From a virus: a stretch of 64,000 nt of DNA. This document shows positions 1 through 64,000 of this stretch, piece by piece; position 1 is the first letter of the stretch, and the number at the start of each line of letters is the position of its first letter. The notes under the pieces are model-generated. The model searched no databases. It was given only the letters and a program-made list of their open reading frames with translations, and was not told the DNA's origin. Position numbers and translations under genes: made by a program. The DNA lies in IMG/VR virus record IMGVR_UViG_3300030109_003951, positions 1 through 64,000 of that record. The stretch is one strand, 5' to 3'.

Positions 1-20
1 AAGACAAGAAAGGTGATAAC

Positions 21-317
21 ATGGCGTGGGAAGATATATTGAAAGATGATGTTGATACATTCAATAAGTTGCTTAAAGATATTAAAGAAACTCAGAAAAA
101 ATTAAAGGATGTTCATAGAGTTATAAGTAGATTGATTTACGATGATATAATGGAATATTCACAAGTTTATGGTGGGTTTTTACCTAAATCTTTGGTGGGC
201 GAGGCTATGAGTATTGTAGACGAATATGAAATGACTGATGATAAACTTGAAAAACTTATGAAGAAAGTTGCCGAGATGATGGCGATATATGCAAAAAAAG
301 ACAATCCAATGTTATAG
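21..317 (+). CDS. Small helical protein with N-terminal MxWxDILK tag
   Basis: The 98-residue product begins MAWEDILK, the N-terminal peptide shared by many proteins of this arm. The rest is charged and predicted helical, rich in K, D and E, with no domain I recognise. A GGTGAT ribosome binding site sits three bases before the ATG, which fixes the start. It is the first of a tight run of tagged genes, and its upstream neighbour lies outside the window. I infer it is a virion-packaged accessory protein because of the tag; its function is unknown. Confidence 0.7.
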   Translation: MAWEDILKDDVDTFNKLLKDIKETQKKLKDVHRVISRLIYDDIMEYSQVYGGFLPKSLVGEAMSIVDEYEMTDDKLEKLMKKVAEMMAIYAKKDNPML

Positions 318-326
318 GTGATTAAC

Positions 327-647
327 ATGACGTGGGAAGATATAATCAAACAAGATGATTTAGGAATTCTTAAAGTTGGAGATTATATTGAAGAATTTTC
401 ACCGAATCGCCGTAGAGATGGTGTTGTTATCAGCATTAGCATAGCAATGGAAGAAAATGATGCTGCTGGTGAATATTCTTCTGCGGTAGATGTTAAAAAA
501 TATGATACTAGTTTAAAATATCAAGGTTCTGTAGTTTTCGGGCCAAGTTGGAGAGGTGGTAATTATTGGACTTATTTAGAGCGTATAACTAAAATAGTTC
601 CACAAGGCACTCCCGAATTTAAAAAATTAACAGAAGGAAGTGAATAA
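327..647 (+). CDS. Small tagged protein, possible SH3-like barrel
   Basis: The product (106 residues) starts MTWEDIIK. ATG at 327 is preferred over GTG at 318 because it places the tag at the N-terminus and has GGTGAT just upstream. After the tag the protein has a 'VGDYIEEF' segment and alternating hydrophobic strands ending in a W-rich stretch (FGPSWRGGNYW), compatible with a small beta barrel. No family is recognised. It follows the preceding gene within nine bases and is probably cotranscribed with it. Confidence 0.65.
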   Translation: MTWEDIIKQDDLGILKVGDYIEEFSPNRRRDGVVISISIAMEENDAAGEYSSAVDVKKYDTSLKYQGSVVFGPSWRGGNYWTYLERITKIVPQGTPEFKKLTEGSE

Positions 648-648
648 T

Positions 649-942
649 ATGAGTTGGCAAGATATATTAAAACAAGATGTTATAAGTCAATTAGAAGAAC
701 TTAAAGACTTTGCAAATTTTAAGGGCAGATTTGAAGGTAAGTTACGTGCTGATGCACACCCGCAAGAAATTGCTGGCAAACTTAACGATAATTTTATCCA
801 ATTAAAAGGTAAAATAGATGATAAACTTTTTAGAGATTTACAAAAACAAATTCGTAATATTTCGAATAAATCTAATGATTTGGGTGTTGCCTTTGGCGTG
901 TTTGCTGATATTATAGATGATTATTTAGAGAAAAGTAGGTGA
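649..942 (+). CDS. Small helical protein with MSWQDILK tag
   Basis: The 97-residue product begins MSWQDILKQD. The start is set at ATG 649 rather than GTG 640, since this puts the tag first. The remainder is predicted all-helical (repeated L/K/D heptad-like spacing) and could form a helical hairpin or short coiled coil. The stop is six bases before the next tagged start. No homologue is recognised; packaging in the virion is inferred only from the tag. Confidence 0.65.
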   Translation: MSWQDILKQDVISQLEELKDFANFKGRFEGKLRADAHPQEIAGKLNDNFIQLKGKIDDKLFRDLQKQIRNISNKSNDLGVAFGVFADIIDDYLEKSR

Positions 943-947
943 ATAAT

Positions 948-1613
948 ATGACATGGAAAGACATCCTAAAAGCAAAGAAGCCAGATTTCCTAGACCTTGA
1001 TGGTGATGGAAATAAAAAAGAGCCAATGTCTGAGGCTGCTAAAGATGTGGAGAAGCAAACTGGTAAAGGGTTAGAATCCATAGCACACGATGAGCAAGAT
1101 TTGAAATATTTAATGTCACTCAATCCTCAAAAATTAAAACAAGTATTAGAGGCTAGGAAAAGAGTTTCACAAGGCATTCCTTCTGATGCGGGTCAAAGAC
1201 CAAGGATTCCTCAATTTAAAAAAATTTTAAAAATAAGCATGGACGAAGCCCGTAGTCTTGGAGATAAATATGCTCCAGAAGATATGAAGGAACCTGTAGA
1301 GGATGAAATAGATAGAAAACAAATCATAGCAGAAGTTCAAGGTTGGATAAATAAATATGATTGGAGTGGTTGGAATAGAGATAATAAATTATTACCTCCT
1401 AGAATTTATTTTGGAAAAAACAATCGAGGTGGGGCCATACTAAAAGATGGTAAAAGAATTTACTATACCTTCGGTAGAAATCAATTGACTCTTGGTGAAT
1501 TAACTGGGACTAAAGATTTAAAAATCGGCCCATCTTTTAAAAATGCAATAGGCACAGCAGAAGAAACACTTAGAAAATTACATTCGGATTTAAAGGGGGA
1601 TAACCAAATATGA
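948..1613 (+). CDS. Tagged protein with a calcium-loop-like segment
   Basis: The 221-residue product starts MTWKDILKAK and is followed directly by DFLDLDGDGNKKEPM (about residues 13-27). This D-x-D-x-D-G run resembles EF-hand or dockerin calcium loops; I recall similar 'DLDxDGNKKEPM' segments from other phage proteins. A C-terminal half (from about residue 125) has W- and G-rich patches (YDWSGWNRDN, GKNNRGGA) suggesting a separate globular domain. ATG 948 is chosen over GTG 939 because of the tag. It overlaps the next gene by four bases (ATGA). Metal binding is inference. Confidence 0.65.
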   Translation: MTWKDILKAKKPDFLDLDGDGNKKEPMSEAAKDVEKQTGKGLESIAHDEQDLKYLMSLNPQKLKQVLEARKRVSQGIPSDAGQRPRIPQFKKILKISMDEARSLGDKYAPEDMKEPVEDEIDRKQIIAEVQGWINKYDWSGWNRDNKLLPPRIYFGKNNRGGAILKDGKRIYYTFGRNQLTLGELTGTKDLKIGPSFKNAIGTAEETLRKLHSDLKGDNQI

Positions 1614-1864
1614 CATGGAAACAAGTACTTCAAAAGCCTCTAGGTAAGCAGTTACAATCTGATATTCTAAAATATGTAGAATATAATCCTAATACAACAG
1701 TTAACAAAATCATTAAAGGTTTAAACAAAAATAATCTCAAAAAGAATAGACTAAAATATTTTTTAGATAATCATTCCAACATTGCAAAAGAAGAAAAATT
1801 ATCAAAGTATGTTAACGCAAATGCATTAGCAGTAAAAGAAACTACATATAAGGTGATTAAATGA
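1610..1864 (+). CDS. Small basic tagged protein, possible helix-turn-helix
   Basis: The product has 84 residues and a divergent tag, MTWKQVLQK. The rest is lysine- and asparagine-rich, with helices spaced in a way compatible with a winged-helix or helix-turn-helix fold ('LQSDILKYVEYNPNTTVNKI' then a second K-rich helix). It overlaps the preceding and following genes by four bases, so translation is probably coupled. Nucleic-acid binding is a guess from its basic charge. Confidence 0.6.
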   Translation: MTWKQVLQKPLGKQLQSDILKYVEYNPNTTVNKIIKGLNKNNLKKNRLKYFLDNHSNIAKEEKLSKYVNANALAVKETTYKVIK

Positions 1865-2331
1865 GTTGGCAAGATATATTAAAAAATAGAAAAACCTATA
1901 CAGAAAATGATATGGAGAGATTAGCCCCTTATTGGTGGTCAGACCTTGTTAGAGAGATGGCAAAAGAACCCGAGTTTGAATTATTCGGCTTCGGGACTTC
2001 TCAAGAGGATGATGTTTACCAAGACACATGGGATAAATTTACTAGTGATAAAAATTGGCTTAACAATATAAAATGGTGGAAGCCTTGGTTTGATGTAAGT
2101 GATACTGAAAAAGAAATGAGAGAAAAGGTATTGCGTTTTGAACCTAATAGTTTCGAAGATTATAATTGGAGTGATAAAACTTTGGATTTTTTTGCTAATA
2201 ATTTTTCTGCAACTGGTGGTTATACGATTAGTTCTGGTAAAGATTATAACAAACGTCTTGGCTATATTCCGTCTAAGGGTAGATTAACTGAAAGGTTCTT
2301 TCAACAATCCAAGAAAAACAAAGGTGATTAA
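1861..2331 (+). CDS. Tryptophan-rich tagged protein
   Basis: The 156-residue product begins MSWQDILKNR, nearly identical in DNA and protein to the tag of the gene at 649. The body is unusually rich in W, F and Y (YWWSDL, NWLNNIKWWKPWFD, YNWSDKTLDFF), compatible with a compact fold or carbohydrate or surface contacts. I recognise no family. A GGTGATTAA-ATG arrangement supports the start. Confidence 0.65.
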   Translation: MSWQDILKNRKTYTENDMERLAPYWWSDLVREMAKEPEFELFGFGTSQEDDVYQDTWDKFTSDKNWLNNIKWWKPWFDVSDTEKEMREKVLRFEPNSFEDYNWSDKTLDFFANNFSATGGYTISSGKDYNKRLGYIPSKGRLTERFFQQSKKNKGD

Positions 2332-2526
2332 ATGACAACAGAAAAGTGGTTCCAACAACTCAAAGCAACAGGGTCAGTTACCTCAAGCAGTGCTGCTGGT
2401 GGAGGCCCATCAAACTCAGCAACTACAGAAGGGATTTCTTTTATTGATTCACAAGGAAATCCTAGTCTAAGATTTGGCAAAAAGAAAAGGAGGAAAAAAC
2501 ATGGTAAAAACAAAGAAAGATGCTAA
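2332..2526 (+). CDS. Short Ser/Gly-rich protein with basic tail
   Basis: The 64-residue product starts MTTEKWFQQLKATG, which may be a degenerate form of the tag (W-x-x-x-L-K). A flexible S/G/A linker follows (residues 14-40) and then a very basic end (GKKKRRKKHGKNKE). GGTGATTAA precedes the ATG. Its 3' end overlaps the next gene by 26 bases. The composition suggests a small nucleic-acid-contacting or internal virion protein, which is inference. Confidence 0.5.
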   Translation: MTTEKWFQQLKATGSVTSSSAAGGGPSNSATTEGISFIDSQGNPSLRFGKKKRRKKHGKNKERC

Positions 2527-3589
2527 TGATGCCTTCAATAAATATGTAAGAGAACTTAAAGCGGCTGATAGTGCTACTATAGGTATGGCAAAAGGAAATC
2601 TTTATAGATTTTTAAGTGGACATGGCACTGCGAGTAGACCTGCTGCTAGAGGAGGCAAAAGAAAAGCCTCTGGGCTTTATAGGTTTTTTACTCAAATGCA
2701 AAATATTTTCAAAGGGGAAGCAGATTTAACTAATCAACAATTAAAATTAATTAGAGAAACGATTAGAAAATTAAAAGGTGTTGGGGATAATAGTATTAAT
2801 AATCCAAGAAATATACCTTTTACTTATCCTACTGGAGAAGATGGTAGTGGTCGAGCCATACAATATGGCCACCCTAATAGTAAAGAATATGTTCAAGGAA
2901 TGAAGAATAAAAAGAAGGCAAGGGGAGAAACTTATGAAGTTCAATCATACATGAATAACATTCCTGATGCTTGGACTAGTCAAACTTTAGGGACTGCTAG
3001 AAATCCTTTGTGGCAAGCATTTTTTGTTGGTGAGAATGAGTCTTTCAAGGGTAAAATCATTTCTATTGGTTTACTTCCGTTGTTAGAAAAAATAGAAAAA
3101 GGTTTGGCTGGAGAAAGTGTGGCGTTAACTATTCCTGCTAGAACATTACAAAAAGATTCTACGCTTGAGCAATTAGTAGATATTAAAGATGTTAGAAAGA
3201 GATTAAACGAAATCATGAGAACTAACAACCTATGGTCTAAAACTAAATCTACAGATAAAGAAGATAAGGAAATAAATGTTGTTAGAATCAAATTTACAGA
3301 CATGAATCGTAGACTAACAGGTTTACCATACAAAGTTACTCCAGAAGAACTCAACACTGTCAAAACATTATCGGGTAATAAAGATGCAGCAGGAGGGGTT
3401 AGTGAATTCAATTTACTTTCAATGACTGCTAATCAAATAGAGAAATTATTGCTTGCTGCTTTTGGAGCAGATGCAAAAGTTGGTGGGGTTCCAGTTCAAT
3501 GGTTTAACTTGTGGAAGACATCCCCAAGGATGGCAGAAACTAGAGATTTGCAAAAAATGCATTGGCGAGATTATTTACAGGTGAGGTGA
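2501..3589 (+). CDS. Uncharacterised 362-residue accessory protein
   Basis: ATG 2501 is preferred over the in-frame ATG at 2474 because AGGAGG lies ten bases upstream of it. The N-terminus is basic (MVKTKKDAND), followed by helices, then a mixed alpha/beta region. There is no N-terminal tag, but the C-terminus ends MHWRDYLQVR, a W-x-D-x-L string reminiscent of it. No catalytic motif or family is recognised. It sits inside the run of tagged small genes. Confidence 0.6.
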   Translation: MVKTKKDANDAFNKYVRELKAADSATIGMAKGNLYRFLSGHGTASRPAARGGKRKASGLYRFFTQMQNIFKGEADLTNQQLKLIRETIRKLKGVGDNSINNPRNIPFTYPTGEDGSGRAIQYGHPNSKEYVQGMKNKKKARGETYEVQSYMNNIPDAWTSQTLGTARNPLWQAFFVGENESFKGKIISIGLLPLLEKIEKGLAGESVALTIPARTLQKDSTLEQLVDIKDVRKRLNEIMRTNNLWSKTKSTDKEDKEINVVRIKFTDMNRRLTGLPYKVTPEELNTVKTLSGNKDAAGGVSEFNLLSMTANQIEKLLLAAFGADAKVGGVPVQWFNLWKTSPRMAETRDLQKMHWRDYLQVR

Positions 3590-3593
3590 TACC

Positions 3594-3980
3594 ATCGGTT
3601 GGGAAATAATCTTAAAACAATTGGCTTGTCCTACTGCCACAAAGGATTTAAAACTCAACACTAAAAATAGAGATAGTGCAATCAAAGCCAAACACATTCA
3701 ATATGGCCCCCTTAACTTAGAAGATGAAGATTATTGGGTTAGGGCAGCAGACCATTGGAACACATCAGTTGAAGTTGCTAAAAAATCAAAATGCTCTAAT
3801 TGTATTGCTTTTGATATTAGTGATAGAATGATGGATTGTATGCCTCTTGAGGGAGACTTAGGTTATTGCTGGATGCACCATTTCAAATGTCACAAAGACA
3901 GAACTTGTTACACTTGGGCTGCTGGAGGCCCGATAGATGATGATAAAACATCAAAAGAAAATCAAATGAAGGGGGAGTAA
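3594..3980 (+). CDS. Cysteine-rich tagged protein, apparent ATC start
   Basis: The reading frame encodes GWEIILKQ directly after ATC at 3594, a clear match to the shared tag. No ATG, GTG or TTG lies between the in-frame stop at 3582-3584 and TTG 3621, which would remove the tag. GGTGAT (3585-3590) plus three bases precedes ATC, exactly the spacing seen before normal ATG starts here. The 128-residue product has a Cys cluster (CSNC ... C ... GYC ... KC ... RTC) near residues 61-102, suggesting a metal or Fe-S site, and a W-A-A-G-G-P end. It resembles Cys-rich proteins I recall from marine phage genomes. Function is unknown. Confidence 0.65.
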   Translation: MGWEIILKQLACPTATKDLKLNTKNRDSAIKAKHIQYGPLNLEDEDYWVRAADHWNTSVEVAKKSKCSNCIAFDISDRMMDCMPLEGDLGYCWMHHFKCHKDRTCYTWAAGGPIDDDKTSKENQMKGE

Positions 3981-3981
3981 T

Positions 3982-4365
3982 ATGTGGCAAGAAATCCTCA
4001 AGAAGAAAAAAGATGCCTGTTATCATAAGGTAAGAAGTCGTTACAAGAAATGGCCTTCTGCTTATGCTAGTGGCGCATTAGTTCAATGTCGAAAAGTTGG
4101 TGCGGCTAATTGGGGAGAATCTGAAAAGAAATCTGAAATTGAAAAGGGTAAAATAAAAGATACTCTTTATAGATGGTTTAAAAGGAGAGGCGGTAAAGAA
4201 ACTAAAGATGGTAAAACACAATCTGGATGGATTGCTTGTGGAACATGTGATGATAAAAACGGCCCTAAACCATGTGGAAGAGAAGATGCTGATAAAGGAA
4301 GAAAAAGAAGATGTAGGCCAACTTGTGCAGCATGTAAAACTTACAAAAGGAGGAGAGGCACATGA
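3982..4365 (+). CDS. Basic cysteine-rich tagged protein
   Basis: The 127-residue product begins MWQEILKKKK, then ACYHKVRSRYKKWPSAYASG. I recall this sequence type from many marine viral genomes as a DUF-class domain without a known role. The C-terminal half has CGTC, PCGRED and CRPTCAAC, probably one or two zinc knuckles, in a highly basic context (RKRRCRP, KRRRGT). It overlaps the next gene by four bases. Its charge and cysteines suggest binding to nucleic acid inside the capsid, which is inference. Confidence 0.7.
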   Translation: MWQEILKKKKDACYHKVRSRYKKWPSAYASGALVQCRKVGAANWGESEKKSEIEKGKIKDTLYRWFKRRGGKETKDGKTQSGWIACGTCDDKNGPKPCGREDADKGRKRRCRPTCAACKTYKRRRGT

Positions 4366-4715
4366 GTTGGTTTGATGTTCTGAAAAAAAAGAAAGAAAGC
4401 CCAAGGCAGAAGGCTACAGAAAGAGCAAAAAAGAAAGGACTCAAAGGGGTAAATAAACCACAGGGATTAAAAAAAGACCCAGAAAAATCTCATCATGTTA
4501 TGGCTTTTGAAAATAATAAAGCAAAATATATGAAATTTGGCCAAAAAGGAGTAAAAACTAACCAAACTGCTGGACAAAGAGAGGCTTTCAAGGCTCGACA
4601 TGCTAAGAATATCAAGCGTGGAAAGATGTCTCGTGCTTATTGGGCGGATAAAGTAAAATGGAGTCCAAGTAAAACTAAAGAAAAGAAAAATAAAAATTGG
4701 AGAAAGGGTTCATAA
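4362..4715 (+). CDS. Small highly basic tagged protein
   Basis: The product (117 residues) starts MSWFDVLKKKK. The body is Lys/Arg-rich with a core 'KFGQKGVKTNQTAGQREAF' followed by KARHAKNIKRGKMSRAYWA, a pattern I recall from short basic proteins of other marine viruses. No enzyme motif is present. It overlaps the gene before by four bases and the gene after by one base (TAATG). A DNA-binding internal virion protein is the likeliest reading, inferred from charge and tag. Confidence 0.7.
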   Translation: MSWFDVLKKKKESPRQKATERAKKKGLKGVNKPQGLKKDPEKSHHVMAFENNKAKYMKFGQKGVKTNQTAGQREAFKARHAKNIKRGKMSRAYWADKVKWSPSKTKEKKNKNWRKGS

Positions 4716-5101
4716 TGTGGTTTGATTTGTTAAAAAGCATTAGTTATTCTGCTATTGTTCTTGATGACCCGTCCAAAAAAAAATTATTACCACTTGTTCC
4801 AAAGGGTTGGAAACCATACGCTCACCACATGACTATTAAACTCGGCCCATTAAAAGAAGATTCACAGTATAAAGTTGGTGATAAAGTATCAATGAATATT
4901 ACTGATGTTGGTATGGATGATAGAGCAATGGCTGTTAAAGTAGATGCTAAAAGAGATGACAGTAGAGGATTCCCTCATGTTACTGTTGCAACTAGTCCCG
5001 ATGGTGGAAAACCATTTCATTCTAATCAAATACCAGAAGAAAATTTTAAACCTTTTAGTGGCACCTTAACTGGGGTAGTAGAAGAAGTCCCCAACAGGTG
5101 A
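4715..5101 (+). CDS. 2H phosphoesterase-like protein with tag
   Basis: The 128-residue product starts MWFDLLKSI (ATG 4715 overlaps the previous stop; TTG 4697 would bury the tag). Two H-x-T motifs, H38-M-T40 and H88-V-T90, each in a beta-strand context, are the hallmark of the 2H phosphoesterase superfamily, which includes RNA 2',3'-cyclic phosphodiesterases and 2'-5' RNA ligase-like enzymes. Such proteins open or process cyclic phosphates at RNA ends. The protein is shorter than typical members (about 180 residues). The next two genes encode a HAD phosphatase and a CCA-adding-type enzyme, so an RNA-end-healing role is inferred. Confidence 0.65.
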   Translation: MWFDLLKSISYSAIVLDDPSKKKLLPLVPKGWKPYAHHMTIKLGPLKEDSQYKVGDKVSMNITDVGMDDRAMAVKVDAKRDDSRGFPHVTVATSPDGGKPFHSNQIPEENFKPFSGTLTGVVEEVPNR

Positions 5102-5105
5102 TATT

Positions 5106-5609
5106 ATGAGTTGGATGGACATTCTTAAAGCAATTAACAAAATTGTTATTATTGATTTTGACCAAACACTATTTTATACTCCTACTCCAGAAGAAGGTAA
5201 AAAAAAATATCAAGAAGTTACTGGTGAGGAATATCCCCACATTGGTTGGTGGAGTAAACCAGAAAGTTTAGATACAGATATTTTTGATATTCCAGTCAAT
5301 AAAGAAATACTTAGCAAGTATAGAGAGTGTGAAAGTGATTCCACTTGCATGACCGTTTTGTGTACGGGTAGAGTTCCAAAAGTAGAAAAGGAAGTTAAGG
5401 CTTTATTTAAAGAACATGGCATTAATTTTGACAGAGAATATTTTGCTAAACTGCAAACCTTGAGACATAAATTAAAAACTTTTGAAGATTTATACCGAGA
5501 ATATCCAAACGCACAAATTACTGCTTATGATGATAGAGATGACCATTTACCCGAATTCCAAAAGTGGGCGGAAGATAAAGACAATGTAGACATTGTGCAT
5601 GTGAAGTGA
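5106..5609 (+). CDS. HAD-family phosphatase with tag
   Basis: The 167-residue product begins MSWMDILKAI. HAD motifs are all visible: IIDFDQTLF (nucleophile D17, acid D19), LCTGR with T87, a lysine near RHKLK (residues 120-124), and AYDDRDDH with D142/D143. The layout resembles the HAD domains grouped as Swiss-Army-Knife RNA repair phosphatases, but this is from memory. The likely reaction is removal of a terminal phosphate from a nucleic acid or nucleotide. GGTGATATT precedes the ATG. It lies between the 2H phosphoesterase and the nucleotidyltransferase genes, and all three carry the tag. Confidence 0.75.
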   Translation: MSWMDILKAINKIVIIDFDQTLFYTPTPEEGKKKYQEVTGEEYPHIGWWSKPESLDTDIFDIPVNKEILSKYRECESDSTCMTVLCTGRVPKVEKEVKALFKEHGINFDREYFAKLQTLRHKLKTFEDLYREYPNAQITAYDDRDDHLPEFQKWAEDKDNVDIVHVK

Positions 5610-5613
5610 TATT

Positions 5614-6855
5614 ATGAGTTGGATGGATATTCTCAAAGTTTCGTTAGATATTCTCACTGATGAGTTGCGTAGAGACATCAAATCAAAAGGTGGTAAAATT
5701 TACCAGATTGGTGGTGCAGTTCGAGATGAGTTTTTAGGTAAAGTGTCTAAAGATTTAGATTTGATAATTGCAGGAATAGACATTGACGATTTGCAAAAAA
5801 TTCTAAATCAACATGGTAAGGTAAATTTAGTCGGTAAAAGTTTTGGTGTGTTGAAGTTTAATCCTTTTGGTCAAGAAGGAGAACCAGTAGATATTGTTGT
5901 TCCTAGAATAGAAGTTAGCACAGGAGAAGGTCACAAAGATTTCGAGGTCAGATTAGGTAAAGACATCACGTTAGAAGAAGAACAGTTGCGTAGAGATTTT
6001 TGGATGAATGCAATCGCCAAAGATATTGAAACTGGAGAAATTATCGACATTGGTGGAAAAGGCCAACTCGATATAAAAAATAAACAGATTTCTGTAATCA
6101 ATCCAAAAGCATTTGAGGATGACCCGTTAAGAATGTTAAGAGCAGTACAATTCGCATCTAGATTTAATTTTAAAATAGAAAACGAAACCATGAAAGAAAT
6201 AAAGAAAAACGCTGCAAAAATTAAGACGGTTTCCAATGACAGGTATCAAGAAGAGTTTAGAAAAATGTTCGAGAAGTCTAGTAAGCCAACTGTAGGTGTT
6301 AAACTTTTGATAGAAACAGGGTTAATGAATCATATATTTAGTAAAGGGGAAGTTAATCCTTTGATGGATAAATTAAGTAAAGATGCCTTTCCAACTTTTT
6401 TAGCATTATTTGGTGAAGGGTCAAGTGGCTCAGAAATACAAAGTGTAATGAAGTTGTCTAACAAAGATGCCAACATCGTTCAAGCAGTTATGGATTTCCA
6501 AAAAATAAATTTAGATGATTTAAATGTGGTTAAATTTTTATCTAAAGTCAAGGATAAGAAAGATGTTATTCGCAATATTGATGCTTTGCAAAAAGCCAAA
6601 GGACAAACAACATTAAGTGAGCAATTAAAATCAATGAAAGGAAAACCAACAAGTCTCAAAGAATTAGCAGTTACAGGTAAGGATTTGTTAGATGAGGGAA
6701 TCAGTGGAAGAAAAATTGGTGAGATTTTGAATTATTTGTTAGAATTAGCAGTCAAAACTGGTAAAAATGATAAAGAGTTTTTACTTAGCAGGGCTAAGTC
6801 GGAGTTCAATGAAGAACTATGGAAAAGCATATTAAGGAGAAATACTCGTTGGTGA
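5614..6855 (+). CDS. cca: CCA-adding / poly(A) polymerase-type nucleotidyltransferase (class II)
   Basis: The 413-residue product starts MSWMDILKVSLD and then shows the class II tRNA nucleotidyltransferase order: IGGAVRDEFLG (residues 32-42), the metal-binding DLDL (47-50), EEEQLRRDFWMNA, and DPLRMLRAVQFASRF with helical neck and body domains. This family adds CCA to tRNA 3' ends or poly(A) to RNA. The class II form is typical of bacteria and eukaryotes; archaeal hosts normally use class I, so the gene was probably acquired from elsewhere. Length is normal for the family. The tag DNA differs from that of the gene before only at synonymous or near-synonymous positions, as if selected at protein level. 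Confidence 0.85.
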   Translation: MSWMDILKVSLDILTDELRRDIKSKGGKIYQIGGAVRDEFLGKVSKDLDLIIAGIDIDDLQKILNQHGKVNLVGKSFGVLKFNPFGQEGEPVDIVVPRIEVSTGEGHKDFEVRLGKDITLEEEQLRRDFWMNAIAKDIETGEIIDIGGKGQLDIKNKQISVINPKAFEDDPLRMLRAVQFASRFNFKIENETMKEIKKNAAKIKTVSNDRYQEEFRKMFEKSSKPTVGVKLLIETGLMNHIFSKGEVNPLMDKLSKDAFPTFLALFGEGSSGSEIQSVMKLSNKDANIVQAVMDFQKINLDDLNVVKFLSKVKDKKDVIRNIDALQKAKGQTTLSEQLKSMKGKPTSLKELAVTGKDLLDEGISGRKIGEILNYLLELAVKTGKNDKEFLLSRAKSEFNEELWKSILRRNTRW

Positions 6856-6860
6856 TACAA

Positions 6861-7517
6861 ATGGTAACTAGAAGAAGATGTAAAGTCTGTCAACATGAAG
6901 ACAGGACACAAATAGAAGAGATGGTCAATTCAATGACTAAAACTTGTGATGATTTAGATATAGAATTCGATTGGGCAAGTGGTACAACAGCCCGTCACAT
7001 GAGAAACCATACTCAAGGATATGATGATGCCTCTAATCCTCAATGTGCTGTTTGTACTCATCCAGAAAGGGCTAAAATAGAAACAGACATCACAGAAGGT
7101 ACGATTCCTGCTAGTGAAGTAGCAGCACAATTGGGAACAACAGATGCTCAAATTAGAAAACATATGAGGTCACATTTACAACCTCTTGTGCAAAAATCTG
7201 CTGCAACTCAAATTGCTCGTAGAGAAATTGATGAGATAGATATGCTTAGTGCAAACTTACAAAGATTAGATGGTAAATTAGATGAGTTATTTGACATGCC
7301 TACTCACACTACGAGAGAATTAGATTCACTGACTAAACTCGCAAAAGAGATTCGTGAGTCTTTGAAATACCTTATGGAGTTCAAGGGCAAACTTATTCAC
7401 CGAAGGCAGGACACCATCATCGTAGCGCAGATGCAGATTGTCCAAGAAGTGTTGGCGCAAAATCATCCTCAAGTGTGGTTAGACGTTAAAGAAAAGATGA
7501 AGGAGAAGTTACAGTGA
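6861..7517 (+). CDS. Duplicated zinc-finger protein, candidate small terminase
   Basis: ATG 6861 follows GGTGATACAA. The 218-residue product contains two similar zinc units: RRCKVCQHEDRTQIE...HMRNH and PQCAVCTHPERAKIE...IRKHMRSH. Each ends in a helix-turn-helix-like segment (ASEVAAQLGTTDAQIRKHM). A long helical region follows (about residues 110-218). Zinc-coordinated DNA binding plus an oligomerising helix, three genes upstream of the large terminase, fits a small terminase or other DNA-recognition role; this is inference. No tag is present. Confidence 0.6.
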   Translation: MVTRRRCKVCQHEDRTQIEEMVNSMTKTCDDLDIEFDWASGTTARHMRNHTQGYDDASNPQCAVCTHPERAKIETDITEGTIPASEVAAQLGTTDAQIRKHMRSHLQPLVQKSAATQIARREIDEIDMLSANLQRLDGKLDELFDMPTHTTRELDSLTKLAKEIRESLKYLMEFKGKLIHRRQDTIIVAQMQIVQEVLAQNHPQVWLDVKEKMKEKLQ

Positions 7518-7741
7518 GTTGGAGAAGTCTGCTAAAGATTGCTATGGAAGGTTCTAGAAAAACCTTCGATAATTACGAAAGGGCTAAACGCCTTGCTCGT
7601 ACATGGTCTTTTGCAGAACCTCACGTTATCAGAGAAAAAAATGGTAAATTTACAGTCATGATGAAAAAAGACACTAAAGGTTTTCCAGAAGCAGATTTTG
7701 GCCCAGTTGTTCATGAACAAAAAGCGAGGTTTTCAAGATGA
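7514..7741 (+). CDS. Small tagged protein, GTG start
   Basis: The 75-residue product begins MSWRSLLKIA from a GTG codon that overlaps the previous stop (GTGA). The rest is basic and amphipathic and ends FGPVVHEQKARFSR. No family is recognised. It overlaps the next tagged gene by four bases. The GTG start is accepted because it positions the tag correctly. Confidence 0.65.
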   Translation: MSWRSLLKIAMEGSRKTFDNYERAKRLARTWSFAEPHVIREKNGKFTVMMKKDTKGFPEADFGPVVHEQKARFSR

Positions 7742-8946
7742 CATGGCAAGATATTCTCCTCAAACAAACTAAGTTTGAAGACGACATAGATGATTGGACA
7801 GAGGTTTTTGAATCTCAAAAAAATCTAACACAATTCAAGGAGAGTATCAATTCACTAGATGAAAGAACAATTGCTTCTGTTAAGAATACACTTAGGAACA
7901 AAGAATACGGCCAAAATATAGTAAATAATGCTGACCTAGATAATAAAAAAATTTTTGACCAACCAATACCAGAAAGACTATCTCAACAAAAAAGACTATC
8001 TAAACTAGTTCAAAGAGAACTAAATGAAATCAATGAACTCATACTTGATGCTGGTGGTTTAGATATTGATGATTTAATTGAAAGGATAGTTCCAAGATTA
8101 AAAGTTAGCGAGCCAGACTTTTTAAGTATAGAAAAAGAAATTAATAATTATTTGAAAGGTGGCACCAGAGTCACCCAAATAAGAGATAGGTTGTTCCCAA
8201 AACTTAGAGGTAAAGTTCAACAAATCAGTTCTAAGATAGAATCTTTCGCAGAACCAAATACTATCAAAAGACTTGCTACAATTTTTAAGATTACAAAGGG
8301 CAACCATATAATTAAAAGACCAGAATTAGAAAAGAAATTAGAATCTTTTTATGAAACAATAATACAAAAAGGCGACCCTAGAAAAATCCAAAAGTCATTA
8401 AAAGCAAAAACAGGAAATATTTACGACCATTTATATTTACCAAATAAATCACTTACACTAGAGTTTTCTAAAGCCCTAAAAAAAGAAAAGCCAACATTAG
8501 AAGGTTTTGAAGAATTCATGTATGTTAAAGTCCCTGCTAAATCTGTAAATGAAAACTTCTTTACAGATAAAATAAAAGATAAAAATGATTTGTATATTCC
8601 TTTTGAAGATGCACAAGAATTTTTAGATGATGAGGCACCAAATGGATTAGGTGGAGTTGTAGACAATATCGGTTCTGGGCAAAGAATAGTAGTTAATGGT
8701 AAGTCTATACTCACAGGTAATAAATTACCATTAGAGAAAAATAAAGTGCTGGACGATTTCAACAAAAAAGATAAAGACTTAAGTGAGAGTTTGAGATATT
8801 GGGCTTTTAGTAAAACATCTAAAGTTAAAGATTGGGAACAATTAGCATTTGACATTTTAAGTGAGTTCTTAAAAGACTTAAGAAAAAATAAAAATCTTTT
8901 AGGTGAACTCATAAAAATGGGAATAGTAGAGGAGGTTGAGTCATGA
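7738..8946 (+). CDS. Large tagged helical protein of unknown function
   Basis: The 402-residue product starts MTWQDILLKQ. It is mostly charged helix with K/E/D-rich segments and several L-x-x-L repeats. A region around residues 255-330 (MYVKVPAKSVNENFF, DEAPNGLGGVVDNIG) looks more globular. No known motif is recognised. It overlaps both flanking genes by four bases, so the block from about 7514 to 10871 is probably translated as a coupled unit ahead of the terminase. The tag suggests it enters the virion. Confidence 0.6.
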   Translation: MTWQDILLKQTKFEDDIDDWTEVFESQKNLTQFKESINSLDERTIASVKNTLRNKEYGQNIVNNADLDNKKIFDQPIPERLSQQKRLSKLVQRELNEINELILDAGGLDIDDLIERIVPRLKVSEPDFLSIEKEINNYLKGGTRVTQIRDRLFPKLRGKVQQISSKIESFAEPNTIKRLATIFKITKGNHIIKRPELEKKLESFYETIIQKGDPRKIQKSLKAKTGNIYDHLYLPNKSLTLEFSKALKKEKPTLEGFEEFMYVKVPAKSVNENFFTDKIKDKNDLYIPFEDAQEFLDDEAPNGLGGVVDNIGSGQRIVVNGKSILTGNKLPLEKNKVLDDFNKKDKDLSESLRYWAFSKTSKVKDWEQLAFDILSEFLKDLRKNKNLLGELIKMGIVEEVES

Positions 8947-10871
8947 TTAAACAAGAAATAATTACAGATGCTTTAACTAAAATAACTAATCAGAAAAAAA
9001 CAATTAAAGAAGTTGTTCCTAATCCAACTTTAGACGGTAAGAAAAATATAACTGTTGCATTAAGAAAGCAGTTAAAAAAAATAATTACTGATGCTCTATC
9101 AAAAGCCCTTGTTAATTATTCCGATTCAAATACATTAAAATGGACAAAAGAATGGAATCCCCACTCTACAAAAAAAGGTTTGACATCAGACGATATAGAA
9201 TCTGTTGAAGTAGAAATCAAAGGAGTTCCAAACATTACAGTTGGAAACTTAATTCATGCAAACGATAACATTCAAAACAAATTAGAAAAATTCATTGCTG
9301 AGTTTGAAAAGCCAACAGAAGAAACAAAGAAAACAATAGCCAAAGATTCTTTCCCAGAAAAAGTTGGTGTTTTAAAATGGCGTTCTGCAAATTCTAGAAA
9401 GAAAGTTTATGATTATTGGGAAGGCATATCCAAAATGTTTGACGATTTAGAATCCCAAACAAGAAAATGGGCAGAAACATTAACTGATAAAAATAAAGGT
9501 AATGTTGTTGATAGTTTAGAAAACTTAGAAAACTATGTCATAAAAATAAATGATGTTCAACAAATACCAGTTGGGACACACTTAGATATTTTTGCAGATA
9601 TGTTAGAGGAAATAAAAGCCTCTCTTTTATCAGATGATGGAGTTGTAAAGTTCACTGAAAATAAAATATTAGCAGCAAAAACAGGAGATGCAGCAGACGA
9701 CATGGATGATGTTGACCCTCTTTTAGCAGTGTCCATTTCAAAAGGTTTGACTAAGTTAGGATATAGTAAAGAGACTCTATTAAGAGAAAAAGAAAACTTG
9801 TTAGAGCAAAGCAAAAAACTAGATGAAAAGCCAAGAACAATGTTTGAAAAAATGTTAGATAGTCTAATTGATGAAGCAGAGGCAATAGATGCGCCTTTCT
9901 ATCTACCCGATACAGAGTTTACCTCAACTGATGAGCAAGCAAGACAAAGGAGAGAAGACAATCACAAAAAATATCTTGAAATGATTGCGCTCGCAGCAGA
10001 CGAAAAAGAAATCGACCCTGTGCTACTAACCACACTCAAAAAATATTATGGCCCTATATCAAAAACTAATATGAATCTAATGGGAAGTCCCCCTAAGTTT
10101 ATGGAGTCCTCTACTTGGGATAACATCATGTCTTTAGATAGTGAGTCCACTTTAGATTATGATGATACTTTAGTTTCTGCAAAACAAATGGAGGCTTTAG
10201 CAGAATTCATAGGTAAATATCGTAAAGGTGCATTGGAAGTGTATGATGATAACACTAAAGATTTAGCCTTCAAAGTTTTTGGAGTTTTAGATGAATTATT
10301 TAAAGGTGAACATCGCAAAGCAAATCAAGAAACTCTTGGTTGGTTCTTAAATAAAAACAACCCTCCTGCTGGAGAAAGATTCATGGGTGAATCCATCGAA
10401 GAACTTGCTGATAGATACGATGAACAAAAAGAATCATCTTATCCATTATTAGATATGGAAGGTTTAATCAATAGTCCTAAATTTATTAGTTTATTTGAAC
10501 CAACAGACCCAGATGCAAAATTAGAAAATGTAAAACCTACAGTAAAGAAAAAATTATTTGAGCAAGTTAAAAAATTAAACAACAATTACAAAAAATTAGC
10601 AAAGAAGAAAAAAGACATTAATTCACAAATTTTAGAAACTCACGATGTTATTAGGAAATCTTTTGGTAAACCAATTTATTATGGTATGAATGATTTGACA
10701 GACATAGAAGATACCAGTTATGTTTTGAAAAGATTATCCTCAAAAGGGTATGATTTGACTGCTGTAGAATTAACTGCTATAGTTGATTCGATAAGTTCTC
10801 TTGACAGAATTGCTAAGTCTTTTGGAGTAAATGAAGAAATAGTATATCTGGCAAAGGGGCTATGTAGATGA
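8943..10871 (+). CDS. Large helical protein upstream of terminase
   Basis: The 642-residue product begins MIKQEIITDALTKI without the tag. It is predicted almost entirely helical, acidic overall, with K/E-rich coiled-coil-like stretches (for example residues 530-590). No enzymatic motif is seen. It overlaps the flanking genes by four bases. Its size and position before the terminase suggest a structural or internal head protein, but the sequence itself does not show this. Confidence 0.55.
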   Translation: MIKQEIITDALTKITNQKKTIKEVVPNPTLDGKKNITVALRKQLKKIITDALSKALVNYSDSNTLKWTKEWNPHSTKKGLTSDDIESVEVEIKGVPNITVGNLIHANDNIQNKLEKFIAEFEKPTEETKKTIAKDSFPEKVGVLKWRSANSRKKVYDYWEGISKMFDDLESQTRKWAETLTDKNKGNVVDSLENLENYVIKINDVQQIPVGTHLDIFADMLEEIKASLLSDDGVVKFTENKILAAKTGDAADDMDDVDPLLAVSISKGLTKLGYSKETLLREKENLLEQSKKLDEKPRTMFEKMLDSLIDEAEAIDAPFYLPDTEFTSTDEQARQRREDNHKKYLEMIALAADEKEIDPVLLTTLKKYYGPISKTNMNLMGSPPKFMESSTWDNIMSLDSESTLDYDDTLVSAKQMEALAEFIGKYRKGALEVYDDNTKDLAFKVFGVLDELFKGEHRKANQETLGWFLNKNNPPAGERFMGESIEELADRYDEQKESSYPLLDMEGLINSPKFISLFEPTDPDAKLENVKPTVKKKLFEQVKKLNNNYKKLAKKKKDINSQILETHDVIRKSFGKPIYYGMNDLTDIEDTSYVLKRLSSKGYDLTAVELTAIVDSISSLDRIAKSFGVNEEIVYLAKGLCR

Positions 10872-12304
10872 CAGAAATAGGAATGTTAGATTTTGAAACT
10901 AAAATGGATATGGAATTATCCAAAACATCTTTTCCTTATTTTTTTCAGAATGTATTAGGTTGGGAATTTACTCATTTCCATCAAGAGTGGCTAGAACTTA
11001 TGGAATCAACAGACCGTACTGTTATCATTTGTAGTCGTGACCACGGTAAATCTGTATTTATGCATTCATGGGTAGTTTGGAATTTATGTTTTCAACCACC
11101 ACCATTTCAAATGTTATACATTTCATCTAACCATAAACAGACTATGGTTCACATGAGAGATATTGACAAGATGTTTAATCATAAATCGTTAGCACAATTT
11201 AGACCAAGTAGAGGTTGGGCCATAGGAAACATTACACTTACTAATGGTAATTCAATTCTTGAGCGTTCAGTAGGCTCTCAGATTCGTGGTCTTCATCCTC
11301 AAGAGATAATTATTGACGACCCTTTGAAAGAGTTCTCTATGTCTGCAATTAACAAAGTTACTGATTGGTTTTTCGGAGATATGATACCAACACTTCACCA
11401 CACTGCTAGTCTTAGAATGATTGGCACTCCTTTTTCTTACACTGATATTTTTACACAGTTAGAAGAGAACGAAGCCTACACTGTTAGAAAATATCCTTGT
11501 TTCAACCAACTCAATGAACCACTTTGGCCAGAGAGATGGGATTATGATGCCCTAATGCAAAGAAAGACAGAAGTTGGCTCATTAAAATTCACAAGAGAAT
11601 ATATGTGTATTCCTATCTCAACTGGAACATCACTGTTCAATGTAGAACACGTTCAACAATGTATTAGTAAAGAAGACATTCTTAGAATGAGAAATAGAGA
11701 AGGTTACAAATATTTTGTAGGTGTTGACCCTGCTATATCAACAGATGGTGACTACAATGTTATTGTCGTATTAGAAGTTGATGAAGAAAAAAATAAACGA
11801 GTGGTGTTTGTAGATAGACAAAAGAATGTTCAGTTTAGGGAAAACATAAACAAACTAAAATTAGTTGGTCAATTATTTCAACCAGAAGTAATCTTATTTG
11901 AAACTAATACTTTTGCTAAATCATTTACACAAGAATTGCGTAATGAAACCGATTTGAATGTTAGAGATTTCAATACAACTAGAAAAAAGAAACAAGAGAT
12001 AATTCTTAACTTACAAATGAATATAGAGAATCACAAAATAGTTTTACCTAAAGGAAATGAAGAGTCCAAAAGAATGACTGATTTAATTGTAGATGAACTT
12101 AGTATGTTCAGTATATTAGATAATGGTAGGTTTGCGGGAGTTGGGGCGCATGATGATTTAGTGATGGGATTGGCCCTCGCTAACTCTGCAACCCACACTT
12201 TGAACGAATCTTTTGTTTTATTAGATGATATTGATATATTTGATTCTCCCGTCACTACACAGGTGGGACAAATGGGAGGTGGTGTATTTGGCCTTAATAT
12301 CTAA
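10868..12304 (+). CDS. terL: Terminase large subunit
   Basis: The 478-residue protein is the DNA-packaging motor with ATPase and nuclease domains. A Walker A-like CSRDHGKS follows a conserved-type start (HFHQEWLEL); Walker B is EIIIDDPLKE; a coupling segment RMIGTPFSYTD follows. The RNase H-fold nuclease shows FVGVDPAIS, LFETNTF and HDDLVMGLALA. The length is typical. It binds the portal (encoded two genes downstream) and translocates DNA into the prohead. It overlaps the gene before by four bases and is followed by a LAGLIDADG-like gene placed between terminase and portal. Confidence 0.95.
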   Translation: MTEIGMLDFETKMDMELSKTSFPYFFQNVLGWEFTHFHQEWLELMESTDRTVIICSRDHGKSVFMHSWVVWNLCFQPPPFQMLYISSNHKQTMVHMRDIDKMFNHKSLAQFRPSRGWAIGNITLTNGNSILERSVGSQIRGLHPQEIIIDDPLKEFSMSAINKVTDWFFGDMIPTLHHTASLRMIGTPFSYTDIFTQLEENEAYTVRKYPCFNQLNEPLWPERWDYDALMQRKTEVGSLKFTREYMCIPISTGTSLFNVEHVQQCISKEDILRMRNREGYKYFVGVDPAISTDGDYNVIVVLEVDEEKNKRVVFVDRQKNVQFRENINKLKLVGQLFQPEVILFETNTFAKSFTQELRNETDLNVRDFNTTRKKKQEIILNLQMNIENHKIVLPKGNEESKRMTDLIVDELSMFSILDNGRFAGVGAHDDLVMGLALANSATHTLNESFVLLDDIDIFDSPVTTQVGQMGGGVFGLNI

Positions 12305-12311
12305 GCAACCG

Positions 12312-13628
12312 ATGAGTTCTGAAGAGTTACGACAAGGTGCTGTAGCGTTAGATGAACTTGCTAGTGCCACACAAGATTTTGAGGAGCAATATTTGAAATG
12401 GATTTCTTCTCAACCCCTTGATGATGAATACAATGTTATCAAAAATGCTGCTAAAGAATTCAATCTTAATTTATCTCAAGCAAGAGAACAAGTTGAAAAG
12501 TTTCCTTCTGAATATAAGATAGAAGGGGAAGGGATAGTTGATGTGGTAAAAAGATTGAGAGATTATAGAACTACACTTAAAGGTGACATTAAAAAAGATT
12601 TTACTAAATCTATTGTTAATGTTATTAATGGATATTCTTCACATTTAGACGATTGTATAAAATCTATTTATTGGTTGAGTGATTATCAAAAACCACTTAA
12701 GTCAATGTCTTTTAAAGAAAGCGATTTAAGAAAAATATACGAAATAAAAGATTATTCTACAAGAGCGCAACTAGTAGATATTTTATGTAAATATTGGGAA
12801 GCAGATTTAGAACGTAAAAGTTTACAAGGCACAGAATATTTCAAATCAGAACATTCACTAACCAAATGTAAAAAAGAATTTAGGGGTTTTATGAAATCAT
12901 TACCTAATAGGTATGATTGGACTGATAAATTGAATACCCACATTTTGAAATGTGTTTCTGATGACCAAGGAATTACTTGTAGGTCAATCATGGATAAGAT
13001 GGATTCGTCTTTACAAAAAAGGAGCAGCCCACAAATTATTGCAAAACATGCTAAGAAGATTGGCGTAACAATAGTTGAAGAACAATATTACAAATTAAAT
13101 GACACATTCAAAAAAGACATCAGTGCATATACTGCGGCTTTCATAGATTCAGATGGTTATATCACTTTAGATAAAAATCTAAATCCTAGAGTTGGTCTTA
13201 TTGCTACTGGTGATAGGGGCAAAGCATTCATGATAGAAATGCACAAAGCATTAGGTAATGGTAAATTACATCTTGACCAAAAGTCACCACAAAATACTAG
13301 AGCAGTAAACAGACTTAATTTTTATTCTCAAGATGATGTCCATAAAGTGTTAACTCAATGTCGCCCACATTTTAGAATGAAAGGGCCACAAGCAGATTTA
13401 TTATTAGAAATAGTTAGAATTAAAAAATATCATAAAAAACAAGATTGGGCTAAAGACCGTATGCAAGAAATATACAAATTAATGAAATGGTATAATCATT
13501 CAGATAACAAAAGTTATGATTGGTTAAAATATAATGTTGATATTTTTGCTATTGATAAATTAGAAGGTAATTGCAAAATGAATCTGATGGATGAATTAGA
13601 TTCAATTAGTAAAGGAGAGGAAGAATAA
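12312..13628 (+). CDS. LAGLIDADG-like endonuclease domain protein
   Basis: ATG 12312 gives 438 residues; earlier in-frame codons lie inside the terminase gene. The C-terminal part carries YTAAFIDSDGYITL (about residue 273), GKAFMIEMHKALGNGK and HFRMKGPQADLLLEIVR, the pattern of a single LAGLIDADG homing-endonuclease domain. The acidic residue of the first helix is present (D in FIDSDG). The N-terminal 250 residues are helical and unrecognised. There are no intein splice residues, so it is a free-standing protein. It may be a homing endonuclease lodged between terminase and portal, or a domesticated DNA-binding packaging factor. Confidence 0.7.
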   Translation: MSSEELRQGAVALDELASATQDFEEQYLKWISSQPLDDEYNVIKNAAKEFNLNLSQAREQVEKFPSEYKIEGEGIVDVVKRLRDYRTTLKGDIKKDFTKSIVNVINGYSSHLDDCIKSIYWLSDYQKPLKSMSFKESDLRKIYEIKDYSTRAQLVDILCKYWEADLERKSLQGTEYFKSEHSLTKCKKEFRGFMKSLPNRYDWTDKLNTHILKCVSDDQGITCRSIMDKMDSSLQKRSSPQIIAKHAKKIGVTIVEEQYYKLNDTFKKDISAYTAAFIDSDGYITLDKNLNPRVGLIATGDRGKAFMIEMHKALGNGKLHLDQKSPQNTRAVNRLNFYSQDDVHKVLTQCRPHFRMKGPQADLLLEIVRIKKYHKKQDWAKDRMQEIYKLMKWYNHSDNKSYDWLKYNVDIFAIDKLEGNCKMNLMDELDSISKGEEE

Positions 13629-15229
13629 TGGCAGAAGGAAATATATTTAGTAGGTTGTTTAGAAAAAGAACACCTATACCGTCAGATAGAAAAGTTTTCA
13701 ATATTGGAATACAAGAAAGAGACAACTCTTTTTTCTTGTCTATACCATTATTGTATCATATTGCAAATTCTTCTGTAATTTGTAGAACTTGTACTACTCA
13801 ATTAAAAAATGAAGTATTTAGGAGAGGTTTTACTTTTGCTAAAAAATTCACTATGAAGTGTAGACAGTGTGATAAAGAATTTGAACAACAAGTAGGAGAA
13901 TGTGCTAAATGTGGTTCTATGGAGTTTGATGTTCCAGACGAAGAACAATTGAAATATGCTAAGAAATTGTTAACAGGTTATGTCAATGGTGCAAATCAAA
14001 TGTTTGTTGATGTGCTAAGAGAGTTAGAAGATGACTTAAATATCATAGATGATGCATATATTGTTTTAGTCAAAGAGTATTTTTGTGATGCTAAAGGAAA
14101 TATCAAACTACATAAGATAAAAGAAGTCTTTAGAGGCGACCCTGCATCTATGACTATCTATGCAGATGAAGTTGGTGAAAGAGGACAAAAAGGATTTATT
14201 GATATTCAAAATAGAGATTTTATTTCTGAAAATGCATATGATACTCATCCCGAATCTGGTAATGTTTTACAACCAGTGCATTACGTTAATAGGGCTACTG
14301 GGGAAGAAGAATATTTCATTGAAGGTGAGGTTTTACATTTTAGTAAATATGCCCCTTCGAGATTATATGGTTCAAGTCCAGTTATGACATTGTTTAGCCA
14401 TTTGACTACATTGATAGCAATGGAAAATTATGTCAACGCATCTTATACTAAATCTAGAATGCCTAGAGGTATTCTCGCAGTTCAAACTAGAAACATGGAT
14501 TCCATGAGGCAGTTTTGGAGAAGTGTCAAAGAAAAGATGGAAAGTGACCCACACTTTATCCCAGTCATGGGAATTGAAGCAGAAGGTAGAGGTGCTGTGG
14601 AATGGGTCAAATTTATGGACAGTCTAAAAGAAATGGATTATGTTGCAGTTAAAGAAGATTTAAGAGATAGGGTTGCTGCTTTCTATGGGGTTAGTAAAAT
14701 ATTCATGGCTGACAATACTGCTAGTGGTGGATTAAATAATGAAGGTATGCAAATTCTTGTTACTAATCGTGCAGTAGAAATGGCACAGAATGTTTACAAT
14801 CATTATGTGTTCCCTTGGTTAATGGAAGAGTTCGGGGTTACTGATTGGGAATTGGTGTTGCCACCGTCAGAAGAAGAAGATGAGATTGCCTCTTTAAGAA
14901 AAAGAGAAATTGAAATCGGTCTTGCTTCACAAATGCAAGGTTTAGGGTTTGAAGTTGATTTAGATGATGAGAACAATTTTGTTTACAGTAAACCTCCACC
15001 AGCACCAGAAATGAAGATGGAAGATGAGGTGATGTTAGGTGATACTGCTATGGGTGGGCCTCCTATGGAAGAAGTTCCTATGGAGGAACAAGTTGAAGAA
15101 GTTGAAGAAACTCCGACAGATACACCCGATGTCCGTATGAGCGTAGGGCCACCACAAAGATTCAGTGGTTTACCAGAAGAAGCAGCGAACAATAATGTCG
15201 ATAGAAGAACAGAGAGGCGAGTAGGATGA
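13628..15229 (+). CDS. Portal protein with internal zinc ribbon
   Basis: The 533-residue product matches phage portal proteins: an N-terminal basic segment, FSKYAPSRLYGSSPVMTLF, RMPRGILAVQ and the region RVAAFYGVSKIFMADNT. The portal forms the dodecameric DNA entry ring at one capsid vertex. Unusually, residues 52-95 hold three CxxC pairs (C52/C55, C78/C81, C92/C95); the last two form a typical zinc ribbon. The C-terminus is acidic and Pro/Met-rich and probably disordered. It overlaps the next, tagged gene by four bases. Confidence 0.85.
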   Translation: MAEGNIFSRLFRKRTPIPSDRKVFNIGIQERDNSFFLSIPLLYHIANSSVICRTCTTQLKNEVFRRGFTFAKKFTMKCRQCDKEFEQQVGECAKCGSMEFDVPDEEQLKYAKKLLTGYVNGANQMFVDVLRELEDDLNIIDDAYIVLVKEYFCDAKGNIKLHKIKEVFRGDPASMTIYADEVGERGQKGFIDIQNRDFISENAYDTHPESGNVLQPVHYVNRATGEEEYFIEGEVLHFSKYAPSRLYGSSPVMTLFSHLTTLIAMENYVNASYTKSRMPRGILAVQTRNMDSMRQFWRSVKEKMESDPHFIPVMGIEAEGRGAVEWVKFMDSLKEMDYVAVKEDLRDRVAAFYGVSKIFMADNTASGGLNNEGMQILVTNRAVEMAQNVYNHYVFPWLMEEFGVTDWELVLPPSEEEDEIASLRKREIEIGLASQMQGLGFEVDLDDENNFVYSKPPPAPEMKMEDEVMLGDTAMGGPPMEEVPMEEQVEEVEETPTDTPDVRMSVGPPQRFSGLPEEAANNNVDRRTERRVG

Positions 15230-15621
15230 GTTGGCGAAATATATTAAAACAAGATGATAAAGACGATATTGAAAATAAGTTAATTAGGTTATTAGATAGT
15301 TGGCTTGATAGGAATGCTAATTTTGAAGATTTACAATATATGGCCCAAAGACCAGTTGATATTGATAATAATGAAGATTTAGTTGCTGATGTCGAATTTG
15401 AGAATAATTCTGAGCGAGATTTAGATGATGAACAAGCATTTGAAGAAGGTGAAGGTTTTTTTATTATTCAAATTAGAACAGATGGGAATGAGCAAAGTCG
15501 TCAAGGAAACCCATACAAAATAGCAAGATATAATTTTTTACATGATGAAGGGATAGTAGATATAGAGCCAGTATCAATTGGTTTTATGCCCATTGAATAT
15601 GCAAGGAGGTTAGTGGAATGA
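15226..15621 (+). CDS. Acidic tagged protein after portal
   Basis: The 131-residue product begins MSWRNILKQDDKDD. The body is strongly acidic (ENNSERDLDDEQAFEEGEG) and then changes to a more hydrophobic, strand-like C-terminal part ending PIEYARRLVE. No family is recognised. It shares ATGA overlaps with the portal gene and the following gene. Given the tag and the position between portal and protease, a head-internal role is likely, but this is inference. Confidence 0.6.
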   Translation: MSWRNILKQDDKDDIENKLIRLLDSWLDRNANFEDLQYMAQRPVDIDNNEDLVADVEFENNSERDLDDEQAFEEGEGFFIIQIRTDGNEQSRQGNPYKIARYNFLHDEGIVDIEPVSIGFMPIEYARRLVE

Positions 15622-15824
15622 CAACAAGAGAAGAAGTAATAAAATTGAAAAAAGAATTAGCAAGAAAACAGGCTGCGTTAGCACATAGAGATAGAAGAGT
15701 AGAAGTACAAAGAGATTTTACTCCTAGTCAACCTAAAGCACTTAAAGAAAGAAAAATGCCTAACTCAGTGCCTAATGTGATACAGTATAAGAAAACTCCC
15801 AAAAGAACAGAAAACAAGTGGTAA
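15618..15824 (+). CDS. Small basic coiled-coil protein
   Basis: The 68-residue product (MTTREEVIKLKKELARKQ) starts with a charged helix likely to form a short coiled coil and continues with a basic, Pro-containing tail. No tag and no known domain. It overlaps the gene before by four bases and ends just before the GTG start of the next gene. It may be a minor head or scaffold component; the evidence is only position. Confidence 0.5.
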   Translation: MTTREEVIKLKKELARKQAALAHRDRRVEVQRDFTPSQPKALKERKMPNSVPNVIQYKKTPKRTENKW

Positions 15825-15826
15825 AC

Positions 15827-16189
15827 GTGAATTGGCAATTAATACTTAAGGCTCCGCTTGAAAAAGCACTTAATCCTAAACTAGCATCTTTACCAGATGA
15901 GCCTAGAAAAAGATTAAAGAAAACACTTCAAGCAGCAGAGCCTTCTGAGTATTTTGGTCAAGATTATACTAGACTTGGGGAACTTATAGATTTAATTCAA
16001 GAAATGGATTTCACTAAAGAAGATAGTGAGTTAGATGAAAAGATAAAGTCAATCAGTGAACAAAACATAGATATGGTGGCTACTGCTGCGAGGTTGCGTA
16101 AGACTTATGAAACATTGTACTTACAGGTTAGAAAAATAGTATATCCAGATGCCAGTGAAGGAAGTTTAAGAGAGGAGGAAGAAGTATGA
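15827..16189 (+). CDS. Tagged helical protein, GTG start
   Basis: GTG 15827 gives MNWQLILKAP, a tag match; the in-frame GTG at 15818 would add three residues in front and overlap the previous gene. The product has 120 residues, mostly helical and charged (ESELDEK-type runs near residues 60-85), ending in an acidic LREEEEV. No family recognised. Overlaps the next gene by four bases. Confidence 0.6.
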   Translation: MNWQLILKAPLEKALNPKLASLPDEPRKRLKKTLQAAEPSEYFGQDYTRLGELIDLIQEMDFTKEDSELDEKIKSISEQNIDMVATAARLRKTYETLYLQVRKIVYPDASEGSLREEEEV

Positions 16190-16470
16190 CATGGGAAGAA
16201 ATAGTAAAGGTAAAATTTCAAGGGCCACCACAAGACCCAAGTGGAATAAGACAATCTCCTCATTATAGAATAGGGGCTTTTACACAAACAATGAAAACTG
16301 CACTGGAGAATTTGAAAAATTTAGTAAAAGAACATCCAGATATGAAAAACAATTACCATATTAAAGATACTATAACACAACTTGAACGTGGATTAAAGAT
16401 GCAAGATGAGATTGATAGGTATAAGACGTATAATAGAAAAGATTACCCCGAAGAACATTTTAAGAGATGA
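16186..16470 (+). CDS. Small tagged protein
   Basis: The 94-residue product begins MTWEEIVKVKF. A proline/glutamine patch follows (GPPQDPSGIRQSP), then two amphipathic helices. No motif is recognised. It continues the series of small tagged genes between portal and protease and overlaps its upstream neighbour by four bases. Confidence 0.6.
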   Translation: MTWEEIVKVKFQGPPQDPSGIRQSPHYRIGAFTQTMKTALENLKNLVKEHPDMKNNYHIKDTITQLERGLKMQDEIDRYKTYNRKDYPEEHFKR

Positions 16471-16476
16471 TATAAA

Positions 16477-16710
16477 ATGAGTGAAGAAAATGAAGTATTA
16501 GATATTTTAAAACAATTAGTTGATAGAATTAAAACATTAGAAAAACACGTTTACAATGAAGATAACGTGTTAATGAAATCTGGTTGGGTGCAAACAAAGT
16601 CACCTTCACCATCAGTAGATAATGATAGAACAGGAATGCCTAAGAATATTGGGGATAAATCTTGGGGCGAATTACATGATATAATTTCAAAAATGGAGGG
16701 TCGACAATGA
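16477..16710 (+). CDS. Small protein with internal DILK
   Basis: The product has 77 residues and starts MSEENEVLDILKQLVDRI. DILK lies at residues 9-12, so it may carry the processing core without the tryptophan part of the tag; it could equally be chance within a leucine-rich helix. The first 30 residues look like a coiled coil, and the rest is polar. It overlaps the next gene by four bases. Confidence 0.55.
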   Translation: MSEENEVLDILKQLVDRIKTLEKHVYNEDNVLMKSGWVQTKSPSPSVDNDRTGMPKNIGDKSWGELHDIISKMEGRQ

Positions 16711-17069
16711 CACGATACATAAAACCTAGAAAAGTAGTAAACATAAGAACAGATATGGAGCCATACTTCAAGAAAAAAGAAGAACATGTGGCAGATGATG
16801 AGAAAGGCCCAATGTCTTTCTTTGGTAGAAAACCCCCAACAACCTCATTAGCCTATGAAGATTTATTTGAAGGTAAAACTGGTGAAGATGTTAAAGGAAA
16901 AAAACCAACAGCAGAAAAAGATAAGCCTAGAGGAGAGGATGGTAAATCCAACCAAAGTAGAACTACACCAATGGATGGTAAAAAATATTCTAATTTAGAT
17001 GTGACCACTGTTGATGTTAGCAAACAGGTCATGAGTAAAATCAATGAAATTAAAAGTATGTTAGAGTGA
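16707..17069 (+). CDS. Polar protein before ligase
   Basis: The 120-residue product (MTRYIKPRKVV) is polar and Lys/Asp/Pro-rich, with a probable disordered middle (residues 55-90) and a C-terminal helix SKQVMSKINEIKSMLE. No tag and no recognised domain. It ends six bases before the ligase start. Confidence 0.5.
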   Translation: MTRYIKPRKVVNIRTDMEPYFKKKEEHVADDEKGPMSFFGRKPPTTSLAYEDLFEGKTGEDVKGKKPTAEKDKPRGEDGKSNQSRTTPMDGKKYSNLDVTTVDVSKQVMSKINEIKSMLE

Positions 17070-17075
17070 TGTAAT

Positions 17076-19538
17076 GTGCCTCAATTACTTTTCCAAAAAG
17101 AAAGTGACCCTGCTAGACTAGTTCGCACTTTATTTGAAAAGGTCAGAATTGGTTACTTACTAGGAAAAGATGACCCTAAACATTATGCCGAGCGTTGGAC
17201 ATCTGTTATAGATGAACTAAAAGACTTACATGACGATACCAGCAATTTCGCAGCATTAATTAAAAGAACATTGAATGAAAAAGATTTGTTCTCAGACGAG
17301 GTTAAAAATCCAGAGTCACACGAAGCGGGTAGAATTTTTGCAGCAATTAAGAAACTGCGCTATTCTAAAATTACTAAAGACCCATTTATCGAAGAATTCG
17401 GGGAAGAAGTAGTTGATGCTCTTTTATCAGATGAACATGTTTATGTCAAATTTTTGCACTGGGCATTAAGAAACGATGATGATGTTTTAGAGTCAGAACT
17501 ATATGAGAATCAAGATTTAGACCCCGATGAAATCACTGGTGGTTTTGCAGGACTAGATTTAAAAGAAAAAGAAATCATTCCTTTTATCATAGAACATTAT
17601 GGTGACGATAAAGATTTATCAAGATTAGAATCTAAATATAAAGGGGCAATTAGTACTCTAAATAGAATTATAGACAATAAGGAACAAATGAAAAATCTAG
17701 TAGATTTAGATTTACAAAAAGCAGAAAAGTCATTATCTTTTATTGTTCCTAACAAACCAATGTATCGTATTTTTGATATTGAAGATTTAAAAGAATTAAG
17801 AGGTTTCACTGGTAAATGGGTAGTTCAAGAAAAGTATGATGGGATGAGAATACAAATCCACAAGTCAGAAGGTAAGGTCAAAATATATTCTTTTAATAAA
17901 AAAGACATCACAGATAAATGTCCAGAACAAGTTAAAATGATAAGTGAGAAAAAATTTGCAGATTGTATTTTAGATGCAGAATTGATGTTATTTGATGGTG
18001 ACGAACCATTACATCGAGCAGAAGTTGTTGCTAGAATTTTCAAAGATAAAAAATCAGATACAATTTTGAGAGCGCATGTATTTGACATCATGCAATATGA
18101 TGATAGAGATTTAACAGATTCACCATTAGAAGAAAGAATAAAAATATTATTCCAAAACTTTAGTCAACATTCAGATATTGAATTAGCATTCCCATCTAAA
18201 AAAGATACAAGGATTGCAGATTCAATGAAAGACATAGAAGTATATTCTAAAGAGATATTTAAAATTCCAACAGCAGAGGGTGTAGTGTTAAAAGATTTAA
18301 CCTCAACTTATTTCTTAGCCAATAGGAAAAATCCTAAATGGGTTAAATGGAAAAAGTTTGTCGACATTGATGTAGTAGTATTAGATATGAAGAAAACCAA
18401 ATCAGATTTATTTTCATATACTATTGGTGTGGGGCCAGTAGAAGAAGGTGTGGAAGTAAATGGTGTAAAATATCTAAGTGTTGGCAAAGCACTTAACACT
18501 AAAATTAGAGTAGACATTGGGGATATTATTAGAGTCAAGGTTGATGAAGTCAGACAAACACCAGATGGTTTTGCTTTACAATCTGCTAAAGTTATAGAAG
18601 TTCCCGAAGTTGAACAACCAGACAAAGTAGTAACTTTAGAATTTTTAGCAAAAGATACTAAAAAATCTTTGAACTATGATATTGAAGCATTTACTAAAGG
18701 ATATGAAATAACTGACCATGTTCATGGTCATGCTACCATTATTGCTAAATCAGATATGGATGGCTTTACAGTATATGGTTTTCAAGAAGATAACCTCATG
18801 GCTAAAAACGCTTTAGCAAATATGGAAGTTTGGAGAGAACAATTAGGTAAAGCACTTGATGAAGATAGGTCAGTTTTAGAAACAGCAATCATAAATGAAA
18901 TTAAAAGAACTAATAAACCTATGGATATTAATTCAATTGTAAGGTTTTTCAATAGAGATAAAGAACTAAAGAGAATATACGAAAGTGTATTCAACAGTAA
19001 TAAAAATGAATTGTTTAGAAGTCTTAAGAATAAATCAAAAGACCACCTCACATATGAAAAACAAAAATTTAATTTAAACATGGAAGTAGGAGAACCACTA
19101 AGAAAAGAATATTCTACTCCAGAAGAATATCGTAAAGGCACATTCAAAGTTTACATTACTGAAAATGAAAATATTCAAATTGTTATGGATTTAAATGATG
19201 AAAAGATTTCATGGATTATTAAGTTAGATAGTGAAGATGACATATTCAACTTATTCGGCAAATCTAAAAAATTTATGGCGCAAGTTGCAACAACAATGAC
19301 CAAAGGAAAGGTTATTGATTCTGGAGAAGTAGAATTAGGAGTTCAAAGACATGGTTATCATGAATACATGTTAAATGGAAATAAATTTGATACTCGTTTA
19401 CATTTCAGAGTTGTTCCTATTGATGATAAAGAGAACTGGGTAGCATTCACTAGTGTTAAACCAGAGAAGGTTGATTCTAATACTGATGATGGCATATGGG
19501 ATATACGGCAAGATAAGTATAATAAATTAACCCTTTAA
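17076..19538 (+). CDS. Large ATP-dependent DNA ligase with extra terminal domains
   Basis: From a GTG start, the 820-residue product carries a full adenylation core: catalytic EKYDGMR with K253, LDAELMLFDGD, HVFDIMQYD, EGVVLKDL and WVKWKKF, then an OB-type domain. A 220-residue helical N-terminal region precedes it. The C-terminal 290 residues include VQRHGYHEYM and FDTRLHFRVV (near residues 760-785), a weak resemblance to the 3'-phosphoesterase domain of LigD-type proteins. A second, ordinary ligase is encoded at 62175-63605, so this one, placed between portal and protease, is probably not the replication ligase. It may seal nicks in packaged or injected DNA. It has no tag, and ligase identity is much surer than the C-terminal call. 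Confidence 0.85.
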   Translation: MPQLLFQKESDPARLVRTLFEKVRIGYLLGKDDPKHYAERWTSVIDELKDLHDDTSNFAALIKRTLNEKDLFSDEVKNPESHEAGRIFAAIKKLRYSKITKDPFIEEFGEEVVDALLSDEHVYVKFLHWALRNDDDVLESELYENQDLDPDEITGGFAGLDLKEKEIIPFIIEHYGDDKDLSRLESKYKGAISTLNRIIDNKEQMKNLVDLDLQKAEKSLSFIVPNKPMYRIFDIEDLKELRGFTGKWVVQEKYDGMRIQIHKSEGKVKIYSFNKKDITDKCPEQVKMISEKKFADCILDAELMLFDGDEPLHRAEVVARIFKDKKSDTILRAHVFDIMQYDDRDLTDSPLEERIKILFQNFSQHSDIELAFPSKKDTRIADSMKDIEVYSKEIFKIPTAEGVVLKDLTSTYFLANRKNPKWVKWKKFVDIDVVVLDMKKTKSDLFSYTIGVGPVEEGVEVNGVKYLSVGKALNTKIRVDIGDIIRVKVDEVRQTPDGFALQSAKVIEVPEVEQPDKVVTLEFLAKDTKKSLNYDIEAFTKGYEITDHVHGHATIIAKSDMDGFTVYGFQEDNLMAKNALANMEVWREQLGKALDEDRSVLETAIINEIKRTNKPMDINSIVRFFNRDKELKRIYESVFNSNKNELFRSLKNKSKDHLTYEKQKFNLNMEVGEPLRKEYSTPEEYRKGTFKVYITENENIQIVMDLNDEKISWIIKLDSEDDIFNLFGKSKKFMAQVATTMTKGKVIDSGEVELGVQRHGYHEYMLNGNKFDTRLHFRVVPIDDKENWVAFTSVKPEKVDSNTDDGIWDIRQDKYNKLTL

Positions 19539-19546
19539 CATTGCTC

Positions 19547-19554
19547 TTTAAATA
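19547..19554 (+). promoter_or_regulatory. Candidate archaeal TATA box for protease-capsid operon
   Basis: TTTAAATA is centred about 26 bases before the GTG at 19576, the normal archaeal distance from TATA box to transcription start. The 37-base gap between genes is unusual in this compact arm. The mRNA would begin at or next to the start codon, i.e. be leaderless. Transcription start is not shown by sequence alone. Confidence 0.5.
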
Positions 19555-19575
19555 GTAGAACAGAAAATCGACATC

Positions 19576-20823
19576 GTGTTAGGAGGAGTTGTAACAACAA
19601 AATCAAATACGTTTGATATACTGAAGTCACAAGATGATTTAATAATTGCAGGATATGCTTCAATAGAAATGGTAGACAAACAAAATGATTTAATTACACT
19701 CAAAGCGTTGGAGGAAGCAGTACAAAAATTCATGGATAAAAATGAATATAGAAACGTAATGACTAACCATTCAAATGTTCAAGTAGGAGAAGTAGTAAAT
19801 AAATATAGAGATTCAAAAGGACAGATATATAAAACACAAGTAGATGATGTAGGATTTTTTGTAGTAATAAAATTAAGGGATGATATAGAAAAAGCAAAGG
19901 AAGTATCAAGAGACATAAGGCAGGGAACATTAAGGAGTTTTAGTATCGGGGGACAAGCACTAGAAAAAAGAACTGTTAGAGATAAAGAAGTAGGGGAATA
20001 CAACGAAATCAGCAAATTAGAATTACATGAGGTTACAATCTGTGAAAAAGGAATAAATCCAGAAGCAAAATTCGATATACTGAAACAAGATAAAAATAAG
20101 GTGAAAAAAATGAATGAATTAGAAAAAGCACTTGGCGAATTAAATGAACTAGTTAAGAACATGAATTTGTCCAAGGAAGAAGAAGAAGAAAAAGGACATG
20201 GTAGAGACATGGAAATGGGTCACGAAGAAGGCCATGAAGAAGAAAAAATGGGCTATGGTCATGATGAAAAGGCTGATGAAGAAGATGATGTAGAAGACAT
20301 GTCTTACAAGGCTGATGAAGAAGATGACGAAAAGAAAGCAGAAAAAGATGAGGATGATGAAAAGAAAGCATTAGAACTCAACACTTATTCTGAGGCTGGA
20401 GAAGTTGTCTTTGAGAATGGTAGAACAAAAGACCATCCTCAAGAATCAGAATTTAAGATGCAACCTCCTACACTAGATTTGAGTGCTGCTAACTTAGAAA
20501 AAGCATATGAAGCATTTAGAGCAGAAAAATTAGAAGCAATGGCTTATGAGAATCTATCCAAAACATTTGGTGACAGATTTAACTCTGAATTAAAAGCACA
20601 AGATGAAGCAATTGCAAAAGCAAACTACAATGCTAAAGCAGAAGTAGCAGAACTAAGAGAGCAATTTGCATCATTGAAGAAATCATTAACAGAAGAAAAA
20701 CAACAAGTAATTGCAAAACAAGAACAAGTTGTAAGTAATTTAAATATTCCAAGTACTGACGATATTGTAAAAATGAGTTGGGATGAATTACATCAAGTAA
20801 TTGATAATTTGGAGAACAGGTGA
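19576..20823 (+). CDS. Prohead protease fused to scaffold
   Basis: The 415-residue product has an N-terminal S78-type prohead protease domain: SIEMVDKQNDLI, MTNHSNVQVGEV (candidate catalytic His) and GTLRSFSIGG (candidate Ser), ending with ELHEVTICEKGINP. The C-terminal part is a strongly acidic, E/D/H-rich stretch (residues 195-270) followed by long helices, like an assembly scaffold. Two FDILK strings, residues 13-17 and 166-170, bracket the protease domain and match the tag core on other virion proteins, so they are candidate self-cleavage sites. GTG 19576 is the only usual start; AGGAGG lies just after it, so start recognition may be leaderless. It directly precedes the capsid gene. Confidence 0.85.
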   Translation: MLGGVVTTKSNTFDILKSQDDLIIAGYASIEMVDKQNDLITLKALEEAVQKFMDKNEYRNVMTNHSNVQVGEVVNKYRDSKGQIYKTQVDDVGFFVVIKLRDDIEKAKEVSRDIRQGTLRSFSIGGQALEKRTVRDKEVGEYNEISKLELHEVTICEKGINPEAKFDILKQDKNKVKKMNELEKALGELNELVKNMNLSKEEEEEKGHGRDMEMGHEEGHEEEKMGYGHDEKADEEDDVEDMSYKADEEDDEKKAEKDEDDEKKALELNTYSEAGEVVFENGRTKDHPQESEFKMQPPTLDLSAANLEKAYEAFRAEKLEAMAYENLSKTFGDRFNSELKAQDEAIAKANYNAKAEVAELREQFASLKKSLTEEKQQVIAKQEQVVSNLNIPSTDDIVKMSWDELHQVIDNLENR

Positions 20824-20828
20824 TTAAA

Positions 20829-22262
20829 ATGGTAAGAACAATAAACACAATAAGAGATTTAGAAGCGGCTACATACGGCTTCCAAAACAACTCAATTCTA
20901 AAAGGTACTGGAGTAGTTGGTGCAGCAGGAATTGGTGTAACTGGACACGATGCAGCAATAGGAATAAATGGAACAGCAGCCACAGCAATGACTGATTTAT
21001 ACAATGTAGTATATGGTCAAAAAGTTTGGTCAATGTTGAACCAAGAAATAAATCCACTAGCAATTCTTCCAAAAAGACCGTACACAACAAGCGGTTGGAG
21101 AATTCTAAAAGCAAGACCATTTGGTGGAGCAGATGCGAAATTCGGTTTAGCACATGAATTTTCTGACAACTCTACTGGTGATGCTTTAACAGCAGGTAGA
21201 AGTGGAACACAAGTTGACAGGCCAATGCCAGATGAAATTGGTGGTGTTAGAGAAAATGCAGGAATAGGTGGAGCAGCAGCAGACGGTGATATTACACCAG
21301 TTGCACCAGAATACACAAAACTATTCATGACTCCTAAAACAATTGCTCACATGTTTGAATTCAGTGAATTAGCATCTGAAATGGCAAAGATTGATGATGG
21401 TATCGGTGACTTAAGAGCATTGATTCGTGAAGATATGGGTAAATTCCATGCAGAAGTTCAATCAAAAATGTTAGTAATGCCTCTAGAAGCATATGACTTA
21501 GATGCTGGATTAGCAGCAGGTAGTTCCGCTAGTGGTGCTGCTGCATTTGCAGATATGGAAAGAAACTTAACATCATTAATGAAAATTGTTTCTTCCTCAG
21601 CAGAAGTTCATGAAATGGGTGCGCAAAGTATAGTAGCAGCAAATGATGGTGCTAACAGTGTAGACACAGTTAAACTATATGGTAACACAGATAGAGCAGC
21701 AGACACAGCATTAGGTTCCTCAGTAGGATTTATGGATGCAGAAGTTAACATTGGAGATGGATATGCAGCAGCAGAACAAAGAGTATTAACACTTTCAATC
21801 ATGAATAGTTTAATCCAAAGTTTAAGAACAAATGGAGCAAGTCCAAAAGTTATTATGACTGGATATGATACAATTCAAGCAATTGCTGACTTATTACAAA
21901 GCCAAGAAAGATTCATGGATGCTAAACACATTGTACCAACACATAATGGTGTAAAAGGTGTTGCTGGTGCAGAAGTTGGATTCAGAGTTGCAACATACTA
22001 TGACATCCCACTAATTCCAGCAAAAGACATGCCAAGCACATGCCACTTATCATTATCAACAGGATTAAGTGATATGTTATTCTTAGACACTGACCACTTA
22101 TGGTACTCCGTACTAAAACCAACTCAATACTTTGAAGATGGTATTAATCATGGAAACCCATTCGGCATTGGTAAACTAGGGAATCAAGGAATGTACCGAA
22201 CTATTGGTGAAGTAGGCTGTTCTTTCTTCAAAGGACAAGGTAAAATCACCAACCTAAAGTAA
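20829..22262 (+). CDS. Major capsid protein (HK97 fold)
   Basis: ATG 20829 follows GGTGATTAAA. The 477-residue product follows the protease-scaffold gene, as in HK97-type viruses. Features include a short N-terminal arm (MVRTINTIRDLEAATYGF), NPLAILPKRPYTTSGWRIL, and a C-terminal domain with FFKGQGKITNLK at the end. It is Ala/Gly-rich and nearly Cys-free. N-terminal residues 22-25 are SILK, followed by GTGVVGAAGIG; the xILK core matches the protease's own candidate sites, so cleavage after K25 is plausible. Identification rests on position, length and composition rather than a signature motif. Confidence 0.85.
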   Translation: MVRTINTIRDLEAATYGFQNNSILKGTGVVGAAGIGVTGHDAAIGINGTAATAMTDLYNVVYGQKVWSMLNQEINPLAILPKRPYTTSGWRILKARPFGGADAKFGLAHEFSDNSTGDALTAGRSGTQVDRPMPDEIGGVRENAGIGGAAADGDITPVAPEYTKLFMTPKTIAHMFEFSELASEMAKIDDGIGDLRALIREDMGKFHAEVQSKMLVMPLEAYDLDAGLAAGSSASGAAAFADMERNLTSLMKIVSSSAEVHEMGAQSIVAANDGANSVDTVKLYGNTDRAADTALGSSVGFMDAEVNIGDGYAAAEQRVLTLSIMNSLIQSLRTNGASPKVIMTGYDTIQAIADLLQSQERFMDAKHIVPTHNGVKGVAGAEVGFRVATYYDIPLIPAKDMPSTCHLSLSTGLSDMLFLDTDHLWYSVLKPTQYFEDGINHGNPFGIGKLGNQGMYRTIGEVGCSFFKGQGKITNLK

Positions 22263-22272
22263 GGTGATTTGA

Positions 22273-22626
22273 TTGGCTTTAGCATTTACAGTAACAATAT
22301 TGGCAGACCACAAAGGTTACACAGCACCAAGAGTATCTGGTGATGAGTACTTTGTAGATGCATTAGTTGATGTGAGTTCAATTGTTGCAGCAGGTTCAGT
22401 TATCCCTGCTGCTCAATTTGGACTAGAAACAATCACTGCTGCTTTTATTACAGGACATGATAATGCAAACGCATTACAACCACAAATTGAATGTTCTGCA
22501 ACAGGCGCATATGAATCAACAAGTTCAATTGCTCTTATGTTTACAAGTTTAGACGGAACAAACGCTACTCTCGCAGATGATGGGAATGGCGGCTCAGTCC
22601 GAATGAGAGTATATGGTTTAATCTAA
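22273..22626 (+). CDS. Putative capsid decoration or head protein
   Basis: TTG 22273 follows AAGGTGATT. The 117-residue product (MALAFTVTILADHKGY) is small, Ala/Thr-rich and strand-rich, with GHDNANALQPQIEC in the middle. It directly follows the capsid gene, where decoration or stabilisation proteins usually lie. No motif proves this. Confidence 0.55.
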   Translation: MALAFTVTILADHKGYTAPRVSGDEYFVDALVDVSSIVAAGSVIPAAQFGLETITAAFITGHDNANALQPQIECSATGAYESTSSIALMFTSLDGTNATLADDGNGGSVRMRVYGLI

Positions 22627-22636
22627 GGTGGTTTAC

Positions 22637-22972
22637 TTGGTTAAAGTTACCAACTATAGTGGGCGAAGATTCAGAACTAGAAATATGACTCTGATGCCAG
22701 AAGAAACTAAATCCATAGATGTTGAAACAGGAATTCAACTTATGGGTTTATCTGGTGTTAAAGTTATTTTTGAGGCTGGCGACAACCTATCCAACATAAC
22801 TGAGTACCGCTTAATAAAAGCAGCAAAGTTCGTAGGATTAACTGCTACATCTAAAGATGATGCAATCAAACAACTAGTACCTAAGAGAACAAGAACCAAG
22901 CAATTAAAGTCAGTAGTGACCAAAGCAAAAGAAGCAGTATTACCTGCGGAAGAAGAAACTACTGAGGAATAA
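22637..22972 (+). CDS. Small head-region protein
   Basis: TTG 22637 (MVKVTNYSGRRF) is favoured over GTG 22628 because AAGGTGG is correctly spaced from it. The 111-residue product starts with strands (RNMTLMPEETKSIDV) and ends in a Lys-rich, then acidic tail (PAEEETTEE). A small beta domain with a flexible tail fits a minor head or neck protein. No family is recognised. Confidence 0.5.
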   Translation: MVKVTNYSGRRFRTRNMTLMPEETKSIDVETGIQLMGLSGVKVIFEAGDNLSNITEYRLIKAAKFVGLTATSKDDAIKQLVPKRTRTKQLKSVVTKAKEAVLPAEEETTEE

Positions 22973-22974
22973 CT

Positions 22975-23268
22975 TTGTCTTGGGAAGATATACTCAAAGT
23001 AAGAGTTCCAGTAGGCAGAGCGCAAGGCTCTGATGAACGACCAGATATTACAATGGATGTATCTGAAAAAGTATTAGCGGGTGCTGATATTTTATATGCT
23101 GTTGAGAAAGCAAACTTGAGAGATAAAACTGGTAAAGGTATAGGAGAAACACTTTTAGAAATGTTAGATTTTACATCTAAAGAAATGACTTTAGCCAATG
23201 CATTATATCGTGATAAATCAGTACCAAGTCTTTATATTGACTATAAATTTCAAGAAATGTATGAATGA
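22975..23268 (+). CDS. Tagged head-region protein, TTG start
   Basis: TTG 22975 begins MSWEDILKVR, a perfect tag, showing that the codon is used as a start although no in-frame ATG or GTG is near. The 97-residue product continues with PVGRAQGSDERPDI and helices ending FQEMYE. It starts two bases after the previous stop. It is the only tagged gene downstream of the capsid gene besides a variant at 30910. Confidence 0.65.
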   Translation: MSWEDILKVRVPVGRAQGSDERPDITMDVSEKVLAGADILYAVEKANLRDKTGKGIGETLLEMLDFTSKEMTLANALYRDKSVPSLYIDYKFQEMYE

Positions 23269-23317
23269 CCGATATTATTAATAGACAGGTGTATTTTGGG
23301 GTAAATGAGGAGATACT

Positions 23318-23593
23318 ATGCCAGCATGTAGAAGTAGTGGAAAATTAACAGCAGATGCTTTAGTCGTGACTGGGAAAGTTAGGGTTGCTAGTCTTTTTGT
23401 ACAAGAAACTGGCGGAAGCACAGCAGAGATTGCAATATATGATAATACTGCGGCAAGTGGTGATGAAATAGCAAGAGTAAAATTAAGTGCGGGTTTAGGC
23501 CACGATGTTGATTTACATGGTGTTATGGTTACTAATGGTGTCTACTTTAAAAAAGTTAGTGGGGCTGCAACATGCTTCATTAATTATTACTAA
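23318..23593 (+). CDS. Small beta-rich head or neck protein
   Basis: The 91-residue product (MPACRSSGKLTADAL) is predicted all-beta (KVRVASLFVQET, AEIAIYDN, GVMVTNGVYFKKV). This resembles small phage proteins found next to capsid genes, but no name can be given. GAGGAG lies a few bases upstream of the ATG. The 49 bases before it contain no other gene. Confidence 0.5.
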   Translation: MPACRSSGKLTADALVVTGKVRVASLFVQETGGSTAEIAIYDNTAASGDEIARVKLSAGLGHDVDLHGVMVTNGVYFKKVSGAATCFINYY

Positions 23594-23604
23594 GAGGCGT
23601 TAAG

Positions 23605-23991
23605 ATGGCAGCAATGGATAAAGACACAAGGCTTGTAATGACGATACTGTTCGTAGGGGCGGTATCTGGAACGAATGTATATTTTTATAGTGCGTATGGT
23701 TCAGAATTACCATTTACAAATTTTGCACACGCAGTACTATTTGGATTTTTAACTGTTGGAGGAATCATGGGACTAAAAGCATGTTTTGATTTAGCAGTTA
23801 ATGATAGAATGGAACTTTGGTTATTAGACCGTAAGATTAAAATTTACTGGGAAAAGAAACAAAGAGAAACTCAACAAAAACAAAAAATTAGAGAGTCGAT
23901 GAATACTTATGGTTCATATATTCCCCCACAAAAACAAACTACCCAAGATAATGAGGTTCCAAACACATTCCTAGCATCAATAGAGCAGTAG
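23605..23991 (+). CDS. Membrane protein with two transmembrane segments
   Basis: The 128-residue product has two hydrophobic segments, about residues 10-27 (LVMTILFVGAVSGTNVYF) and 37-57 (FAHAVLFGFLTVGGIMGLKACF), followed by a charged, Lys/Gln-rich soluble tail (KIYWEKKQRETQQKQK). It is the first gene of a small membrane-linked block preceding a GTPase gene. No family is recognised. Membrane placement is read from hydrophobicity. Confidence 0.6.
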   Translation: MAAMDKDTRLVMTILFVGAVSGTNVYFYSAYGSELPFTNFAHAVLFGFLTVGGIMGLKACFDLAVNDRMELWLLDRKIKIYWEKKQRETQQKQKIRESMNTYGSYIPPQKQTTQDNEVPNTFLASIEQ

Positions 23992-24000
23992 GTGTGTTAG

Positions 24001-24207
24001 ATGCCTTTTCTCCCATCAATTACTGGCAACGAACAAGTAGCCTATGATATGAGTAGAGCGCATTCTGCTGATTTATTTTTTATCAAGATGAGAGCATGGT
24101 TTTGGGGAGTAACTGCTAGTGTTGCTTGTTTCTTATTAGGTCATATGATTGGCGTACTTGGTATCAATCTATATGAAATGGTGTGGGGTTGGTTTGGTGG
24201 TCATTAA
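24001..24207 (+). CDS. Small single-span membrane protein
   Basis: The 68-residue product has one hydrophobic segment at about residues 35-55 (GVTASVACFLLGHMIGVLGI) flanked by W/R-containing ends. Its stop overlaps the ATG of the GTPase gene by one base (TAATG), indicating coupled translation. It probably works with the neighbouring membrane-anchored GTPase. No family is recognised. Confidence 0.6.
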   Translation: MPFLPSITGNEQVAYDMSRAHSADLFFIKMRAWFWGVTASVACFLLGHMIGVLGINLYEMVWGWFGGH

Positions 24208-24872
24208 TGTCATTAATGGCTGGATTTGCCGTAGTCGCTGCTGATATTGCTTTAGGGATATATCATAAATTAAACACTATACCTTTTGGTGTATATGGTG
24301 CTACTAGAGTTGGTAAAACAACACTACACAATCAATTAAGAACAAGGGGCGAGGTTGCCGAAATTAAAAAAAGAACAGTGGGTTTACAACGGGCTACTAG
24401 AAAATCAGTTAAGATAGATGGCGATGCTAGAACTTTAAAAACTGCCGATATAGGTGGAGAGTCAAAGTATTGGGATTTATGGAAAAAAGATATGAAAGAT
24501 AGAAAAGTAGATTATATTATTTTTGTAATTGATGATAGGCACTTAGAACAAACTTACAATTTAGAAAATCAATTAGCATGGACTTATCTTGTAGATTTAG
24601 TTTGTGACGATTATTGGCACATAGGTAAAAAAAGAAAAAAGAAAAAAAAGTTTCCTAAAGCAGTTGGCTTGTGGGCAAACAAATATGATAAGTGGGGAAA
24701 GGAACATAATTACGAAGGGCCAATAGAAGAACACCCTATATTTCAGTCATTTAAGTATGGGATGCAGCGATTACATGATAAAGGAATACCCACTCACAAG
24801 TACATCGTGAGTGCAAAATCCGACCCAGAAATGGTATATCGTGGAGTAATGACAATGATAAAAGACTATTGA
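24207..24872 (+). CDS. Membrane-anchored small GTPase-like protein
   Basis: ATG 24207 gives 221 residues; the longer frame from 24183 lies inside the previous gene. Residues 3-18 are hydrophobic (LMAGFAVVAADIALGI), a signal anchor. The P-loop is GATRVGKT (31-38), switch I probably uses T57 (RTVGLQ), the G3 motif is DIGGE (81-85) and G4 is ANKYD (157-161). This order, with G4 specifying guanine, fits the Ras/Arf/SR-beta group of small GTPases. A very basic insert (KKRKKKKKF) lies near residues 141-149. Such GTPases act as switches at membranes; their presence in a tailed virus is unusual. Confidence 0.75.
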   Translation: MSLMAGFAVVAADIALGIYHKLNTIPFGVYGATRVGKTTLHNQLRTRGEVAEIKKRTVGLQRATRKSVKIDGDARTLKTADIGGESKYWDLWKKDMKDRKVDYIIFVIDDRHLEQTYNLENQLAWTYLVDLVCDDYWHIGKKRKKKKKFPKAVGLWANKYDKWGKEHNYEGPIEEHPIFQSFKYGMQRLHDKGIPTHKYIVSAKSDPEMVYRGVMTMIKDY

Positions 24873-24873
24873 G

Positions 24874-25518
24874 ATGATAAAAATGATGCAAGGAAATTAT
24901 AATGGAGGGTTAATTGGTAATACACAACATAACCCATTTGACAAACCTAGTAAAATCGCAAGATTAGCAGGGCCGATGATGGAATATAAATTTGAAAATA
25001 CAGCCCCCAAAAAAAAGTTAAAAGAATTAAGAAAAGTTTTGTTACCAGAAAAAAGAAAATTTTTACTTTTGAAGTTTGGCTACAAGTATAACATCCGTAA
25101 TAGATGTTTAGTGTGTGGCTCATGGCATGAGTGGGAAGCATCTGACCCATTAAGGGCTGGTATCATATTATCAGAAGTAACTAAAGGAAGACCGCTCCAA
25201 GGAACTTATTGTCCTAGACATGCTAACATGTATAAACAATTTGAAATGCTTCAAGATGAAGTTTTGGCTGACAAACATGGCTTAGAATTTAAAAGATATA
25301 TCCCTAAACCGAGAATCCCGTTAATGTCACAAGGGCCAATGACTAACCTAAATCAAGCGCAAGTTTCAAGTCTGATAGCCGCAGGGTGGTTAATACAGCC
25401 GCCCAAAGGCACCAAGGAGATTCCGAAAGAACAATACGTTAGATTGATGTCGGAGATACAAGGCAAACTAAAACAAATAGAAAATTTAGTAGGAGTGATA
25501 GACAATGGTGAGGAGTAG
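24874..25518 (+). CDS. Zinc-binding protein of GTPase block
   Basis: The 214-residue product contains RCLVCGSWHEW and GTYCPRHANMY, a probable C-x2-C ... C-x2-H zinc site near residues 77-115. A basic stretch precedes it (PKKKLKELRKVLLPEKRKF), and the C-terminus is helical. It begins one base after the GTPase stop and overlaps the next gene by 14 bases. No family is recognised; cooperation with the GTPase is inferred from linkage. Confidence 0.55.
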   Translation: MIKMMQGNYNGGLIGNTQHNPFDKPSKIARLAGPMMEYKFENTAPKKKLKELRKVLLPEKRKFLLLKFGYKYNIRNRCLVCGSWHEWEASDPLRAGIILSEVTKGRPLQGTYCPRHANMYKQFEMLQDEVLADKHGLEFKRYIPKPRIPLMSQGPMTNLNQAQVSSLIAAGWLIQPPKGTKEIPKEQYVRLMSEIQGKLKQIENLVGVIDNGEE

Positions 25519-26194
25519 TACATTAAATACAGCGTTACAAGGTCAACAAACAAACACATTCAAAACAATGAATAATCTGTTAACATTACAAGATAATCAT
25601 GTTGAAGAATTTTTACAGTATCACGGTCATGAATTTTTCTTAGGTATAGAGAAGTTCTTAGAAGATATTGTAGAGAGAGTCATGAGTCAAATGTTATCTA
25701 AGTTAGAATTCAATGTAGATAATACCAGTGGCTCAATGAAATTAAATGAATATTGTCTAAAGGAATATGAACGAATTACACAAGAAAATATCGAACTAGA
25801 TATTCAAACCATTCTTGCTGCTTCTCTAAACATGGAAGTAGTTAATCAAAGAAGGTTAGCAAAAAACAGTTATTTAGAATCTCAAGGATTTAATCCTCAA
25901 AGCCCTGCTTCTCCAGCAGGACAAGGAATGCCAGCAAATCAAGGAATGATGCAAGGCCAGATACAAGGTCAACCAATGGGCGGTCAAATGAATCAACAAA
26001 TGGCTATGCAACAAAATAATCAATCTGGTTATCCTGTTCCGCCAGCAGGTTACGATAATTACGGCAATCCATACTGGGTAGACCCTAATAATGGACAAGT
26101 CACTTACACTGCCCCATCTAGTGGGTTAGGTATTGGTCGTGCGGCTATGCAAGGAATTGGTAAAGCGGCTGCATGGGCCAAGTGGTTAGCATGA
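25505..26194 (+). CDS. Gln/Met/Gly-rich protein
   Basis: The 229-residue product has a helical N-terminal half (residues 25-115, with HGHEFFLGIEKFLEDIVERV) and a low-complexity middle rich in Q, M, G and P (residues 130-185: repeated QGM, MQGQ, NQQ). It ends with GIGKAAAWAKWLA, an amphipathic helix that could insert in a membrane. Its function is unknown. It belongs to the membrane/GTPase block and overlaps the next gene by four bases. Confidence 0.55.
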   Translation: MVRSSTLNTALQGQQTNTFKTMNNLLTLQDNHVEEFLQYHGHEFFLGIEKFLEDIVERVMSQMLSKLEFNVDNTSGSMKLNEYCLKEYERITQENIELDIQTILAASLNMEVVNQRRLAKNSYLESQGFNPQSPASPAGQGMPANQGMMQGQIQGQPMGGQMNQQMAMQQNNQSGYPVPPAGYDNYGNPYWVDPNNGQVTYTAPSSGLGIGRAAMQGIGKAAAWAKWLA

Positions 26195-27159
26195 GTATAA
26201 CAATAAACATCCCGTTCCCAGATAAAAAGGGGTTCGTTGAAAGTAAATTAAATGTAGATGATATTACAAATCATTTCTTAGATTGGCTTATTGGGTGTTA
26301 TGATGGTGGAGAAGAAATATGTGGTCTGTTACCATATTATATGTCAAACATTGAAGAAGTTTTTTCAGATAAAGAAAATACTAATTTAGATATGACTCAA
26401 GATTATTTTAAAAAGGCACTTGATGAATTAAGAAATACTAGAATTGATGAAGCAGTTCAAGAAAGAATAAATAATAAAAAATTAAATTTAGACCTTAATT
26501 TAGAAAATCCTAATTTAGAAAATTGGACTTTCCAAGATGTAGATAGTTACAAAGAAGAATTCGTAGGGGCAAAAGATGATGGTGGCCAAATTTTTAATGA
26601 ACATAGATTTGATAAATCTTTATGGTCTAATGTAGAATATACTAACTCTGATTCTAAATATGAAGATGGTATTTTTTCATACACTGCACAAGCAAAAAGT
26701 TCAACTAAAAATTTCTTAACAAAACAAATAGAAAACTCAAAATCTTATTCGAGAGTTAAGTGGGTAAGGACACAAGAAAAACCAGTTATACTAACTATGA
26801 AAAAATTATCTAAAGACTTTCTTAAAGATTTAGGTGAGGCCACACTAGATACTGATACCCTTGATGATGTGTTTAGAGGAATTAGTTGGTTTGAAAAAAT
26901 GGACGATAGTTTTTGGAAATCTAAAGCAGGGTTTAGGTCTAACTCAGATTATTTATTGAACCCTAATATTCTTCTTGAATATGATATAAAGATACCAATT
27001 ACTAAAAACTCAATAGGAAAACCCACAATTGTAGCAAAACCAATACAAGAAGTTTCTTTACAAGGCGAACAACGTAAAGGAGTAAAAGATGATTTGTGGC
27101 GACACCTAAAAGGTAAAATGAAAGTATTAGAAAGATATGTTACGGAGGCAACTACATGA
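26191..27159 (+). CDS. Uncharacterised protein at the end of the GTPase block
   Basis: ATG 26191 overlaps the preceding stop (ATGA). The 322-residue product (MSITINIPFPDKKGF) is acidic in its first half and has several W-containing strands later (YSRVKWVRTQEKPVI). No domain is recognised. It overlaps the following connector gene by four bases, which places the GTPase block within the structural operon rather than apart from it. Confidence 0.5.
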   Translation: MSITINIPFPDKKGFVESKLNVDDITNHFLDWLIGCYDGGEEICGLLPYYMSNIEEVFSDKENTNLDMTQDYFKKALDELRNTRIDEAVQERINNKKLNLDLNLENPNLENWTFQDVDSYKEEFVGAKDDGGQIFNEHRFDKSLWSNVEYTNSDSKYEDGIFSYTAQAKSSTKNFLTKQIENSKSYSRVKWVRTQEKPVILTMKKLSKDFLKDLGEATLDTDTLDDVFRGISWFEKMDDSFWKSKAGFRSNSDYLLNPNILLEYDIKIPITKNSIGKPTIVAKPIQEVSLQGEQRKGVKDDLWRHLKGKMKVLERYVTEATT

Positions 27160-28274
27160 AATATATATCACCATCAGATAGAACAGCAATAGCCCCTAAT
27201 TACACTAATGGGGATGGTTATTACACAACAGATACTCTCATAGCCTCGATGTTACAAATACCTGCCTTTAGTTCTTCTACTAACCCCACATCAGCAGAAG
27301 TGGGCACAATAATAAGAAATGTAGAAGATAGAATAGATAGCATCACAGGAACATCTTGGCGACCTATAATTTACAGAGACGAGTACCACAACTTTTCATT
27401 CACAAGTAATGTAGTTGCGATACCCACTGATTTTGTAGATTATGTTGGGTTTGTTCAGTTAGATAATCCACACATTCGTAAACTCATAAGATTAGAAATC
27501 TATCAAGGAAATAATTATTTAGATTTAGCATCTGCTACTGCCACAGTTAACTTTGATGATTTTACTGCTATTCAAAGTAATACCACACAAATCAATCTTA
27601 AATTGCCTAACAGTGGTTTAGTGTTTAATTTATTAGCAGGAACTACTGATTCTAGATTTGACTCAACTTATGGTAATCAAACTGCGGCAGAAGAACTTGT
27701 AGCATTAATCAATGAAACATTCCCTGCTAACACATCTACACTAACTGGTGCAACTCAAGCAAAAGCACAAACTGATAGTACAGGTGCTAAACAAGTATCA
27801 GACTTTTTCTATGCAACATTAGATTCTGAAAATAATAATAAAGTAATAATATCATCTTTATTGCCTAGTGATGATGGGGCTAATTGTTCAATTTATCTTA
27901 ATGGCAGTTCATCTACAACAACTGCTCATGGTATAACAGTTACAGGTTTTACAGATAAAGAACAGTTAGGTAGGTTAAGTAACTTCTGGACAATAGGGCA
28001 TGAAGGAAGAATCTTCTTTAGAAAACAATTCCCATATTCATTATCTAATTCAATAAGAGTAACTTATATCGCAGGTAATCAAAGAGTGCCAGCAAGTATT
28101 GCAGAAGCCGCTACAAAATTAGCGTGTTGTGAAATATTGCGTCATGATGATTCAACAGTGTTGATTGGCGAAAGTGGCAATCAAATTAGTCCTAGAGAAA
28201 AATATGATTTATTAACTTTAGAAGCAAATGAAACATTGAATGCATACAAGAGTACGGTGGTGTTGGTAGATTGA
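27156..28274 (+). CDS. Head-tail connector-like protein
   Basis: The 372-residue product has termini like phage gp6-type connectors: an N-terminal helical part (SAEVGTIIRNVEDRIDSITG) and a C-terminal helix region (ASIAEAATKLACCEIL ... REKYDLLTLEANETLNAY). Between them is a 200-residue beta-rich insertion of Thr/Ser/Asn-rich sequence. The family is usually 100-200 residues, so the insert is notable. Position between head and tail genes supports the call. Confidence 0.6.
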   Translation: MKYISPSDRTAIAPNYTNGDGYYTTDTLIASMLQIPAFSSSTNPTSAEVGTIIRNVEDRIDSITGTSWRPIIYRDEYHNFSFTSNVVAIPTDFVDYVGFVQLDNPHIRKLIRLEIYQGNNYLDLASATATVNFDDFTAIQSNTTQINLKLPNSGLVFNLLAGTTDSRFDSTYGNQTAAEELVALINETFPANTSTLTGATQAKAQTDSTGAKQVSDFFYATLDSENNNKVIISSLLPSDDGANCSIYLNGSSSTTTAHGITVTGFTDKEQLGRLSNFWTIGHEGRIFFRKQFPYSLSNSIRVTYIAGNQRVPASIAEAATKLACCEILRHDDSTVLIGESGNQISPREKYDLLTLEANETLNAYKSTVVLVD

Positions 28275-28426
28275 AGTCTTTGAAACAATACATGAAAGAT
28301 GTCCAAGATTTAGAGGCTATGTTTGCTGAGGCAGGTTTTGGCGCATTTGCTAGAAGATTAAGCCAAGAAGATATACTATCTGAGGCATTAGATTTATGGG
28401 CTAAAGATTTGAAGGAAGGTAAGTAA
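28271..28426 (+). CDS. 51-residue helical protein
   Basis: A TTG start overlapping the previous stop (TTGA) opens a 51-codon frame, MKSLKQYMKDVQDLEAMF onward, ending DLWAKDLKEGK. It fills the gap between connector and tail-completion genes exactly and is acidic/amphipathic throughout. Codon pattern and tight junctions support a real gene; its role is unknown. Confidence 0.55.
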   Translation: MKSLKQYMKDVQDLEAMFAEAGFGAFARRLSQEDILSEALDLWAKDLKEGK

Positions 28427-28427
28427 T

Positions 28428-28991
28428 ATGGATGAAGTGACTTATGTAGTTGAGTTGTTAAAAGGCACTAATATTGCCACTAGTCAATATGGTGGGACTA
28501 ATACATGGGCAGGTTCAATTTCTTCATTGTCTATACCTGCGGCACATCAAGTAACTCCAACAATCATAGACATTCGCAACATGACAAAAAATAAAGGTAG
28601 GGCTTACGATTTATCTACTGCGGCTTCTGGAGAATCTTCTTCTGACCTTATAGTAGTTTTTGAGGATTCTCAAACAATAACACATCCTACAGTAGCCTAT
28701 GATGTTAGGAATGAAACCTACACATTAACATTACATATTCGCACAATACAAGACGATAGGGGGGCAAGTGATGCAAATTTCGCTAGAGATAGATTAGAAA
28801 ATTTGTATAAAATTGTCCGTCATAGACTTGAAGCGAACCGTAAAGGAGCAAAGGTGACAGTTAGTGGTGACTCTAATTCTTTCGACCTTATATATTTAAG
28901 GGGTAGAACGGAGTCGAATGACCGAGCCAAAAGGCTGTTTGGGTACAAAGTTCAGATAGAATTACAAAAGTATGCAGTGGCCTTACCGTAA
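28428..28991 (+). CDS. Putative tail completion / neck protein
   Basis: The 187-residue product (MDEVTYVVELLKGT) has a strand-rich core with VVFEDSQTITHPT, TYTLTLHIRTIQD, then a helix RDRLENLYKIVRHRLEANR and final strands GYKVQIELQKYAVAL. This alpha/beta layout and its place before the tail tube gene resemble tail-completion proteins. The assignment is by position and pattern. Confidence 0.55.
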   Translation: MDEVTYVVELLKGTNIATSQYGGTNTWAGSISSLSIPAAHQVTPTIIDIRNMTKNKGRAYDLSTAASGESSSDLIVVFEDSQTITHPTVAYDVRNETYTLTLHIRTIQDDRGASDANFARDRLENLYKIVRHRLEANRKGAKVTVSGDSNSFDLIYLRGRTESNDRAKRLFGYKVQIELQKYAVALP

Positions 28992-29013
28992 GTAAGTAAG
29001 TAGGTGAAAAGAA

Positions 29014-30771
29014 ATGGTAACGAATAGTGAAGTATGGATGGGGTCTGGTGCATCAGTAACATTAGTCCCAGAGAGTGATTTATTTTTAGGATTTAAAGAT
29101 GGTGCATTTAGCAGTTCAACCACGTCCACAGATAAAACTAGAGGACAATATGAAATTGATTTAGCCAACCTTAAATCTCAATTTAATAACAGTGGAGATG
29201 CATTTACTGATAAATATTTGTTAACAGATAGTGTCTATAGCGGTTGTATTGCTGATTTTATTAAAGATGATGGAACTCTCGTACACAGTAGAGTTATTTC
29301 TGGTAACAGTTATAATAAACTTTATTTCAATGAAGAATACCATAGTGGAACTGGTGATAATACTTATATCATTATAAGAAAGTTTGGTGCGCCAGTTTTC
29401 GGCCCTAAAACAAATGATGCTGGTGGTCAAGCCCAACCTACATTGCTCGCAGATAATTGGTTAGGAATAGTAAACACTATTACTTTCCCTAATCCATCAG
29501 TAGAAGTATTACAAAAGAATCTTGCTCTTGGAGGAAGTAGAAATTTTACTCTTCAATTCAAGGGATTGGAAAATGCCGAAGGTGGAACTTTTGAAGTTAG
29601 TGCTAATCAAGGAACATGGTTGTATTATGCGTTAGGTAAATGTACTAATATAAATGCTACATTTACAGATGTTGATAATTATACTGATATGTTCACTACC
29701 ACAACTACCACTGGATTTTACTTAGATGATGGTTCTACTGGAAATAATTCTGGGATGTTAGAACAAGGCCCATTCTTTTACCGAAGCGTTGTTAATGTTT
29801 CATGTCCACCACCAATACCTTCTGATTTAGGGATAACTGCGGAAGCACATGTAGCAAGTGCAACCGCAACTTTAGAAAAGTTAACACATTCAACTGTTGG
29901 GGCAGATGGTGAAATAGATGATGCAATCACCTATACTTTTGGAGAAGCCAATGGTAGCGATTTACCTTCCTTCACATTAGAACATGTAATCAACAAAGGT
30001 TCACCTACACAATCAATGTTATCAGACGGTACAAATAAAAATTATTCTACTACTGCCAATGATGGAGAATCAAAAACATTAACAGTGAGTGATGAAGTTT
30101 TTACAAGAATAGCAACAGGTAATACAGTCAACACTTTAACTTTAATGGCTAATGAAGGTGAAGAACTTAAAATGAGCATGGATTTAATGACAAAGCAAAT
30201 TATAAAACCACAAGGTAATGATACATCTTCTGTCGCTGCGGCTTATTTGGCAAGAAGAGGAGTAACAGATGATAGAAGTTTAATCAACTTCGGTTCTGGT
30301 GCTGGAGGGGCAAATGCTAGTGTAGAAGAGTTCCTAAAACCATTCTTTTTCCATGATGGTAGTTTAAGTATATTTGGCCAACAATTTTTGAAAATATCAA
30401 ACTTTACATTAACAATAAATAATAACTTACAGGAAAAAAGATTTGTTGGTAATTACAAGAAAGGCTCAAAATCAATTTTACCAGCACAAAGAATGTATGA
30501 GATTACATTAAGTGGTTTAGTTACAGATTCATTATTGTTTGACCAATTATTGAATGATGCAGAAAATCCAAGTACAAGCGCACAAATGATTGAGTTAACA
30601 TTTACTAAAGAAAATGGTGAAAACATTACATTGAAATTTACAGATTATTTTGTTAGTGTGGCTAACTTCCCAATACCAGAAGATAACAGTCCTTTCATTG
30701 TAGATGCTACAATTATGCCAAGAACTTTGAATACATGTACAGTGAAAACACACTGGGTATTACAAGGGTGA
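29014..30771 (+). CDS. Putative major tail (tube) protein
   Basis: The 585-residue product (MVTNSEVWMGSGAS) is beta-rich, with phrases common in tail tube proteins: SVEVLQKNLALGGSRNFTLQF, PSFTLEHVINKGS, LTLMANEGEELKMSMDL and LTINNNLQEKRFVGNYKKG. It is larger than usual tube proteins, so it may carry extra surface domains. It precedes the tail chaperone and tape measure, the canonical order. Confidence 0.65.
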   Translation: MVTNSEVWMGSGASVTLVPESDLFLGFKDGAFSSSTTSTDKTRGQYEIDLANLKSQFNNSGDAFTDKYLLTDSVYSGCIADFIKDDGTLVHSRVISGNSYNKLYFNEEYHSGTGDNTYIIIRKFGAPVFGPKTNDAGGQAQPTLLADNWLGIVNTITFPNPSVEVLQKNLALGGSRNFTLQFKGLENAEGGTFEVSANQGTWLYYALGKCTNINATFTDVDNYTDMFTTTTTTGFYLDDGSTGNNSGMLEQGPFFYRSVVNVSCPPPIPSDLGITAEAHVASATATLEKLTHSTVGADGEIDDAITYTFGEANGSDLPSFTLEHVINKGSPTQSMLSDGTNKNYSTTANDGESKTLTVSDEVFTRIATGNTVNTLTLMANEGEELKMSMDLMTKQIIKPQGNDTSSVAAAYLARRGVTDDRSLINFGSGAGGANASVEEFLKPFFFHDGSLSIFGQQFLKISNFTLTINNNLQEKRFVGNYKKGSKSILPAQRMYEITLSGLVTDSLLFDQLLNDAENPSTSAQMIELTFTKENGENITLKFTDYFVSVANFPIPEDNSPFIVDATIMPRTLNTCTVKTHWVLQG

Positions 30772-30776
30772 TTTAG

Positions 30777-30917
30777 ATGGAAAAAACAATTAATTTAAAA
30801 TCTCATCGTAGAGAAGCAATTCCTAAATTAAGAGCATTAGAGGTTAAGAAAAACCCTCCTAAGCCAAAGAAACAACGCAAACCTAGAAAGAAAAAAGTGG
30901 TAGAGGAAGATGAGTGA
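30777..30917 (+). CDS. 46-residue highly basic protein
   Basis: ATG 30777 opens 46 codons: MEKTINLKSHRREAIP, then a Lys/Pro/Arg-rich half (NPPKPKKQRKPRKKKV). It overlaps the next gene by eight bases. The extreme positive charge suggests DNA or acidic-partner binding. No homologue is recognised. Confidence 0.55.
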   Translation: MEKTINLKSHRREAIPKLRALEVKKNPPKPKKQRKPRKKKVVEEDE

Positions 30918-31695
30918 ATGGCAATCTGTGTTGAAATCTACTTCTATTGAAAAACAAACTTCTAATGAAGTAATGGATAAATTCGTAGAAAATTTAGGAA
31001 AAGTTATAGCAGATTACCAAAAAGAACAACAAACCAATCAATCCACAACAGCAACACAACCAACTCAACCAACTCAAGCACCCTCGGTTGCGGGTAGAGC
31101 AGATACTATAACTGTTGGAGGAAATAAACCAGCAAGTGGTTATAAAACTTATACTTCTGAAGAAATCCAAGCATTAAGAGGAGCAGGAGTTAGCACTAGC
31201 GAAATAAAACGATTAGATACTGCTAGAGCAAAAAATATGCAAAAACCACCATCATTAGCCGCACCAGCAGCAGGAGTGGCACCAACAAGCGTTGCGGGTA
31301 ATATAGCACCACAAAAACCACTTTCAGCAAGAACAACACCTCCAACATATACTGCTTCGCAAGCAAATATAGATAGAGCGATGCGCAGATTACCACCTTG
31401 GGCAGAGAAACTTAGAGAACGTCAAGCAACTGCTCAAGTGACTCAACAAGAAGGTCAACCTGCTACTTCTCAAGTGAGGCGGGACTCTTATGATAGAGGA
31501 GAAGACGACTCTAGAACAAGAGGACTTGGGCCAGCAAAGCCAGTTGGTGGTCAAGGTAGAGTTAAACGTACTCCAACACAAAAAGATAAAACTATGGCTC
31601 AACAAGGATTATCTCTAGCCCAGCAACGTGAGTTAGAAGTTGATACACTTCTAGGAGAAACACTACAGGATAGGAGAGAAAGACAACGAAAATAA
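30910..31695 (+). CDS. Pro/Gln/Thr-rich protein with tag variant
   Basis: The 261-residue product begins MSEWQSVLKSTS, a variant of the tag (W-x-x-V-L-K). It then becomes low complexity: QQTNQSTTATQPTQPTQAP, Ala/Pro-rich and Arg/Gln-rich stretches, with little predicted fold. It lies between tail tube and tail chaperone. It could be a flexible tail-associated or internal protein; no family is recognised. Confidence 0.55.
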   Translation: MSEWQSVLKSTSIEKQTSNEVMDKFVENLGKVIADYQKEQQTNQSTTATQPTQPTQAPSVAGRADTITVGGNKPASGYKTYTSEEIQALRGAGVSTSEIKRLDTARAKNMQKPPSLAAPAAGVAPTSVAGNIAPQKPLSARTTPPTYTASQANIDRAMRRLPPWAEKLRERQATAQVTQQEGQPATSQVRRDSYDRGEDDSRTRGLGPAKPVGGQGRVKRTPTQKDKTMAQQGLSLAQQRELEVDTLLGETLQDRRERQRK

Positions 31696-31738
31696 TATTC
31701 ACACCAAAACAATGTATGTAAGTAAAAAGGTGAAAAAA

Positions 31739-32107
31739 ATGAAAAAAGTAATAACAGATAAATCAGCATTATTTGCTGGTGGAGCAAGAGAGCATTATAT
31801 TCGAGTCGCTCCCGATTCGGATGAATACCTAAAAGTTTGGGTAAAACAACCAACATGGCTACAAGTAGAACAAGCAATGGCCTCTATTATGAAAATAGAT
31901 AATAGAACAGGAAACATGGATTTAGATTTAAATGCCATGTATAAATACATGCTTGAAAATTTTATTGAAAAAACTGAGCCGCAATTATCAGCAATTGATA
32001 TTATAAGATTAACACCTTATGTTGGAAACCAAATAAAAGAAATTCTTCCTAACCCAATGGATATGTCGGGGGATGAAGAAAAAAAAGGACTTTCCGAGAT
32101 GGTCTAA
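31739..32107 (+). CDS. Tail assembly chaperone, short form (G)
   Basis: ATG 31739 follows AAAAAGGTG with good spacing and is preferred to ATG 31712. The 122-residue zero-frame product (MKKVITDKSALFAGG) has the size and place of the gpG-type tail chaperone directly upstream of the tape measure. It ends at TAA 32105-32107 shortly after a slippery A run, and a -1 frameshift would extend it. Confidence 0.7.
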   Translation: MKKVITDKSALFAGGAREHYIRVAPDSDEYLKVWVKQPTWLQVEQAMASIMKIDNRTGNMDLDLNAMYKYMLENFIEKTEPQLSAIDIIRLTPYVGNQIKEILPNPMDMSGDEEKKGLSEMV

Positions 32108-32295
32108 AGGGTAAGCAGGTAGATATAAAATCCATGTCTAGGATTATGGTCTACATGTTGTCCCAAGCACTATCTATAAGTCCATTAGAAGTTTACAATT
32201 TACCAAGTGATTTATTCAAAGATATGTTAATAATATATGGAGAAGTGGAAAAGATTAAAAGTGAAGAAATGGAGAAGGCGTTGAGGAAGAAATGA
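31739..32295 (+). CDS. Tail assembly chaperone, -1 frameshift fusion (GT)
   Basis: Slipping back one base at 32080-32086 continues the frame through RTFRDGLKGKQVDIKSMSRI and SQALSISPLEVYNLPSDL to TGA 32293-32295. The extension adds about 69 residues, without which 32108-32291 would be a gene-sized hole. This G/GT arrangement is widespread in long-tailed phages; the fusion binds the tape measure and tube subunits during tail assembly. The fusion stop overlaps the tape-measure ATG. Confidence 0.75.
32080..32086 (+). promoter_or_regulatory. -1 ribosomal frameshift slippery site
   Basis: The heptamer A AAA AAA, read in zero frame as GAA AAA AAA GGA, fits the X XXY YYZ rule. The -1 frame is open from here for 69 codons. 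Only 18 bases separate it from the zero-frame stop. No strong downstream hairpin is obvious by eye. Confidence 0.7.
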
Positions 32296-33593
32296 GTTTT
32301 GTAGATTTTGAAAATACGGTTAAATCGCTTCGTGCTGAACTTCGAGGAGGTTCAGAAGACGCAGGAGGTTTTTTAAATAAACTTTCTGATAATAGGGCGA
32401 TTGCTGGTTTATCTCGTTTCGATAATAGTGTTGGTCAATTACTTTTTAAATTTAGAGGTCTTGTTGACACTTTTGCATCAGTCAAAGGTAGAATTGGAAG
32501 TGTAATCAATGCCTTCAATGTTTTTTCGAGTGCTAGTGCAAAAGAAAATAAAATAATCCAAGATAAACTTGGTGGTTATAAAAAATTAATACGTGATTTT
32601 AAAAATATAAAAAAAGCACATAAGGAAGGCACTGTTGGTGCGATGGAATATGCTGATGCTATTCAAGGGTTAAAAGATGCTGGAGTTTTAGATAGTAAAG
32701 GAAAACCTACGGGTGGTTTCTTTGGTAATTTAAAAGCATTCATTAAAACTGGATTAAAATTATTCAAGAACTTTTTGATATTTGGAAGTTTACTTGTTAT
32801 TGGGTTTGCTTTATTATTCCCAATACTAAAAGAAAATTTACCAAAAATAAAAGGTTTATTTGCAATAGTAAAAGAAAAATTCAATCAAGTTGTTGATACT
32901 CTCAGACCAGTGTTTGAGGCAATCAAAGTATTTTTCAAAGTGTTACTTGACCCTAACGCTACTTGGATAGAAAAGGTAGGTGCTTATGTTATTGTACTTG
33001 GTAAACTAGCAGAAGCGTTGATTAAATTAGCACTTGCTGCTTTAGCAGGTTTAGCCAAACTATTATTAGCAAGTGTAACAAAACTCTTAGTTCCAATGAT
33101 TGTTGAATTCTTTACAAATATACCTACCTTTTTAGGAAAATTTTATGAAGATTTTTTGAAACCAAAATTAGGCGAACTTCTAGAGGCTTTGAAGGGATTC
33201 GTAGATAAAAACAAAGGAAAAATTAAACAAGTAGGAGGAGGCGCACTTATTGGTGGAGCAGTAGGAGGTATAGTTGGCTCAATCGTCCCAATAATTGGAA
33301 CTGGTGCTGGTGCAGTAATAGGTGGTACTATTGGTGGAGCGATTGCTGCCAGAGCAGATGGTGGCCCAGTTATGGCTGGTAGACCTTACATGGTCGGAGA
33401 ACGAGGCCCAGAATTATTTATGCCAAACTCTAGTGGGATGATAATACCCAATGGTGCAGGAAATACAATCAATGTTCACGTTAATGGTAGAGTTGGTGCA
33501 AGTGACCACGAACTAAGAGACATTGCTAGAAGAGTAGGACAAATGGTTAGTAAAGAAATTAATAGAACTACTAGTTTTGGGGTGAGATTATGA
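32292..33593 (+). CDS. Tape measure protein
   Basis: The 433-residue product is helical with hydrophobic stretches (LFKNFLIFGSLLVIGFALLF near residues 156-175; ALIKLALAALAGLAKLLLA) and a Gly/Ala-rich segment near 320-350. Its C-terminus has the tape-measure phrase ADGGPVMAGRPYMVGERGPE and IIPN. It sets tail length and lies right after the chaperone. At about 0.15 nm per residue it would suit a tail near 65 nm, which is a rule-of-thumb estimate. Confidence 0.85.
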   Translation: MSFVDFENTVKSLRAELRGGSEDAGGFLNKLSDNRAIAGLSRFDNSVGQLLFKFRGLVDTFASVKGRIGSVINAFNVFSSASAKENKIIQDKLGGYKKLIRDFKNIKKAHKEGTVGAMEYADAIQGLKDAGVLDSKGKPTGGFFGNLKAFIKTGLKLFKNFLIFGSLLVIGFALLFPILKENLPKIKGLFAIVKEKFNQVVDTLRPVFEAIKVFFKVLLDPNATWIEKVGAYVIVLGKLAEALIKLALAALAGLAKLLLASVTKLLVPMIVEFFTNIPTFLGKFYEDFLKPKLGELLEALKGFVDKNKGKIKQVGGGALIGGAVGGIVGSIVPIIGTGAGAVIGGTIGGAIAARADGGPVMAGRPYMVGERGPELFMPNSSGMIIPNGAGNTINVHVNGRVGASDHELRDIARRVGQMVSKEINRTTSFGVRL

Positions 33594-34405
33594 GTACAGC
33601 AACACCAAGCGCAGGTCTAAGTGGCCACCATGTATTTTTACAGTTGGCCGCTAGAGAATCGGCTTTTGGTGGAGCAGTAGAAGCCATAGGTAGTGATATG
33701 CAAAACAGAATTGCACTTAAAGCAGATAACATTACAATATCTACTAGTAAAGTAGTTCCTTCTATGCCTATTCCATTTTCTGGTATTGTTACTGGTGAAT
33801 CAACTAATGTTGGTGTAGATTTAGGAATGTGTACAAAAACAATTAGTTTATCTGGGGTGATAACAGAACAAACTATCGTTAAGGCTTATCCATTAAATTC
33901 TATTGATACTGTTACTGCTTCATTAGCAACTGAATTAAATAGAAGTTCTACGCCAGAAAAAACTACATCTACAAATAATAATTTTGATGTTGTGACTGTT
34001 GACATGACAGCACATGAAGTCGCACAACTAATCCATTCTTATGTTGATTCTTCTATGGTTCAACGACAACAAAACCTTAATGAATTAATCATTTTGATTC
34101 CATCTTTTGTATCTAAATATTGGTTGTATCATAACGATACGATTGCAGCAGATGCTACTAGAAATGTCGATAGTGCTGTTATGGTTCCTTTTAGTTTTGC
34201 AGTTAGAGGTGAGGGAAAAGAGGGTGCTAGATTAGATAATTTTATGACCACAGGCACAACTGCTTTCCCAGACGAATTTTCATCTACTGGTAACTCTGCT
34301 GGTTTAACTGGTTTCATTAGAAATTTTTCTACTCCGTTTATAGGTGGACAACCACATGTAGAGTTCAGCATGGATTTTGAAGTGGCTTTTATTCCTATGG
34401 GGTGA
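33590..34405 (+). CDS. Tail protein downstream of tape measure
   Basis: The 271-residue product (MSTATPSAGLSGHHVF) is beta-rich and ends PHVEFSMDFEVAFIPMG. In siphoviruses this position belongs to distal-tail or tail-tip proteins. The sequence shows KVVPSMPIPFSGIVTGEST and an Asp/Thr-rich middle, but no signature motif. It overlaps the tape measure by four bases. Confidence 0.5.
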   Translation: MSTATPSAGLSGHHVFLQLAARESAFGGAVEAIGSDMQNRIALKADNITISTSKVVPSMPIPFSGIVTGESTNVGVDLGMCTKTISLSGVITEQTIVKAYPLNSIDTVTASLATELNRSSTPEKTTSTNNNFDVVTVDMTAHEVAQLIHSYVDSSMVQRQQNLNELIILIPSFVSKYWLYHNDTIAADATRNVDSAVMVPFSFAVRGEGKEGARLDNFMTTGTTAFPDEFSSTGNSAGLTGFIRNFSTPFIGGQPHVEFSMDFEVAFIPMG

Positions 34406-34409
34406 TATT

Positions 34410-35597
34410 ATTCCAATAAACATGTACGTTTCAAATAGGAAAGCATTAGTATTTCCTGTGATGTGCAACGGACATATAAAAATTCCAGAAGTTTCTGGAG
34501 AAGGGTTTGGATTATTTGGACATGAAGGTAGTTTTACAATTGAAACTATTATTACCCCATATGATGTAAATGGTTGGGGGTTTGATTTTGAATTACAATC
34601 TAGTGGTATTGCATCTCCTGTGGGCGATGCTGGTGTTTTGTCTAGTAGAAGAACGATGCCTTCTAATTGTGATGGTACACATACCAATTTTGAAGATTTT
34701 TTATACTCTCCTTCTCATGGTGGGACTGGTAACATACAAGTTGGTGGAGTAGATTTACGCTATCTTCAAGAGATGACATTATTTTATAATGGGAATGTTA
34801 GTTTGAGTTTAGTTAACAACACAAACCATAACACAAATCAGCCCGCAGAATATCAAGTTAAATTCCAAGTACACAATAATGGCACAACCAAATCTATAAC
34901 TTCAGACTCAGTGATAACTGCTGACCACACCCATACTGGAACTAAGACCACAAGAGCATATGCAACAACTGATTATAATGAAAATGTGTATGAAGGGGAT
35001 AATAAAATAAGATATAGAAAAGCAGGAACTACAGTAAACGGGGCTACATCAAGTGCTGCTAATTTTACTGCTACTACACAATATAGAGTTTACAAAGGTC
35101 AAAGATTATACACTTTGAGTGGGACTACGTTCACTTCTATTGGAACTGTAACTGGGATAAGTGGCACAACAATTACTATGAGTCAATCTAACTCTTTATC
35201 AGATACAGCAGTTCTTTATACTGATGCTTACAAAGAAGCATTTTACATGTTTAACTCATTTCATATAGCAGCAGTTTACAATGATATGACTAAAGTTATG
35301 ACATTATATGTCAATGGCAAAAAAGTAAAAAGAGACGTTATTAATGTTAGTGGTGTTTTTTCATTTCAACAGGCAGATAGTTATATTGGACAAGTTCCTG
35401 CGACTGGATTAGGTAATCTTAACAACACTATTGGCCCAACTGGTTATCAATTTGGGACACCCACACAATTTATGGGAGAATTACATGAGTTTGCTATATT
35501 GAATGATTCTAAAGAACATTTTGATGTTGTTGATACTTTGGCTCCTAGTATTAGAAGTGTATTATTATATTATAGATTTGAGGAGGCGAACTTGTAA
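34410..35597 (+). CDS. Concanavalin-like tail or tip protein, possible ATT start
   Basis: GGTGAT (34401-34406) plus three bases precedes ATT 34410, the spacing used by other starts here; the nearest ATG is 34422, 15 bases from the GGTGAT. The product is 391-395 residues. Its C-terminal third resembles LamG/concanavalin-type sugar-binding folds: EAFYMFNSFHIAAVYNDM, MTLYVNGKKVKRD, and FMGELHEFAILND. An N-terminal beta domain precedes a Thr/Ser-rich middle. A role in host-surface contact is inferred. Confidence 0.6.
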   Translation: MPINMYVSNRKALVFPVMCNGHIKIPEVSGEGFGLFGHEGSFTIETIITPYDVNGWGFDFELQSSGIASPVGDAGVLSSRRTMPSNCDGTHTNFEDFLYSPSHGGTGNIQVGGVDLRYLQEMTLFYNGNVSLSLVNNTNHNTNQPAEYQVKFQVHNNGTTKSITSDSVITADHTHTGTKTTRAYATTDYNENVYEGDNKIRYRKAGTTVNGATSSAANFTATTQYRVYKGQRLYTLSGTTFTSIGTVTGISGTTITMSQSNSLSDTAVLYTDAYKEAFYMFNSFHIAAVYNDMTKVMTLYVNGKKVKRDVINVSGVFSFQQADSYIGQVPATGLGNLNNTIGPTGYQFGTPTQFMGELHEFAILNDSKEHFDVVDTLAPSIRSVLLYYRFEEANL

Positions 35598-38500
35598 TGG
35601 CTGGTGTAGGGTTATATCAATTGACTGTTATGAAAGAAGGCTCAACTCCTATGACAACTATAACAGGGTCTAATATTCAATTTTCTGTTCCTACAAACCC
35701 ATTATTAAAAGATAAAAATAGTTTTGCTGTATCTAGTTTTAAATTAGTTTGTTATGAGATTTATAATAGTGCCACTGCACCTACTGCTTCTGGTACATCG
35801 TCTAGTGCTAATGGTGTTTCTAATTCCGATGGTTCGTCAGATGCGACTTTATCTGGTTTAGTAAACAAAGCATATCCAACAGGTATTACTGGTGTGGCAA
35901 TAAACAATGGTGGTGGCTATAGCACTAGCAATGACACTTTTACTGTCGATGGTAGAGATGCAACTTTATATTTTTCAGAAGGCGATGAGGTTTTTGATGA
36001 TGGTGGAAATCTAATAGGAACAATCAACGCTGTTACTTCTACCTCCATTGAACTTAAAGCCAACGCATTAGTTGCTGTTTCAGATGATGAAGTTCTTAGA
36101 AGTAATGCTTCTGATAGTTTTGATGATTATTTATCAAACTTAGGAAGAACAAAACCGTACAGGCTTAGGGTGTTTGATGCGGAACGAGCAATAGGGCAAG
36201 AAATGTCTACTCTAAATACTAACATTGCAACTAATGATTTTTTTGTTGTAATTCATGCAGATAATGCTAACTTACACCATGTAGCCAAAATAACAAATGT
36301 GATAGCCTCTGATGGTGGAACACATGATTTTATTGAGTTTGACCCGCCAATGGCAGCAGATATTCCTATTAATACTAAATTTTCAATTTACAAAGGCCCA
36401 CTAAAAACAAGAACGGATGCTGTTGCAGTTGCTTATGGGTTATTAAATACTGAAACTAATTTCGATAGTAGCGGAGATGGTTCTGATGATATTACTGTAA
36501 ATAAACACATTGAATATACTTATGTGGCTGCCCCTAATTTTTACTTTTATAATGATAGGTTGAGAAAAGATGACCAATTAGACCATGACACTAAATATGC
36601 GATAAGAAGAACTATTCTCAAAAGTGATAATAGTGAAGACCATAGTGTTTCTATTTTTACTACTAAATCGGAATTTGGTAAATTTATATCTGATACAGGA
36701 GAATATAATCATCATGGTCTTTTAGTGGATAATCTTAGGACAGCAGATGAAGTAACTTTAACTGTTGCGGGTCAAACAATTACACAAGATAATGTTACAG
36801 CATATAGAAGATATGTTGACGATAATGATGGTGACGCAACTCCTTTTGGTTTATCTAGCAAAACAGTTTCTTATGACCCAGATACTACTGTTTGGGCAGA
36901 TTTTGCTCTTAATATATCTAGGGAAAGAAGTGGTAAAATTACTACTGCTTTTGGAGATGGGCCAAAACGATATTTGTATTATGATGATAGCGCAATCAAA
37001 AATGAAATTATCCCAAGAGTCATGGATGTTCAATTTTCAGATTCAATTACGGATGCGGGTTCATACGCTGAAATTAAAATAGCAGATACTCAAAACATAA
37101 TGGCAAAAAAAATAAAAATATATGACCCTATAGAATTAAAACAACTTGTAAGTAGAGGAGAAATAACTCATTTAGAAAATTCTAAATTATTTGGTACTAT
37201 TACTTCTCAATCTTCTGGTGATACGGTTTTGGTTTTTGACGGTTTAGAAGAAGGGCAAGATTTGAGAACTTTACTTGCATTTGGTAGTCTGTTTGAAACA
37301 ATTAGAATAAATTCACATCGTTATAGAATAAGTGCCATTGGTGCCCCTTCTAATGGCTCGCAACAAGTTACAATTTCACATCATAGAGCATCCGATGCTT
37401 CTAGTTTTTCTTCTGGAGGACTTCAAGAAAATTTAACTTCTGCCGTAGCGCATAGAAGAACTTGGTCAAAATTAACCTCTACTCTCATGGTAGATTTCAC
37501 AATAGATACTCAAATAAGTTATAATTCACTTCCTTTATCTGCTGATATAGTTATAGGGAGTGATACGCTTTCATATAATGGTGTAGCACTTACTGACTTT
37601 TCTGAATCTAGAATTAATGGTTTAGAATTGACATTACTGGGCAACAATAATTTTAGGGGACAAAGAGTAAAAGTAAAATATGGAGATGCTAAAAATGGCT
37701 ATGTTAAGTTGCAAGATTTTACTAGAAGTCATTATTCTACCTTATCTCAAGGCACAGGCTTAACTACTAATAACATGGTACAAGGTTATTTTCCTGTAGA
37801 TGTTATGACTAATATTGCAGGAGTTACAACGTATCAATCAGCAGTAAATTTAACAGATACTTCACTAAAAACTCCTAGTTTATTAGATTATTTTTCTGGT
37901 GGTTTTGTAGTAGAAAAAACAATATTCAAAGGTAAAGTAGAAACTTTAGAAGAAAAAACAGAATTTGGTGGAAGTCAAATTTTAAATATAACTGGTAGAA
38001 GTGATATTTCTAAATTGTTAAATCCTGTATTAAATAAAGGTTTTAAGTTTTCAGAGGACTGGGTTTATTCTACTTTATCTCCTTACCAAGAAATAACCGA
38101 CAGTACTAAGAATACAGCAGAAACAGTAGAAATAGGTGAAGTGGCTATTGATGCAAGTGCAAGTGGTATTCTCACTGGAGATATTATTTTTAATAGTAGT
38201 GGGAGATTCATGGGTGTTTGCGGAGATAGTGGAAGCACTTTTAAATTAGAAGACGGTAGTTTATCTTATTCTGGTAATAGTAAAGATATATTTAAGTCAA
38301 CATATAATTTATTAGATTCTAATATTACTGGTTCTAGTGCTTCTAGTAGTTCAAATCATATACTATTTGGTAAAGCAATAACTTCTAATCCCTTATTAAT
38401 TAATACACCTACACCATTGAAAGGGGTATCAGATAAGGGATTTTTCTTCACTGGTGGTAATAGGTTAACATTTAAAATTACTTCTGAGTTATTGGATTCT

Positions 38501-41500
38501 ACAGAAGGCTCAACTCTTATTGGTACTAGTTCTTCCTCAGATGGTAGGGCTAGAGGATATTTCTTAGATGAAATTAGAGATGTTGGAGATTTAGATATTG
38601 GTTTTTATGCAAAGGCAAGAGATGAAGGAATACACACAATAAATTCTTTATCACATTACACTGTTGTAAATATAGAAAGTGGAGAAGGTGAAGTGGCTAT
38701 TGAATTAGCCCCTAATTGTCCTGCCATTCTAGCAAGAGTAGATAGGAATGCAAACGATATAAGATTTGAAACTGTAACTGTAACCACTACACAAATAGAT
38801 GCTGCTAGTGATGATGATAGTTCTCAAACTTTTTTTGATGGTACTACTTATGCAGTAGGGCATAGAAACTCAATAACAGTAGATACTGGTAGTCCTAACG
38901 TCAATATTGGTGAAGGAAACCCTGTTTACAAAAGTGATGGAACATTCGTAGGTATTATTTGGAAAATTCTTGCCGTCACTGGGGCCACTACTCCAAGTGA
39001 ATGGCAAGTTCTTTTTTATTCGGCTCTACCAGTTAGTTTAACTGAAAATGAACAATTGTATGTTTGTAATACTAAATATACACATGGAATGTATTTTATA
39101 AATACTCAAGGATTAAATGATGGGGGTTTATTAATGCACGTCCATCCAAGTTTAGGTAACAGTAGAAAACCAATAAGATTTACTGGTAATTTTACAACTG
39201 CATATAAATCCATAACCCCGACAATAGAAAATAAGTCAACCAGTGACAGATATGGTGAGCCAATATATCGTTATATTGATTTACAAAGAGGTACAAAAGG
39301 CGGTCTTAGGAGAACTACTAATAATAGAGTAACAGGTCAAAAACATTTAGAGTATAAAGTGCAAAGTGGAAATATTCATGCTTATGCTCCAGCGTTTAAA
39401 GCAAAACAAGGAATAGTTGGGACTTTCCACCAACCTGTCCCCATCACAAAAGATAGTAAATCTGACGACTTTAATGGTGGTGGGATAGGCAGACCAGAAT
39501 CTAGAGGAGTTGGGCCAGCACATGGTAGTAATACATTAGACGAATCTATAAAAAATAAAGGGTATTCCCATTTTAGTAGAATTGCAAAAATAGCAGCCGT
39601 TTCTGGAAATGCTTGGGCAATAGATGCTGCTACAGGAACAGGCTTTGGTGACGGTGCGTCACATGGAGCAAGTGTAACAAATATTTACGGCAAAGTAGAT
39701 AATTGGAGATGGGGAAATCCTTTAGAAAAATTAAAAAATATAGTAGAAAGATTAGACCCTAAAACTATAAGTTATCATTTATTTTCCCCTTGTGATTTAT
39801 TTCCAGAATCCATGTCTAGACCAAATCATTTAGGATATGCTGCTAGAGATTTAACTGATTATAATTTAGTATTACACGATAGGGGGGCTTATAGAAGGTC
39901 TGATGTATTACATGAAAGTTATGCAGGTTCATTATCTTCACATGAAATGACAGACGAATCTTTTGAAACTGTACCAATTACTTCATCTTCTATTACTGGC
40001 GACCAAATTAAAAGATTTGGTTTGATGAGATTAATTGAATTAACATTTGATTGGCATTTTAATGTAATTGATGCTGAGAACCCTCCCGAAGATGATACTA
40101 GTATAGATGGTGATGATGAATACCAATTTTTCCCATCAAGGGCTATGAATACTTATACTCCTGCTGGTTCTTATAAAATCACAAGTTGGGATAGTATCAC
40201 AGTTGCTAATGTTCAAAAATATACTAGTGGTTCTTGGGGTACTCCTAATGAAGCGACTATTGATGCTGATTTTGCAAATCAAACTAATGAAGCGGGCGCA
40301 GGTATTCTTTATACTGAGACTGGGGATTTAATTGGGTATGTTGGTAGCAGTGGGTCAGCATCTTCCGCAGACGGCAAATTGACAATAACAGGAGGAGGAA
40401 GTCCTGTAACTCAATTTCCAACAGGTTCAGATTCATTATATACTGGGGTTGTTTTTCAATTTAGACATATAAAAACTAATATAAATCAAGGTAAATTTAG
40501 TAATGTTCTAAGAGGGGTAGGAGAAGCAGACTCTACTGTAGCCACAAGTACATCCAAATATCATCAATTAAAAGGTGCAGTATTTTCTGGAAGATATTTT
40601 GGTGGTGCAAATTATGATGACAATGCCAAAGATACCACTCTCAATTTTAGTACGGCTTCTGGTTCTATTGGGTTTGCTAAAACAGGAGATAACGCAACCA
40701 CAATACAATCTGAATTTGCTACAGGTAGTTTCACTGGAAATCCTGCTTCAACAGGCAGTGGGGTAATAACAAATATTAGTATAAACACATCTAATTTAGC
40801 AGTAGGAGATTATGTTTTTAGTAGTGAAGTTTCTGGAGCAATCGCTAGTATAGATGCTTCTGACGAAATTACTCTTGATGTTAATAACACTGGAACTACT
40901 GCTGGCCAAACAATTTTTTATGTTAGAGATGATAATTTAGCACTATTAAGATTGCCTCCAGTATTTGATAATATAAGTGGCACTTGGACTGGAAATCCGT
41001 TTTTGTTTGAAGACCCAGACAGTGTATATGCAACTCAAACTCATCATGCTCAAGGAGATATGTTTTTTACTTCTAGAGTTATGTATTATTTATCACAAGG
41101 TCTTCATATTTATAGGGGAACTAAAGCCGTTGTTCTTGATAGATTTAGTATTGAAGATACTACCTCTGAAACATTATCTAAAGGGATGGTTTTCCCTGTC
41201 TCTGATATGTTTTACAAACATTATCAAAGTGGTTCAAGCAACCAACACGTAGAACTTTTTTTAAAAATGTCTAGTAAGAAATTCCAGTCTAATGCTTCTG
41301 ATGCTACAGAATATCCCACTACTGGCCCATACATACAATTCGCTAACAAAAATTCTAATGGAGTAGTTAATACTAATGTTACAACTGAAAATGCTGCTAA
41401 TAATGTTGGGGATGGGGCGAAAGTTGTATTCAAACCTTTATTACATTTAAATCAAGGAGGGTATAGTAGCGATACTCCTGTACAAAATGAATTTTGTGTT

Positions 41501-43486
41501 ATTGATTTTGGTGAAGACGATGGTGATGATATTCTACCAAGTGGGTATTCTACTTCTGCAAACACTGGCTCTGTAGGAAAAATTACTATCACTTTAGATG
41601 GTTCTACAGGGGATGCTGATGAAAACAGTTGGCTATTGTTCTCTCCCAATTTAACTGGGTATTACTTAGTTTCAACAGAAGGTTATGACCAAGACGGGAA
41701 TAGAAATTCCAATGATAATGCTGCTTACCCTACTGGTACTTGGAGTAATGGCACTGCTAATGCTGATAACGCTCATTTACCTTTTTTGGCAAGTCCAGAA
41801 GGATTAATCCCAAAACATATAATGCATGTTATCAGTCATGAAATTGTATTAGGTAATGAGTCTGATGGAGATGCAGGAACAGCAGGTAACGATGGTACGC
41901 CATATAACACAACACAAAAACACATATTGATAGTAGATAATTTAAACACAAGTTCTACTTTTATTTCTAATTATTATATGATTATGAGGCCAGCAGAAAC
42001 TTGTATATATCCTAATACCCCTCATAATAAAATTGATTTATACAAGTGTAGTTCTAAATATACAAAACAAGCATACAGTGACGAAATGTATTCGACTACT
42101 GCTCACATAAATATTTGGAACGGAGAAAATGTTGGAGGATTTAAAAACCGAATCGGATTTAATGAGGCAGTTCAATCTATGTACGTTTTAGTAAATACTG
42201 ATTCAACATCTAGTGATATTCAATTAGTTCCTAGAGGTGTCGAAAACATCGCTAATACAGGCTCAACATATGGAACATCTAGCCCGACCTTTAATTATTA
42301 TTCTACACTGTTTGGAAAAGACAAAAGATTTGAAGACGGTATTTCTTATGACGTGTTGTTAAATGATGGCGATGTTAATGAAAGAAAACAAATGGGTGTA
42401 TCTGTTAGTGCTATTGCTAATGAGTTAAAATGTAGATTAAATTTCGGTTCTAAATTTTCTAATAAAATGGCAGGTATAGTTTCTGTTGGGGAAATATTTA
42501 CAGTAAAAACCCCATTACCCTCTAAAATAAGAAACCCAGTCAAAGCAAATATTGCATCTACAGTTACTATTGCATCTGAGGCAGAAGATATAGTTAAAAA
42601 TATAATGAAAACACATGATATTGATTTTACAGAAACGGCTTTAGAATATCCTTATTTCACAGGGCCAGAATTTAATGGCACTGATTTATATAATTCTATA
42701 AAATATTTATTAGACTTTAAAGATAAAAGGTTGATTGTAAAGCCTAGCGGTATTACTTTAAGACCAGATACTTCTGATTTAGATTATTCTCCAATAAGAA
42801 TATCAGAAAAAGATAGCACAGTTCAAGTAATAGATGTCCATAAAGAAGATTCACGTTACGATTTTTATAACGAAATAATAGTATATGGTAGAGATGTAAA
42901 ATCAATTAGAAGATTAAATAGAAGTGTAAAAGAGATAGGAAGAAAAACATTAGAACATGTGGACGAAACCATAGTTACTCAAACCGAGGCGGATTCTAAA
43001 GCATTAAAATTATTAAATTTACATAGTAAAAGTACTTTTAGGATAACTGTAAAAATACCAATAACTAATGTCGAATTACTTAGAGTTGGTGACATTATTA
43101 CTATGCATTTCCCGAATAAAAATATACCCAATGGGGAATATTTAATTTTTGAAATAAGATATAATAATATGGGTATTATGGAATTAGAAGTTGGCGCATA
43201 CAATAAAGGTTTAACAGATAGCATCGCTGAACTTATGGTCAAAAATAAAAAGACTCTTTCGTTCTTGAGGTCAACCAGATTTAAGGCTGTAGACGAAAGT
43301 TCTAACTTTTTTGATACTGTTAAAATTAGAGATATTAAGTTAACAGTTAGTAAAACTGGGGTGTTTGGAACCCCATTTACCATTGGATTTAATTATGCAG
43401 TTAATGTAGCGAGTAACAGCGTGGGATTCAACCCAAGTTTAGGTTCAGTTGGTACAGAGATAATTTTAGAGGAGGAACTAGTATGA
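35597..43486 (+). CDS. Giant tail hub / tip protein (2629 residues)
   Basis: This is the largest gene of the window. Most of it is Ser/Thr/Asn/Asp-rich beta sequence typical of extended adhesion or tip domains. The last 380 residues resemble tail-hub proteins: LLDFKDKRLIVKPSG, YDFYNEIIVYGRDVKSIRR, TEADSKALKLLNLHSKSTF, LLRVGDIITMHFPN and YLIFEIRYNNMGIMELEV. The hub-like part at the C-terminus suggests a fusion of hub and receptor-binding tip. It is overlapped by four bases on the 3' side. Function inferred from position and pattern. Confidence 0.6.
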   Translation: MAGVGLYQLTVMKEGSTPMTTITGSNIQFSVPTNPLLKDKNSFAVSSFKLVCYEIYNSATAPTASGTSSSANGVSNSDGSSDATLSGLVNKAYPTGITGVAINNGGGYSTSNDTFTVDGRDATLYFSEGDEVFDDGGNLIGTINAVTSTSIELKANALVAVSDDEVLRSNASDSFDDYLSNLGRTKPYRLRVFDAERAIGQEMSTLNTNIATNDFFVVIHADNANLHHVAKITNVIASDGGTHDFIEFDPPMAADIPINTKFSIYKGPLKTRTDAVAVAYGLLNTETNFDSSGDGSDDITVNKHIEYTYVAAPNFYFYNDRLRKDDQLDHDTKYAIRRTILKSDNSEDHSVSIFTTKSEFGKFISDTGEYNHHGLLVDNLRTADEVTLTVAGQTITQDNVTAYRRYVDDNDGDATPFGLSSKTVSYDPDTTVWADFALNISRERSGKITTAFGDGPKRYLYYDDSAIKNEIIPRVMDVQFSDSITDAGSYAEIKIADTQNIMAKKIKIYDPIELKQLVSRGEITHLENSKLFGTITSQSSGDTVLVFDGLEEGQDLRTLLAFGSLFETIRINSHRYRISAIGAPSNGSQQVTISHHRASDASSFSSGGLQENLTSAVAHRRTWSKLTSTLMVDFTIDTQISYNSLPLSADIVIGSDTLSYNGVALTDFSESRINGLELTLLGNNNFRGQRVKVKYGDAKNGYVKLQDFTRSHYSTLSQGTGLTTNNMVQGYFPVDVMTNIAGVTTYQSAVNLTDTSLKTPSLLDYFSGGFVVEKTIFKGKVETLEEKTEFGGSQILNITGRSDISKLLNPVLNKGFKFSEDWVYSTLSPYQEITDSTKNTAETVEIGEVAIDASASGILTGDIIFNSSGRFMGVCGDSGSTFKLEDGSLSYSGNSKDIFKSTYNLLDSNITGSSASSSSNHILFGKAITSNPLLINTPTPLKGVSDKGFFFTGGNRLTFKITSELLDSTEGSTLIGTSSSSDGRARGYFLDEIRDVGDLDIGFYAKARDEGIHTINSLSHYTVVNIESGEGEVAIELAPNCPAILARVDRNANDIRFETVTVTTTQIDAASDDDSSQTFFDGTTYAVGHRNSITVDTGSPNVNIGEGNPVYKSDGTFVGIIWKILAVTGATTPSEWQVLFYSALPVSLTENEQLYVCNTKYTHGMYFINTQGLNDGGLLMHVHPSLGNSRKPIRFTGNFTTAYKSITPTIENKSTSDRYGEPIYRYIDLQRGTKGGLRRTTNNRVTGQKHLEYKVQSGNIHAYAPAFKAKQGIVGTFHQPVPITKDSKSDDFNGGGIGRPESRGVGPAHGSNTLDESIKNKGYSHFSRIAKIAAVSGNAWAIDAATGTGFGDGASHGASVTNIYGKVDNWRWGNPLEKLKNIVERLDPKTISYHLFSPCDLFPESMSRPNHLGYAARDLTDYNLVLHDRGAYRRSDVLHESYAGSLSSHEMTDESFETVPITSSSITGDQIKRFGLMRLIELTFDWHFNVIDAENPPEDDTSIDGDDEYQFFPSRAMNTYTPAGSYKITSWDSITVANVQKYTSGSWGTPNEATIDADFANQTNEAGAGILYTETGDLIGYVGSSGSASSADGKLTITGGGSPVTQFPTGSDSLYTGVVFQFRHIKTNINQGKFSNVLRGVGEADSTVATSTSKYHQLKGAVFSGRYFGGANYDDNAKDTTLNFSTASGSIGFAKTGDNATTIQSEFATGSFTGNPASTGSGVITNISINTSNLAVGDYVFSSEVSGAIASIDASDEITLDVNNTGTTAGQTIFYVRDDNLALLRLPPVFDNISGTWTGNPFLFEDPDSVYATQTHHAQGDMFFTSRVMYYLSQGLHIYRGTKAVVLDRFSIEDTTSETLSKGMVFPVSDMFYKHYQSGSSNQHVELFLKMSSKKFQSNASDATEYPTTGPYIQFANKNSNGVVNTNVTTENAANNVGDGAKVVFKPLLHLNQGGYSSDTPVQNEFCVIDFGEDDGDDILPSGYSTSANTGSVGKITITLDGSTGDADENSWLLFSPNLTGYYLVSTEGYDQDGNRNSNDNAAYPTGTWSNGTANADNAHLPFLASPEGLIPKHIMHVISHEIVLGNESDGDAGTAGNDGTPYNTTQKHILIVDNLNTSSTFISNYYMIMRPAETCIYPNTPHNKIDLYKCSSKYTKQAYSDEMYSTTAHINIWNGENVGGFKNRIGFNEAVQSMYVLVNTDSTSSDIQLVPRGVENIANTGSTYGTSSPTFNYYSTLFGKDKRFEDGISYDVLLNDGDVNERKQMGVSVSAIANELKCRLNFGSKFSNKMAGIVSVGEIFTVKTPLPSKIRNPVKANIASTVTIASEAEDIVKNIMKTHDIDFTETALEYPYFTGPEFNGTDLYNSIKYLLDFKDKRLIVKPSGITLRPDTSDLDYSPIRISEKDSTVQVIDVHKEDSRYDFYNEIIVYGRDVKSIRRLNRSVKEIGRKTLEHVDETIVTQTEADSKALKLLNLHSKSTFRITVKIPITNVELLRVGDIITMHFPNKNIPNGEYLIFEIRYNNMGIMELEVGAYNKGLTDSIAELMVKNKKTLSFLRSTRFKAVDESSNFFDTVKIRDIKLTVSKTGVFGTPFTIGFNYAVNVASNSVGFNPSLGSVGTEIILEEELV

Positions 43487-43902
43487 TAACAGAAGAGGCA
43501 AAGAAAAAAATTAATTTGTTTTTACAAAATTTTTTTACAACGGGTAATGTAGGAACTGGTAGCGATTCAACTAATCCGAATTCAAATAGTTTAGATGTCC
43601 CTATATTAGCATCTAATAGTAGTTTGACGGTTACAAATACTGGTGATACTAGCACAGATTTTAAAATGGTAGTTTTAGGTAGTCAATTGTCAGCAAGTGT
43701 TGTTAGAGAGTTTGGTATATTTGGTACGTTGCCCCAAGATGATGCATTTGATGAAATGTATGGTGGTACTTCTAATCCTGCAACTGATGGTAGTAATTAT
43801 GCATCAGAAACTACTATGTTATCTAGATTATCTTTTGAAGGTTTAGGCCCATTTAATAATTCAGATGAAATAACATTTACACTTTCAGTGGAGGTAGAAT
43901 AA
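43483..43902 (+). CDS. Small tail-tip protein
   Basis: The 139-residue product (MITEEAKKKINLFLQNF) begins with a helix and continues as beta sequence rich in Ser/Asn/Thr, with MVVLGSQLSASVVREFGIFG and FNNSDEITFTLSVEVE at the end. The pattern resembles short proteins placed between hub and fibre genes in tailed viruses. No specific family is recognised. Confidence 0.5.
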   Translation: MITEEAKKKINLFLQNFFTTGNVGTGSDSTNPNSNSLDVPILASNSSLTVTNTGDTSTDFKMVVLGSQLSASVVREFGIFGTLPQDDAFDEMYGGTSNPATDGSNYASETTMLSRLSFEGLGPFNNSDEITFTLSVEVE

Positions 43903-46451
43903 TGACATTAATAGTTAACAATGACGGAGTAGGAATAAGCCAATTGGTAACACCAGCAAATACTGGTGACGAAACAGCAAGTTTACAAATTAGAGATGGG
44001 CTAGATTTCCCACACTCTGGGGTTTTCAAAGCATTGTATTCTGCGGCTACAGGAAATTACGCATTGAAAAATGGTGCGGCTGGAAGTATGGGATTCAATT
44101 TCACTTATGCTGGTGGAACATCCCCAACAGTAGCAGTTGCAGCAGGTAAAATATTTAGAGACGGGAAATATGTTTCAATAAGTGCTTTAAGCGCACACGC
44201 ATTAACTAGACCAAGTTCTGGTCACTTCTACCATCTAGTAGTAGTCAAAGCAGATAATTCAATGGATGTTAGGGAATCTTCTGCTAATGATGACATCCCA
44301 GAATTAACAGATGGAGATATTCCTATTGGTTTAGTTAAAGTTGCTCACGATGCTAATACTGCAACTGCAAGTTTACCAACACAGTTTTTTACATCACACA
44401 AAACAGACAATAATTTATCAGTAGGTTATGTAAATTCAAATGCATATACTCCGATAGGTGAACTAAGTGCTAGTGCAAGTGGTTTAGCGATTGATGGAAC
44501 AACTGCTACTATAGTTACTACTCCATTTATGTCATTAGGAAATGGTGCTACAAATGCGGGAGCATTAAGATTATTAGAAGATACAGATAATGGCGCACAT
44601 TATACTGGTTTTCAAGCACCTGCGGCAGTTACCGCAAATACACTTTATACTTTACCTGCCGATTATCCAGCAAGTAACAAGGTATTACAATCTACAGATG
44701 CGGGTATCTTAAGTTGGGAAACTATGTCTAGTGGAGCGGCTTTAACTGGTTCAACTGATAATACAATAGTAACTGTTACTGGTGCAAACGCTATTGCTGG
44801 TGAAGCCAATTTAACTTTTGATGGAACAGATTTAAAATTATTAAAAGATGCTAACAACGCAGATGTTTCATTAACTTTAGGTACATCTGACACTGAGGCA
44901 CTTAATCTACAAGTTCTTAACGGCAGTTCTAACAAAACAGCAGAGGAAATTAGAATTACTACAAAAACTGCATCGGGTACAGCAAATCATTCTAAAATAT
45001 CTGTTTACATAGATGAAGTAGAAATCTTAGATATTGATGACGGTGGTATAGATTTAGCATCGGGCAAAACATTTGCAATTGATGGAACTGATTTAGTATC
45101 AAGTCCTATTACTGCATTAAATAATGCAACCGCAAATGAACTTGTTACTGTTGGCTCTACTACAACTGAGTTAGATGCTGAATCCAATTTAACTTTTGAT
45201 GGTAAATCTATGGTGGTTAACACAGATACTTCGGGGGATGGTGCAGAAGATTTAGTAGGGCTTCACGTTGATTTTGATAGAACAGTTGCGGGTTCTGGAA
45301 CAGCCGCACATAACGATATTGGAATTAACTTAGATGTTAACTCTGCTAGTTTAGGAACATCATCTGTTATAGGTATGGACATTGATGTTGTTGGGGCGAC
45401 CAGTGGAACTTCGACAGCAACAGGTCTTACGGTTAATGTGGGTTCAGCAGATACGAATTATGCAGCACTTTTGAATGGTGGTAATGTTGGTATTGGGACT
45501 AGTACTCCTACTGCTCCTTTACATGTATTTACAACTAGTACTGCTGATACATTAAGATTAGAGGTAGATGATGATGGTACTGATACTGCACCCGATTTAG
45601 TTTTCAAAAGAACTAGTGCCGACCCTGCATCGGGAGATACACTTGGTAATATTATTTGGCAAGGTATGAATGATAATGGTAGTGGAACAATAGCAGAACA
45701 TGAATACGCAGATATGTATGCTAGAATAAATACCACTACTGCTGGTTCTGAATCGGGAGAACTATACTTTAGAACTCTTTTATCTGGTACTAGTAGAAGA
45801 AGATTGGATATGTCTTTGACAAAAACTGTAATAAATGAAGACGGTCAAAACATTGATACTAGAATCGAAAGTACTGGTGATATTAATTGTTTTGTTGTTG
45901 ATGCTGGTTTAGATAAAGTAGGAATTGGTCTTGCTACACCTAAAACAAAGTTAACAGTTGAGGGTGCTTTCACACTAAAAGAACAAGCAGATGCCGATGG
46001 TGATACTGCGGCTTACGGTCAATTATGGGTTCATGATGACACACCTAATACATTATATTTTACAAATGATGCAGGTAATGATATACTATTATCAGAAGAA
46101 GTTTTCATAATTTCTTTATCTGATGAAACTACAGACTTAACAACTGGAAATGGTAAAGCAAGTTTCAATATGCCTTTTGCTATGACACTAACTGGTGTAA
46201 AAGCAACTGTTAATACTGCACCAGTAGGCTCAACTATTACAGTAGATATAAATGAAGCAGGGTCAACAATACTTTCTACTAAATTAACAATAGATGCTAG
46301 TGAACTTACTTCTTCATCTGCTGCTGCTGCGCCAGTAATCAGTGATGCTTCTTTAGCGAATGATGCTTTGATAACTTTTGACATAGACCAAATAGGTTCT
46401 TCTACTGCTGGTAAAGGATTAAAGGTTACACTTTATGGATATAGGACATGA
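43902..46451 (+). CDS. Tail fibre protein
   Basis: The 849-residue product (MTLIVNNDGVGISQLV) is beta-rich and repetitive. Phrases such as TLYTLPADYPASNKVLQSTDAG, NLTFDG occurring more than once, and NVGIGTSTPTAPLHVF followed by KVGIGLATPKTKLTVEG are typical of tail fibres with trimeric shafts. It probably binds the host surface. It starts one base overlapping the previous stop and overlaps the next gene by four bases. Confidence 0.75.
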   Translation: MTLIVNNDGVGISQLVTPANTGDETASLQIRDGLDFPHSGVFKALYSAATGNYALKNGAAGSMGFNFTYAGGTSPTVAVAAGKIFRDGKYVSISALSAHALTRPSSGHFYHLVVVKADNSMDVRESSANDDIPELTDGDIPIGLVKVAHDANTATASLPTQFFTSHKTDNNLSVGYVNSNAYTPIGELSASASGLAIDGTTATIVTTPFMSLGNGATNAGALRLLEDTDNGAHYTGFQAPAAVTANTLYTLPADYPASNKVLQSTDAGILSWETMSSGAALTGSTDNTIVTVTGANAIAGEANLTFDGTDLKLLKDANNADVSLTLGTSDTEALNLQVLNGSSNKTAEEIRITTKTASGTANHSKISVYIDEVEILDIDDGGIDLASGKTFAIDGTDLVSSPITALNNATANELVTVGSTTTELDAESNLTFDGKSMVVNTDTSGDGAEDLVGLHVDFDRTVAGSGTAAHNDIGINLDVNSASLGTSSVIGMDIDVVGATSGTSTATGLTVNVGSADTNYAALLNGGNVGIGTSTPTAPLHVFTTSTADTLRLEVDDDGTDTAPDLVFKRTSADPASGDTLGNIIWQGMNDNGSGTIAEHEYADMYARINTTTAGSESGELYFRTLLSGTSRRRLDMSLTKTVINEDGQNIDTRIESTGDINCFVVDAGLDKVGIGLATPKTKLTVEGAFTLKEQADADGDTAAYGQLWVHDDTPNTLYFTNDAGNDILLSEEVFIISLSDETTDLTTGNGKASFNMPFAMTLTGVKATVNTAPVGSTITVDINEAGSTILSTKLTIDASELTSSSAAAAPVISDASLANDALITFDIDQIGSSTAGKGLKVTLYGYRT

Positions 46452-46948
46452 TTGATATGGGTATTATTGTTATTAATTCTTATGCTTTTGGTGCTGCTTC
46501 TGCTACTGCTGGAATTACTGCATCTATAGTATCTGATGATGGGGATGGGGATTTACAAGGGGTTTCTAGTAATAATTTTAATGATGGTGAAGTTCTACAA
46601 GTACAATATTCTGGTAGTGGAGGAAGTTCCGTAGCATACACATTTGCTAGAGGTTCTTCAGTAATGGATGTAGGAACTTTAAGTGATGGTCCCGCAGGTG
46701 GTAGACAATCAATGCAAGTTATAGCATGGAAAGGTAATGCTAACCCTGCCAGTGGTAGTGATGTCACTTTATCGGGAACTGGTAGTAGCAATTCTAATGT
46801 TCATACAACTGTTGAAGAAACAGGAACTATTTATGTTATGATTAAAGCCAACTATGGTTCTGATTTTACATTAACTATATCCCAAAACGTAGATAGTGGA
46901 ACTGCTACCGCTTCTGATACTTCCATAACCGTTTTAGATAATACATGA
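46448..46948 (+). CDS. Small fibre-associated beta protein
   Basis: The 166-residue product (MIDMGIIVINSYAFG) is Gly/Ser/Thr-rich and all-beta, with VQYSGSGGSSVAYTFARG and ETGTIYVMIKANYGSDFTL. It looks like a jelly-roll or immunoglobulin-type module that could cap the fibre. It overlaps the fibre gene by four bases; function unproven. Confidence 0.5.
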   Translation: MIDMGIIVINSYAFGAASATAGITASIVSDDGDGDLQGVSSNNFNDGEVLQVQYSGSGGSSVAYTFARGSSVMDVGTLSDGPAGGRQSMQVIAWKGNANPASGSDVTLSGTGSSNSNVHTTVEETGTIYVMIKANYGSDFTLTISQNVDSGTATASDTSITVLDNT

Positions 46949-46955
46949 GGTAAAC

Positions 46956-47075
46956 ATGTCAGAAAAATTATCTCTTACCGTTTTAGAAACATGTGGTTTA
47001 TTTTTGATAGGAATATCTATGATTTCTAGTTTTTTTCTATTCATGTATGTTGTAGTTGAAAAACTGAAAAAGTAA
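46956..47075 (+). CDS. 39-residue membrane protein
   Basis: ATG 46956 after GAGGTAAAC opens 39 codons: a short polar start, then one hydrophobic segment (CGLFLIGISMISSFFLFMYV, about residues 13-32) and a basic end (EKLKK). It is the last gene of the right-reading arm. Size and single span are compatible with a holin-like or other membrane-acting lysis peptide, but nothing specific proves this. Confidence 0.55.
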   Translation: MSEKLSLTVLETCGLFLIGISMISSFFLFMYVVVEKLKK

Positions 47076-47231
47076 AAGTGCAATTTTACCCAAACATACC
47101 CCTTCTACCCCTACCTTTGCGTTGCCACTTTTTTTAGTTGTAACATGTTACAAAAATAAATTGTGTTCACTTTCATTTACAAATACACGTTACAAAAATT
47201 TAACAAAAGAATATTTTAAAAAAAATTAGTT
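47076..47231. other. Intergenic stretch between converging arms
   Basis: No gene is seen in these 156 bases, where the two transcription units converge. It is very AT-rich after about 47120, with T runs (ACTTTTTTTAG, 47127-47137) that could end right-reading transcripts and A runs near 47217-47225 that could end left-reading ones. It contains a 16-bp palindrome and a repeat of GTTACAAAAAT (47147-47157 and 47189-47199). Confidence 0.5.
47138..47153. repeat. Perfect 16-bp palindrome
   Basis: TTGTAACATGTTACAA equals its own reverse complement. Its right half extends into GTTACAAAAAT, which recurs 42 bases downstream. A dimeric protein-binding site, a terminator stem or part of an origin are possible. 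Confidence 0.6.
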
Positions 47232-47435
47232 TTATGTATTTTCAAACTTCTTCTCTATCTGGAACACTTCTGGTTTTGGCGGACTTCGAGGTTTGATGCT
47301 TACGATAGTTTTCGACTTGGAAGGCTTACTCACAATTAATCCAAAAATAAAAGTCCAAAAGTAAAAAGATAAAGTTAGCATCAAATCATACGACATGACG
47401 CAAGTAAGTTTAATCGAATTATATTTTTTTCCCAA
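47232..47435 (-). CDS. Small membrane protein
   Basis: A TTG start at 47433-47435 is preceded by GGAGGGATT on the minus strand, a good ribosome site. The 67-residue product has one hydrophobic segment (LMLTLSFYFWTFIFGLIV, about residues 18-35) and a basic Pro/Lys-rich tail (KPRSPPKPEVF-type). An inner ATG at 47396 lacks a ribosome site. It is the last gene of the left-reading arm; function unknown. Confidence 0.45.
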   Translation of the reverse strand: MGKKYNSIKLTCVMSYDLMLTLSFYFWTFIFGLIVSKPSKSKTIVSIKPRSPPKPEVFQIEKKFENT

Positions 47436-47474
47436 AATCCCTCCGCCTAAGCATCATTGGGAGGGGGGAAATAG

Positions 47475-47615
47475 TTAAGCGTTATTCCAAAAGTAAGAAC
47501 ATTCACTACAGTTCCACAATTTTACATCTGGCCTATTTGATACATATTTTCCTATCAGTCTCAAAGGAATGATTGACTTTTTACAATTAGGACAGTATTG
47601 CCTAATTGAAGCCAT
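47475..47615 (-). CDS. 46-residue zinc-ribbon protein
   Basis: The minus-strand frame begins MASIRQYCPNCKKSI and ends KLWNCSECSYFWNNA. Two CxxC pairs (CPNC and CSEC, about 27 residues apart) form a classical zinc ribbon. It lies two bases after the stop of its upstream neighbour. Such tiny ribbons often bind nucleic acid or RNA polymerase; no partner can be named. Confidence 0.6.
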   Translation of the reverse strand: MASIRQYCPNCKKSIIPLRLIGKYVSNRPDVKLWNCSECSYFWNNA

Positions 47616-47617
47616 CG

Positions 47618-47773
47618 TTACCGTCTTCCACCGTCTTTTTCTTGTTCCATTAATCTTGCCATATATTCTTCGATAGTTGCTTCATCAATATTGCTTGAGC
47701 CGAAGGCTGCGAAGAACAATATAGATATTACCACTAAGAAGAAAAACCAAGCCATTACTTCTGCTGTTTCCAT
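47618..47773 (-). CDS. 51-residue membrane protein
   Basis: GGAGATG precedes the minus-strand ATG. The product (METAEVMAWFFFLVVISI) has one N-terminal hydrophobic span (residues 8-24) and an acidic helix (DEATIEEYMARLMEQEKD), ending GGRR. No family is recognised. It sits between the zinc-ribbon gene and a small helical gene. Confidence 0.55.
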   Translation of the reverse strand: METAEVMAWFFFLVVISILFFAAFGSSNIDEATIEEYMARLMEQEKDGGRR

Positions 47774-47792
47774 TCTTTTTCATCTCCTTTTT

Positions 47793-48074
47793 TTAATCGT
47801 GGGGCATTGCTTCTAAATAATTTTTTAATTGTATTAATAATTTTGTTATTTCTTGATACTCTTTTTCTTGTTTTGTGTCATATTGTTTATATTCGCTGCT
47901 GCTTTTATCTCTCGTAAAATATCCCTTCGTTGCCTGTGACGAACCAAAACTAATAATCTCTCCACCCAACTCACCAATTGCATTTATTGCATCTCTTTTA
48001 CTTTTGATTTGTTTAACAATATCTTCTTTTTTAATTTCCTCATTACTAAATCCTGTTCCTGTAAAATTTTGCAT
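47793..48074 (-). CDS. Small helical protein
   Basis: ATG at 48074 overlaps the exonuclease stop (TAATG). The 93-residue product (MQNFTGTGFSNEEI) is charged and helical, with KKEDIVKQIKSKRDAINAIG and a C-terminal helix KEYQEITKLLIQLKNYLE. No motif is recognised; translational coupling to the exonuclease hints at a shared process. Confidence 0.5.
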   Translation of the reverse strand: MQNFTGTGFSNEEIKKEDIVKQIKSKRDAINAIGELGGEIISFGSSQATKGYFTRDKSSSEYKQYDTKQEKEYQEITKLLIQLKNYLEAMPHD

Positions 48075-48661
48075 TACCAATCAACCCCGATTTCAATTAC
48101 GCTATCTTGCACTTGACTATAAGCCTTTACCATGTTTTCTTTACCATGCTTCCACAAATCATATACTAATTTAGTATCTTTTGCACAATAATCCATAACA
48201 GTGTCATATTCTCCAGATTTCCACAATGCTGGTGCTTGGACACTTTCTAAAGATTTTTTCTCTCCTAAATTATAGTGAACTAGATTTTCTAAATGGAATC
48301 TTTCTCCTTGAGTCTTATTCAAGATAGTGCTAGTATCAATATATCTTTTTTCTGTTAAGTATTTGTGAATGCAACCAATGTGTGTCGTTGGTGAATCTCT
48401 TAATACTGGTAAATCAAATCCACGAATGTTATGGCCCAATAAGAAACCACCTTTCTCAAAATGGTCATCTAAATCAAACTTTAATTGTCTAAGAGGAAAT
48501 ACCCCTTCTTTTTGAATATCATTTTCATCTGCGTAAGTTTTCATTGTTGTGCCATCATATGTGCAAACTGTAGAAACTACAAACATGTGAGTGTTGCCCC
48601 AACCACCTATTTCATTGGAAAGATTTTTTGTTTCCAAATCTAAGGCCATTACATTACTCAA
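48074..48661 (-). CDS. DEDD-family 3'-5' exonuclease
   Basis: TTG 48661 has GGTGGT upstream and gives 195 residues; ATG 48649 is an alternative. RNase H-fold exonuclease motifs are present: MALDLETK (D-x-E), LLGHNIRGFDLPVL (H-N-x-x-x-F-D), and YCAKDTKLVYDLW (Y-x-x-x-D). It should hydrolyse DNA or RNA from the 3' end, for proofreading, trimming or nucleotide recycling. It lies in the replication arm. The polymerase keeps its own exonuclease motifs, so this is an additional enzyme. Confidence 0.75.
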   Translation of the reverse strand: MSNVMALDLETKNLSNEIGGWGNTHMFVVSTVCTYDGTTMKTYADENDIQKEGVFPLRQLKFDLDDHFEKGGFLLGHNIRGFDLPVLRDSPTTHIGCIHKYLTEKRYIDTSTILNKTQGERFHLENLVHYNLGEKKSLESVQAPALWKSGEYDTVMDYCAKDTKLVYDLWKHGKENMVKAYSQVQDSVIEIGVDW

Positions 48662-48717
48662 TTAATACCACCTACTACAAGACGCTATTTCATAAATCGA
48701 AAGCCAAGTAGTAGTGT
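48662..48717. other. Short spacer with inverted repeat
   Basis: CTACTAC near 48672 pairs with GTAGTAG near 48707, with a second partial complementarity inside. It separates two left-reading genes that otherwise abut, so it may hold a promoter, terminator or structured leader. It is too short for a tRNA. Confidence 0.3.
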
Positions 48718-48948
48718 TCATTGTTTATCGCTCCAAAGATTTAGTAGTTCTTTTTTCTTCTCATCTTCTTTGCCTTCTGGTTCTTCTGGCTCAACTGCTC
48801 TTTTCATATAAGCACATAATTTTACACCAGCAACAGGTAACAAGGAACACAATTCCCAACCATCTGCACCATGAGTATTCAAGACCTCTTGAATAATTTT
48901 TGGCCCCTTCTCTATATCAAATACTATGAAATCGTATTCCCAATTCAT
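48718..48948 (-). CDS. DUF4177-like small protein
   Basis: ATG 48948 (MNWEYDFIVFDI) overlaps the upstream stop. The 76-residue product has the WEY...V / L-N-x-x-G-A-D-G-W-E-L pattern followed by K-L-C-A-Y-M-K-R that I associate with DUF4177-type proteins, whose role is unknown. The C-terminal third is Glu/Lys-rich and probably disordered. Confidence 0.6.
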   Translation of the reverse strand: MNWEYDFIVFDIEKGPKIIQEVLNTHGADGWELCSLLPVAGVKLCAYMKRAVEPEEPEGKEDEKKKELLNLWSDKQ

Positions 48949-50534
48949 TCTTGTTTCCTCCATTTTATGTAGTAAGTACGTCCTACTTGTTTCTCCTCAA
49001 AGTATTCTGATACTTTATCTTTATTCCAATATCGCCATATTGTGACTGTTCCTTTACCCATTTGGGATGCAACCTTGTCTAAACATGTCTTTTTGTGGAC
49101 AAATCCTTCTGAGTCCTTAGAGCATGAATCAAATGCCTCTTTGAAACATTTTAATCTAATAGATTGTTCCAATAATACATTTGCCCCATCTCCCCTTATA
49201 CTATTTTGTAACCATTCTATCAAATAATCATAACATGGTTCTACAATTTTTCTTGCTTGATGCATATTTTTAGCAGTGACTATAAATTTACCTTGTGTTC
49301 TGTTAACTGATTCAATAGCACAAATCAAAGTAGAAAATATCATTTCATATTGTATTAGATTGATTTGGAATGACCTTGCAAGTTTTCTTATTTTAGGTGA
49401 GTGGTGAATAATTGCATTTTCCATTTGATTGTAAGATATTCTCAACACTTCCTTAGCATTAGGGTCAAAATTAAAAACTCTAGATTTAACCTTAACATCA
49501 TTATATCTTTTTTCTACTTCTTCATAGATTCTAACCATAGCCTTTGCGAATCTCTCACAATCTGGGAAACCATCGAATTCTTCCCCTAACCCATCAATGA
49601 ATGTATCTCTTTGTAAATAAAGCATGTCTTCATCTACTTCTCTAACATAAACTAATGCCCTTTGCAATGCACCACTGTTAAACAATATTTCTAAAAAATT
49701 GTTAGGAACATATGTCGTTGCGTACATTGAACGCTGACAATCACAAACTATTTCCTTGTCCCCTCCTGCCAATCTTTTACGAATGACATTAGAAGAACTT
49801 TCTAAACCATTCATGAATTTTTGAAGATATACTAACACGTTGTCATTGTTTGCTTTTTTCTTGAATATACCACTTGATTCAAATTCATCCCATTGTGCAA
49901 GACCGCTCCCTTCTAAACCACCTTGTATGAAAATTTGTCTGTTTATTCTTACGTCATTTGGGCCTAAGAAGTCGTTTGGTAAAGTGGGTACATCGTCAAA
50001 CATTTGTGTCAAATCTTCATCAGATAGGTCTTCTAGTTCCATGTTGTTATTATCTAACCAATTCATTACTCTTTGTCTAAGGGTGTTGTCAAATGAACCA
50101 TTAGTCCCGAAAGAACCTATCATTGCAGCATCAGTTGCTTCAACTATTTCAAACACATCGAATTTACTTGCTTCATCGTTATCTTCATTTTTAGTGTTAA
50201 GGTCTTCAAATACCATATCACAAACAGACTCTAACATTTTCCATATTGCGGTTTTACCAGTCCTTGCTGTTTGAAACCAAGCAAAATGAACTCTGGGGTC
50301 GATACGTTGTGCTTTTACTGGAATGGTATAGAAGTCTTTCAAAATTTGCCCAAGTATCATAAAGAAAGATATTGTAGCAGGAAATTCATTTTGAATAGAA
50401 AACTGACTTGCCGTTTCTACATAATCCTTTACCAACTTAGGTAATTCGTAATCTTGTCCTTCTGGCATGGGTATGTTTAAATTTGGAACCTCGTCCATAA
50501 AGTCTCTAAAGTCATCTTCAAATCCGTCAATCAT
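48945..50534 (-). CDS. Putative replicative helicase / P-loop ATPase
   Basis: The 529-residue product contains AWFQTARTGKTAIWKML (residues 85-100), a Walker A-like loop whose first Gly is replaced by Gln (Q88...G93-K94-T95). A region GGLEGSGLAQWDEFES is a likely Walker B. The C-terminal 90 residues look like a winged helix (FVHKKTCLDKVASQMGKGTV). The layout recalls DUF3987-type virus ATPases thought to act as helicases. No other replicative helicase is visible in the window, so this is the best candidate. Adjacent to the ERCC4 nuclease gene (four-base overlap). Confidence 0.55.
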   Translation of the reverse strand: MIDGFEDDFRDFMDEVPNLNIPMPEGQDYELPKLVKDYVETASQFSIQNEFPATISFFMILGQILKDFYTIPVKAQRIDPRVHFAWFQTARTGKTAIWKMLESVCDMVFEDLNTKNEDNDEASKFDVFEIVEATDAAMIGSFGTNGSFDNTLRQRVMNWLDNNNMELEDLSDEDLTQMFDDVPTLPNDFLGPNDVRINRQIFIQGGLEGSGLAQWDEFESSGIFKKKANNDNVLVYLQKFMNGLESSSNVIRKRLAGGDKEIVCDCQRSMYATTYVPNNFLEILFNSGALQRALVYVREVDEDMLYLQRDTFIDGLGEEFDGFPDCERFAKAMVRIYEEVEKRYNDVKVKSRVFNFDPNAKEVLRISYNQMENAIIHHSPKIRKLARSFQINLIQYEMIFSTLICAIESVNRTQGKFIVTAKNMHQARKIVEPCYDYLIEWLQNSIRGDGANVLLEQSIRLKCFKEAFDSCSKDSEGFVHKKTCLDKVASQMGKGTVTIWRYWNKDKVSEYFEEKQVGRTYYIKWRKQE

Positions 50535-51226
50535 TGTCTCACCTTTTCTTCTGAATTTAATATATTTAATAGTCTTTCGGCAGTTACTTTGCCTATGCCT
50601 TTGATTTTAAGAATATCCGAAACTTCGTTTTCCCCTATCTCCATAATACAACCAAAATGTTCTAACAACAATCTTGCTTTTGGCCTAGTAAGACCTTTTA
50701 ACATTGCCAACATATCTACTCTGATGTCCTCTGTTGTTATCTTTTTAATTATTGTGGGTTCAATGACCGCTCTTTTATTTGGAGCCATTTTTATAATAGT
50801 CATTAATTCATCAATAACATTTACTTCGCTATCTTTCCAAATAACATCTACATCATAATCTAGCCTTATCCTACCAACTGCACCCATAAATTTTTGTTTT
50901 AACCAAATAGATTTTGAGCGGTAATCAGAACTACCTCCTGTACTGTGAGTCATGAATTTATCTACTGCTTCTAATACTGTCCCATGAATAACAACAAAAT
51001 TTCTTTGATAGTTTCTATCCATGTTATCTATTTGATTCCAAATTCTTTTGTTTAATACAGACTGCAAAAAATCTTGAGAAGATTTTATTTCAAAACAGAT
51101 GTCACCAAATACATAGTCGCCAACCTTTAATCTTTTTCTCTCAGTTAATATTCCCATCTTACCCGCTTTCTCTTGCACTACATTTGTAAAGGAAGATTTT
51201 TCTCTATCATCAATAATTAAAGCCAC
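50531..51226 (-). CDS. ERCC4/XPF-family nuclease with HhH domain
   Basis: The 231-residue product begins MALIIDDREKSSF (D-x-R-E), then KVGDYVFGDICFEIKSSQDF, the ERCC4 nuclease core (normally ERK-x3-D; here EIK-x3-D). A C-terminal helix-hairpin-helix follows (LLEHFGCIMEIGENEV; LKIKGIGKVTAERLLNIL). This is the compact archaeal XPF layout, which cuts branched or flap DNA. XPF enzymes usually need PCNA, and a clamp is encoded nearby. A role in replication-fork or recombination-intermediate cutting is inferred. Confidence 0.85.
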   Translation of the reverse strand: MALIIDDREKSSFTNVVQEKAGKMGILTERKRLKVGDYVFGDICFEIKSSQDFLQSVLNKRIWNQIDNMDRNYQRNFVVIHGTVLEAVDKFMTHSTGGSSDYRSKSIWLKQKFMGAVGRIRLDYDVDVIWKDSEVNVIDELMTIIKMAPNKRAVIEPTIIKKITTEDIRVDMLAMLKGLTRPKARLLLEHFGCIMEIGENEVSDILKIKGIGKVTAERLLNILNSEEKVRQ

Positions 51227-51462
51227 TAATCTTCCCTCCTAAATAAAGTGTGTTGTTTCGGTTTATGATAAATATATACTGGATTACTCCTAAGATATTT
51301 ACTCAACCTAACCGATTGAGGTACATATAGAGTTCCCTTTCTAACAATGAGGTCTTCTATAATACCTTTCAAACTTCTTTCTTTCCCGTCTTTCATAATT
51401 TCATCTACCCAGTCTTGCCAATAAGACCTTCTTTTTCTCTCTATCCTTGGTGCTTTTTTCAT
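51226..51462 (-). CDS. Small basic protein, possible winged helix
   Basis: ATG 51462 overlaps the primase stop (ATGA). The 78-residue product (MKKAPRIERKRRSYWQDW) is basic at the start, then shows SLKGIIEDLIVRKGTLYVPQ and VRLSKYLRSNPVYIYHKP, a spacing compatible with a winged-helix domain. It resembles in layout the small gene at 55089. DNA binding is inference. Confidence 0.55.
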   Translation of the reverse strand: MKKAPRIERKRRSYWQDWVDEIMKDGKERSLKGIIEDLIVRKGTLYVPQSVRLSKYLRSNPVYIYHKPKQHTLFRRED

Positions 51463-52469
51463 TCTGGAAACCTCCAACATTTTCCGATACAGTAACCTTC
51501 TGGTATTAATATTTCAGAACAACTGGGCGCATTATAACCCTTCTTCACAATACCTGTTACATATTTTCTAGTAAGGGTTTCATTCCAATCTAGCCAAATA
51601 TTTTGACCTAAACCCTCTATTGATTTTAATTCATTCATAATTTTTTCAATGACTACTGGTTGGTCTTCCATTGCTATTTTAGCAGTAGTTGACCCACCAC
51701 CCAATATAGTTCTCCACCAAGATATAAGATATACTCTTGCAGCATGAGAGGGATTTTGAACCATAATTGCGTTATATAAACAAGGCAATACTGATAGTTT
51801 TCCCAACTTTCTCACTTCCGCAATTTCCTTCGGTGCTGCCGATAGTACTTGAACTTCTGGCCAATTAACTAATTTTTCACCATAAGTTTTTCTTGTGTGA
51901 CTTTTAGATTTAGCCATGTCCATTGTGAATTTTTCTAACTGCTCTGTAGTCAATGGAATACAATATAGTTGAGATGCCATGTTCATAGTATTAACAATTC
52001 TTCTATGCCTTCCTATTTGAACACCACAATCATCTAAAGTTTCATACTTCCATTGTTTGAACCAAGATTGTATTTGTCTAATATCTGTCGCTCTTTCACC
52101 ATACACATGAATGTGAAATCCTCGACCACTAAACACAATGTCATGTTTAATGTTGTTATTTAGCAACACCCTAGCACAATGCAAAGTGTCTTTTCTAGCC
52201 TGTTCAAGTTGGTCATCATGAGCATCAAAATCTAAAAACACCCTATCTAATATGACAGTTCTTTGTATAGGAACACCTGTCGTCCTACCCCAAGTATCTA
52301 CCTTATCTGTAAATTGTTCATAGTCATATACATTAGTGTAACAATTTCTCCTGCCACTATTTATCTTTACCAAGTCTGCATATTCTTCTTTATTCCAAAC
52401 AACAATCCTTGGTGATTGCCCATCAGTAGAAAGATGTGACCCAAACCAAACTTCTCTAGGAAACCTCAT
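51459..52469 (-). CDS. priS: Archaeo-eukaryotic primase small subunit
   Basis: ATG 52469 gives 336 residues. AEP signatures: VFLDFDAHDD (metal-binding D80 and D82), FSGRGFHIHVYG (S-G-R-G-x-H-x-H, residues 114-121), and a basic IGRHRRIVNT segment. This enzyme makes primers for the family B polymerase. No separate large subunit is recognisable; the C-terminal 150 residues may replace it. It overlaps genes on both sides, within the replication operon. Confidence 0.85.
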   Translation of the reverse strand: MRFPREVWFGSHLSTDGQSPRIVVWNKEEYADLVKINSGRRNCYTNVYDYEQFTDKVDTWGRTTGVPIQRTVILDRVFLDFDAHDDQLEQARKDTLHCARVLLNNNIKHDIVFSGRGFHIHVYGERATDIRQIQSWFKQWKYETLDDCGVQIGRHRRIVNTMNMASQLYCIPLTTEQLEKFTMDMAKSKSHTRKTYGEKLVNWPEVQVLSAAPKEIAEVRKLGKLSVLPCLYNAIMVQNPSHAARVYLISWWRTILGGGSTTAKIAMEDQPVVIEKIMNELKSIEGLGQNIWLDWNETLTRKYVTGIVKKGYNAPSCSEILIPEGYCIGKCWRFPE

Positions 52470-52618
52470 CAAAACACCAAAACAAATATTGTGATAATTG
52501 TTGCGATGTTGACACCATTAACCATCATCAATATTCGATTACTGAATTGTAAAGTTTTATGGATTTCTTCCAACGTCTCATTTAACTTATCTTGTCCCTC
52601 TATTATTTTATCATACAT
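52469..52618 (-). CDS. 49-residue membrane protein with helix
   Basis: The minus-strand frame MYDKIIEGQDKLNETL... has an amphipathic helix then a hydrophobic C-terminal span (NGVNIATIITIFVLVF). Its TGA overlaps the primase ATG. A tail-anchored small protein in the middle of the replication operon is odd; it could tether replication to the membrane, which is speculative. Confidence 0.5.
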   Translation of the reverse strand: MYDKIIEGQDKLNETLEEIHKTLQFSNRILMMVNGVNIATIITIFVLVF

Positions 52619-52619
52619 A

Positions 52620-53024
52620 TTATACCCTCTTTACTTTTACGTTACCGCCTCTTGTTTTTATCTCGCCTTCCTTTGGCGGCTCTGATTCCTTTATAGGTTC
52701 TTCTACTGGTTCTGGTGGTAGCGGTGGTATTTCTTCCACAACTGGAAACGACACATGGTCGCCAAAAGAAACAGTAGCCGACTCAAATTTATTTTGAAAT
52801 ACAACCATTATTTCCTTTGTTAACTGCCCTTTGACTAATGGTGGGAACACCATAGCAAAAGTTCCTTGTGGAATATTACATTCCCACACTAATTTTATTT
52901 TTTCAGTATTAGTCATTTCCATGTATAGTTCTTCTGCCAATTGGTTGGCGACCTCTTTTAATTTCAATAAGTCTGAAAACTTCCATTCTTGCTTTTCTAT
53001 TTTTTTTATTATTTTATCTTTCAT
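52620..53024 (-). CDS. Small protein with Pro/Glu-rich tail
   Basis: ATG 53024 gives 134 residues (MKDKIIKKIEKQEWKF). The first 95 residues form a helix then strands (KIKLVWECNIPQGTFAMVF); the tail is Pro/Glu-rich (PPLPPEPVEEPIKE) and ends basic (GGNVKVKRV). No family is recognised. It overlaps the Cas4-like nuclease gene. Confidence 0.5.
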   Translation of the reverse strand: MKDKIIKKIEKQEWKFSDLLKLKEVANQLAEELYMEMTNTEKIKLVWECNIPQGTFAMVFPPLVKGQLTKEIMVVFQNKFESATVSFGDHVSFPVVEEIPPLPPEPVEEPIKESEPPKEGEIKTRGGNVKVKRV

Positions 53025-53884
53025 TACCAATCCTCCAATCCTGTTTCTCCTGCTGTTTCACATAGTCCTAAGAAAGAGCAGTGTTGACATTTTTTATAAT
53101 AAAAAGATGCTGGAAACTGATTGTTCTCATAAGCCCATATCAACTTAGCAAATCTTTTCTTTAGTGCTGTCGAAGAAGAATTTTTGACCTCCTCTAAATA
53201 GCAGTAATTACTTTCTGGATAATACCAACCCCATTTTGTTATAGGGCCAAATAAATTTTCTCCGTTTTCATCTACGGCTAATTCCATTAGCAATTTGTAA
53301 AAAGCCATCTCCCCTCTCATGTGACTGAGTTTAGTATCTTTCCAAAGTCCTGTTTTTAATTCCATAGGAAAGCAGTGACCGTCTTCGATAAAAACCCTAT
53401 CAATGATTCCTTGTAAATGTACAATGTAACTTCTTTTTAATTCGTATTTAGGGTCAGCATCAAAAGGAATAAGTAATTGTGCATCTAATCGTATTTCATT
53501 TTCAACGGGGATAAAAGAACTTAGTGCATCGTTTTCTTTAGATTGTAAAAACCTTTGAGTTTCAAAAGCAACTACATTGTCATAGACATCACCATAATCA
53601 TCTATAGGAAATAATGCTGTAAAATAATCATACAATTCATCTTCATTCATATTTTCTGCTTTCTTAATATCGAATTCATCCCATAAATTTTCATAAGCAT
53701 TGTGTACAGTAGAACCTTTAATCATTGCAGGAGAAGAATCTTGAGGCAACCTTTCTATGTATTGGTGTAGATATTGTCTATTACACCATTTAAAAGTGCT
53801 TAAAGACGATTTAGTAACCTTCAATATAGGTTTAGTGTCATCATCAAAATTTTCTGGGTTCCATTGGTATGTGTATTCTTGCAT
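53024..53884 (-). CDS. Cas4/RecB-like PD-(D/E)XK nuclease with PIP-like tail
   Basis: ATG 53884 gives 286 residues (MQEYTYQWNP). Signatures: SSLSTFKWCNRQY (first Cys, C34), GSTVHNAYENLW (catalytic His 61), PMELKTGLW (E-x-K core) and a C-terminal cluster CQHCSFLGLC. Four cysteines suggest an Fe-S cluster as in Cas4 and AddB. The protein ends GETGLEDW, close to a PCNA-binding box. It probably resects DNA ends in recombination or replication. There are no CRISPR elements here. Confidence 0.8.
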   Translation of the reverse strand: MQEYTYQWNPENFDDDTKPILKVTKSSLSTFKWCNRQYLHQYIERLPQDSSPAMIKGSTVHNAYENLWDEFDIKKAENMNEDELYDYFTALFPIDDYGDVYDNVVAFETQRFLQSKENDALSSFIPVENEIRLDAQLLIPFDADPKYELKRSYIVHLQGIIDRVFIEDGHCFPMELKTGLWKDTKLSHMRGEMAFYKLLMELAVDENGENLFGPITKWGWYYPESNYCYLEEVKNSSSTALKKRFAKLIWAYENNQFPASFYYKKCQHCSFLGLCETAGETGLEDW

Positions 53885-54051
53885 TATAATTCCTCCTTCC
53901 ATTCTTCAATTACTTGTTCTATTTTTGAAATTAAATTAATTATTTTTTTTTGATTGTTTGTTAAGACATTTACTTGTCCCTGTAAAGATTCTATTTTAAT
54001 TTGCATTCTAGTTACTTTTTTATCATCTCTAACTTCTTTCTTCCAAAACAT
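53884..54051 (-). CDS. 55-residue coiled-coil protein
   Basis: The minus-strand frame MFWKKEVRDDKKVTRM... to EEWKEEL is one continuous charged helix with hydrophobic heptad positions. Its start overlaps the polymerase C-subunit stop and its stop overlaps the nuclease ATG, so translation is probably coupled. No homologue recognised. Confidence 0.55.
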   Translation of the reverse strand: MFWKKEVRDDKKVTRMQIKIESLQGQVNVLTNNQKKIINLISKIEQVIEEWKEEL

Positions 54052-54854
54052 CAAAACCAATCCTCCAATGTTTTTTGTTTAGGGTCAGCATAAATATGAT
54101 ACATATCCCAACCCATTGCTTTGTATATAGGTTCGGCTTTGTTTATACAGTAACCTGCGTAATATTCGTAATCTATTTCTATTTTACCTTCATCTAATAA
54201 AGGTAATAATTCATTTTTTTCTTTGACTGAAATATAAGTAGCAACTCTAGAAGTCCCATCATTTAATGGGATTGTCTTAGGGCCAGATAATATGTTACAT
54301 TTGATTGTGATAAAAGAATCAGTTATGGGGTCGGACGAGTTCAAGTGTGTGTTATAATAAACTGCACCAGCAACTCCACCCGCTAATGTTGCATAATCAT
54401 TAATAGATTTCCTAAGCCTTGACCTCTTAAGAAAACTATCCATTTCTATTTTACCTTTCTTAATATTTTGATATGCTTGTTTTAAATACTTAGTAACTTC
54501 TTTTTCAGTTTTACCATTAGCCCACATTTTTAAAACCATCTCTTGTATAATTTTTGCAATGTGTATTTCAGTAGATTTCTTTACTGCAAATCCTGTAACT
54601 ACAAATTCTGGTTCATCTAAATGTTCACCATCTTTCCAAGATATAAAACCAGCATTACGGTTTTTAGTAATACCTATACCGAGAGAAGAATAAAACTTTT
54701 CAAACTCTAAAGTTACAGGGTGTTGGTCTAACCCAAGTATATTAGGAAATATTTCCCTAACCTGTTGATTAAGATAATTACACGTATCTTTAGCATGGTC
54801 TATCGACTCAACAGGACAAAACAAAGAATCAGTATGAGCGTATATTACTTTCAT
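54051..54854 (-). CDS. polB: DNA polymerase B, C-terminal subunit
   Basis: ATG 54854 follows GGAG with proper spacing. The 267-residue product opens MKVIYAHTDSLFC, which is polymerase motif C (normally YGDTDS) at residue 6, followed by LEFEKFYSSLGI, KNRNAGFISW and thumb-domain helices. It ends KQKTLEDWF, matching the PCNA-interacting consensus Q-x-x-L-x-x-W-F. The other half is encoded at 55313-56953, with two small genes between, so the active enzyme should be a two-chain complex. Confidence 0.9.
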   Translation of the reverse strand: MKVIYAHTDSLFCPVESIDHAKDTCNYLNQQVREIFPNILGLDQHPVTLEFEKFYSSLGIGITKNRNAGFISWKDGEHLDEPEFVVTGFAVKKSTEIHIAKIIQEMVLKMWANGKTEKEVTKYLKQAYQNIKKGKIEMDSFLKRSRLRKSINDYATLAGGVAGAVYYNTHLNSSDPITDSFITIKCNILSGPKTIPLNDGTSRVATYISVKEKNELLPLLDEGKIEIDYEYYAGYCINKAEPIYKAMGWDMYHIYADPKQKTLEDWF

Positions 54855-55096
54855 AAATTCAACTCCTTCCAGCATTTTTTATGATATTTTCTAGATGCCC
54901 AATCCTTGTGTGGTGCGCCTCCTCTACGGGCGAAACCAATGGGTTGTAATGCCCCACGACAATGTAAACAATAACCATGTGGAACCCACTCATAATCACA
55001 TTCTACACACACAACTAATCCCTTACCTTTTATTACTGTTTTATAAGCCTCAGTTCCTTTACATCTTCTACATATGTGTGTGGCCTCGTCACTCAT
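54851..55096 (-). CDS. Zinc-ribbon protein between polymerase halves
   Basis: ATG 55096 overlaps the upstream stop. The 81-residue product has CRRC ... CVEC and CLHC motifs (near residues 8-47) and an end SRKYHKKCWKEL. Several zinc sites are likely. It ends overlapping the polymerase C-subunit ATG (ATGA). It could be a polymerase accessory factor or a relic of a mobile insertion; neither is shown. Confidence 0.6.
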   Translation of the reverse strand: MSDEATHICRRCKGTEAYKTVIKGKGLVVCVECDYEWVPHGYCLHCRGALQPIGFARRGGAPHKDWASRKYHKKCWKELNL

Positions 55097-55313
55097 CCCA
55101 AACCCTCCATCTTGCAGGATAATCATATTTATTTAATCTGACAAATTCTTTGTGTCTTTTTAGAATGTTACTCAATCCTTGAATTGTAGGGCATGTCCTA
55201 AAATGCCTATCAACATAAATATCATAAATTTCTCTGGTGGTCATTTCACCATCACCTAATATATTTATTGCTTGTTGAATAATTCTCTGATATTTATTTT
55301 TTGCACTGGGCAT
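55089..55313 (-). CDS. Winged-helix-like protein between polymerase halves
   Basis: ATG 55313 overlaps the stop of the polymerase N-subunit (TAATG). The 74-residue product contains GDGEMTTREIYDIYVDRHFR, TIQGLSNILKRHKEFVRL and PARWRVWDE, compatible with a winged-helix DNA-binding domain. It overlaps the zinc-ribbon gene by eight bases. Function unknown. Confidence 0.55.
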   Translation of the reverse strand: MPSAKNKYQRIIQQAINILGDGEMTTREIYDIYVDRHFRTCPTIQGLSNILKRHKEFVRLNKYDYPARWRVWDE

Positions 55314-56953
55314 TATAATCCCTCCGCAACTTTAGCAGCATGTCTGATTGCTTCTCTAGCACTAGCAGTGATGCTGTTCGCTAAATCTGGGTCATACCAA
55401 CCAAACTTAGGAAACGCAGTTACCCCATAGAAACTCGCCATGAGTCTCTTTACAGCCATTTGATTGTTAAACCATTTTTGATGTTCTTCCTTAGTGTCTG
55501 CTTTTTTCATTTTAGACTTGTATTCATCTCTAAGTTGTTTAAGATTAAGAACAGACCTTGGTAATAAACCAAGTTTGTCTGTTTTGTAATATCGCATGTT
55601 CTTTTTAATTACAGGGCTAAAGTCCTGTGGTGTTGCCAAATTACAAGCAAACTCTGTAGGTGTGCGAGACTTAGTTTCCCAACTAATATTCCTAGCCATC
55701 ATCATAGAAGGATATAGTTGTGCAAAATCAAAAGCCGCAACATTACTATGCCTACCATGCGTTTTGTTTACTTCTGGGTCAAATATCATGGCCCCAGTAA
55801 CTTCTACTCTCTCAGCATCTTTATTACCTGTCGGCACTTTCCAATCAGCATGTCTCATGAAGTAAATGCCTCCCATGTGAGAAGCATAAAAACACGCACT
55901 AAATGGTGCAACTAGTAATCTTTGTAATGCTAATATAGATTCTGATATTGCATTATCTTCATCTATGCGTTTTAGTAAAGCAACATCTTGAATATTATAA
56001 TCTAAATAATTTTGAGTATCTTCTAACCAAGCCCTTCTAAAGAATTCGTTTTTGTCTGTGAATTTAGAATCTTTCTTTTTACCTTCCCCGAATAAAAGAT
56101 TACCAACAAAATCTAAAGCAGTAGATGGAAGTGTGCCACGTTGAGCATCGTTCCATTGTCTTTCAAATGCATGGTCTAAGTTTAAACACAATCTACCATA
56201 GATAGGTTGAGATATAGGTGATATTTGATTCCATGCCTTTTTGTTGGGTTTGACCAACCCTATAGGAGATAGTCTACTAATATCAATATTATTTTCTTCT
56301 AACCTTTCAAACAACTTAGGAATATCTGCTTGTAATCCAAACCATGCAATCAACATGTCTGGGTCTTGTTCTTCCATATCAGAAACGAAAGCCTCAAGCA
56401 TATCTTCTTCTGAATTAAAATGATATTCCGCAGCATCGACTACAATCATATCTAGTTTAGCATCTTTGGGAGTCCAATAGTATAAGTTTATGCAATCTGC
56501 ATAATTATCGTAAACTGCAATAGTTGTTATCGCCCCATCATATTTACCTGTGTTCATCCATTCCATATCCCAATACCACTTACGTAAATCATACTCTGGT
56601 ATTTCAGTCATTTTATCAATACAATAACGATGTGTAAAATTAACATCTGCTTCATACGTTTTGTCAAAGTATTTTCTAGCGGTTCTAATATCATTATATT
56701 TAGTAACCATAACTTTAGTCAAAGGTTGGTTTTCCAAATTAACATGGCTAGTTCTTTCATAAATAAACTCTTGAGGTAGTTTCATCTTTCTACCTTGAGA
56801 ATTAGTAACACTGATGTTATATGCTTGCGGCATTCTTTCGTCAGAACCAACATAAAAATACGGTCTAAAATCAGTGACTTCTTTTTCTAATCTATTACCA
56901 TTTTCATCACGCCATCTAAGATAAATAGTGTTATCTTTATGTGTGATAATCAT
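55313..56953 (-). CDS. polB: DNA polymerase B, N-terminal subunit
   Basis: ATG 56953 gives 546 residues. Exonuclease motifs: WYWDMEW (D129, E131) for ExoI and YNIQD (Y319, D323) for ExoIII; ExoII (AWFGLQAD) is atypical, lacking the usual N-x-x-x-F-D. Polymerase motif A is AAFDFAQLYPSMM (D409) and motif B is KRLMASFYG (K502 to G510). It stops at ASAREAIRHAAKVAEGL, just before motif C, which begins the second subunit. Intact family B enzymes continue directly. It overlaps the winged-helix gene by one base and follows the clamp gene. Confidence 0.95.
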   Translation of the reverse strand: MIITHKDNTIYLRWRDENGNRLEKEVTDFRPYFYVGSDERMPQAYNISVTNSQGRKMKLPQEFIYERTSHVNLENQPLTKVMVTKYNDIRTARKYFDKTYEADVNFTHRYCIDKMTEIPEYDLRKWYWDMEWMNTGKYDGAITTIAVYDNYADCINLYYWTPKDAKLDMIVVDAAEYHFNSEEDMLEAFVSDMEEQDPDMLIAWFGLQADIPKLFERLEENNIDISRLSPIGLVKPNKKAWNQISPISQPIYGRLCLNLDHAFERQWNDAQRGTLPSTALDFVGNLLFGEGKKKDSKFTDKNEFFRRAWLEDTQNYLDYNIQDVALLKRIDEDNAISESILALQRLLVAPFSACFYASHMGGIYFMRHADWKVPTGNKDAERVEVTGAMIFDPEVNKTHGRHSNVAAFDFAQLYPSMMMARNISWETKSRTPTEFACNLATPQDFSPVIKKNMRYYKTDKLGLLPRSVLNLKQLRDEYKSKMKKADTKEEHQKWFNNQMAVKRLMASFYGVTAFPKFGWYDPDLANSITASAREAIRHAAKVAEGL

Positions 56954-56958
56954 GTGTC

Positions 56959-57714
56959 TCAACTCATGTACGGTGCTACAACAATAGCAGCGAAATCTGT
57001 GCTTGCAAATAACGGCATGTCATCATGTAATCTCAAATTGATTCTATTATTCCATTCGTTTTCACTTTGAAATAAAACATGAATAGGTGCTGCAAAAGGA
57101 ACAGTAGCAGCATTACCACTATGTTCTCTCATTTGTAATTCGTTAGATATTTTTCTTTGGCCTTTAGATGCCTGTAAATATAGTCTTTCATTGGGGTGAA
57201 AGTTCAAAACATAATTAGATGCTCCCACTGTGTCACAAGCCTTAATAGATTGAGTTAAACTATCGACATCTAAATTTACTGTTAAGTCATATTTAGTTGA
57301 ACCGAATGTAAAGTCTGGCCCAAAACCCTCATCAATCCAATTAATCAACTTAGGGCTAAACCTATCAATAGCCGATTCATTTTCATGATGTGCAACTAAA
57401 GGAACTGTTGCAGAATCACTATCTTGTAATATTGTCAAAACACTACCAACCTCAAACTCAACTTCTCCAGAAAAGGTTTTCAACATCGGTAATATTTCTA
57501 AATCTAAAACAAACTGAACATCTTCTGCGTTGTCTAAAACTATCTTATATGCTACAGCGACAGAGTTTGCCCTATTAGCACTAAGTAAATATAAATTGTT
57601 ATCTTCAATTTTACAAGTTATTTGAGAAGACAACTCACCATTTTTATCGCCCCATTTACCTTTCATGGTACAATACTTGATTCCCTTTAGAAAACTATCC
57701 ATGTTTATTATCAT
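56959..57714 (-). CDS. Sliding clamp (PCNA-like)
   Basis: ATG 57714 follows GGAGG and gives 251 residues, the usual PCNA length. The pattern is two repeated alpha/beta domains with LSSQITCKIEDNNLYLLSAN in the first and a C-terminal MPLFASTDFAAIVVAPYMS. The last resembles the conserved PCNA end (strand then A-P-x). The sequence is divergent, but its place between polymerase and recombinase genes and the presence of a clamp loader support the call. It should tether the polymerase and other PIP-box proteins. Confidence 0.75.
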   Translation of the reverse strand: MIINMDSFLKGIKYCTMKGKWGDKNGELSSQITCKIEDNNLYLLSANRANSVAVAYKIVLDNAEDVQFVLDLEILPMLKTFSGEVEFEVGSVLTILQDSDSATVPLVAHHENESAIDRFSPKLINWIDEGFGPDFTFGSTKYDLTVNLDVDSLTQSIKACDTVGASNYVLNFHPNERLYLQASKGQRKISNELQMREHSGNAATVPFAAPIHVLFQSENEWNNRINLRLHDDMPLFASTDFAAIVVAPYMS

Positions 57715-58547
57715 ATAGTCCCCTCCTTCAATGGCGGGATTCCTTCCCACTTAACTTCATTCTTTTGATGGTCAACTGCTAAAACTTTGAATGTTTTACC
57801 AACACTTAATGTATTAGATTTAGATGAAAGTATTTCTGCTGAATATTCTACACTGTTTAATTTTTTAGTTTTAGTCATCCTAATTTCGTGGCTAAATCTA
57901 GCAGGAGTGCTTTTATGCCAATCTGCTTCTTTACCAACTGGATTAGGATTGTTTATTCCTTCATATACATCTTTCATGTGTGTAATGAAAAACACATCAC
58001 ATTCTAAAGCATCAACCTTGTCTAATAATAAATTATAATGTCTGTTTCTTTTACCGTACAAAATAGGTAGAAACTTAAAGTCTGTTTCTTTTTTACCTTT
58101 AGTTAAAGTATCAAAACATCTGACTAACCATTTATCTACACCATCAAATACAAATTTGTATTTATCACCGAAGTCACCATTCTTAACTCTACGAACAAAA
58201 GCCTCAGCCAACTTTTCACTTTGAGCAAAATTTGGCGAGCCATCTTCATTAAAGCAATGGGGGTCAAACACAATTATGTGGTCACTAGAATCCCAGTTGT
58301 TTCTCCACGTAGGTTCACAACCATTATCCCAATCTAATGCTATTACTTTCCAACCATCTTTAATTTCTTGTTCTGTCAAACAATCCAAGGCTACACCAGA
58401 CTTTCCAGACTTAGGCTCACCGTGAATTCCAACTCTCAGAAAAGACCTGTTTCTTTTATTCATAGCCTTTAATCTTCTATCTATTTCATCACATTGTTTT
58501 TTAAATTCTTCTTCAGAATTAGTTCCTAATTTAAACGCACTTTGCAT
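57711..58547 (-). CDS. RecA/RadA-like ATPase (Sak4 type)
   Basis: ATG 58547 has GGAG upstream and gives 278 residues. Walker A is GEPKSGKS (43-50) and Walker B is YKFVFDGVDKW. Later segments include CDVFFITHMKDVYEG and RFSHEIRMTK. This is a short RecA-core ATPase like phage Sak4 annealing-recombination proteins, lacking the N-terminal domain of host RadA. It probably promotes strand annealing in viral DNA replication. It overlaps the clamp gene by four bases. Confidence 0.75.
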   Translation of the reverse strand: MQSAFKLGTNSEEEFKKQCDEIDRRLKAMNKRNRSFLRVGIHGEPKSGKSGVALDCLTEQEIKDGWKVIALDWDNGCEPTWRNNWDSSDHIIVFDPHCFNEDGSPNFAQSEKLAEAFVRRVKNGDFGDKYKFVFDGVDKWLVRCFDTLTKGKKETDFKFLPILYGKRNRHYNLLLDKVDALECDVFFITHMKDVYEGINNPNPVGKEADWHKSTPARFSHEIRMTKTKKLNSVEYSAEILSSKSNTLSVGKTFKVLAVDHQKNEVKWEGIPPLKEGTI

Positions 58548-58692
58548 ATTTATTTCTCCTGTAATTTTTGTCGAAGGAAACAAGTTCATGGGGTCGTAAT
58601 CCACTATTTCCGAAACGGAAGTGTTTTCTTGTTATTCACGGATAAACCTTCTATCAAAGGGGTTGCGAGGGTGCCCCCCTTTTGACTTTAAA
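58548..58692. other. Intergenic region with two hairpins
   Basis: No gene is seen in these 145 bases. An 8-bp stem with an AAA loop lies at 58605-58623 (TTCCG/CGGAA core). A second, AAAGGGG (58656-58662) with CCCCTTT (58676-58682), lies just after the stop of the gene at 58693 on the minus strand and may end its transcript. The region may also hold the promoter for the 57711-58547 gene. Confidence 0.4.
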
Positions 58693-60006
58693 TCACCACC
58701 AGTCATCATCAGTGCTTTCTACACTGACTACAATAGGTTCTCCCTTTCTTTCTTGTACTAATAATCCATAAACATTAATTGTTACTGGGTTGACAATAGT
58801 TTCACCTGTATCTTCATCAATAGTTTCTCTTTGTGATGTTCTACCAATAATTAAGATTTGACTGCCTACACCAAAGTCTAAATCAATGTGAGGCGGTAGC
58901 CAACAAACTGTGTCTTCATATTGATTAACATCATAATTATAATTGTCTAAAGATGCAAGCCAAATAGTTCTGTTACCAACTTTGTTTGGAGATGGTTGCA
59001 TATTTGTAACCATACCATCAGTGATAACCAATCTTTCAGCATAAGGTCTTGTTAAAGAATTATTATGATACATGTCTATATTCACTAAGTTTGTAGTCAT
59101 ACCACCCATACAATTTTGAATAAGTTCCATAACATTTGGAGTTACTGCAATTTTATCATCATGTTCATCTGGTAATTGGCTATTAATCATTAAAGAATCT
59201 AATGACCTAACTGTACCATAAACAACATTTCTTTCTTCATTCCAAACACCTGTAAAGTATAATGGTTCATACAACGGAACTTTTTCTGCAAATTCTGTTG
59301 CTACTAAACTACCACCTTTGTCTCTAAGTTGAACTGGCCAATATTTAGGGCTTTCATCATTTGGCCCTTGACCAATAAAGTGTGCTTTACGTGTATTGTC
59401 AGTTAATGGTAATGGTTTACAATATGATGGGTTTTTATCACCATTTTGGAATTTTTCTGTTAAATCAATTGGTGTAGCCCAACCAAGTTCAAATTCCCAA
59501 GATGCATCTTTAATTCTATTGAACCAATTCTCATCTAATGGTTTACCAGCAATCGTAGTGTTACGAACTGTTTCTTCACCATTTGCAATGTAACTGTTTT
59601 GATAACCTGCTTCTGTTTTAGTAGTAAGTGAAATACCATATGGTCTACTATTAACTTCTATACCATTACGATAAACACCTTCTAAATCATGCTCACAAGC
59701 AGCCTTAATCATATCTCTAGGATATTGCATGTTATTACGAACATCTTCCATACCTACAAATACACCAAAACCTCTTTTGATAAAAGAGCCACCTGTGTTT
59801 GAAACATTAACTGTGTTTCTTTGCATTGCCCTTCTACGCCCAGATACCCAATTTCTAAACAAGGCTCTTATTTGCAAAGAGTCTGTCTCTTTATTGAAAT
59901 TGTGTTTTTGCACTATCTCTTCTATTTTTTCTGTCACCGCACTAGCATCCATTTCAAACATTCGTGCTGTATTCTCTATCTCTTCTATATCGTTTTCCCA
60001 ATACAT
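58693..60006 (-). CDS. Putative single-stranded DNA-binding protein
   Basis: The 437-residue product has a helical start (about residues 1-60) and then beta-rich segments compatible with OB folds (GFGVFVGMEDVR, YFTGVWNEERNVVYGTV, SQILIIGRTSQRET). It ends STDDDWW, an acidic aromatic tail like those by which SSB proteins bind partners. Between clamp loader and recombinase genes, an RPA-type role is plausible. No certain family motif is seen. Confidence 0.55.
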   Translation of the reverse strand: MYWENDIEEIENTARMFEMDASAVTEKIEEIVQKHNFNKETDSLQIRALFRNWVSGRRRAMQRNTVNVSNTGGSFIKRGFGVFVGMEDVRNNMQYPRDMIKAACEHDLEGVYRNGIEVNSRPYGISLTTKTEAGYQNSYIANGEETVRNTTIAGKPLDENWFNRIKDASWEFELGWATPIDLTEKFQNGDKNPSYCKPLPLTDNTRKAHFIGQGPNDESPKYWPVQLRDKGGSLVATEFAEKVPLYEPLYFTGVWNEERNVVYGTVRSLDSLMINSQLPDEHDDKIAVTPNVMELIQNCMGGMTTNLVNIDMYHNNSLTRPYAERLVITDGMVTNMQPSPNKVGNRTIWLASLDNYNYDVNQYEDTVCWLPPHIDLDFGVGSQILIIGRTSQRETIDEDTGETIVNPVTINVYGLLVQERKGEPIVVSVESTDDDWW

Positions 60007-60018
60007 ATTTTTTCCTCC

Positions 60019-60939
60019 TTATATTTTTATTGATGCTACTAACCAAGACAACAAAACTCTTGGTGTCATGTTAGTGCTTCTCCATTCTGCTTCACCTATG
60101 GCTCGCAAGAAAATGAATTTCTTATTGTAATCAATCTCATCTCTCATCACAACTTCATGTAAACCAGAGCAAATCTCTTGTAGAGATTGACCTTCTCTAT
60201 TCATGTCCGATAATAGTTCTAACGCATCAATCCTATTACCGTCAATTATCTTGTGTACTACTTCTGAATATCCTTTCAGACTTTGAACAACTTGAACCCC
60301 TAAAGGTCTACCAGAAATCAAAGCCGCTTGCAATTCAGTCAACACCCTACGGACATCCCCATTGTACGCACTTATAAAGTGGAACAAAACTTTTTCCTCA
60401 ATGTTTGGAATTTGCTCGTTTTTCAAACATCGCATAACTAAGTCAAAAATTCTCTGGTCAGTTAATCTTTGGAAAAAGTAGTTAGCACATCTTGATTGAA
60501 TCGGGTGAATAATTTTGTTTCTGTCATTACAGGTAATAATAAATCTAACATTGTTAGAGTATCTTTCCATGACTCTCTTCAATGCATTCTGAGCATCTGT
60601 TGTCATACCATCCATTTCATCTAAATGTATAATCTTAAAAGGAACATCACCAATCTTCATAGTTTGTGCAAACTCTCTTATTTGAGTTCTAACAACTTCT
60701 AACTTTCTATCGTCACTAGCGTTGATTTCTAAAAAGTTATCCATGTATTCCCCTAACAACTCTTTTCCTAACACCATCGCTGCTGCTGTTTTACCAACAC
60801 CTGCTGGCCCAAACAACAAAAGGTGTGGCATGTCTTTATGCTCAATCCACCCTTCGGCATCTAGTCTAAAACTATCTTGTCCTATGATGTCTCCTAATCT
60901 TTCTGGTCTGTATTTTTCTGCCCATAATTCACTTCTCAT
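60019..60939 (-). CDS. Clamp loader, replication factor C small subunit
   Basis: The 306-residue product is a clear AAA+ clamp loader: WAEKYRPERLGDIIGQ (N-terminal RFC box), GPAGVGKT (residues 44-51), IIHLDEMDGMTTDAQNAL (Walker B and RFC box), FIITCNDRNKIIHPIQSRC (sensor 1 and SRC). It opens the sliding clamp and loads it on primed DNA. Length is typical. It overlaps the next gene by four bases; that neighbour might serve as its partner. Confidence 0.95.
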   Translation of the reverse strand: MRSELWAEKYRPERLGDIIGQDSFRLDAEGWIEHKDMPHLLLFGPAGVGKTAAAMVLGKELLGEYMDNFLEINASDDRKLEVVRTQIREFAQTMKIGDVPFKIIHLDEMDGMTTDAQNALKRVMERYSNNVRFIITCNDRNKIIHPIQSRCANYFFQRLTDQRIFDLVMRCLKNEQIPNIEEKVLFHFISAYNGDVRRVLTELQAALISGRPLGVQVVQSLKGYSEVVHKIIDGNRIDALELLSDMNREGQSLQEICSGLHEVVMRDEIDYNKKFIFLRAIGEAEWRSTNMTPRVLLSWLVASIKI

Positions 60940-61772
60940 ATATAATCCTCCAATGTTTTCTTGCTTTTCTTTCGTATTTTCTTTCTAGTAATTGGCTTTT
61001 CACCAATCCCTAATAATCTATATTCTTGATTGTTTAATCTTTTTTGAGTGTAATATTTGAATTCCTCTGACCCTTTTACAATATCCATTAGTAAATGCCA
61101 TTCATTAGTTTTGAACCCTAGCCTTCTTAGTATTCTACGTCTTTCTTTATCTTGGGCAAACTTAGGGAATCTTAACATTCCCGCATGTCCACCATCAAAA
61201 GCATAAGCCAACATTTCATAAAAGTAAGGATATTTCCATCTCCGCTTAACTTTAGCATCCACAAATAATAATCTATTAAAGTGAACATGGTCAGATAATG
61301 CATTCATGAGAAACACATCTGGTGGTCGATTGCTCTTTAAGATTCTGGCAACTTCATCTCTATCACGATTTTTTAAGAACAACTTTACCATCTCGAAAAC
61401 ATCAACCTTTGGATTTAATGCTGGCACACTTCTAGGTGCAATATCTGCAAAAGGTAAATGCACCGTAGCACCAGCCAATTTTATTCTACATAATTTTTTG
61501 ATTGCTGCTGGTATTGATTTTTTATCAACAGAAGTTAAAACAACTTTGGCTTTTGCTTTACGCAAATGTTCAACTATCTCGTCTGTGTTGGCTTTATAGT
61601 GAACATCCTCAATTAACAATTGTAAATCTTTAGGCACTCCTCCCTCAAACTCATTAGCAAAAAATACCAACGGGTCATCTAACAAAGAAAGAGCCATTGT
61701 CGTTTTACCAGTAGATGGTTTACCAACCACAATAATTGGTTGTTCTTTTTTTGACATGCTGGCCCAACTCAT
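60936..61772 (-). CDS. P-loop ATPase with PIP-like C-terminus
   Basis: The 278-residue product has Walker A GKPSTGKT (near residue 17), VVLTSVDKKSIPA as a possible sensor segment, and a C-terminal basic tail ending KKSKKTLEDYI. LEDY matches the LEDW ends of two other replication proteins and resembles a PCNA-binding box. Its translation is coupled to the RFC small subunit. It could be a diverged clamp-loader large subunit, but the fold beyond the P-loop is not recognised. MSW at its start is not followed by DILK. Confidence 0.6.
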   Translation of the reverse strand: MSWASMSKKEQPIIVVGKPSTGKTTMALSLLDDPLVFFANEFEGGVPKDLQLLIEDVHYKANTDEIVEHLRKAKAKVVLTSVDKKSIPAAIKKLCRIKLAGATVHLPFADIAPRSVPALNPKVDVFEMVKLFLKNRDRDEVARILKSNRPPDVFLMNALSDHVHFNRLLFVDAKVKRRWKYPYFYEMLAYAFDGGHAGMLRFPKFAQDKERRRILRRLGFKTNEWHLLMDIVKGSEEFKYYTQKRLNNQEYRLLGIGEKPITRKKIRKKSKKTLEDYI

Positions 61773-62170
61773 TTATTTCCCTCCTTCAAGTCTATGATGT
61801 CCTGTATTCCATCTTGATTCAAATGTTCACCAAATTCTACTATTTCTAAAGCCTGTAAGAAATTGTCCCACTGACCTAAAGCATCTGGAATAACAGGAAT
61901 TAAATCACCTAACTTTAACAACGATTCAAGTTTTCTAACAGACAATATTGGTTGCTTTCTAGTTTTACTTTCATGTAATCTTAGATTACTTTCTATTTGA
62001 TATTGTAAAAATGTTCTTTGCAACGCCTCAATAAATTCAAGATTCTTCGCTCGAAAATGAACGGCTAACCTCACAGCAAAACCTACATCCCTACTTTCTT
62101 GACGTTGGACAGTGATTTCAGTTTTAGCCAATGATAATAATATCCCTTGTAATTGCTCTTTAGTAAACAT
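61769..62170 (-). CDS. LAGLIDADG-like single-domain protein
   Basis: GATGATACT precedes ATG 62170. The 133-residue product has a helix, then strands and a pattern like LAGLIDADG domains: VRLAVHFRAKNLEFIEALQR, QILSVRK-type strands and FLQALEIVEFGEHLNQDGI. The usual catalytic acidic residue at the end of the first helix is not evident, so it may be a domesticated non-nuclease. It lies between ATPase and ligase genes. Confidence 0.5.
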   Translation of the reverse strand: MFTKEQLQGILLSLAKTEITVQRQESRDVGFAVRLAVHFRAKNLEFIEALQRTFLQYQIESNLRLHESKTRKQPILSVRKLESLLKLGDLIPVIPDALGQWDNFLQALEIVEFGEHLNQDGIQDIIDLKEGNK

Positions 62171-62174
62171 AGTA

Positions 62175-63605
62175 TCATCTCACATAACTTATAACATCTT
62201 CAAGTGTGCTAATATCTGCAACTGGTTTATCATATCTTATTGCTACCATTCTAGGAAATCTTAGTGTCCAACCATATTCTGTTTTGGTGATTAAATCTGC
62301 ACACACAGATAATACAATTCTTGGTAAAAATTCATATGTACCATTATGGAATTTGATAACAGTTCTTTTTAATTTGTTAGTTATTAACTTGCGTTCTTCA
62401 TTACTAAACCCAACACCAACTGAACCTACATTGGCAAAACCACCTTCATCTTTAACAGAAATATCAAATGAAGTAAAGACAGATTGGTGTTTTCCTTTGC
62501 CATGTCTAGCAGAAGTAATCACAACATCCAAGTCTATCTTAGCAGGTTTGAATTTTAACCATGACCTTTTTGCAGGTTCGTATATTCCGTTAGCATCTTT
62601 TAACATGATTCCTTCAAAACCATCAGAAATCGCTTGAGCATAAAATAAATTTTTGTGCTTTTCAAATGAATTATAATCTGGGAAGTTCGTATATTTTATT
62701 GACCTGTATTCTTCTGGGACAATATCTTCTATAAATTTTAATCTCTCACGCAACGGTGTATTTTCAAAAAGATAATCAAACACTGCTAACTTCACAGGAC
62801 ATTTTTCTATAGCCTGTTTTATATCATTAGAATGTATTCTAGAATTTATATTTTTGAGAGGGGCTGGTTTACCTTTCTCTACTGGATAAATCTCACCGTC
62901 TAAAATATAATTACCGTTGTCCCAATTCTTTATTATGTCAACAACATCTGGAAACTTTTTAGTTATGTCTTTACCTATCCTATTGAATAATAATACGATG
63001 TCACCTTGCCTATGTATTTGTACTCTAACCCCATTATACTTGTATTCCATAATCAAGGGCCAAGTATCTGGTATTCCCTTGAGAGGTTTTGCTAACTGTG
63101 GTGGGACGGCAACACCCACTTGAAATTTTATTTTAAGTTCTCCAAACATTTTTCTCACAACACCATCATCTATTCCATTTCTAGGTTTTCGCAACCAGTA
63201 ACGAATAAACCATTTGATTTCATTATTCTTCATTTTATGAAAAGCCTCTTTAATTAAAACAAACGCATTAGATTCTGTTTTGCTACAATCTAATTCTAAA
63301 AGGTGTTTTATTTGTTTTACCGTATAATCTGATTCATTACTATTTTCAACATACCATTTTATGCCTTCACCAATATCACCATGTATTTTTATTTGTTGAG
63401 ATATATCATCTTCCAACACTTCATAAATTTTAGCAAGCCAAACAATTGCTTTTTTCTCTCCCATAAAATTAGCATCTAAATTAAGGCCGAGTATTTCTTT
63501 GGCCTCATTTGTCAAATTAGATGTTTTAACTATACCTTCTTTTTCATTGAGAGATTTTCTATTTTGAATTGCTTCGCACATTCTGGCGAAATCAGACCAG
63601 AGCAA
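62175..63605 (-). CDS. lig: ATP-dependent DNA ligase (replication type)
   Basis: TTG 63605 follows GGTGAT with suitable spacing and gives 476 residues. Adenylation motifs: MEYKYNGVRVQIH (catalytic K189), YILDGEIYP, KLAVFDYLFEN, GFEGIMLKD, and WLKFKPAKIDLDVV, then an OB domain ending LEDVISYVR. The N-terminal 180 residues are the helical DNA-binding domain. It matches archaeal replication ligases. It seals Okazaki fragments. This is the second ligase of the window; the other (17076-19538) lies among structural genes. Confidence 0.9.
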   Translation of the reverse strand: MLWSDFARMCEAIQNRKSLNEKEGIVKTSNLTNEAKEILGLNLDANFMGEKKAIVWLAKIYEVLEDDISQQIKIHGDIGEGIKWYVENSNESDYTVKQIKHLLELDCSKTESNAFVLIKEAFHKMKNNEIKWFIRYWLRKPRNGIDDGVVRKMFGELKIKFQVGVAVPPQLAKPLKGIPDTWPLIMEYKYNGVRVQIHRQGDIVLLFNRIGKDITKKFPDVVDIIKNWDNGNYILDGEIYPVEKGKPAPLKNINSRIHSNDIKQAIEKCPVKLAVFDYLFENTPLRERLKFIEDIVPEEYRSIKYTNFPDYNSFEKHKNLFYAQAISDGFEGIMLKDANGIYEPAKRSWLKFKPAKIDLDVVITSARHGKGKHQSVFTSFDISVKDEGGFANVGSVGVGFSNEERKLITNKLKRTVIKFHNGTYEFLPRIVLSVCADLITKTEYGWTLRFPRMVAIRYDKPVADISTLEDVISYVR

Positions 63606-63609
63606 AAAA

Positions 63610-63774
63610 TCACCTAAATTTAAATTCGGGTTCTCCTGTTAAATCACTAAGGACTTTCACCATAGCATCCAAATCATAATCATATTTTTTCTTTAACCAA
63701 TCAAACCTTTCTTCCAACTCTTGCACTCTTGATTCTAGTTCTTTCATTTTATCTATTTCTTCTTCATCTTCCAT
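63610..63774 (-). CDS. 54-residue coiled-coil protein
   Basis: The minus-strand frame MEDEEEIDKMKELESRV... is a charged helix with heptad spacing (residues 7-32), then a short tail ending GEPEFKFR. It ends four bases before the ligase start and begins two bases after its upstream neighbour. No homologue is recognised. Confidence 0.55.
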   Translation of the reverse strand: MEDEEEIDKMKELESRVQELEERFDWLKKKYDYDLDAMVKVLSDLTGEPEFKFR

Positions 63775-63776
63775 TT

Positions 63777-63977
63777 TTATTCCTCCTCTAATAAGTCTGG
63801 GAATAAAGTTATAAGTTGTTCTGCAACCATACTCATCCCTAAAAACACACCCACTTGAAATTCTTTTGTTCCCATATTAGTATCAGTGATTAAATCTTCA
63901 ACTTCACCATATAGAGTTTCTACTTGGTCCCTAAACTGTTGTATTCTTACTAATATTAATTTAATTCCTAAATCCAT
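63777..63977 (-). CDS. Small helical protein
   Basis: ATG 63977 follows AAGGTGATGAAA, a good ribosome site, and is preferred over GTG or ATG codons just upstream. The 66-residue product (MDLGIKLILVRIQQF) is helical and ends in acidic LEEE. It is the first left-reading gene visible; more may continue beyond the window edge. Confidence 0.55.
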   Translation of the reverse strand: MDLGIKLILVRIQQFRDQVETLYGEVEDLITDTNMGTKEFQVGVFLGMSMVAEQLITLFPDLLEEE

Positions 63978-64000
63978 TTTCATCACCTTCTATTCTTTTC

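Follow-up and report, generated by a model that had tools for sequence, protein, structure and literature searches.

The locus described here raises the question of why a virus should carry, side by side, three genes for putative RNA-end repair enzymes that each begin with a version of one short peptide. The window analysed is the first 64,000 nt of an 86.6 kb magrovirus-like record in which typical capsid, replication and auxiliary genes of Magrovirales are present; the assignment rests on gene content and not on a species-level tree. The record resembles published magroviruses (order Magrovirales, Aoguangviridae; PMC10768690) in its HK97-type capsid genes, PolB, clamp loader, GroEL-type chaperonin and HMG-CoA lyase-like gene and in its size, theirs being about 90 kb, but differs in its N-terminal tag and RNA-end repair genes, which are unmentioned in the magrovirus papers examined. 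The hosts, inferred from sequence alone, would be ocean archaea. The record yielded no tRNA gene.

The initial annotation described three adjacent open reading frames (ORFs) at 4715-6855, assigned them to the families listed below and stated that all begin with the tag; coordinates and motif positions held, as did the tags (MWFDLLK, MSWMDILK and MSWMDILK), and Pfam matches agreed. The genes share one strand throughout with 4-base gaps between them, and catalytic motifs are intact in all three proteins.

4715..5101, + strand, 2H phosphoesterase, 128 aa (Pfam tRNA_lig_CPD, HxT motifs, fold)
5106..5609, + strand, HAD phosphatase, 167 aa, Swiss-army-knife RNA repair family 1 (Pfam HAD_SAK_1, conserved residues, fold)
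5614..6855, + strand, class II CCA-type tRNA nucleotidyltransferase, 413 aa (Pfam PolyA_pol, phrog_2244, PDB, motifs)

The 2H protein matched tRNA_lig_CPD at 1e-8 (35.4 bits; cut-off 23) and carries HxT motifs at residues 38-40 (HMT) and 88-90 (HVT), with H38, T40, H88 and T90 invariant in an alignment of 13 sequences. Structure prediction, which had been proposed as a check, returned the 2H fold (pLDDT 90.8), and the best solved matches listed were nearly all CNPases (prob 1.00, TM 0.6-0.7, best E-value 0.003). The protein is thus very likely, as predicted by the model, a 2H phosphoesterase of the CNPase fold, and its probable role is to open 2′,3′-cyclic phosphate RNA ends, hydrolysis itself being inferred. 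The HAD protein matched HAD_SAK_1 at 2e-12 (47.5 bits; curated cut-off 25.6) and has the motifs DFDQT (17-21), TGR (87-89) and DDRDD (142-146), with catalytic residues D17, D19, T87, K122 and D143 invariant among 8 relatives. No PDB match was obtained for it by sequence; by fold comparison of its model (pLDDT 93.2) the best PDB match was the Pnkp1/Rnl/Hen1 RNA repair complex (E 3.5e-4), and it is predicted, as the likely role, to remove a terminal phosphate. Both CNPase and the CPD domains of fungal tRNA ligases yield a 2′-phosphate, so which phosphate the HAD enzyme would remove is uncertain.

The third protein matched PolyA_pol (7e-16), PolyA_pol_RNAbd (9e-15) and phrog_2244, a tRNA nucleotidyltransferase family (4e-59). 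Its best PDB match was a CCA-adding enzyme (2e-21), and the full-length solved matches were CCA-adding enzymes. The head-domain motifs GGxVRD, DxD, RRDFxxNA and EDxxR are met (GGAVRD at 33, DLD at 47, RRDFWMNA at 126, EDDPLR at 168) and form invariant alignment columns. The NCBIfam equivalog cut-offs for CCA nucleotidyltransferases were not reached (best 128 vs 290 bits), and membership is claimed only for the class II superfamily, the level at which its grouping with CCA-adding enzymes held; CCA rather than poly(A) addition is inferred. Families, motifs and folds are shown by computation and support the proposed series of cyclic phosphate opening, phosphate removal and CCA rebuilding, in which the activities and the tRNA substrate remain inferences.

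A scan for the tag, MSWxDILK and its variants, identified the following in the window, all on the + strand and in its structural half; the other 22.6 kb contained no tagged ORF.

21-317, 318-647, 640-942 and 939-1613 (span 21..1613), + strand, tagged ORFs upstream of the triad
1861..2331, + strand, tagged ORF, MSWQDILK
3982-4365, + strand, tagged ORF, first of two directly upstream of the triad, MWQEILK
4362-4715, + strand, tagged ORF directly upstream of the triad, MSWFDVLK
4715..4735, + strand, 2H tag MWFDLLK, residues 1-5 of which are the sole model segment under pLDDT 50
5106..5129, + strand, HAD tag MSWMDILK
5614..5637, + strand, CCA enzyme tag MSWMDILK, with a T4-type leader in its place in the orthologues of T4-like phages
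7514..7741, + strand, tagged ORF, MSWRSLLK
15226-15621, 15818-16189 and 16186-16470, + strand, tagged ORFs after the portal gene
22975..23268, + strand, tagged ORF after the capsid genes, MSWEDILK
30910..31695, + strand, tagged ORF, MSEWQSVLK

The tag starts 16 of the 74 non-overlapping ORFs of the window, as against a mean of 0.10 in 1000 shuffles (maximum 2). It occurred at none of 423 internal methionines and in none of 756 genes from non-magrovirus control loci, and a chance origin was rejected on the shuffle and control-locus counts. Across the collection 802 unique tagged proteins fell into 398 clusters, hundreds of the proteins coming from magroviruses, so that a short N-terminal peptide common to otherwise unrelated proteins is shown. 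In two batches of 10 tagged proteins, members of the SAM-lyase-like, GNAT, PAP2 and DUF6782 families were not located. The W and K of the tag are invariant in diverse tagged proteins, an observation that is partly circular since these proteins were picked by a tag regex. Synonymous codons within the tag vary, those for leucine and isoleucine among them; selection therefore appears to act on the peptide, and a purely nucleotide-level signal was rejected. Serine codon usage in the tag is biased, in part by ascertainment, because one collection scan required AGY.

Residues of the tag recur at three places where processing is expected, in a prohead protease and in the capsid protein encoded after it (slashes mark predicted cuts).

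19576..20823, + strand, prohead protease (S78, HK97 type) with C-terminal scaffold-like region (Pfam Peptidase_S78 7e-11)
19612..19626, + strand, tag-like site FDILK/S just before the protease domain (relatives alignment)
20071..20085, + strand, tag-like site FDILK immediately following the protease domain (78/81 relatives)
20773..20790, + strand, C-terminal tag-like peptide MSWDEL of the scaffold-like region (relatives alignment)
20820..22262, + strand, major capsid protein, HK97 fold (HCTV-1 major capsid protein, 24% identity, E 1e-19)
20895..20903, + strand, predicted capsid maturation site ILK/G, residues 26-28 (relatives alignment)

The protease also matched TIGR01543 (5e-11, below the curated cut-off). 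The site before its protease domain reads F-x-I-[LIV]-K in all 81 relatives, and the scaffold C-terminal peptide is similar in 73 of the 81, most often as MSWGDIH. In 76/76 relatives the capsid protein has one [LIV][LIM]K site around residues 25-30; the [IL]LK site is short, and 35% of the 55-residue windows taken from the rest of the protein contain a match. The HK97 gp5 cut site is at position 103/104, where its sequence (FNK/SLG) likewise has a P1 lysine. These shared site-like motifs are shown. Given its resemblance to conserved sites in the prohead protease and capsid protein, the tag probably serves as a leader that targets proteins to the capsid and is removed by a protease, packaging and cleavage both being inferred; the S78 protease is the likely processing enzyme, a prediction made without cleavage data.

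Leader swapping between virus lineages, also shown by computation, bears on the same question. CCA enzyme orthologues of a T4-like clade begin not with the tag but with T4-style capsid-targeting peptides, as judged against T4 reference leaders (ipII/ipIII sequences; T4 IPIII is MKTYQEFIAEA), and one T4-like contig carries gp23 and an S77 protease. A cargo gene that a magrovirus shares with a T4-like contig is 68% identical, and an identical PRIPRKKGQ starts right after MWFDLLKA in one leader or MKRFKELREG in the other, a swap at the tag boundary. The tagged ORF at 3982-4365 matches phrog_727 (8e-19), the same family as a cargo gene carried on a T4-like contig. Relatives of the HAD protein in other phages lack the tag, their homology starting at residue 9-10. 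The magrovirus CCA clade is nested inside the T4-like clade with 100/100 support; an archaeal origin was rejected, 80/80 best cellular matches having bacterial titles and the nearest relatives being phage.

Such leaders have precedents. In T4, a variety of anti-defence proteins are loaded by way of capsid targeting sequence (CTS) peptides (PMC3012670), and phage P1 has a comparable capsid signal (PMC9024508). As with T4 IPI, IPII and IPIII, diverse proteins have only a short N-terminal prohead-loading peptide in common, and known T4 internal proteins counter host restriction (PMC3012670). The sequences are nonetheless unrelated (MSWxDILK vs MKTYQEFIAEA; the similarity test was not met), and here the predicted protease is S78 of HK97 type and not S77, the host archaeal and the cargo RNA repair. 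The N-terminal signal of P1 DarB, an anti-restriction cargo, similarly suffices to send a foreign protein to the capsid (PMC9024508), but it occupies residues 1-30 of a single very large protein and is not a short tag shared by a family.

Co-occurrence of the three genes was surveyed in 79 viral loci collected through the 2H domain alone, with neighbours counted within 4 kb. A CCA enzyme lay near the 2H domain in 36/79, often fused to it, the HAD in 32/79 and both in 27/79; 43/79 had no nearby CCA enzyme. The expected co-occurrence held across unrelated viruses, with fusions as well. Within magroviruses 2H-CCA is the sole recurring unit: the HAD gene was seen in this genome alone and is absent from other magrovirus loci having 2H-CCA, and in the sister contigs L232/L233 the 2H gene stands without HAD or CCA. 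The novelty claimed for the cassette must be qualified, as 2H, Swiss-army-knife HAD and CCA-adding enzymes are already known in jumbo phages, where they are proposed to reverse tRNA attacks (PMC7824862, section 3.4.9). The families are the same; in that section, however, they are discussed alongside RNA ligases, and neither a 2H-HAD-CCA cassette nor its packaging is described, whereas here the enzymes are tagged and RtcB was not found in the record. T4 Pnkp/Rnl1 likewise heals 2′,3′-cyclic phosphate ends as a counter-defence, but it re-seals anticodon nicks using a kinase and a ligase, both of which the triad lacks.

On balance we favour, with some reserve, a virion-delivered kit for repair of RNA 3′ ends, specifically the CCA end of tRNA. 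The tag would pull each enzyme into the prohead during assembly, possibly through mimicry of the scaffold region's terminal tag-like peptide. The S78 protease would cut after the tag lysine, as it is predicted to do in the capsid protein and in the protease precursor itself, freeing the enzyme inside the head, and the enzymes would enter the host along with the DNA. There the 2H enzyme would open 2′,3′-cyclic phosphates on cut RNA, the HAD enzyme take off the remaining phosphate and the nucleotidyltransferase rebuild the CCA end, the likeliest substrate being host tRNA that a defence nuclease has severed at the 3′ end or close to it. Cas12a3 immunity is known to cleave tRNA CCA tails (PMC12851939). 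Virion delivery, as originally suggested, has several lines of support, all indirect; packaging, cleavage, ejection, substrate and timing are inferred. Proteomics, a cultured virus and an assay are all lacking. Under this reading, packaging of an RNA-end repair kit would be convergent in unrelated viruses.

Among the alternatives, the enzymes might be expressed late and do their repair in the infected cell itself, with the tag as an assembly-site or partner-binding peptide and without delivery to the next host. The tagged genes do sit among head genes, making joint expression likely, and virion proteomics are lacking; however, repair proteins made late would follow early defence attacks, the tag has residues in common with three likely protease-processing sites, and the T4-like orthologues bear leaders of a type known to load T4 heads. 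This alternative appears unlikely. Somewhat more doubtful is a packaged kit mending anticodon-loop breaks as in T4, with 2H and HAD healing the 3′ end, the CCA enzyme restoring lost nucleotides and a ligase sealing. In its favour are the T4 precedent, a CTS-tagged kinase-HAD protein that accompanies CCA in a T4-like contig, and an 820-aa ATP-dependent ligase encoded in the structural block with a weak, below-cut-off RNA_ligase match. That protein is untagged and far nearer DNA ligases (4e-32 vs 5e-5), no member of the triad was recognised as a 5′ kinase, and a CCA-type enzyme suits the acceptor end. In the magroviruses searched, RNA_ligase-like matches were confined to the long DNA-ligase-type protein. 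Because RtcB was not found in the record and that only RNA_ligase-like match is of DNA-ligase type, 3′ CCA-end repair fits better than re-ligation, and the anticodon parallel drawn in the initial annotation is weakened.

Two further alternatives find still less support. The 2H protein might destroy cyclic nucleotide immune signals like the phage 2H-like Acb1, its adjacency to the other genes being accidental. Enzymes of the 2H fold do act on cyclic nucleotides and 2-5A, and a viral ns2 PDE appeared at rank 48 of the fold search, but the nearest folds are CNPases, the Pfam family is the tRNA-ligase CPD, and 2H repeatedly adjoins or fuses with the CCA enzyme; the idea is very improbable. It is just as hard to sustain that the nucleotidyltransferase seizes translation through changes to host RNA, in the form of tails or residues added to tRNA, with no repair of damage. 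The head domain is common to class II CCA enzymes and poly(A) polymerases, and nucleotidyltransferases acting as toxins are able to lengthen tRNA ends (PMC10435456); against this stand its end-healing partner proteins and its full-length solved matches to CCA-adding enzymes.

Beyond the preferred reading of a packaged tRNA-end repair kit lies a bolder one, which we regard as an even proposition: that unrelated tailed viruses of archaea and bacteria repeatedly recruited one and the same set of RNA-end repair enzymes as virion cargo by attaching to them capsid-entry peptides that are peculiar to each lineage and cleaved by protease, that the magrovirus MSWxDILK marks a large, fast-changing injected arsenal, and that marine hosts carry a tRNA 3′-end defence. 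Magroviruses would count here as being among the most abundant archaeal viruses of the sea. If this is true, the tag would provide a sequence-only listing of the proteins injected by an uncultured archaeal virus group, most of which have no match to known families, and RNA repair would join the known kinds of injected counter-defence. It would also mean that an undiscovered tRNA-end-attacking immunity may exist in Poseidoniales and in the hosts of marine T4-like phages.

The RNA-end repair cassette proposed in the initial annotation comprises three adjoining genes:

4715-5101, + strand: 2H protein, matching the fungal tRNA-ligase cyclic phosphodiesterase family (1e-8)
5106-5609, + strand: HAD protein, scoring above the HAD_SAK_1 cut-off
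5614-6855, + strand: class II CCA-type nucleotidyltransferase, motifs intact

The two HxT motifs that the initial annotation had placed at residues 38-40 and 88-90 of the 2H protein are present there, as HMT and HVT. It had also called for a structure prediction of this protein, and a good model was obtained (pLDDT 90.8). The best solved matches listed in a fold search were nearly all 2′,3′-cyclic nucleotide phosphodiesterases (CNPases; probability 1.00, TM ∼0.65), with modest E-values (0.003 and worse) because the folds have diverged. HAD_SAK_1 comprises the ‘Swiss Army Knife’ phosphatases of RNA repair; the HAD model (pLDDT 93.2) has the Pnkp1/Rnl/Hen1 RNA repair complex as its top match (E 3.5e-4, TM 0.6). 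For the nucleotidyltransferase, CCA-adding enzymes were the best full-length solved matches. Since it scores under the NCBIfam equivalog cut-offs, its specificity for CCA is likely rather than proven.

IMG/VR was searched with the 2H alignment alone, and HAD and CCA-type genes were then sought by profile at the resulting loci. A CCA-type enzyme lies within 4 kb of the 2H domain in 36 of 79 loci, often in one polypeptide, and a HAD gene in 32; both are present in 27/79. None of the three was found in 204 of 244 other fetched loci, mostly magrovirus capsid and tag loci. The co-occurrence that the initial annotation had asked to be checked was thus seen across unrelated viruses, in which the three genes belong together. 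Within magroviruses the three-gene unit held only in part: 2H lies a few bases ahead of CCA in three of them (L002, L005 and L006) and overlaps the CCA start region in a fourth (L003), while among the magrovirus loci examined only the window has a HAD gene. In the sister contigs L232 and L233, where the 2H protein is 95% identical, neither HAD nor CCA was found next to the 2H gene, and a different tagged gene stands there instead. Given these differences, the region acts as an exchangeable cargo island. The records compared are fragments, and the scans were capped and reached close relatives first.

The nearest non-magrovirus relatives of the CCA enzyme (50-58% identity) come from marine contigs; a 117 kb example encodes T4 gp23 (3e-141) and an S77 protease. 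The N-termini of these relatives (MIKFSSFLTE, MFKFSTFFNE, MKPFRKFLNEEA, MRKFKNYIIES and similar) can be set beside MKTYQEFIAEA, with which T4 ipII and ipIII begin and which is known to direct proteins into T4 heads (PMC3012670); on one contig, L018, a run of ORFs starts with MKSFKQYITEA. Several CCA proteins with T4-type leaders carry a C-terminally fused 2H-like domain with two HxT/S motifs. In three loci (L251, L252 and L265), 7-10 ORFs apiece, those of the 2H proteins included, begin with a third leader, MKLLLENWRKYLNE; at least one such contig, that of L252, is T4-like, with gp23 and an S77 protease. Also seen in L266 and L271, this family-wide leader can occur on as many as 10 ORFs within 12 kb. 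Some contigs are called T4-like because of gp23, others because of their leaders and clade.

We regard as the most telling cross-virus evidence a leader swap in a cargo gene common to magrovirus L232 and the T4-like contig L324 (68% identity overall), in which the first identity block, PRIPRKKGQ, directly follows the leader in each (MWFDLLKA and MKRFKELREG, respectively):

L232:5558-5863, L233:1335-1640, L324:4639-4959: short basic cargo protein, leader swapped at the tag boundary, weak phrog_727 match

In the tree, the magrovirus CCA clade (100/96) sits inside a 15-row clade (100/100) with T4-like phages, and the best 80 cellular relatives are all titled bacterial. Given the swapped leaders, this nesting and the bacterial relatives, the CCA enzyme seems to have passed between viruses of bacteria and viruses of archaea, its leader being replaced. 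In a separate protein with a T4-type leader (L014:5373-6569), a zeta-toxin/kinase-like P-loop domain is joined to a HAD domain of the nucleotidase type, an arrangement that recalls polynucleotide kinase-phosphatase.

The magrovirus leader, an M(S/T)WxDILK-like start, occurs in 16/74 window genes (mean expectation from shuffling, 0.10), at 0/423 internal methionines and in 0/756 genes of control phage loci. With fragmentary records, capped scans and AGY serine codons demanded by the tag scan, tag counts and serine-codon figures are biased. Disorder in the 2H model is limited to tag residues 1-5. In prohead protease relatives, F-x-I-L-K then S lies directly ahead of the protease domain (81/81) and FDILK directly behind it (78/81); in capsid protein relatives, a single [LIV][LIM]K site falls at residue 25-30 (76/76). 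At these tag-like sites prohead protease cutting would be expected, an inference made without cleavage data, and on this ground the tag is read as a probable signal for capsid entry and protease cleavage. The HK97 capsid cut falls between lysine 103 and serine 104, both present in its sequence, and the HK97 protease is of the same family as the window's S78 prohead protease. Because a tag-like peptide, commonly MSWGDIH, also ends the protease's scaffold-like region in 73/81 relatives, the tag may mimic scaffold docking.

The window covers the initial 64 kb of a virus record of 86.6 kb. Its genes match those of magroviruses (compared with PMC10768690): they encode the S78 prohead protease, portal, terminase, a major capsid protein sharing 24% identity with its counterpart in haloarchaeal virus HCTV-1, family B DNA polymerase, clamp loader, Cpn60-type chaperonin and an HMG-CoA lyase-like protein. 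The host is assigned from gene content and from what is published on magroviruses. The window's own scaffold-like C-terminus (20773-20790) ends in the tag-like peptide MSWDEL. Another fetched locus has an HMG-CoA lyase-like gene (L031:11480-12439; HMGL-like 2e-22), and a similar one lies closely upstream of the 2H gene in L002, L003 and L005. A 467-aa ORF (12225-13628) overlapping the terminase gene end contains a stretch, AYTAAFIDSDGYITLD, that by eye only looks like LAGLIDADG homing endonucleases.

All evidence for the repair kit and its packaging is computational. A cyclic phosphodiesterase, a phosphatase and a CCA enzyme would in principle be enough to mend tRNA damaged at its 3′ end. CNPase-like enzymes leave a 2′-phosphate; the HAD protein is inferred to take off a terminal phosphate, either 2′- or 3′-, its position being undetermined. 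Resealing an anticodon cut would require a ligase: RtcB was not found in the virus record, and the sole candidate ligase of the structural block is nearer to DNA than to RNA ligases. That protein (17076-19538; 820 aa, ATP-dependent, untagged) lies between portal and protease, and similar proteins occur in other magroviruses. No tRNA genes were found in the record. Host defences do act on CCA ends, Cas12a3 cleaving tRNA tails (PMC12851939) and toxSAS toxins pyrophosphorylating them (PMC11559606); by analogy such a defence may exist in Poseidoniales, none being shown here.

The fetched loci yielded 802 unique tagged proteins, which fall into 398 sequence clusters. Pfam matches were rare among 131 diverse tagged proteins, being confined to the three repair genes, S-adenosylmethionine lyase-like, GNAT, PAP2, pentapeptide-repeat and putative metallopeptidase proteins, and a few weak matches. 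The single tagged proteins of these five other families, which come from magrovirus loci, may be further injected counter-defence proteins.
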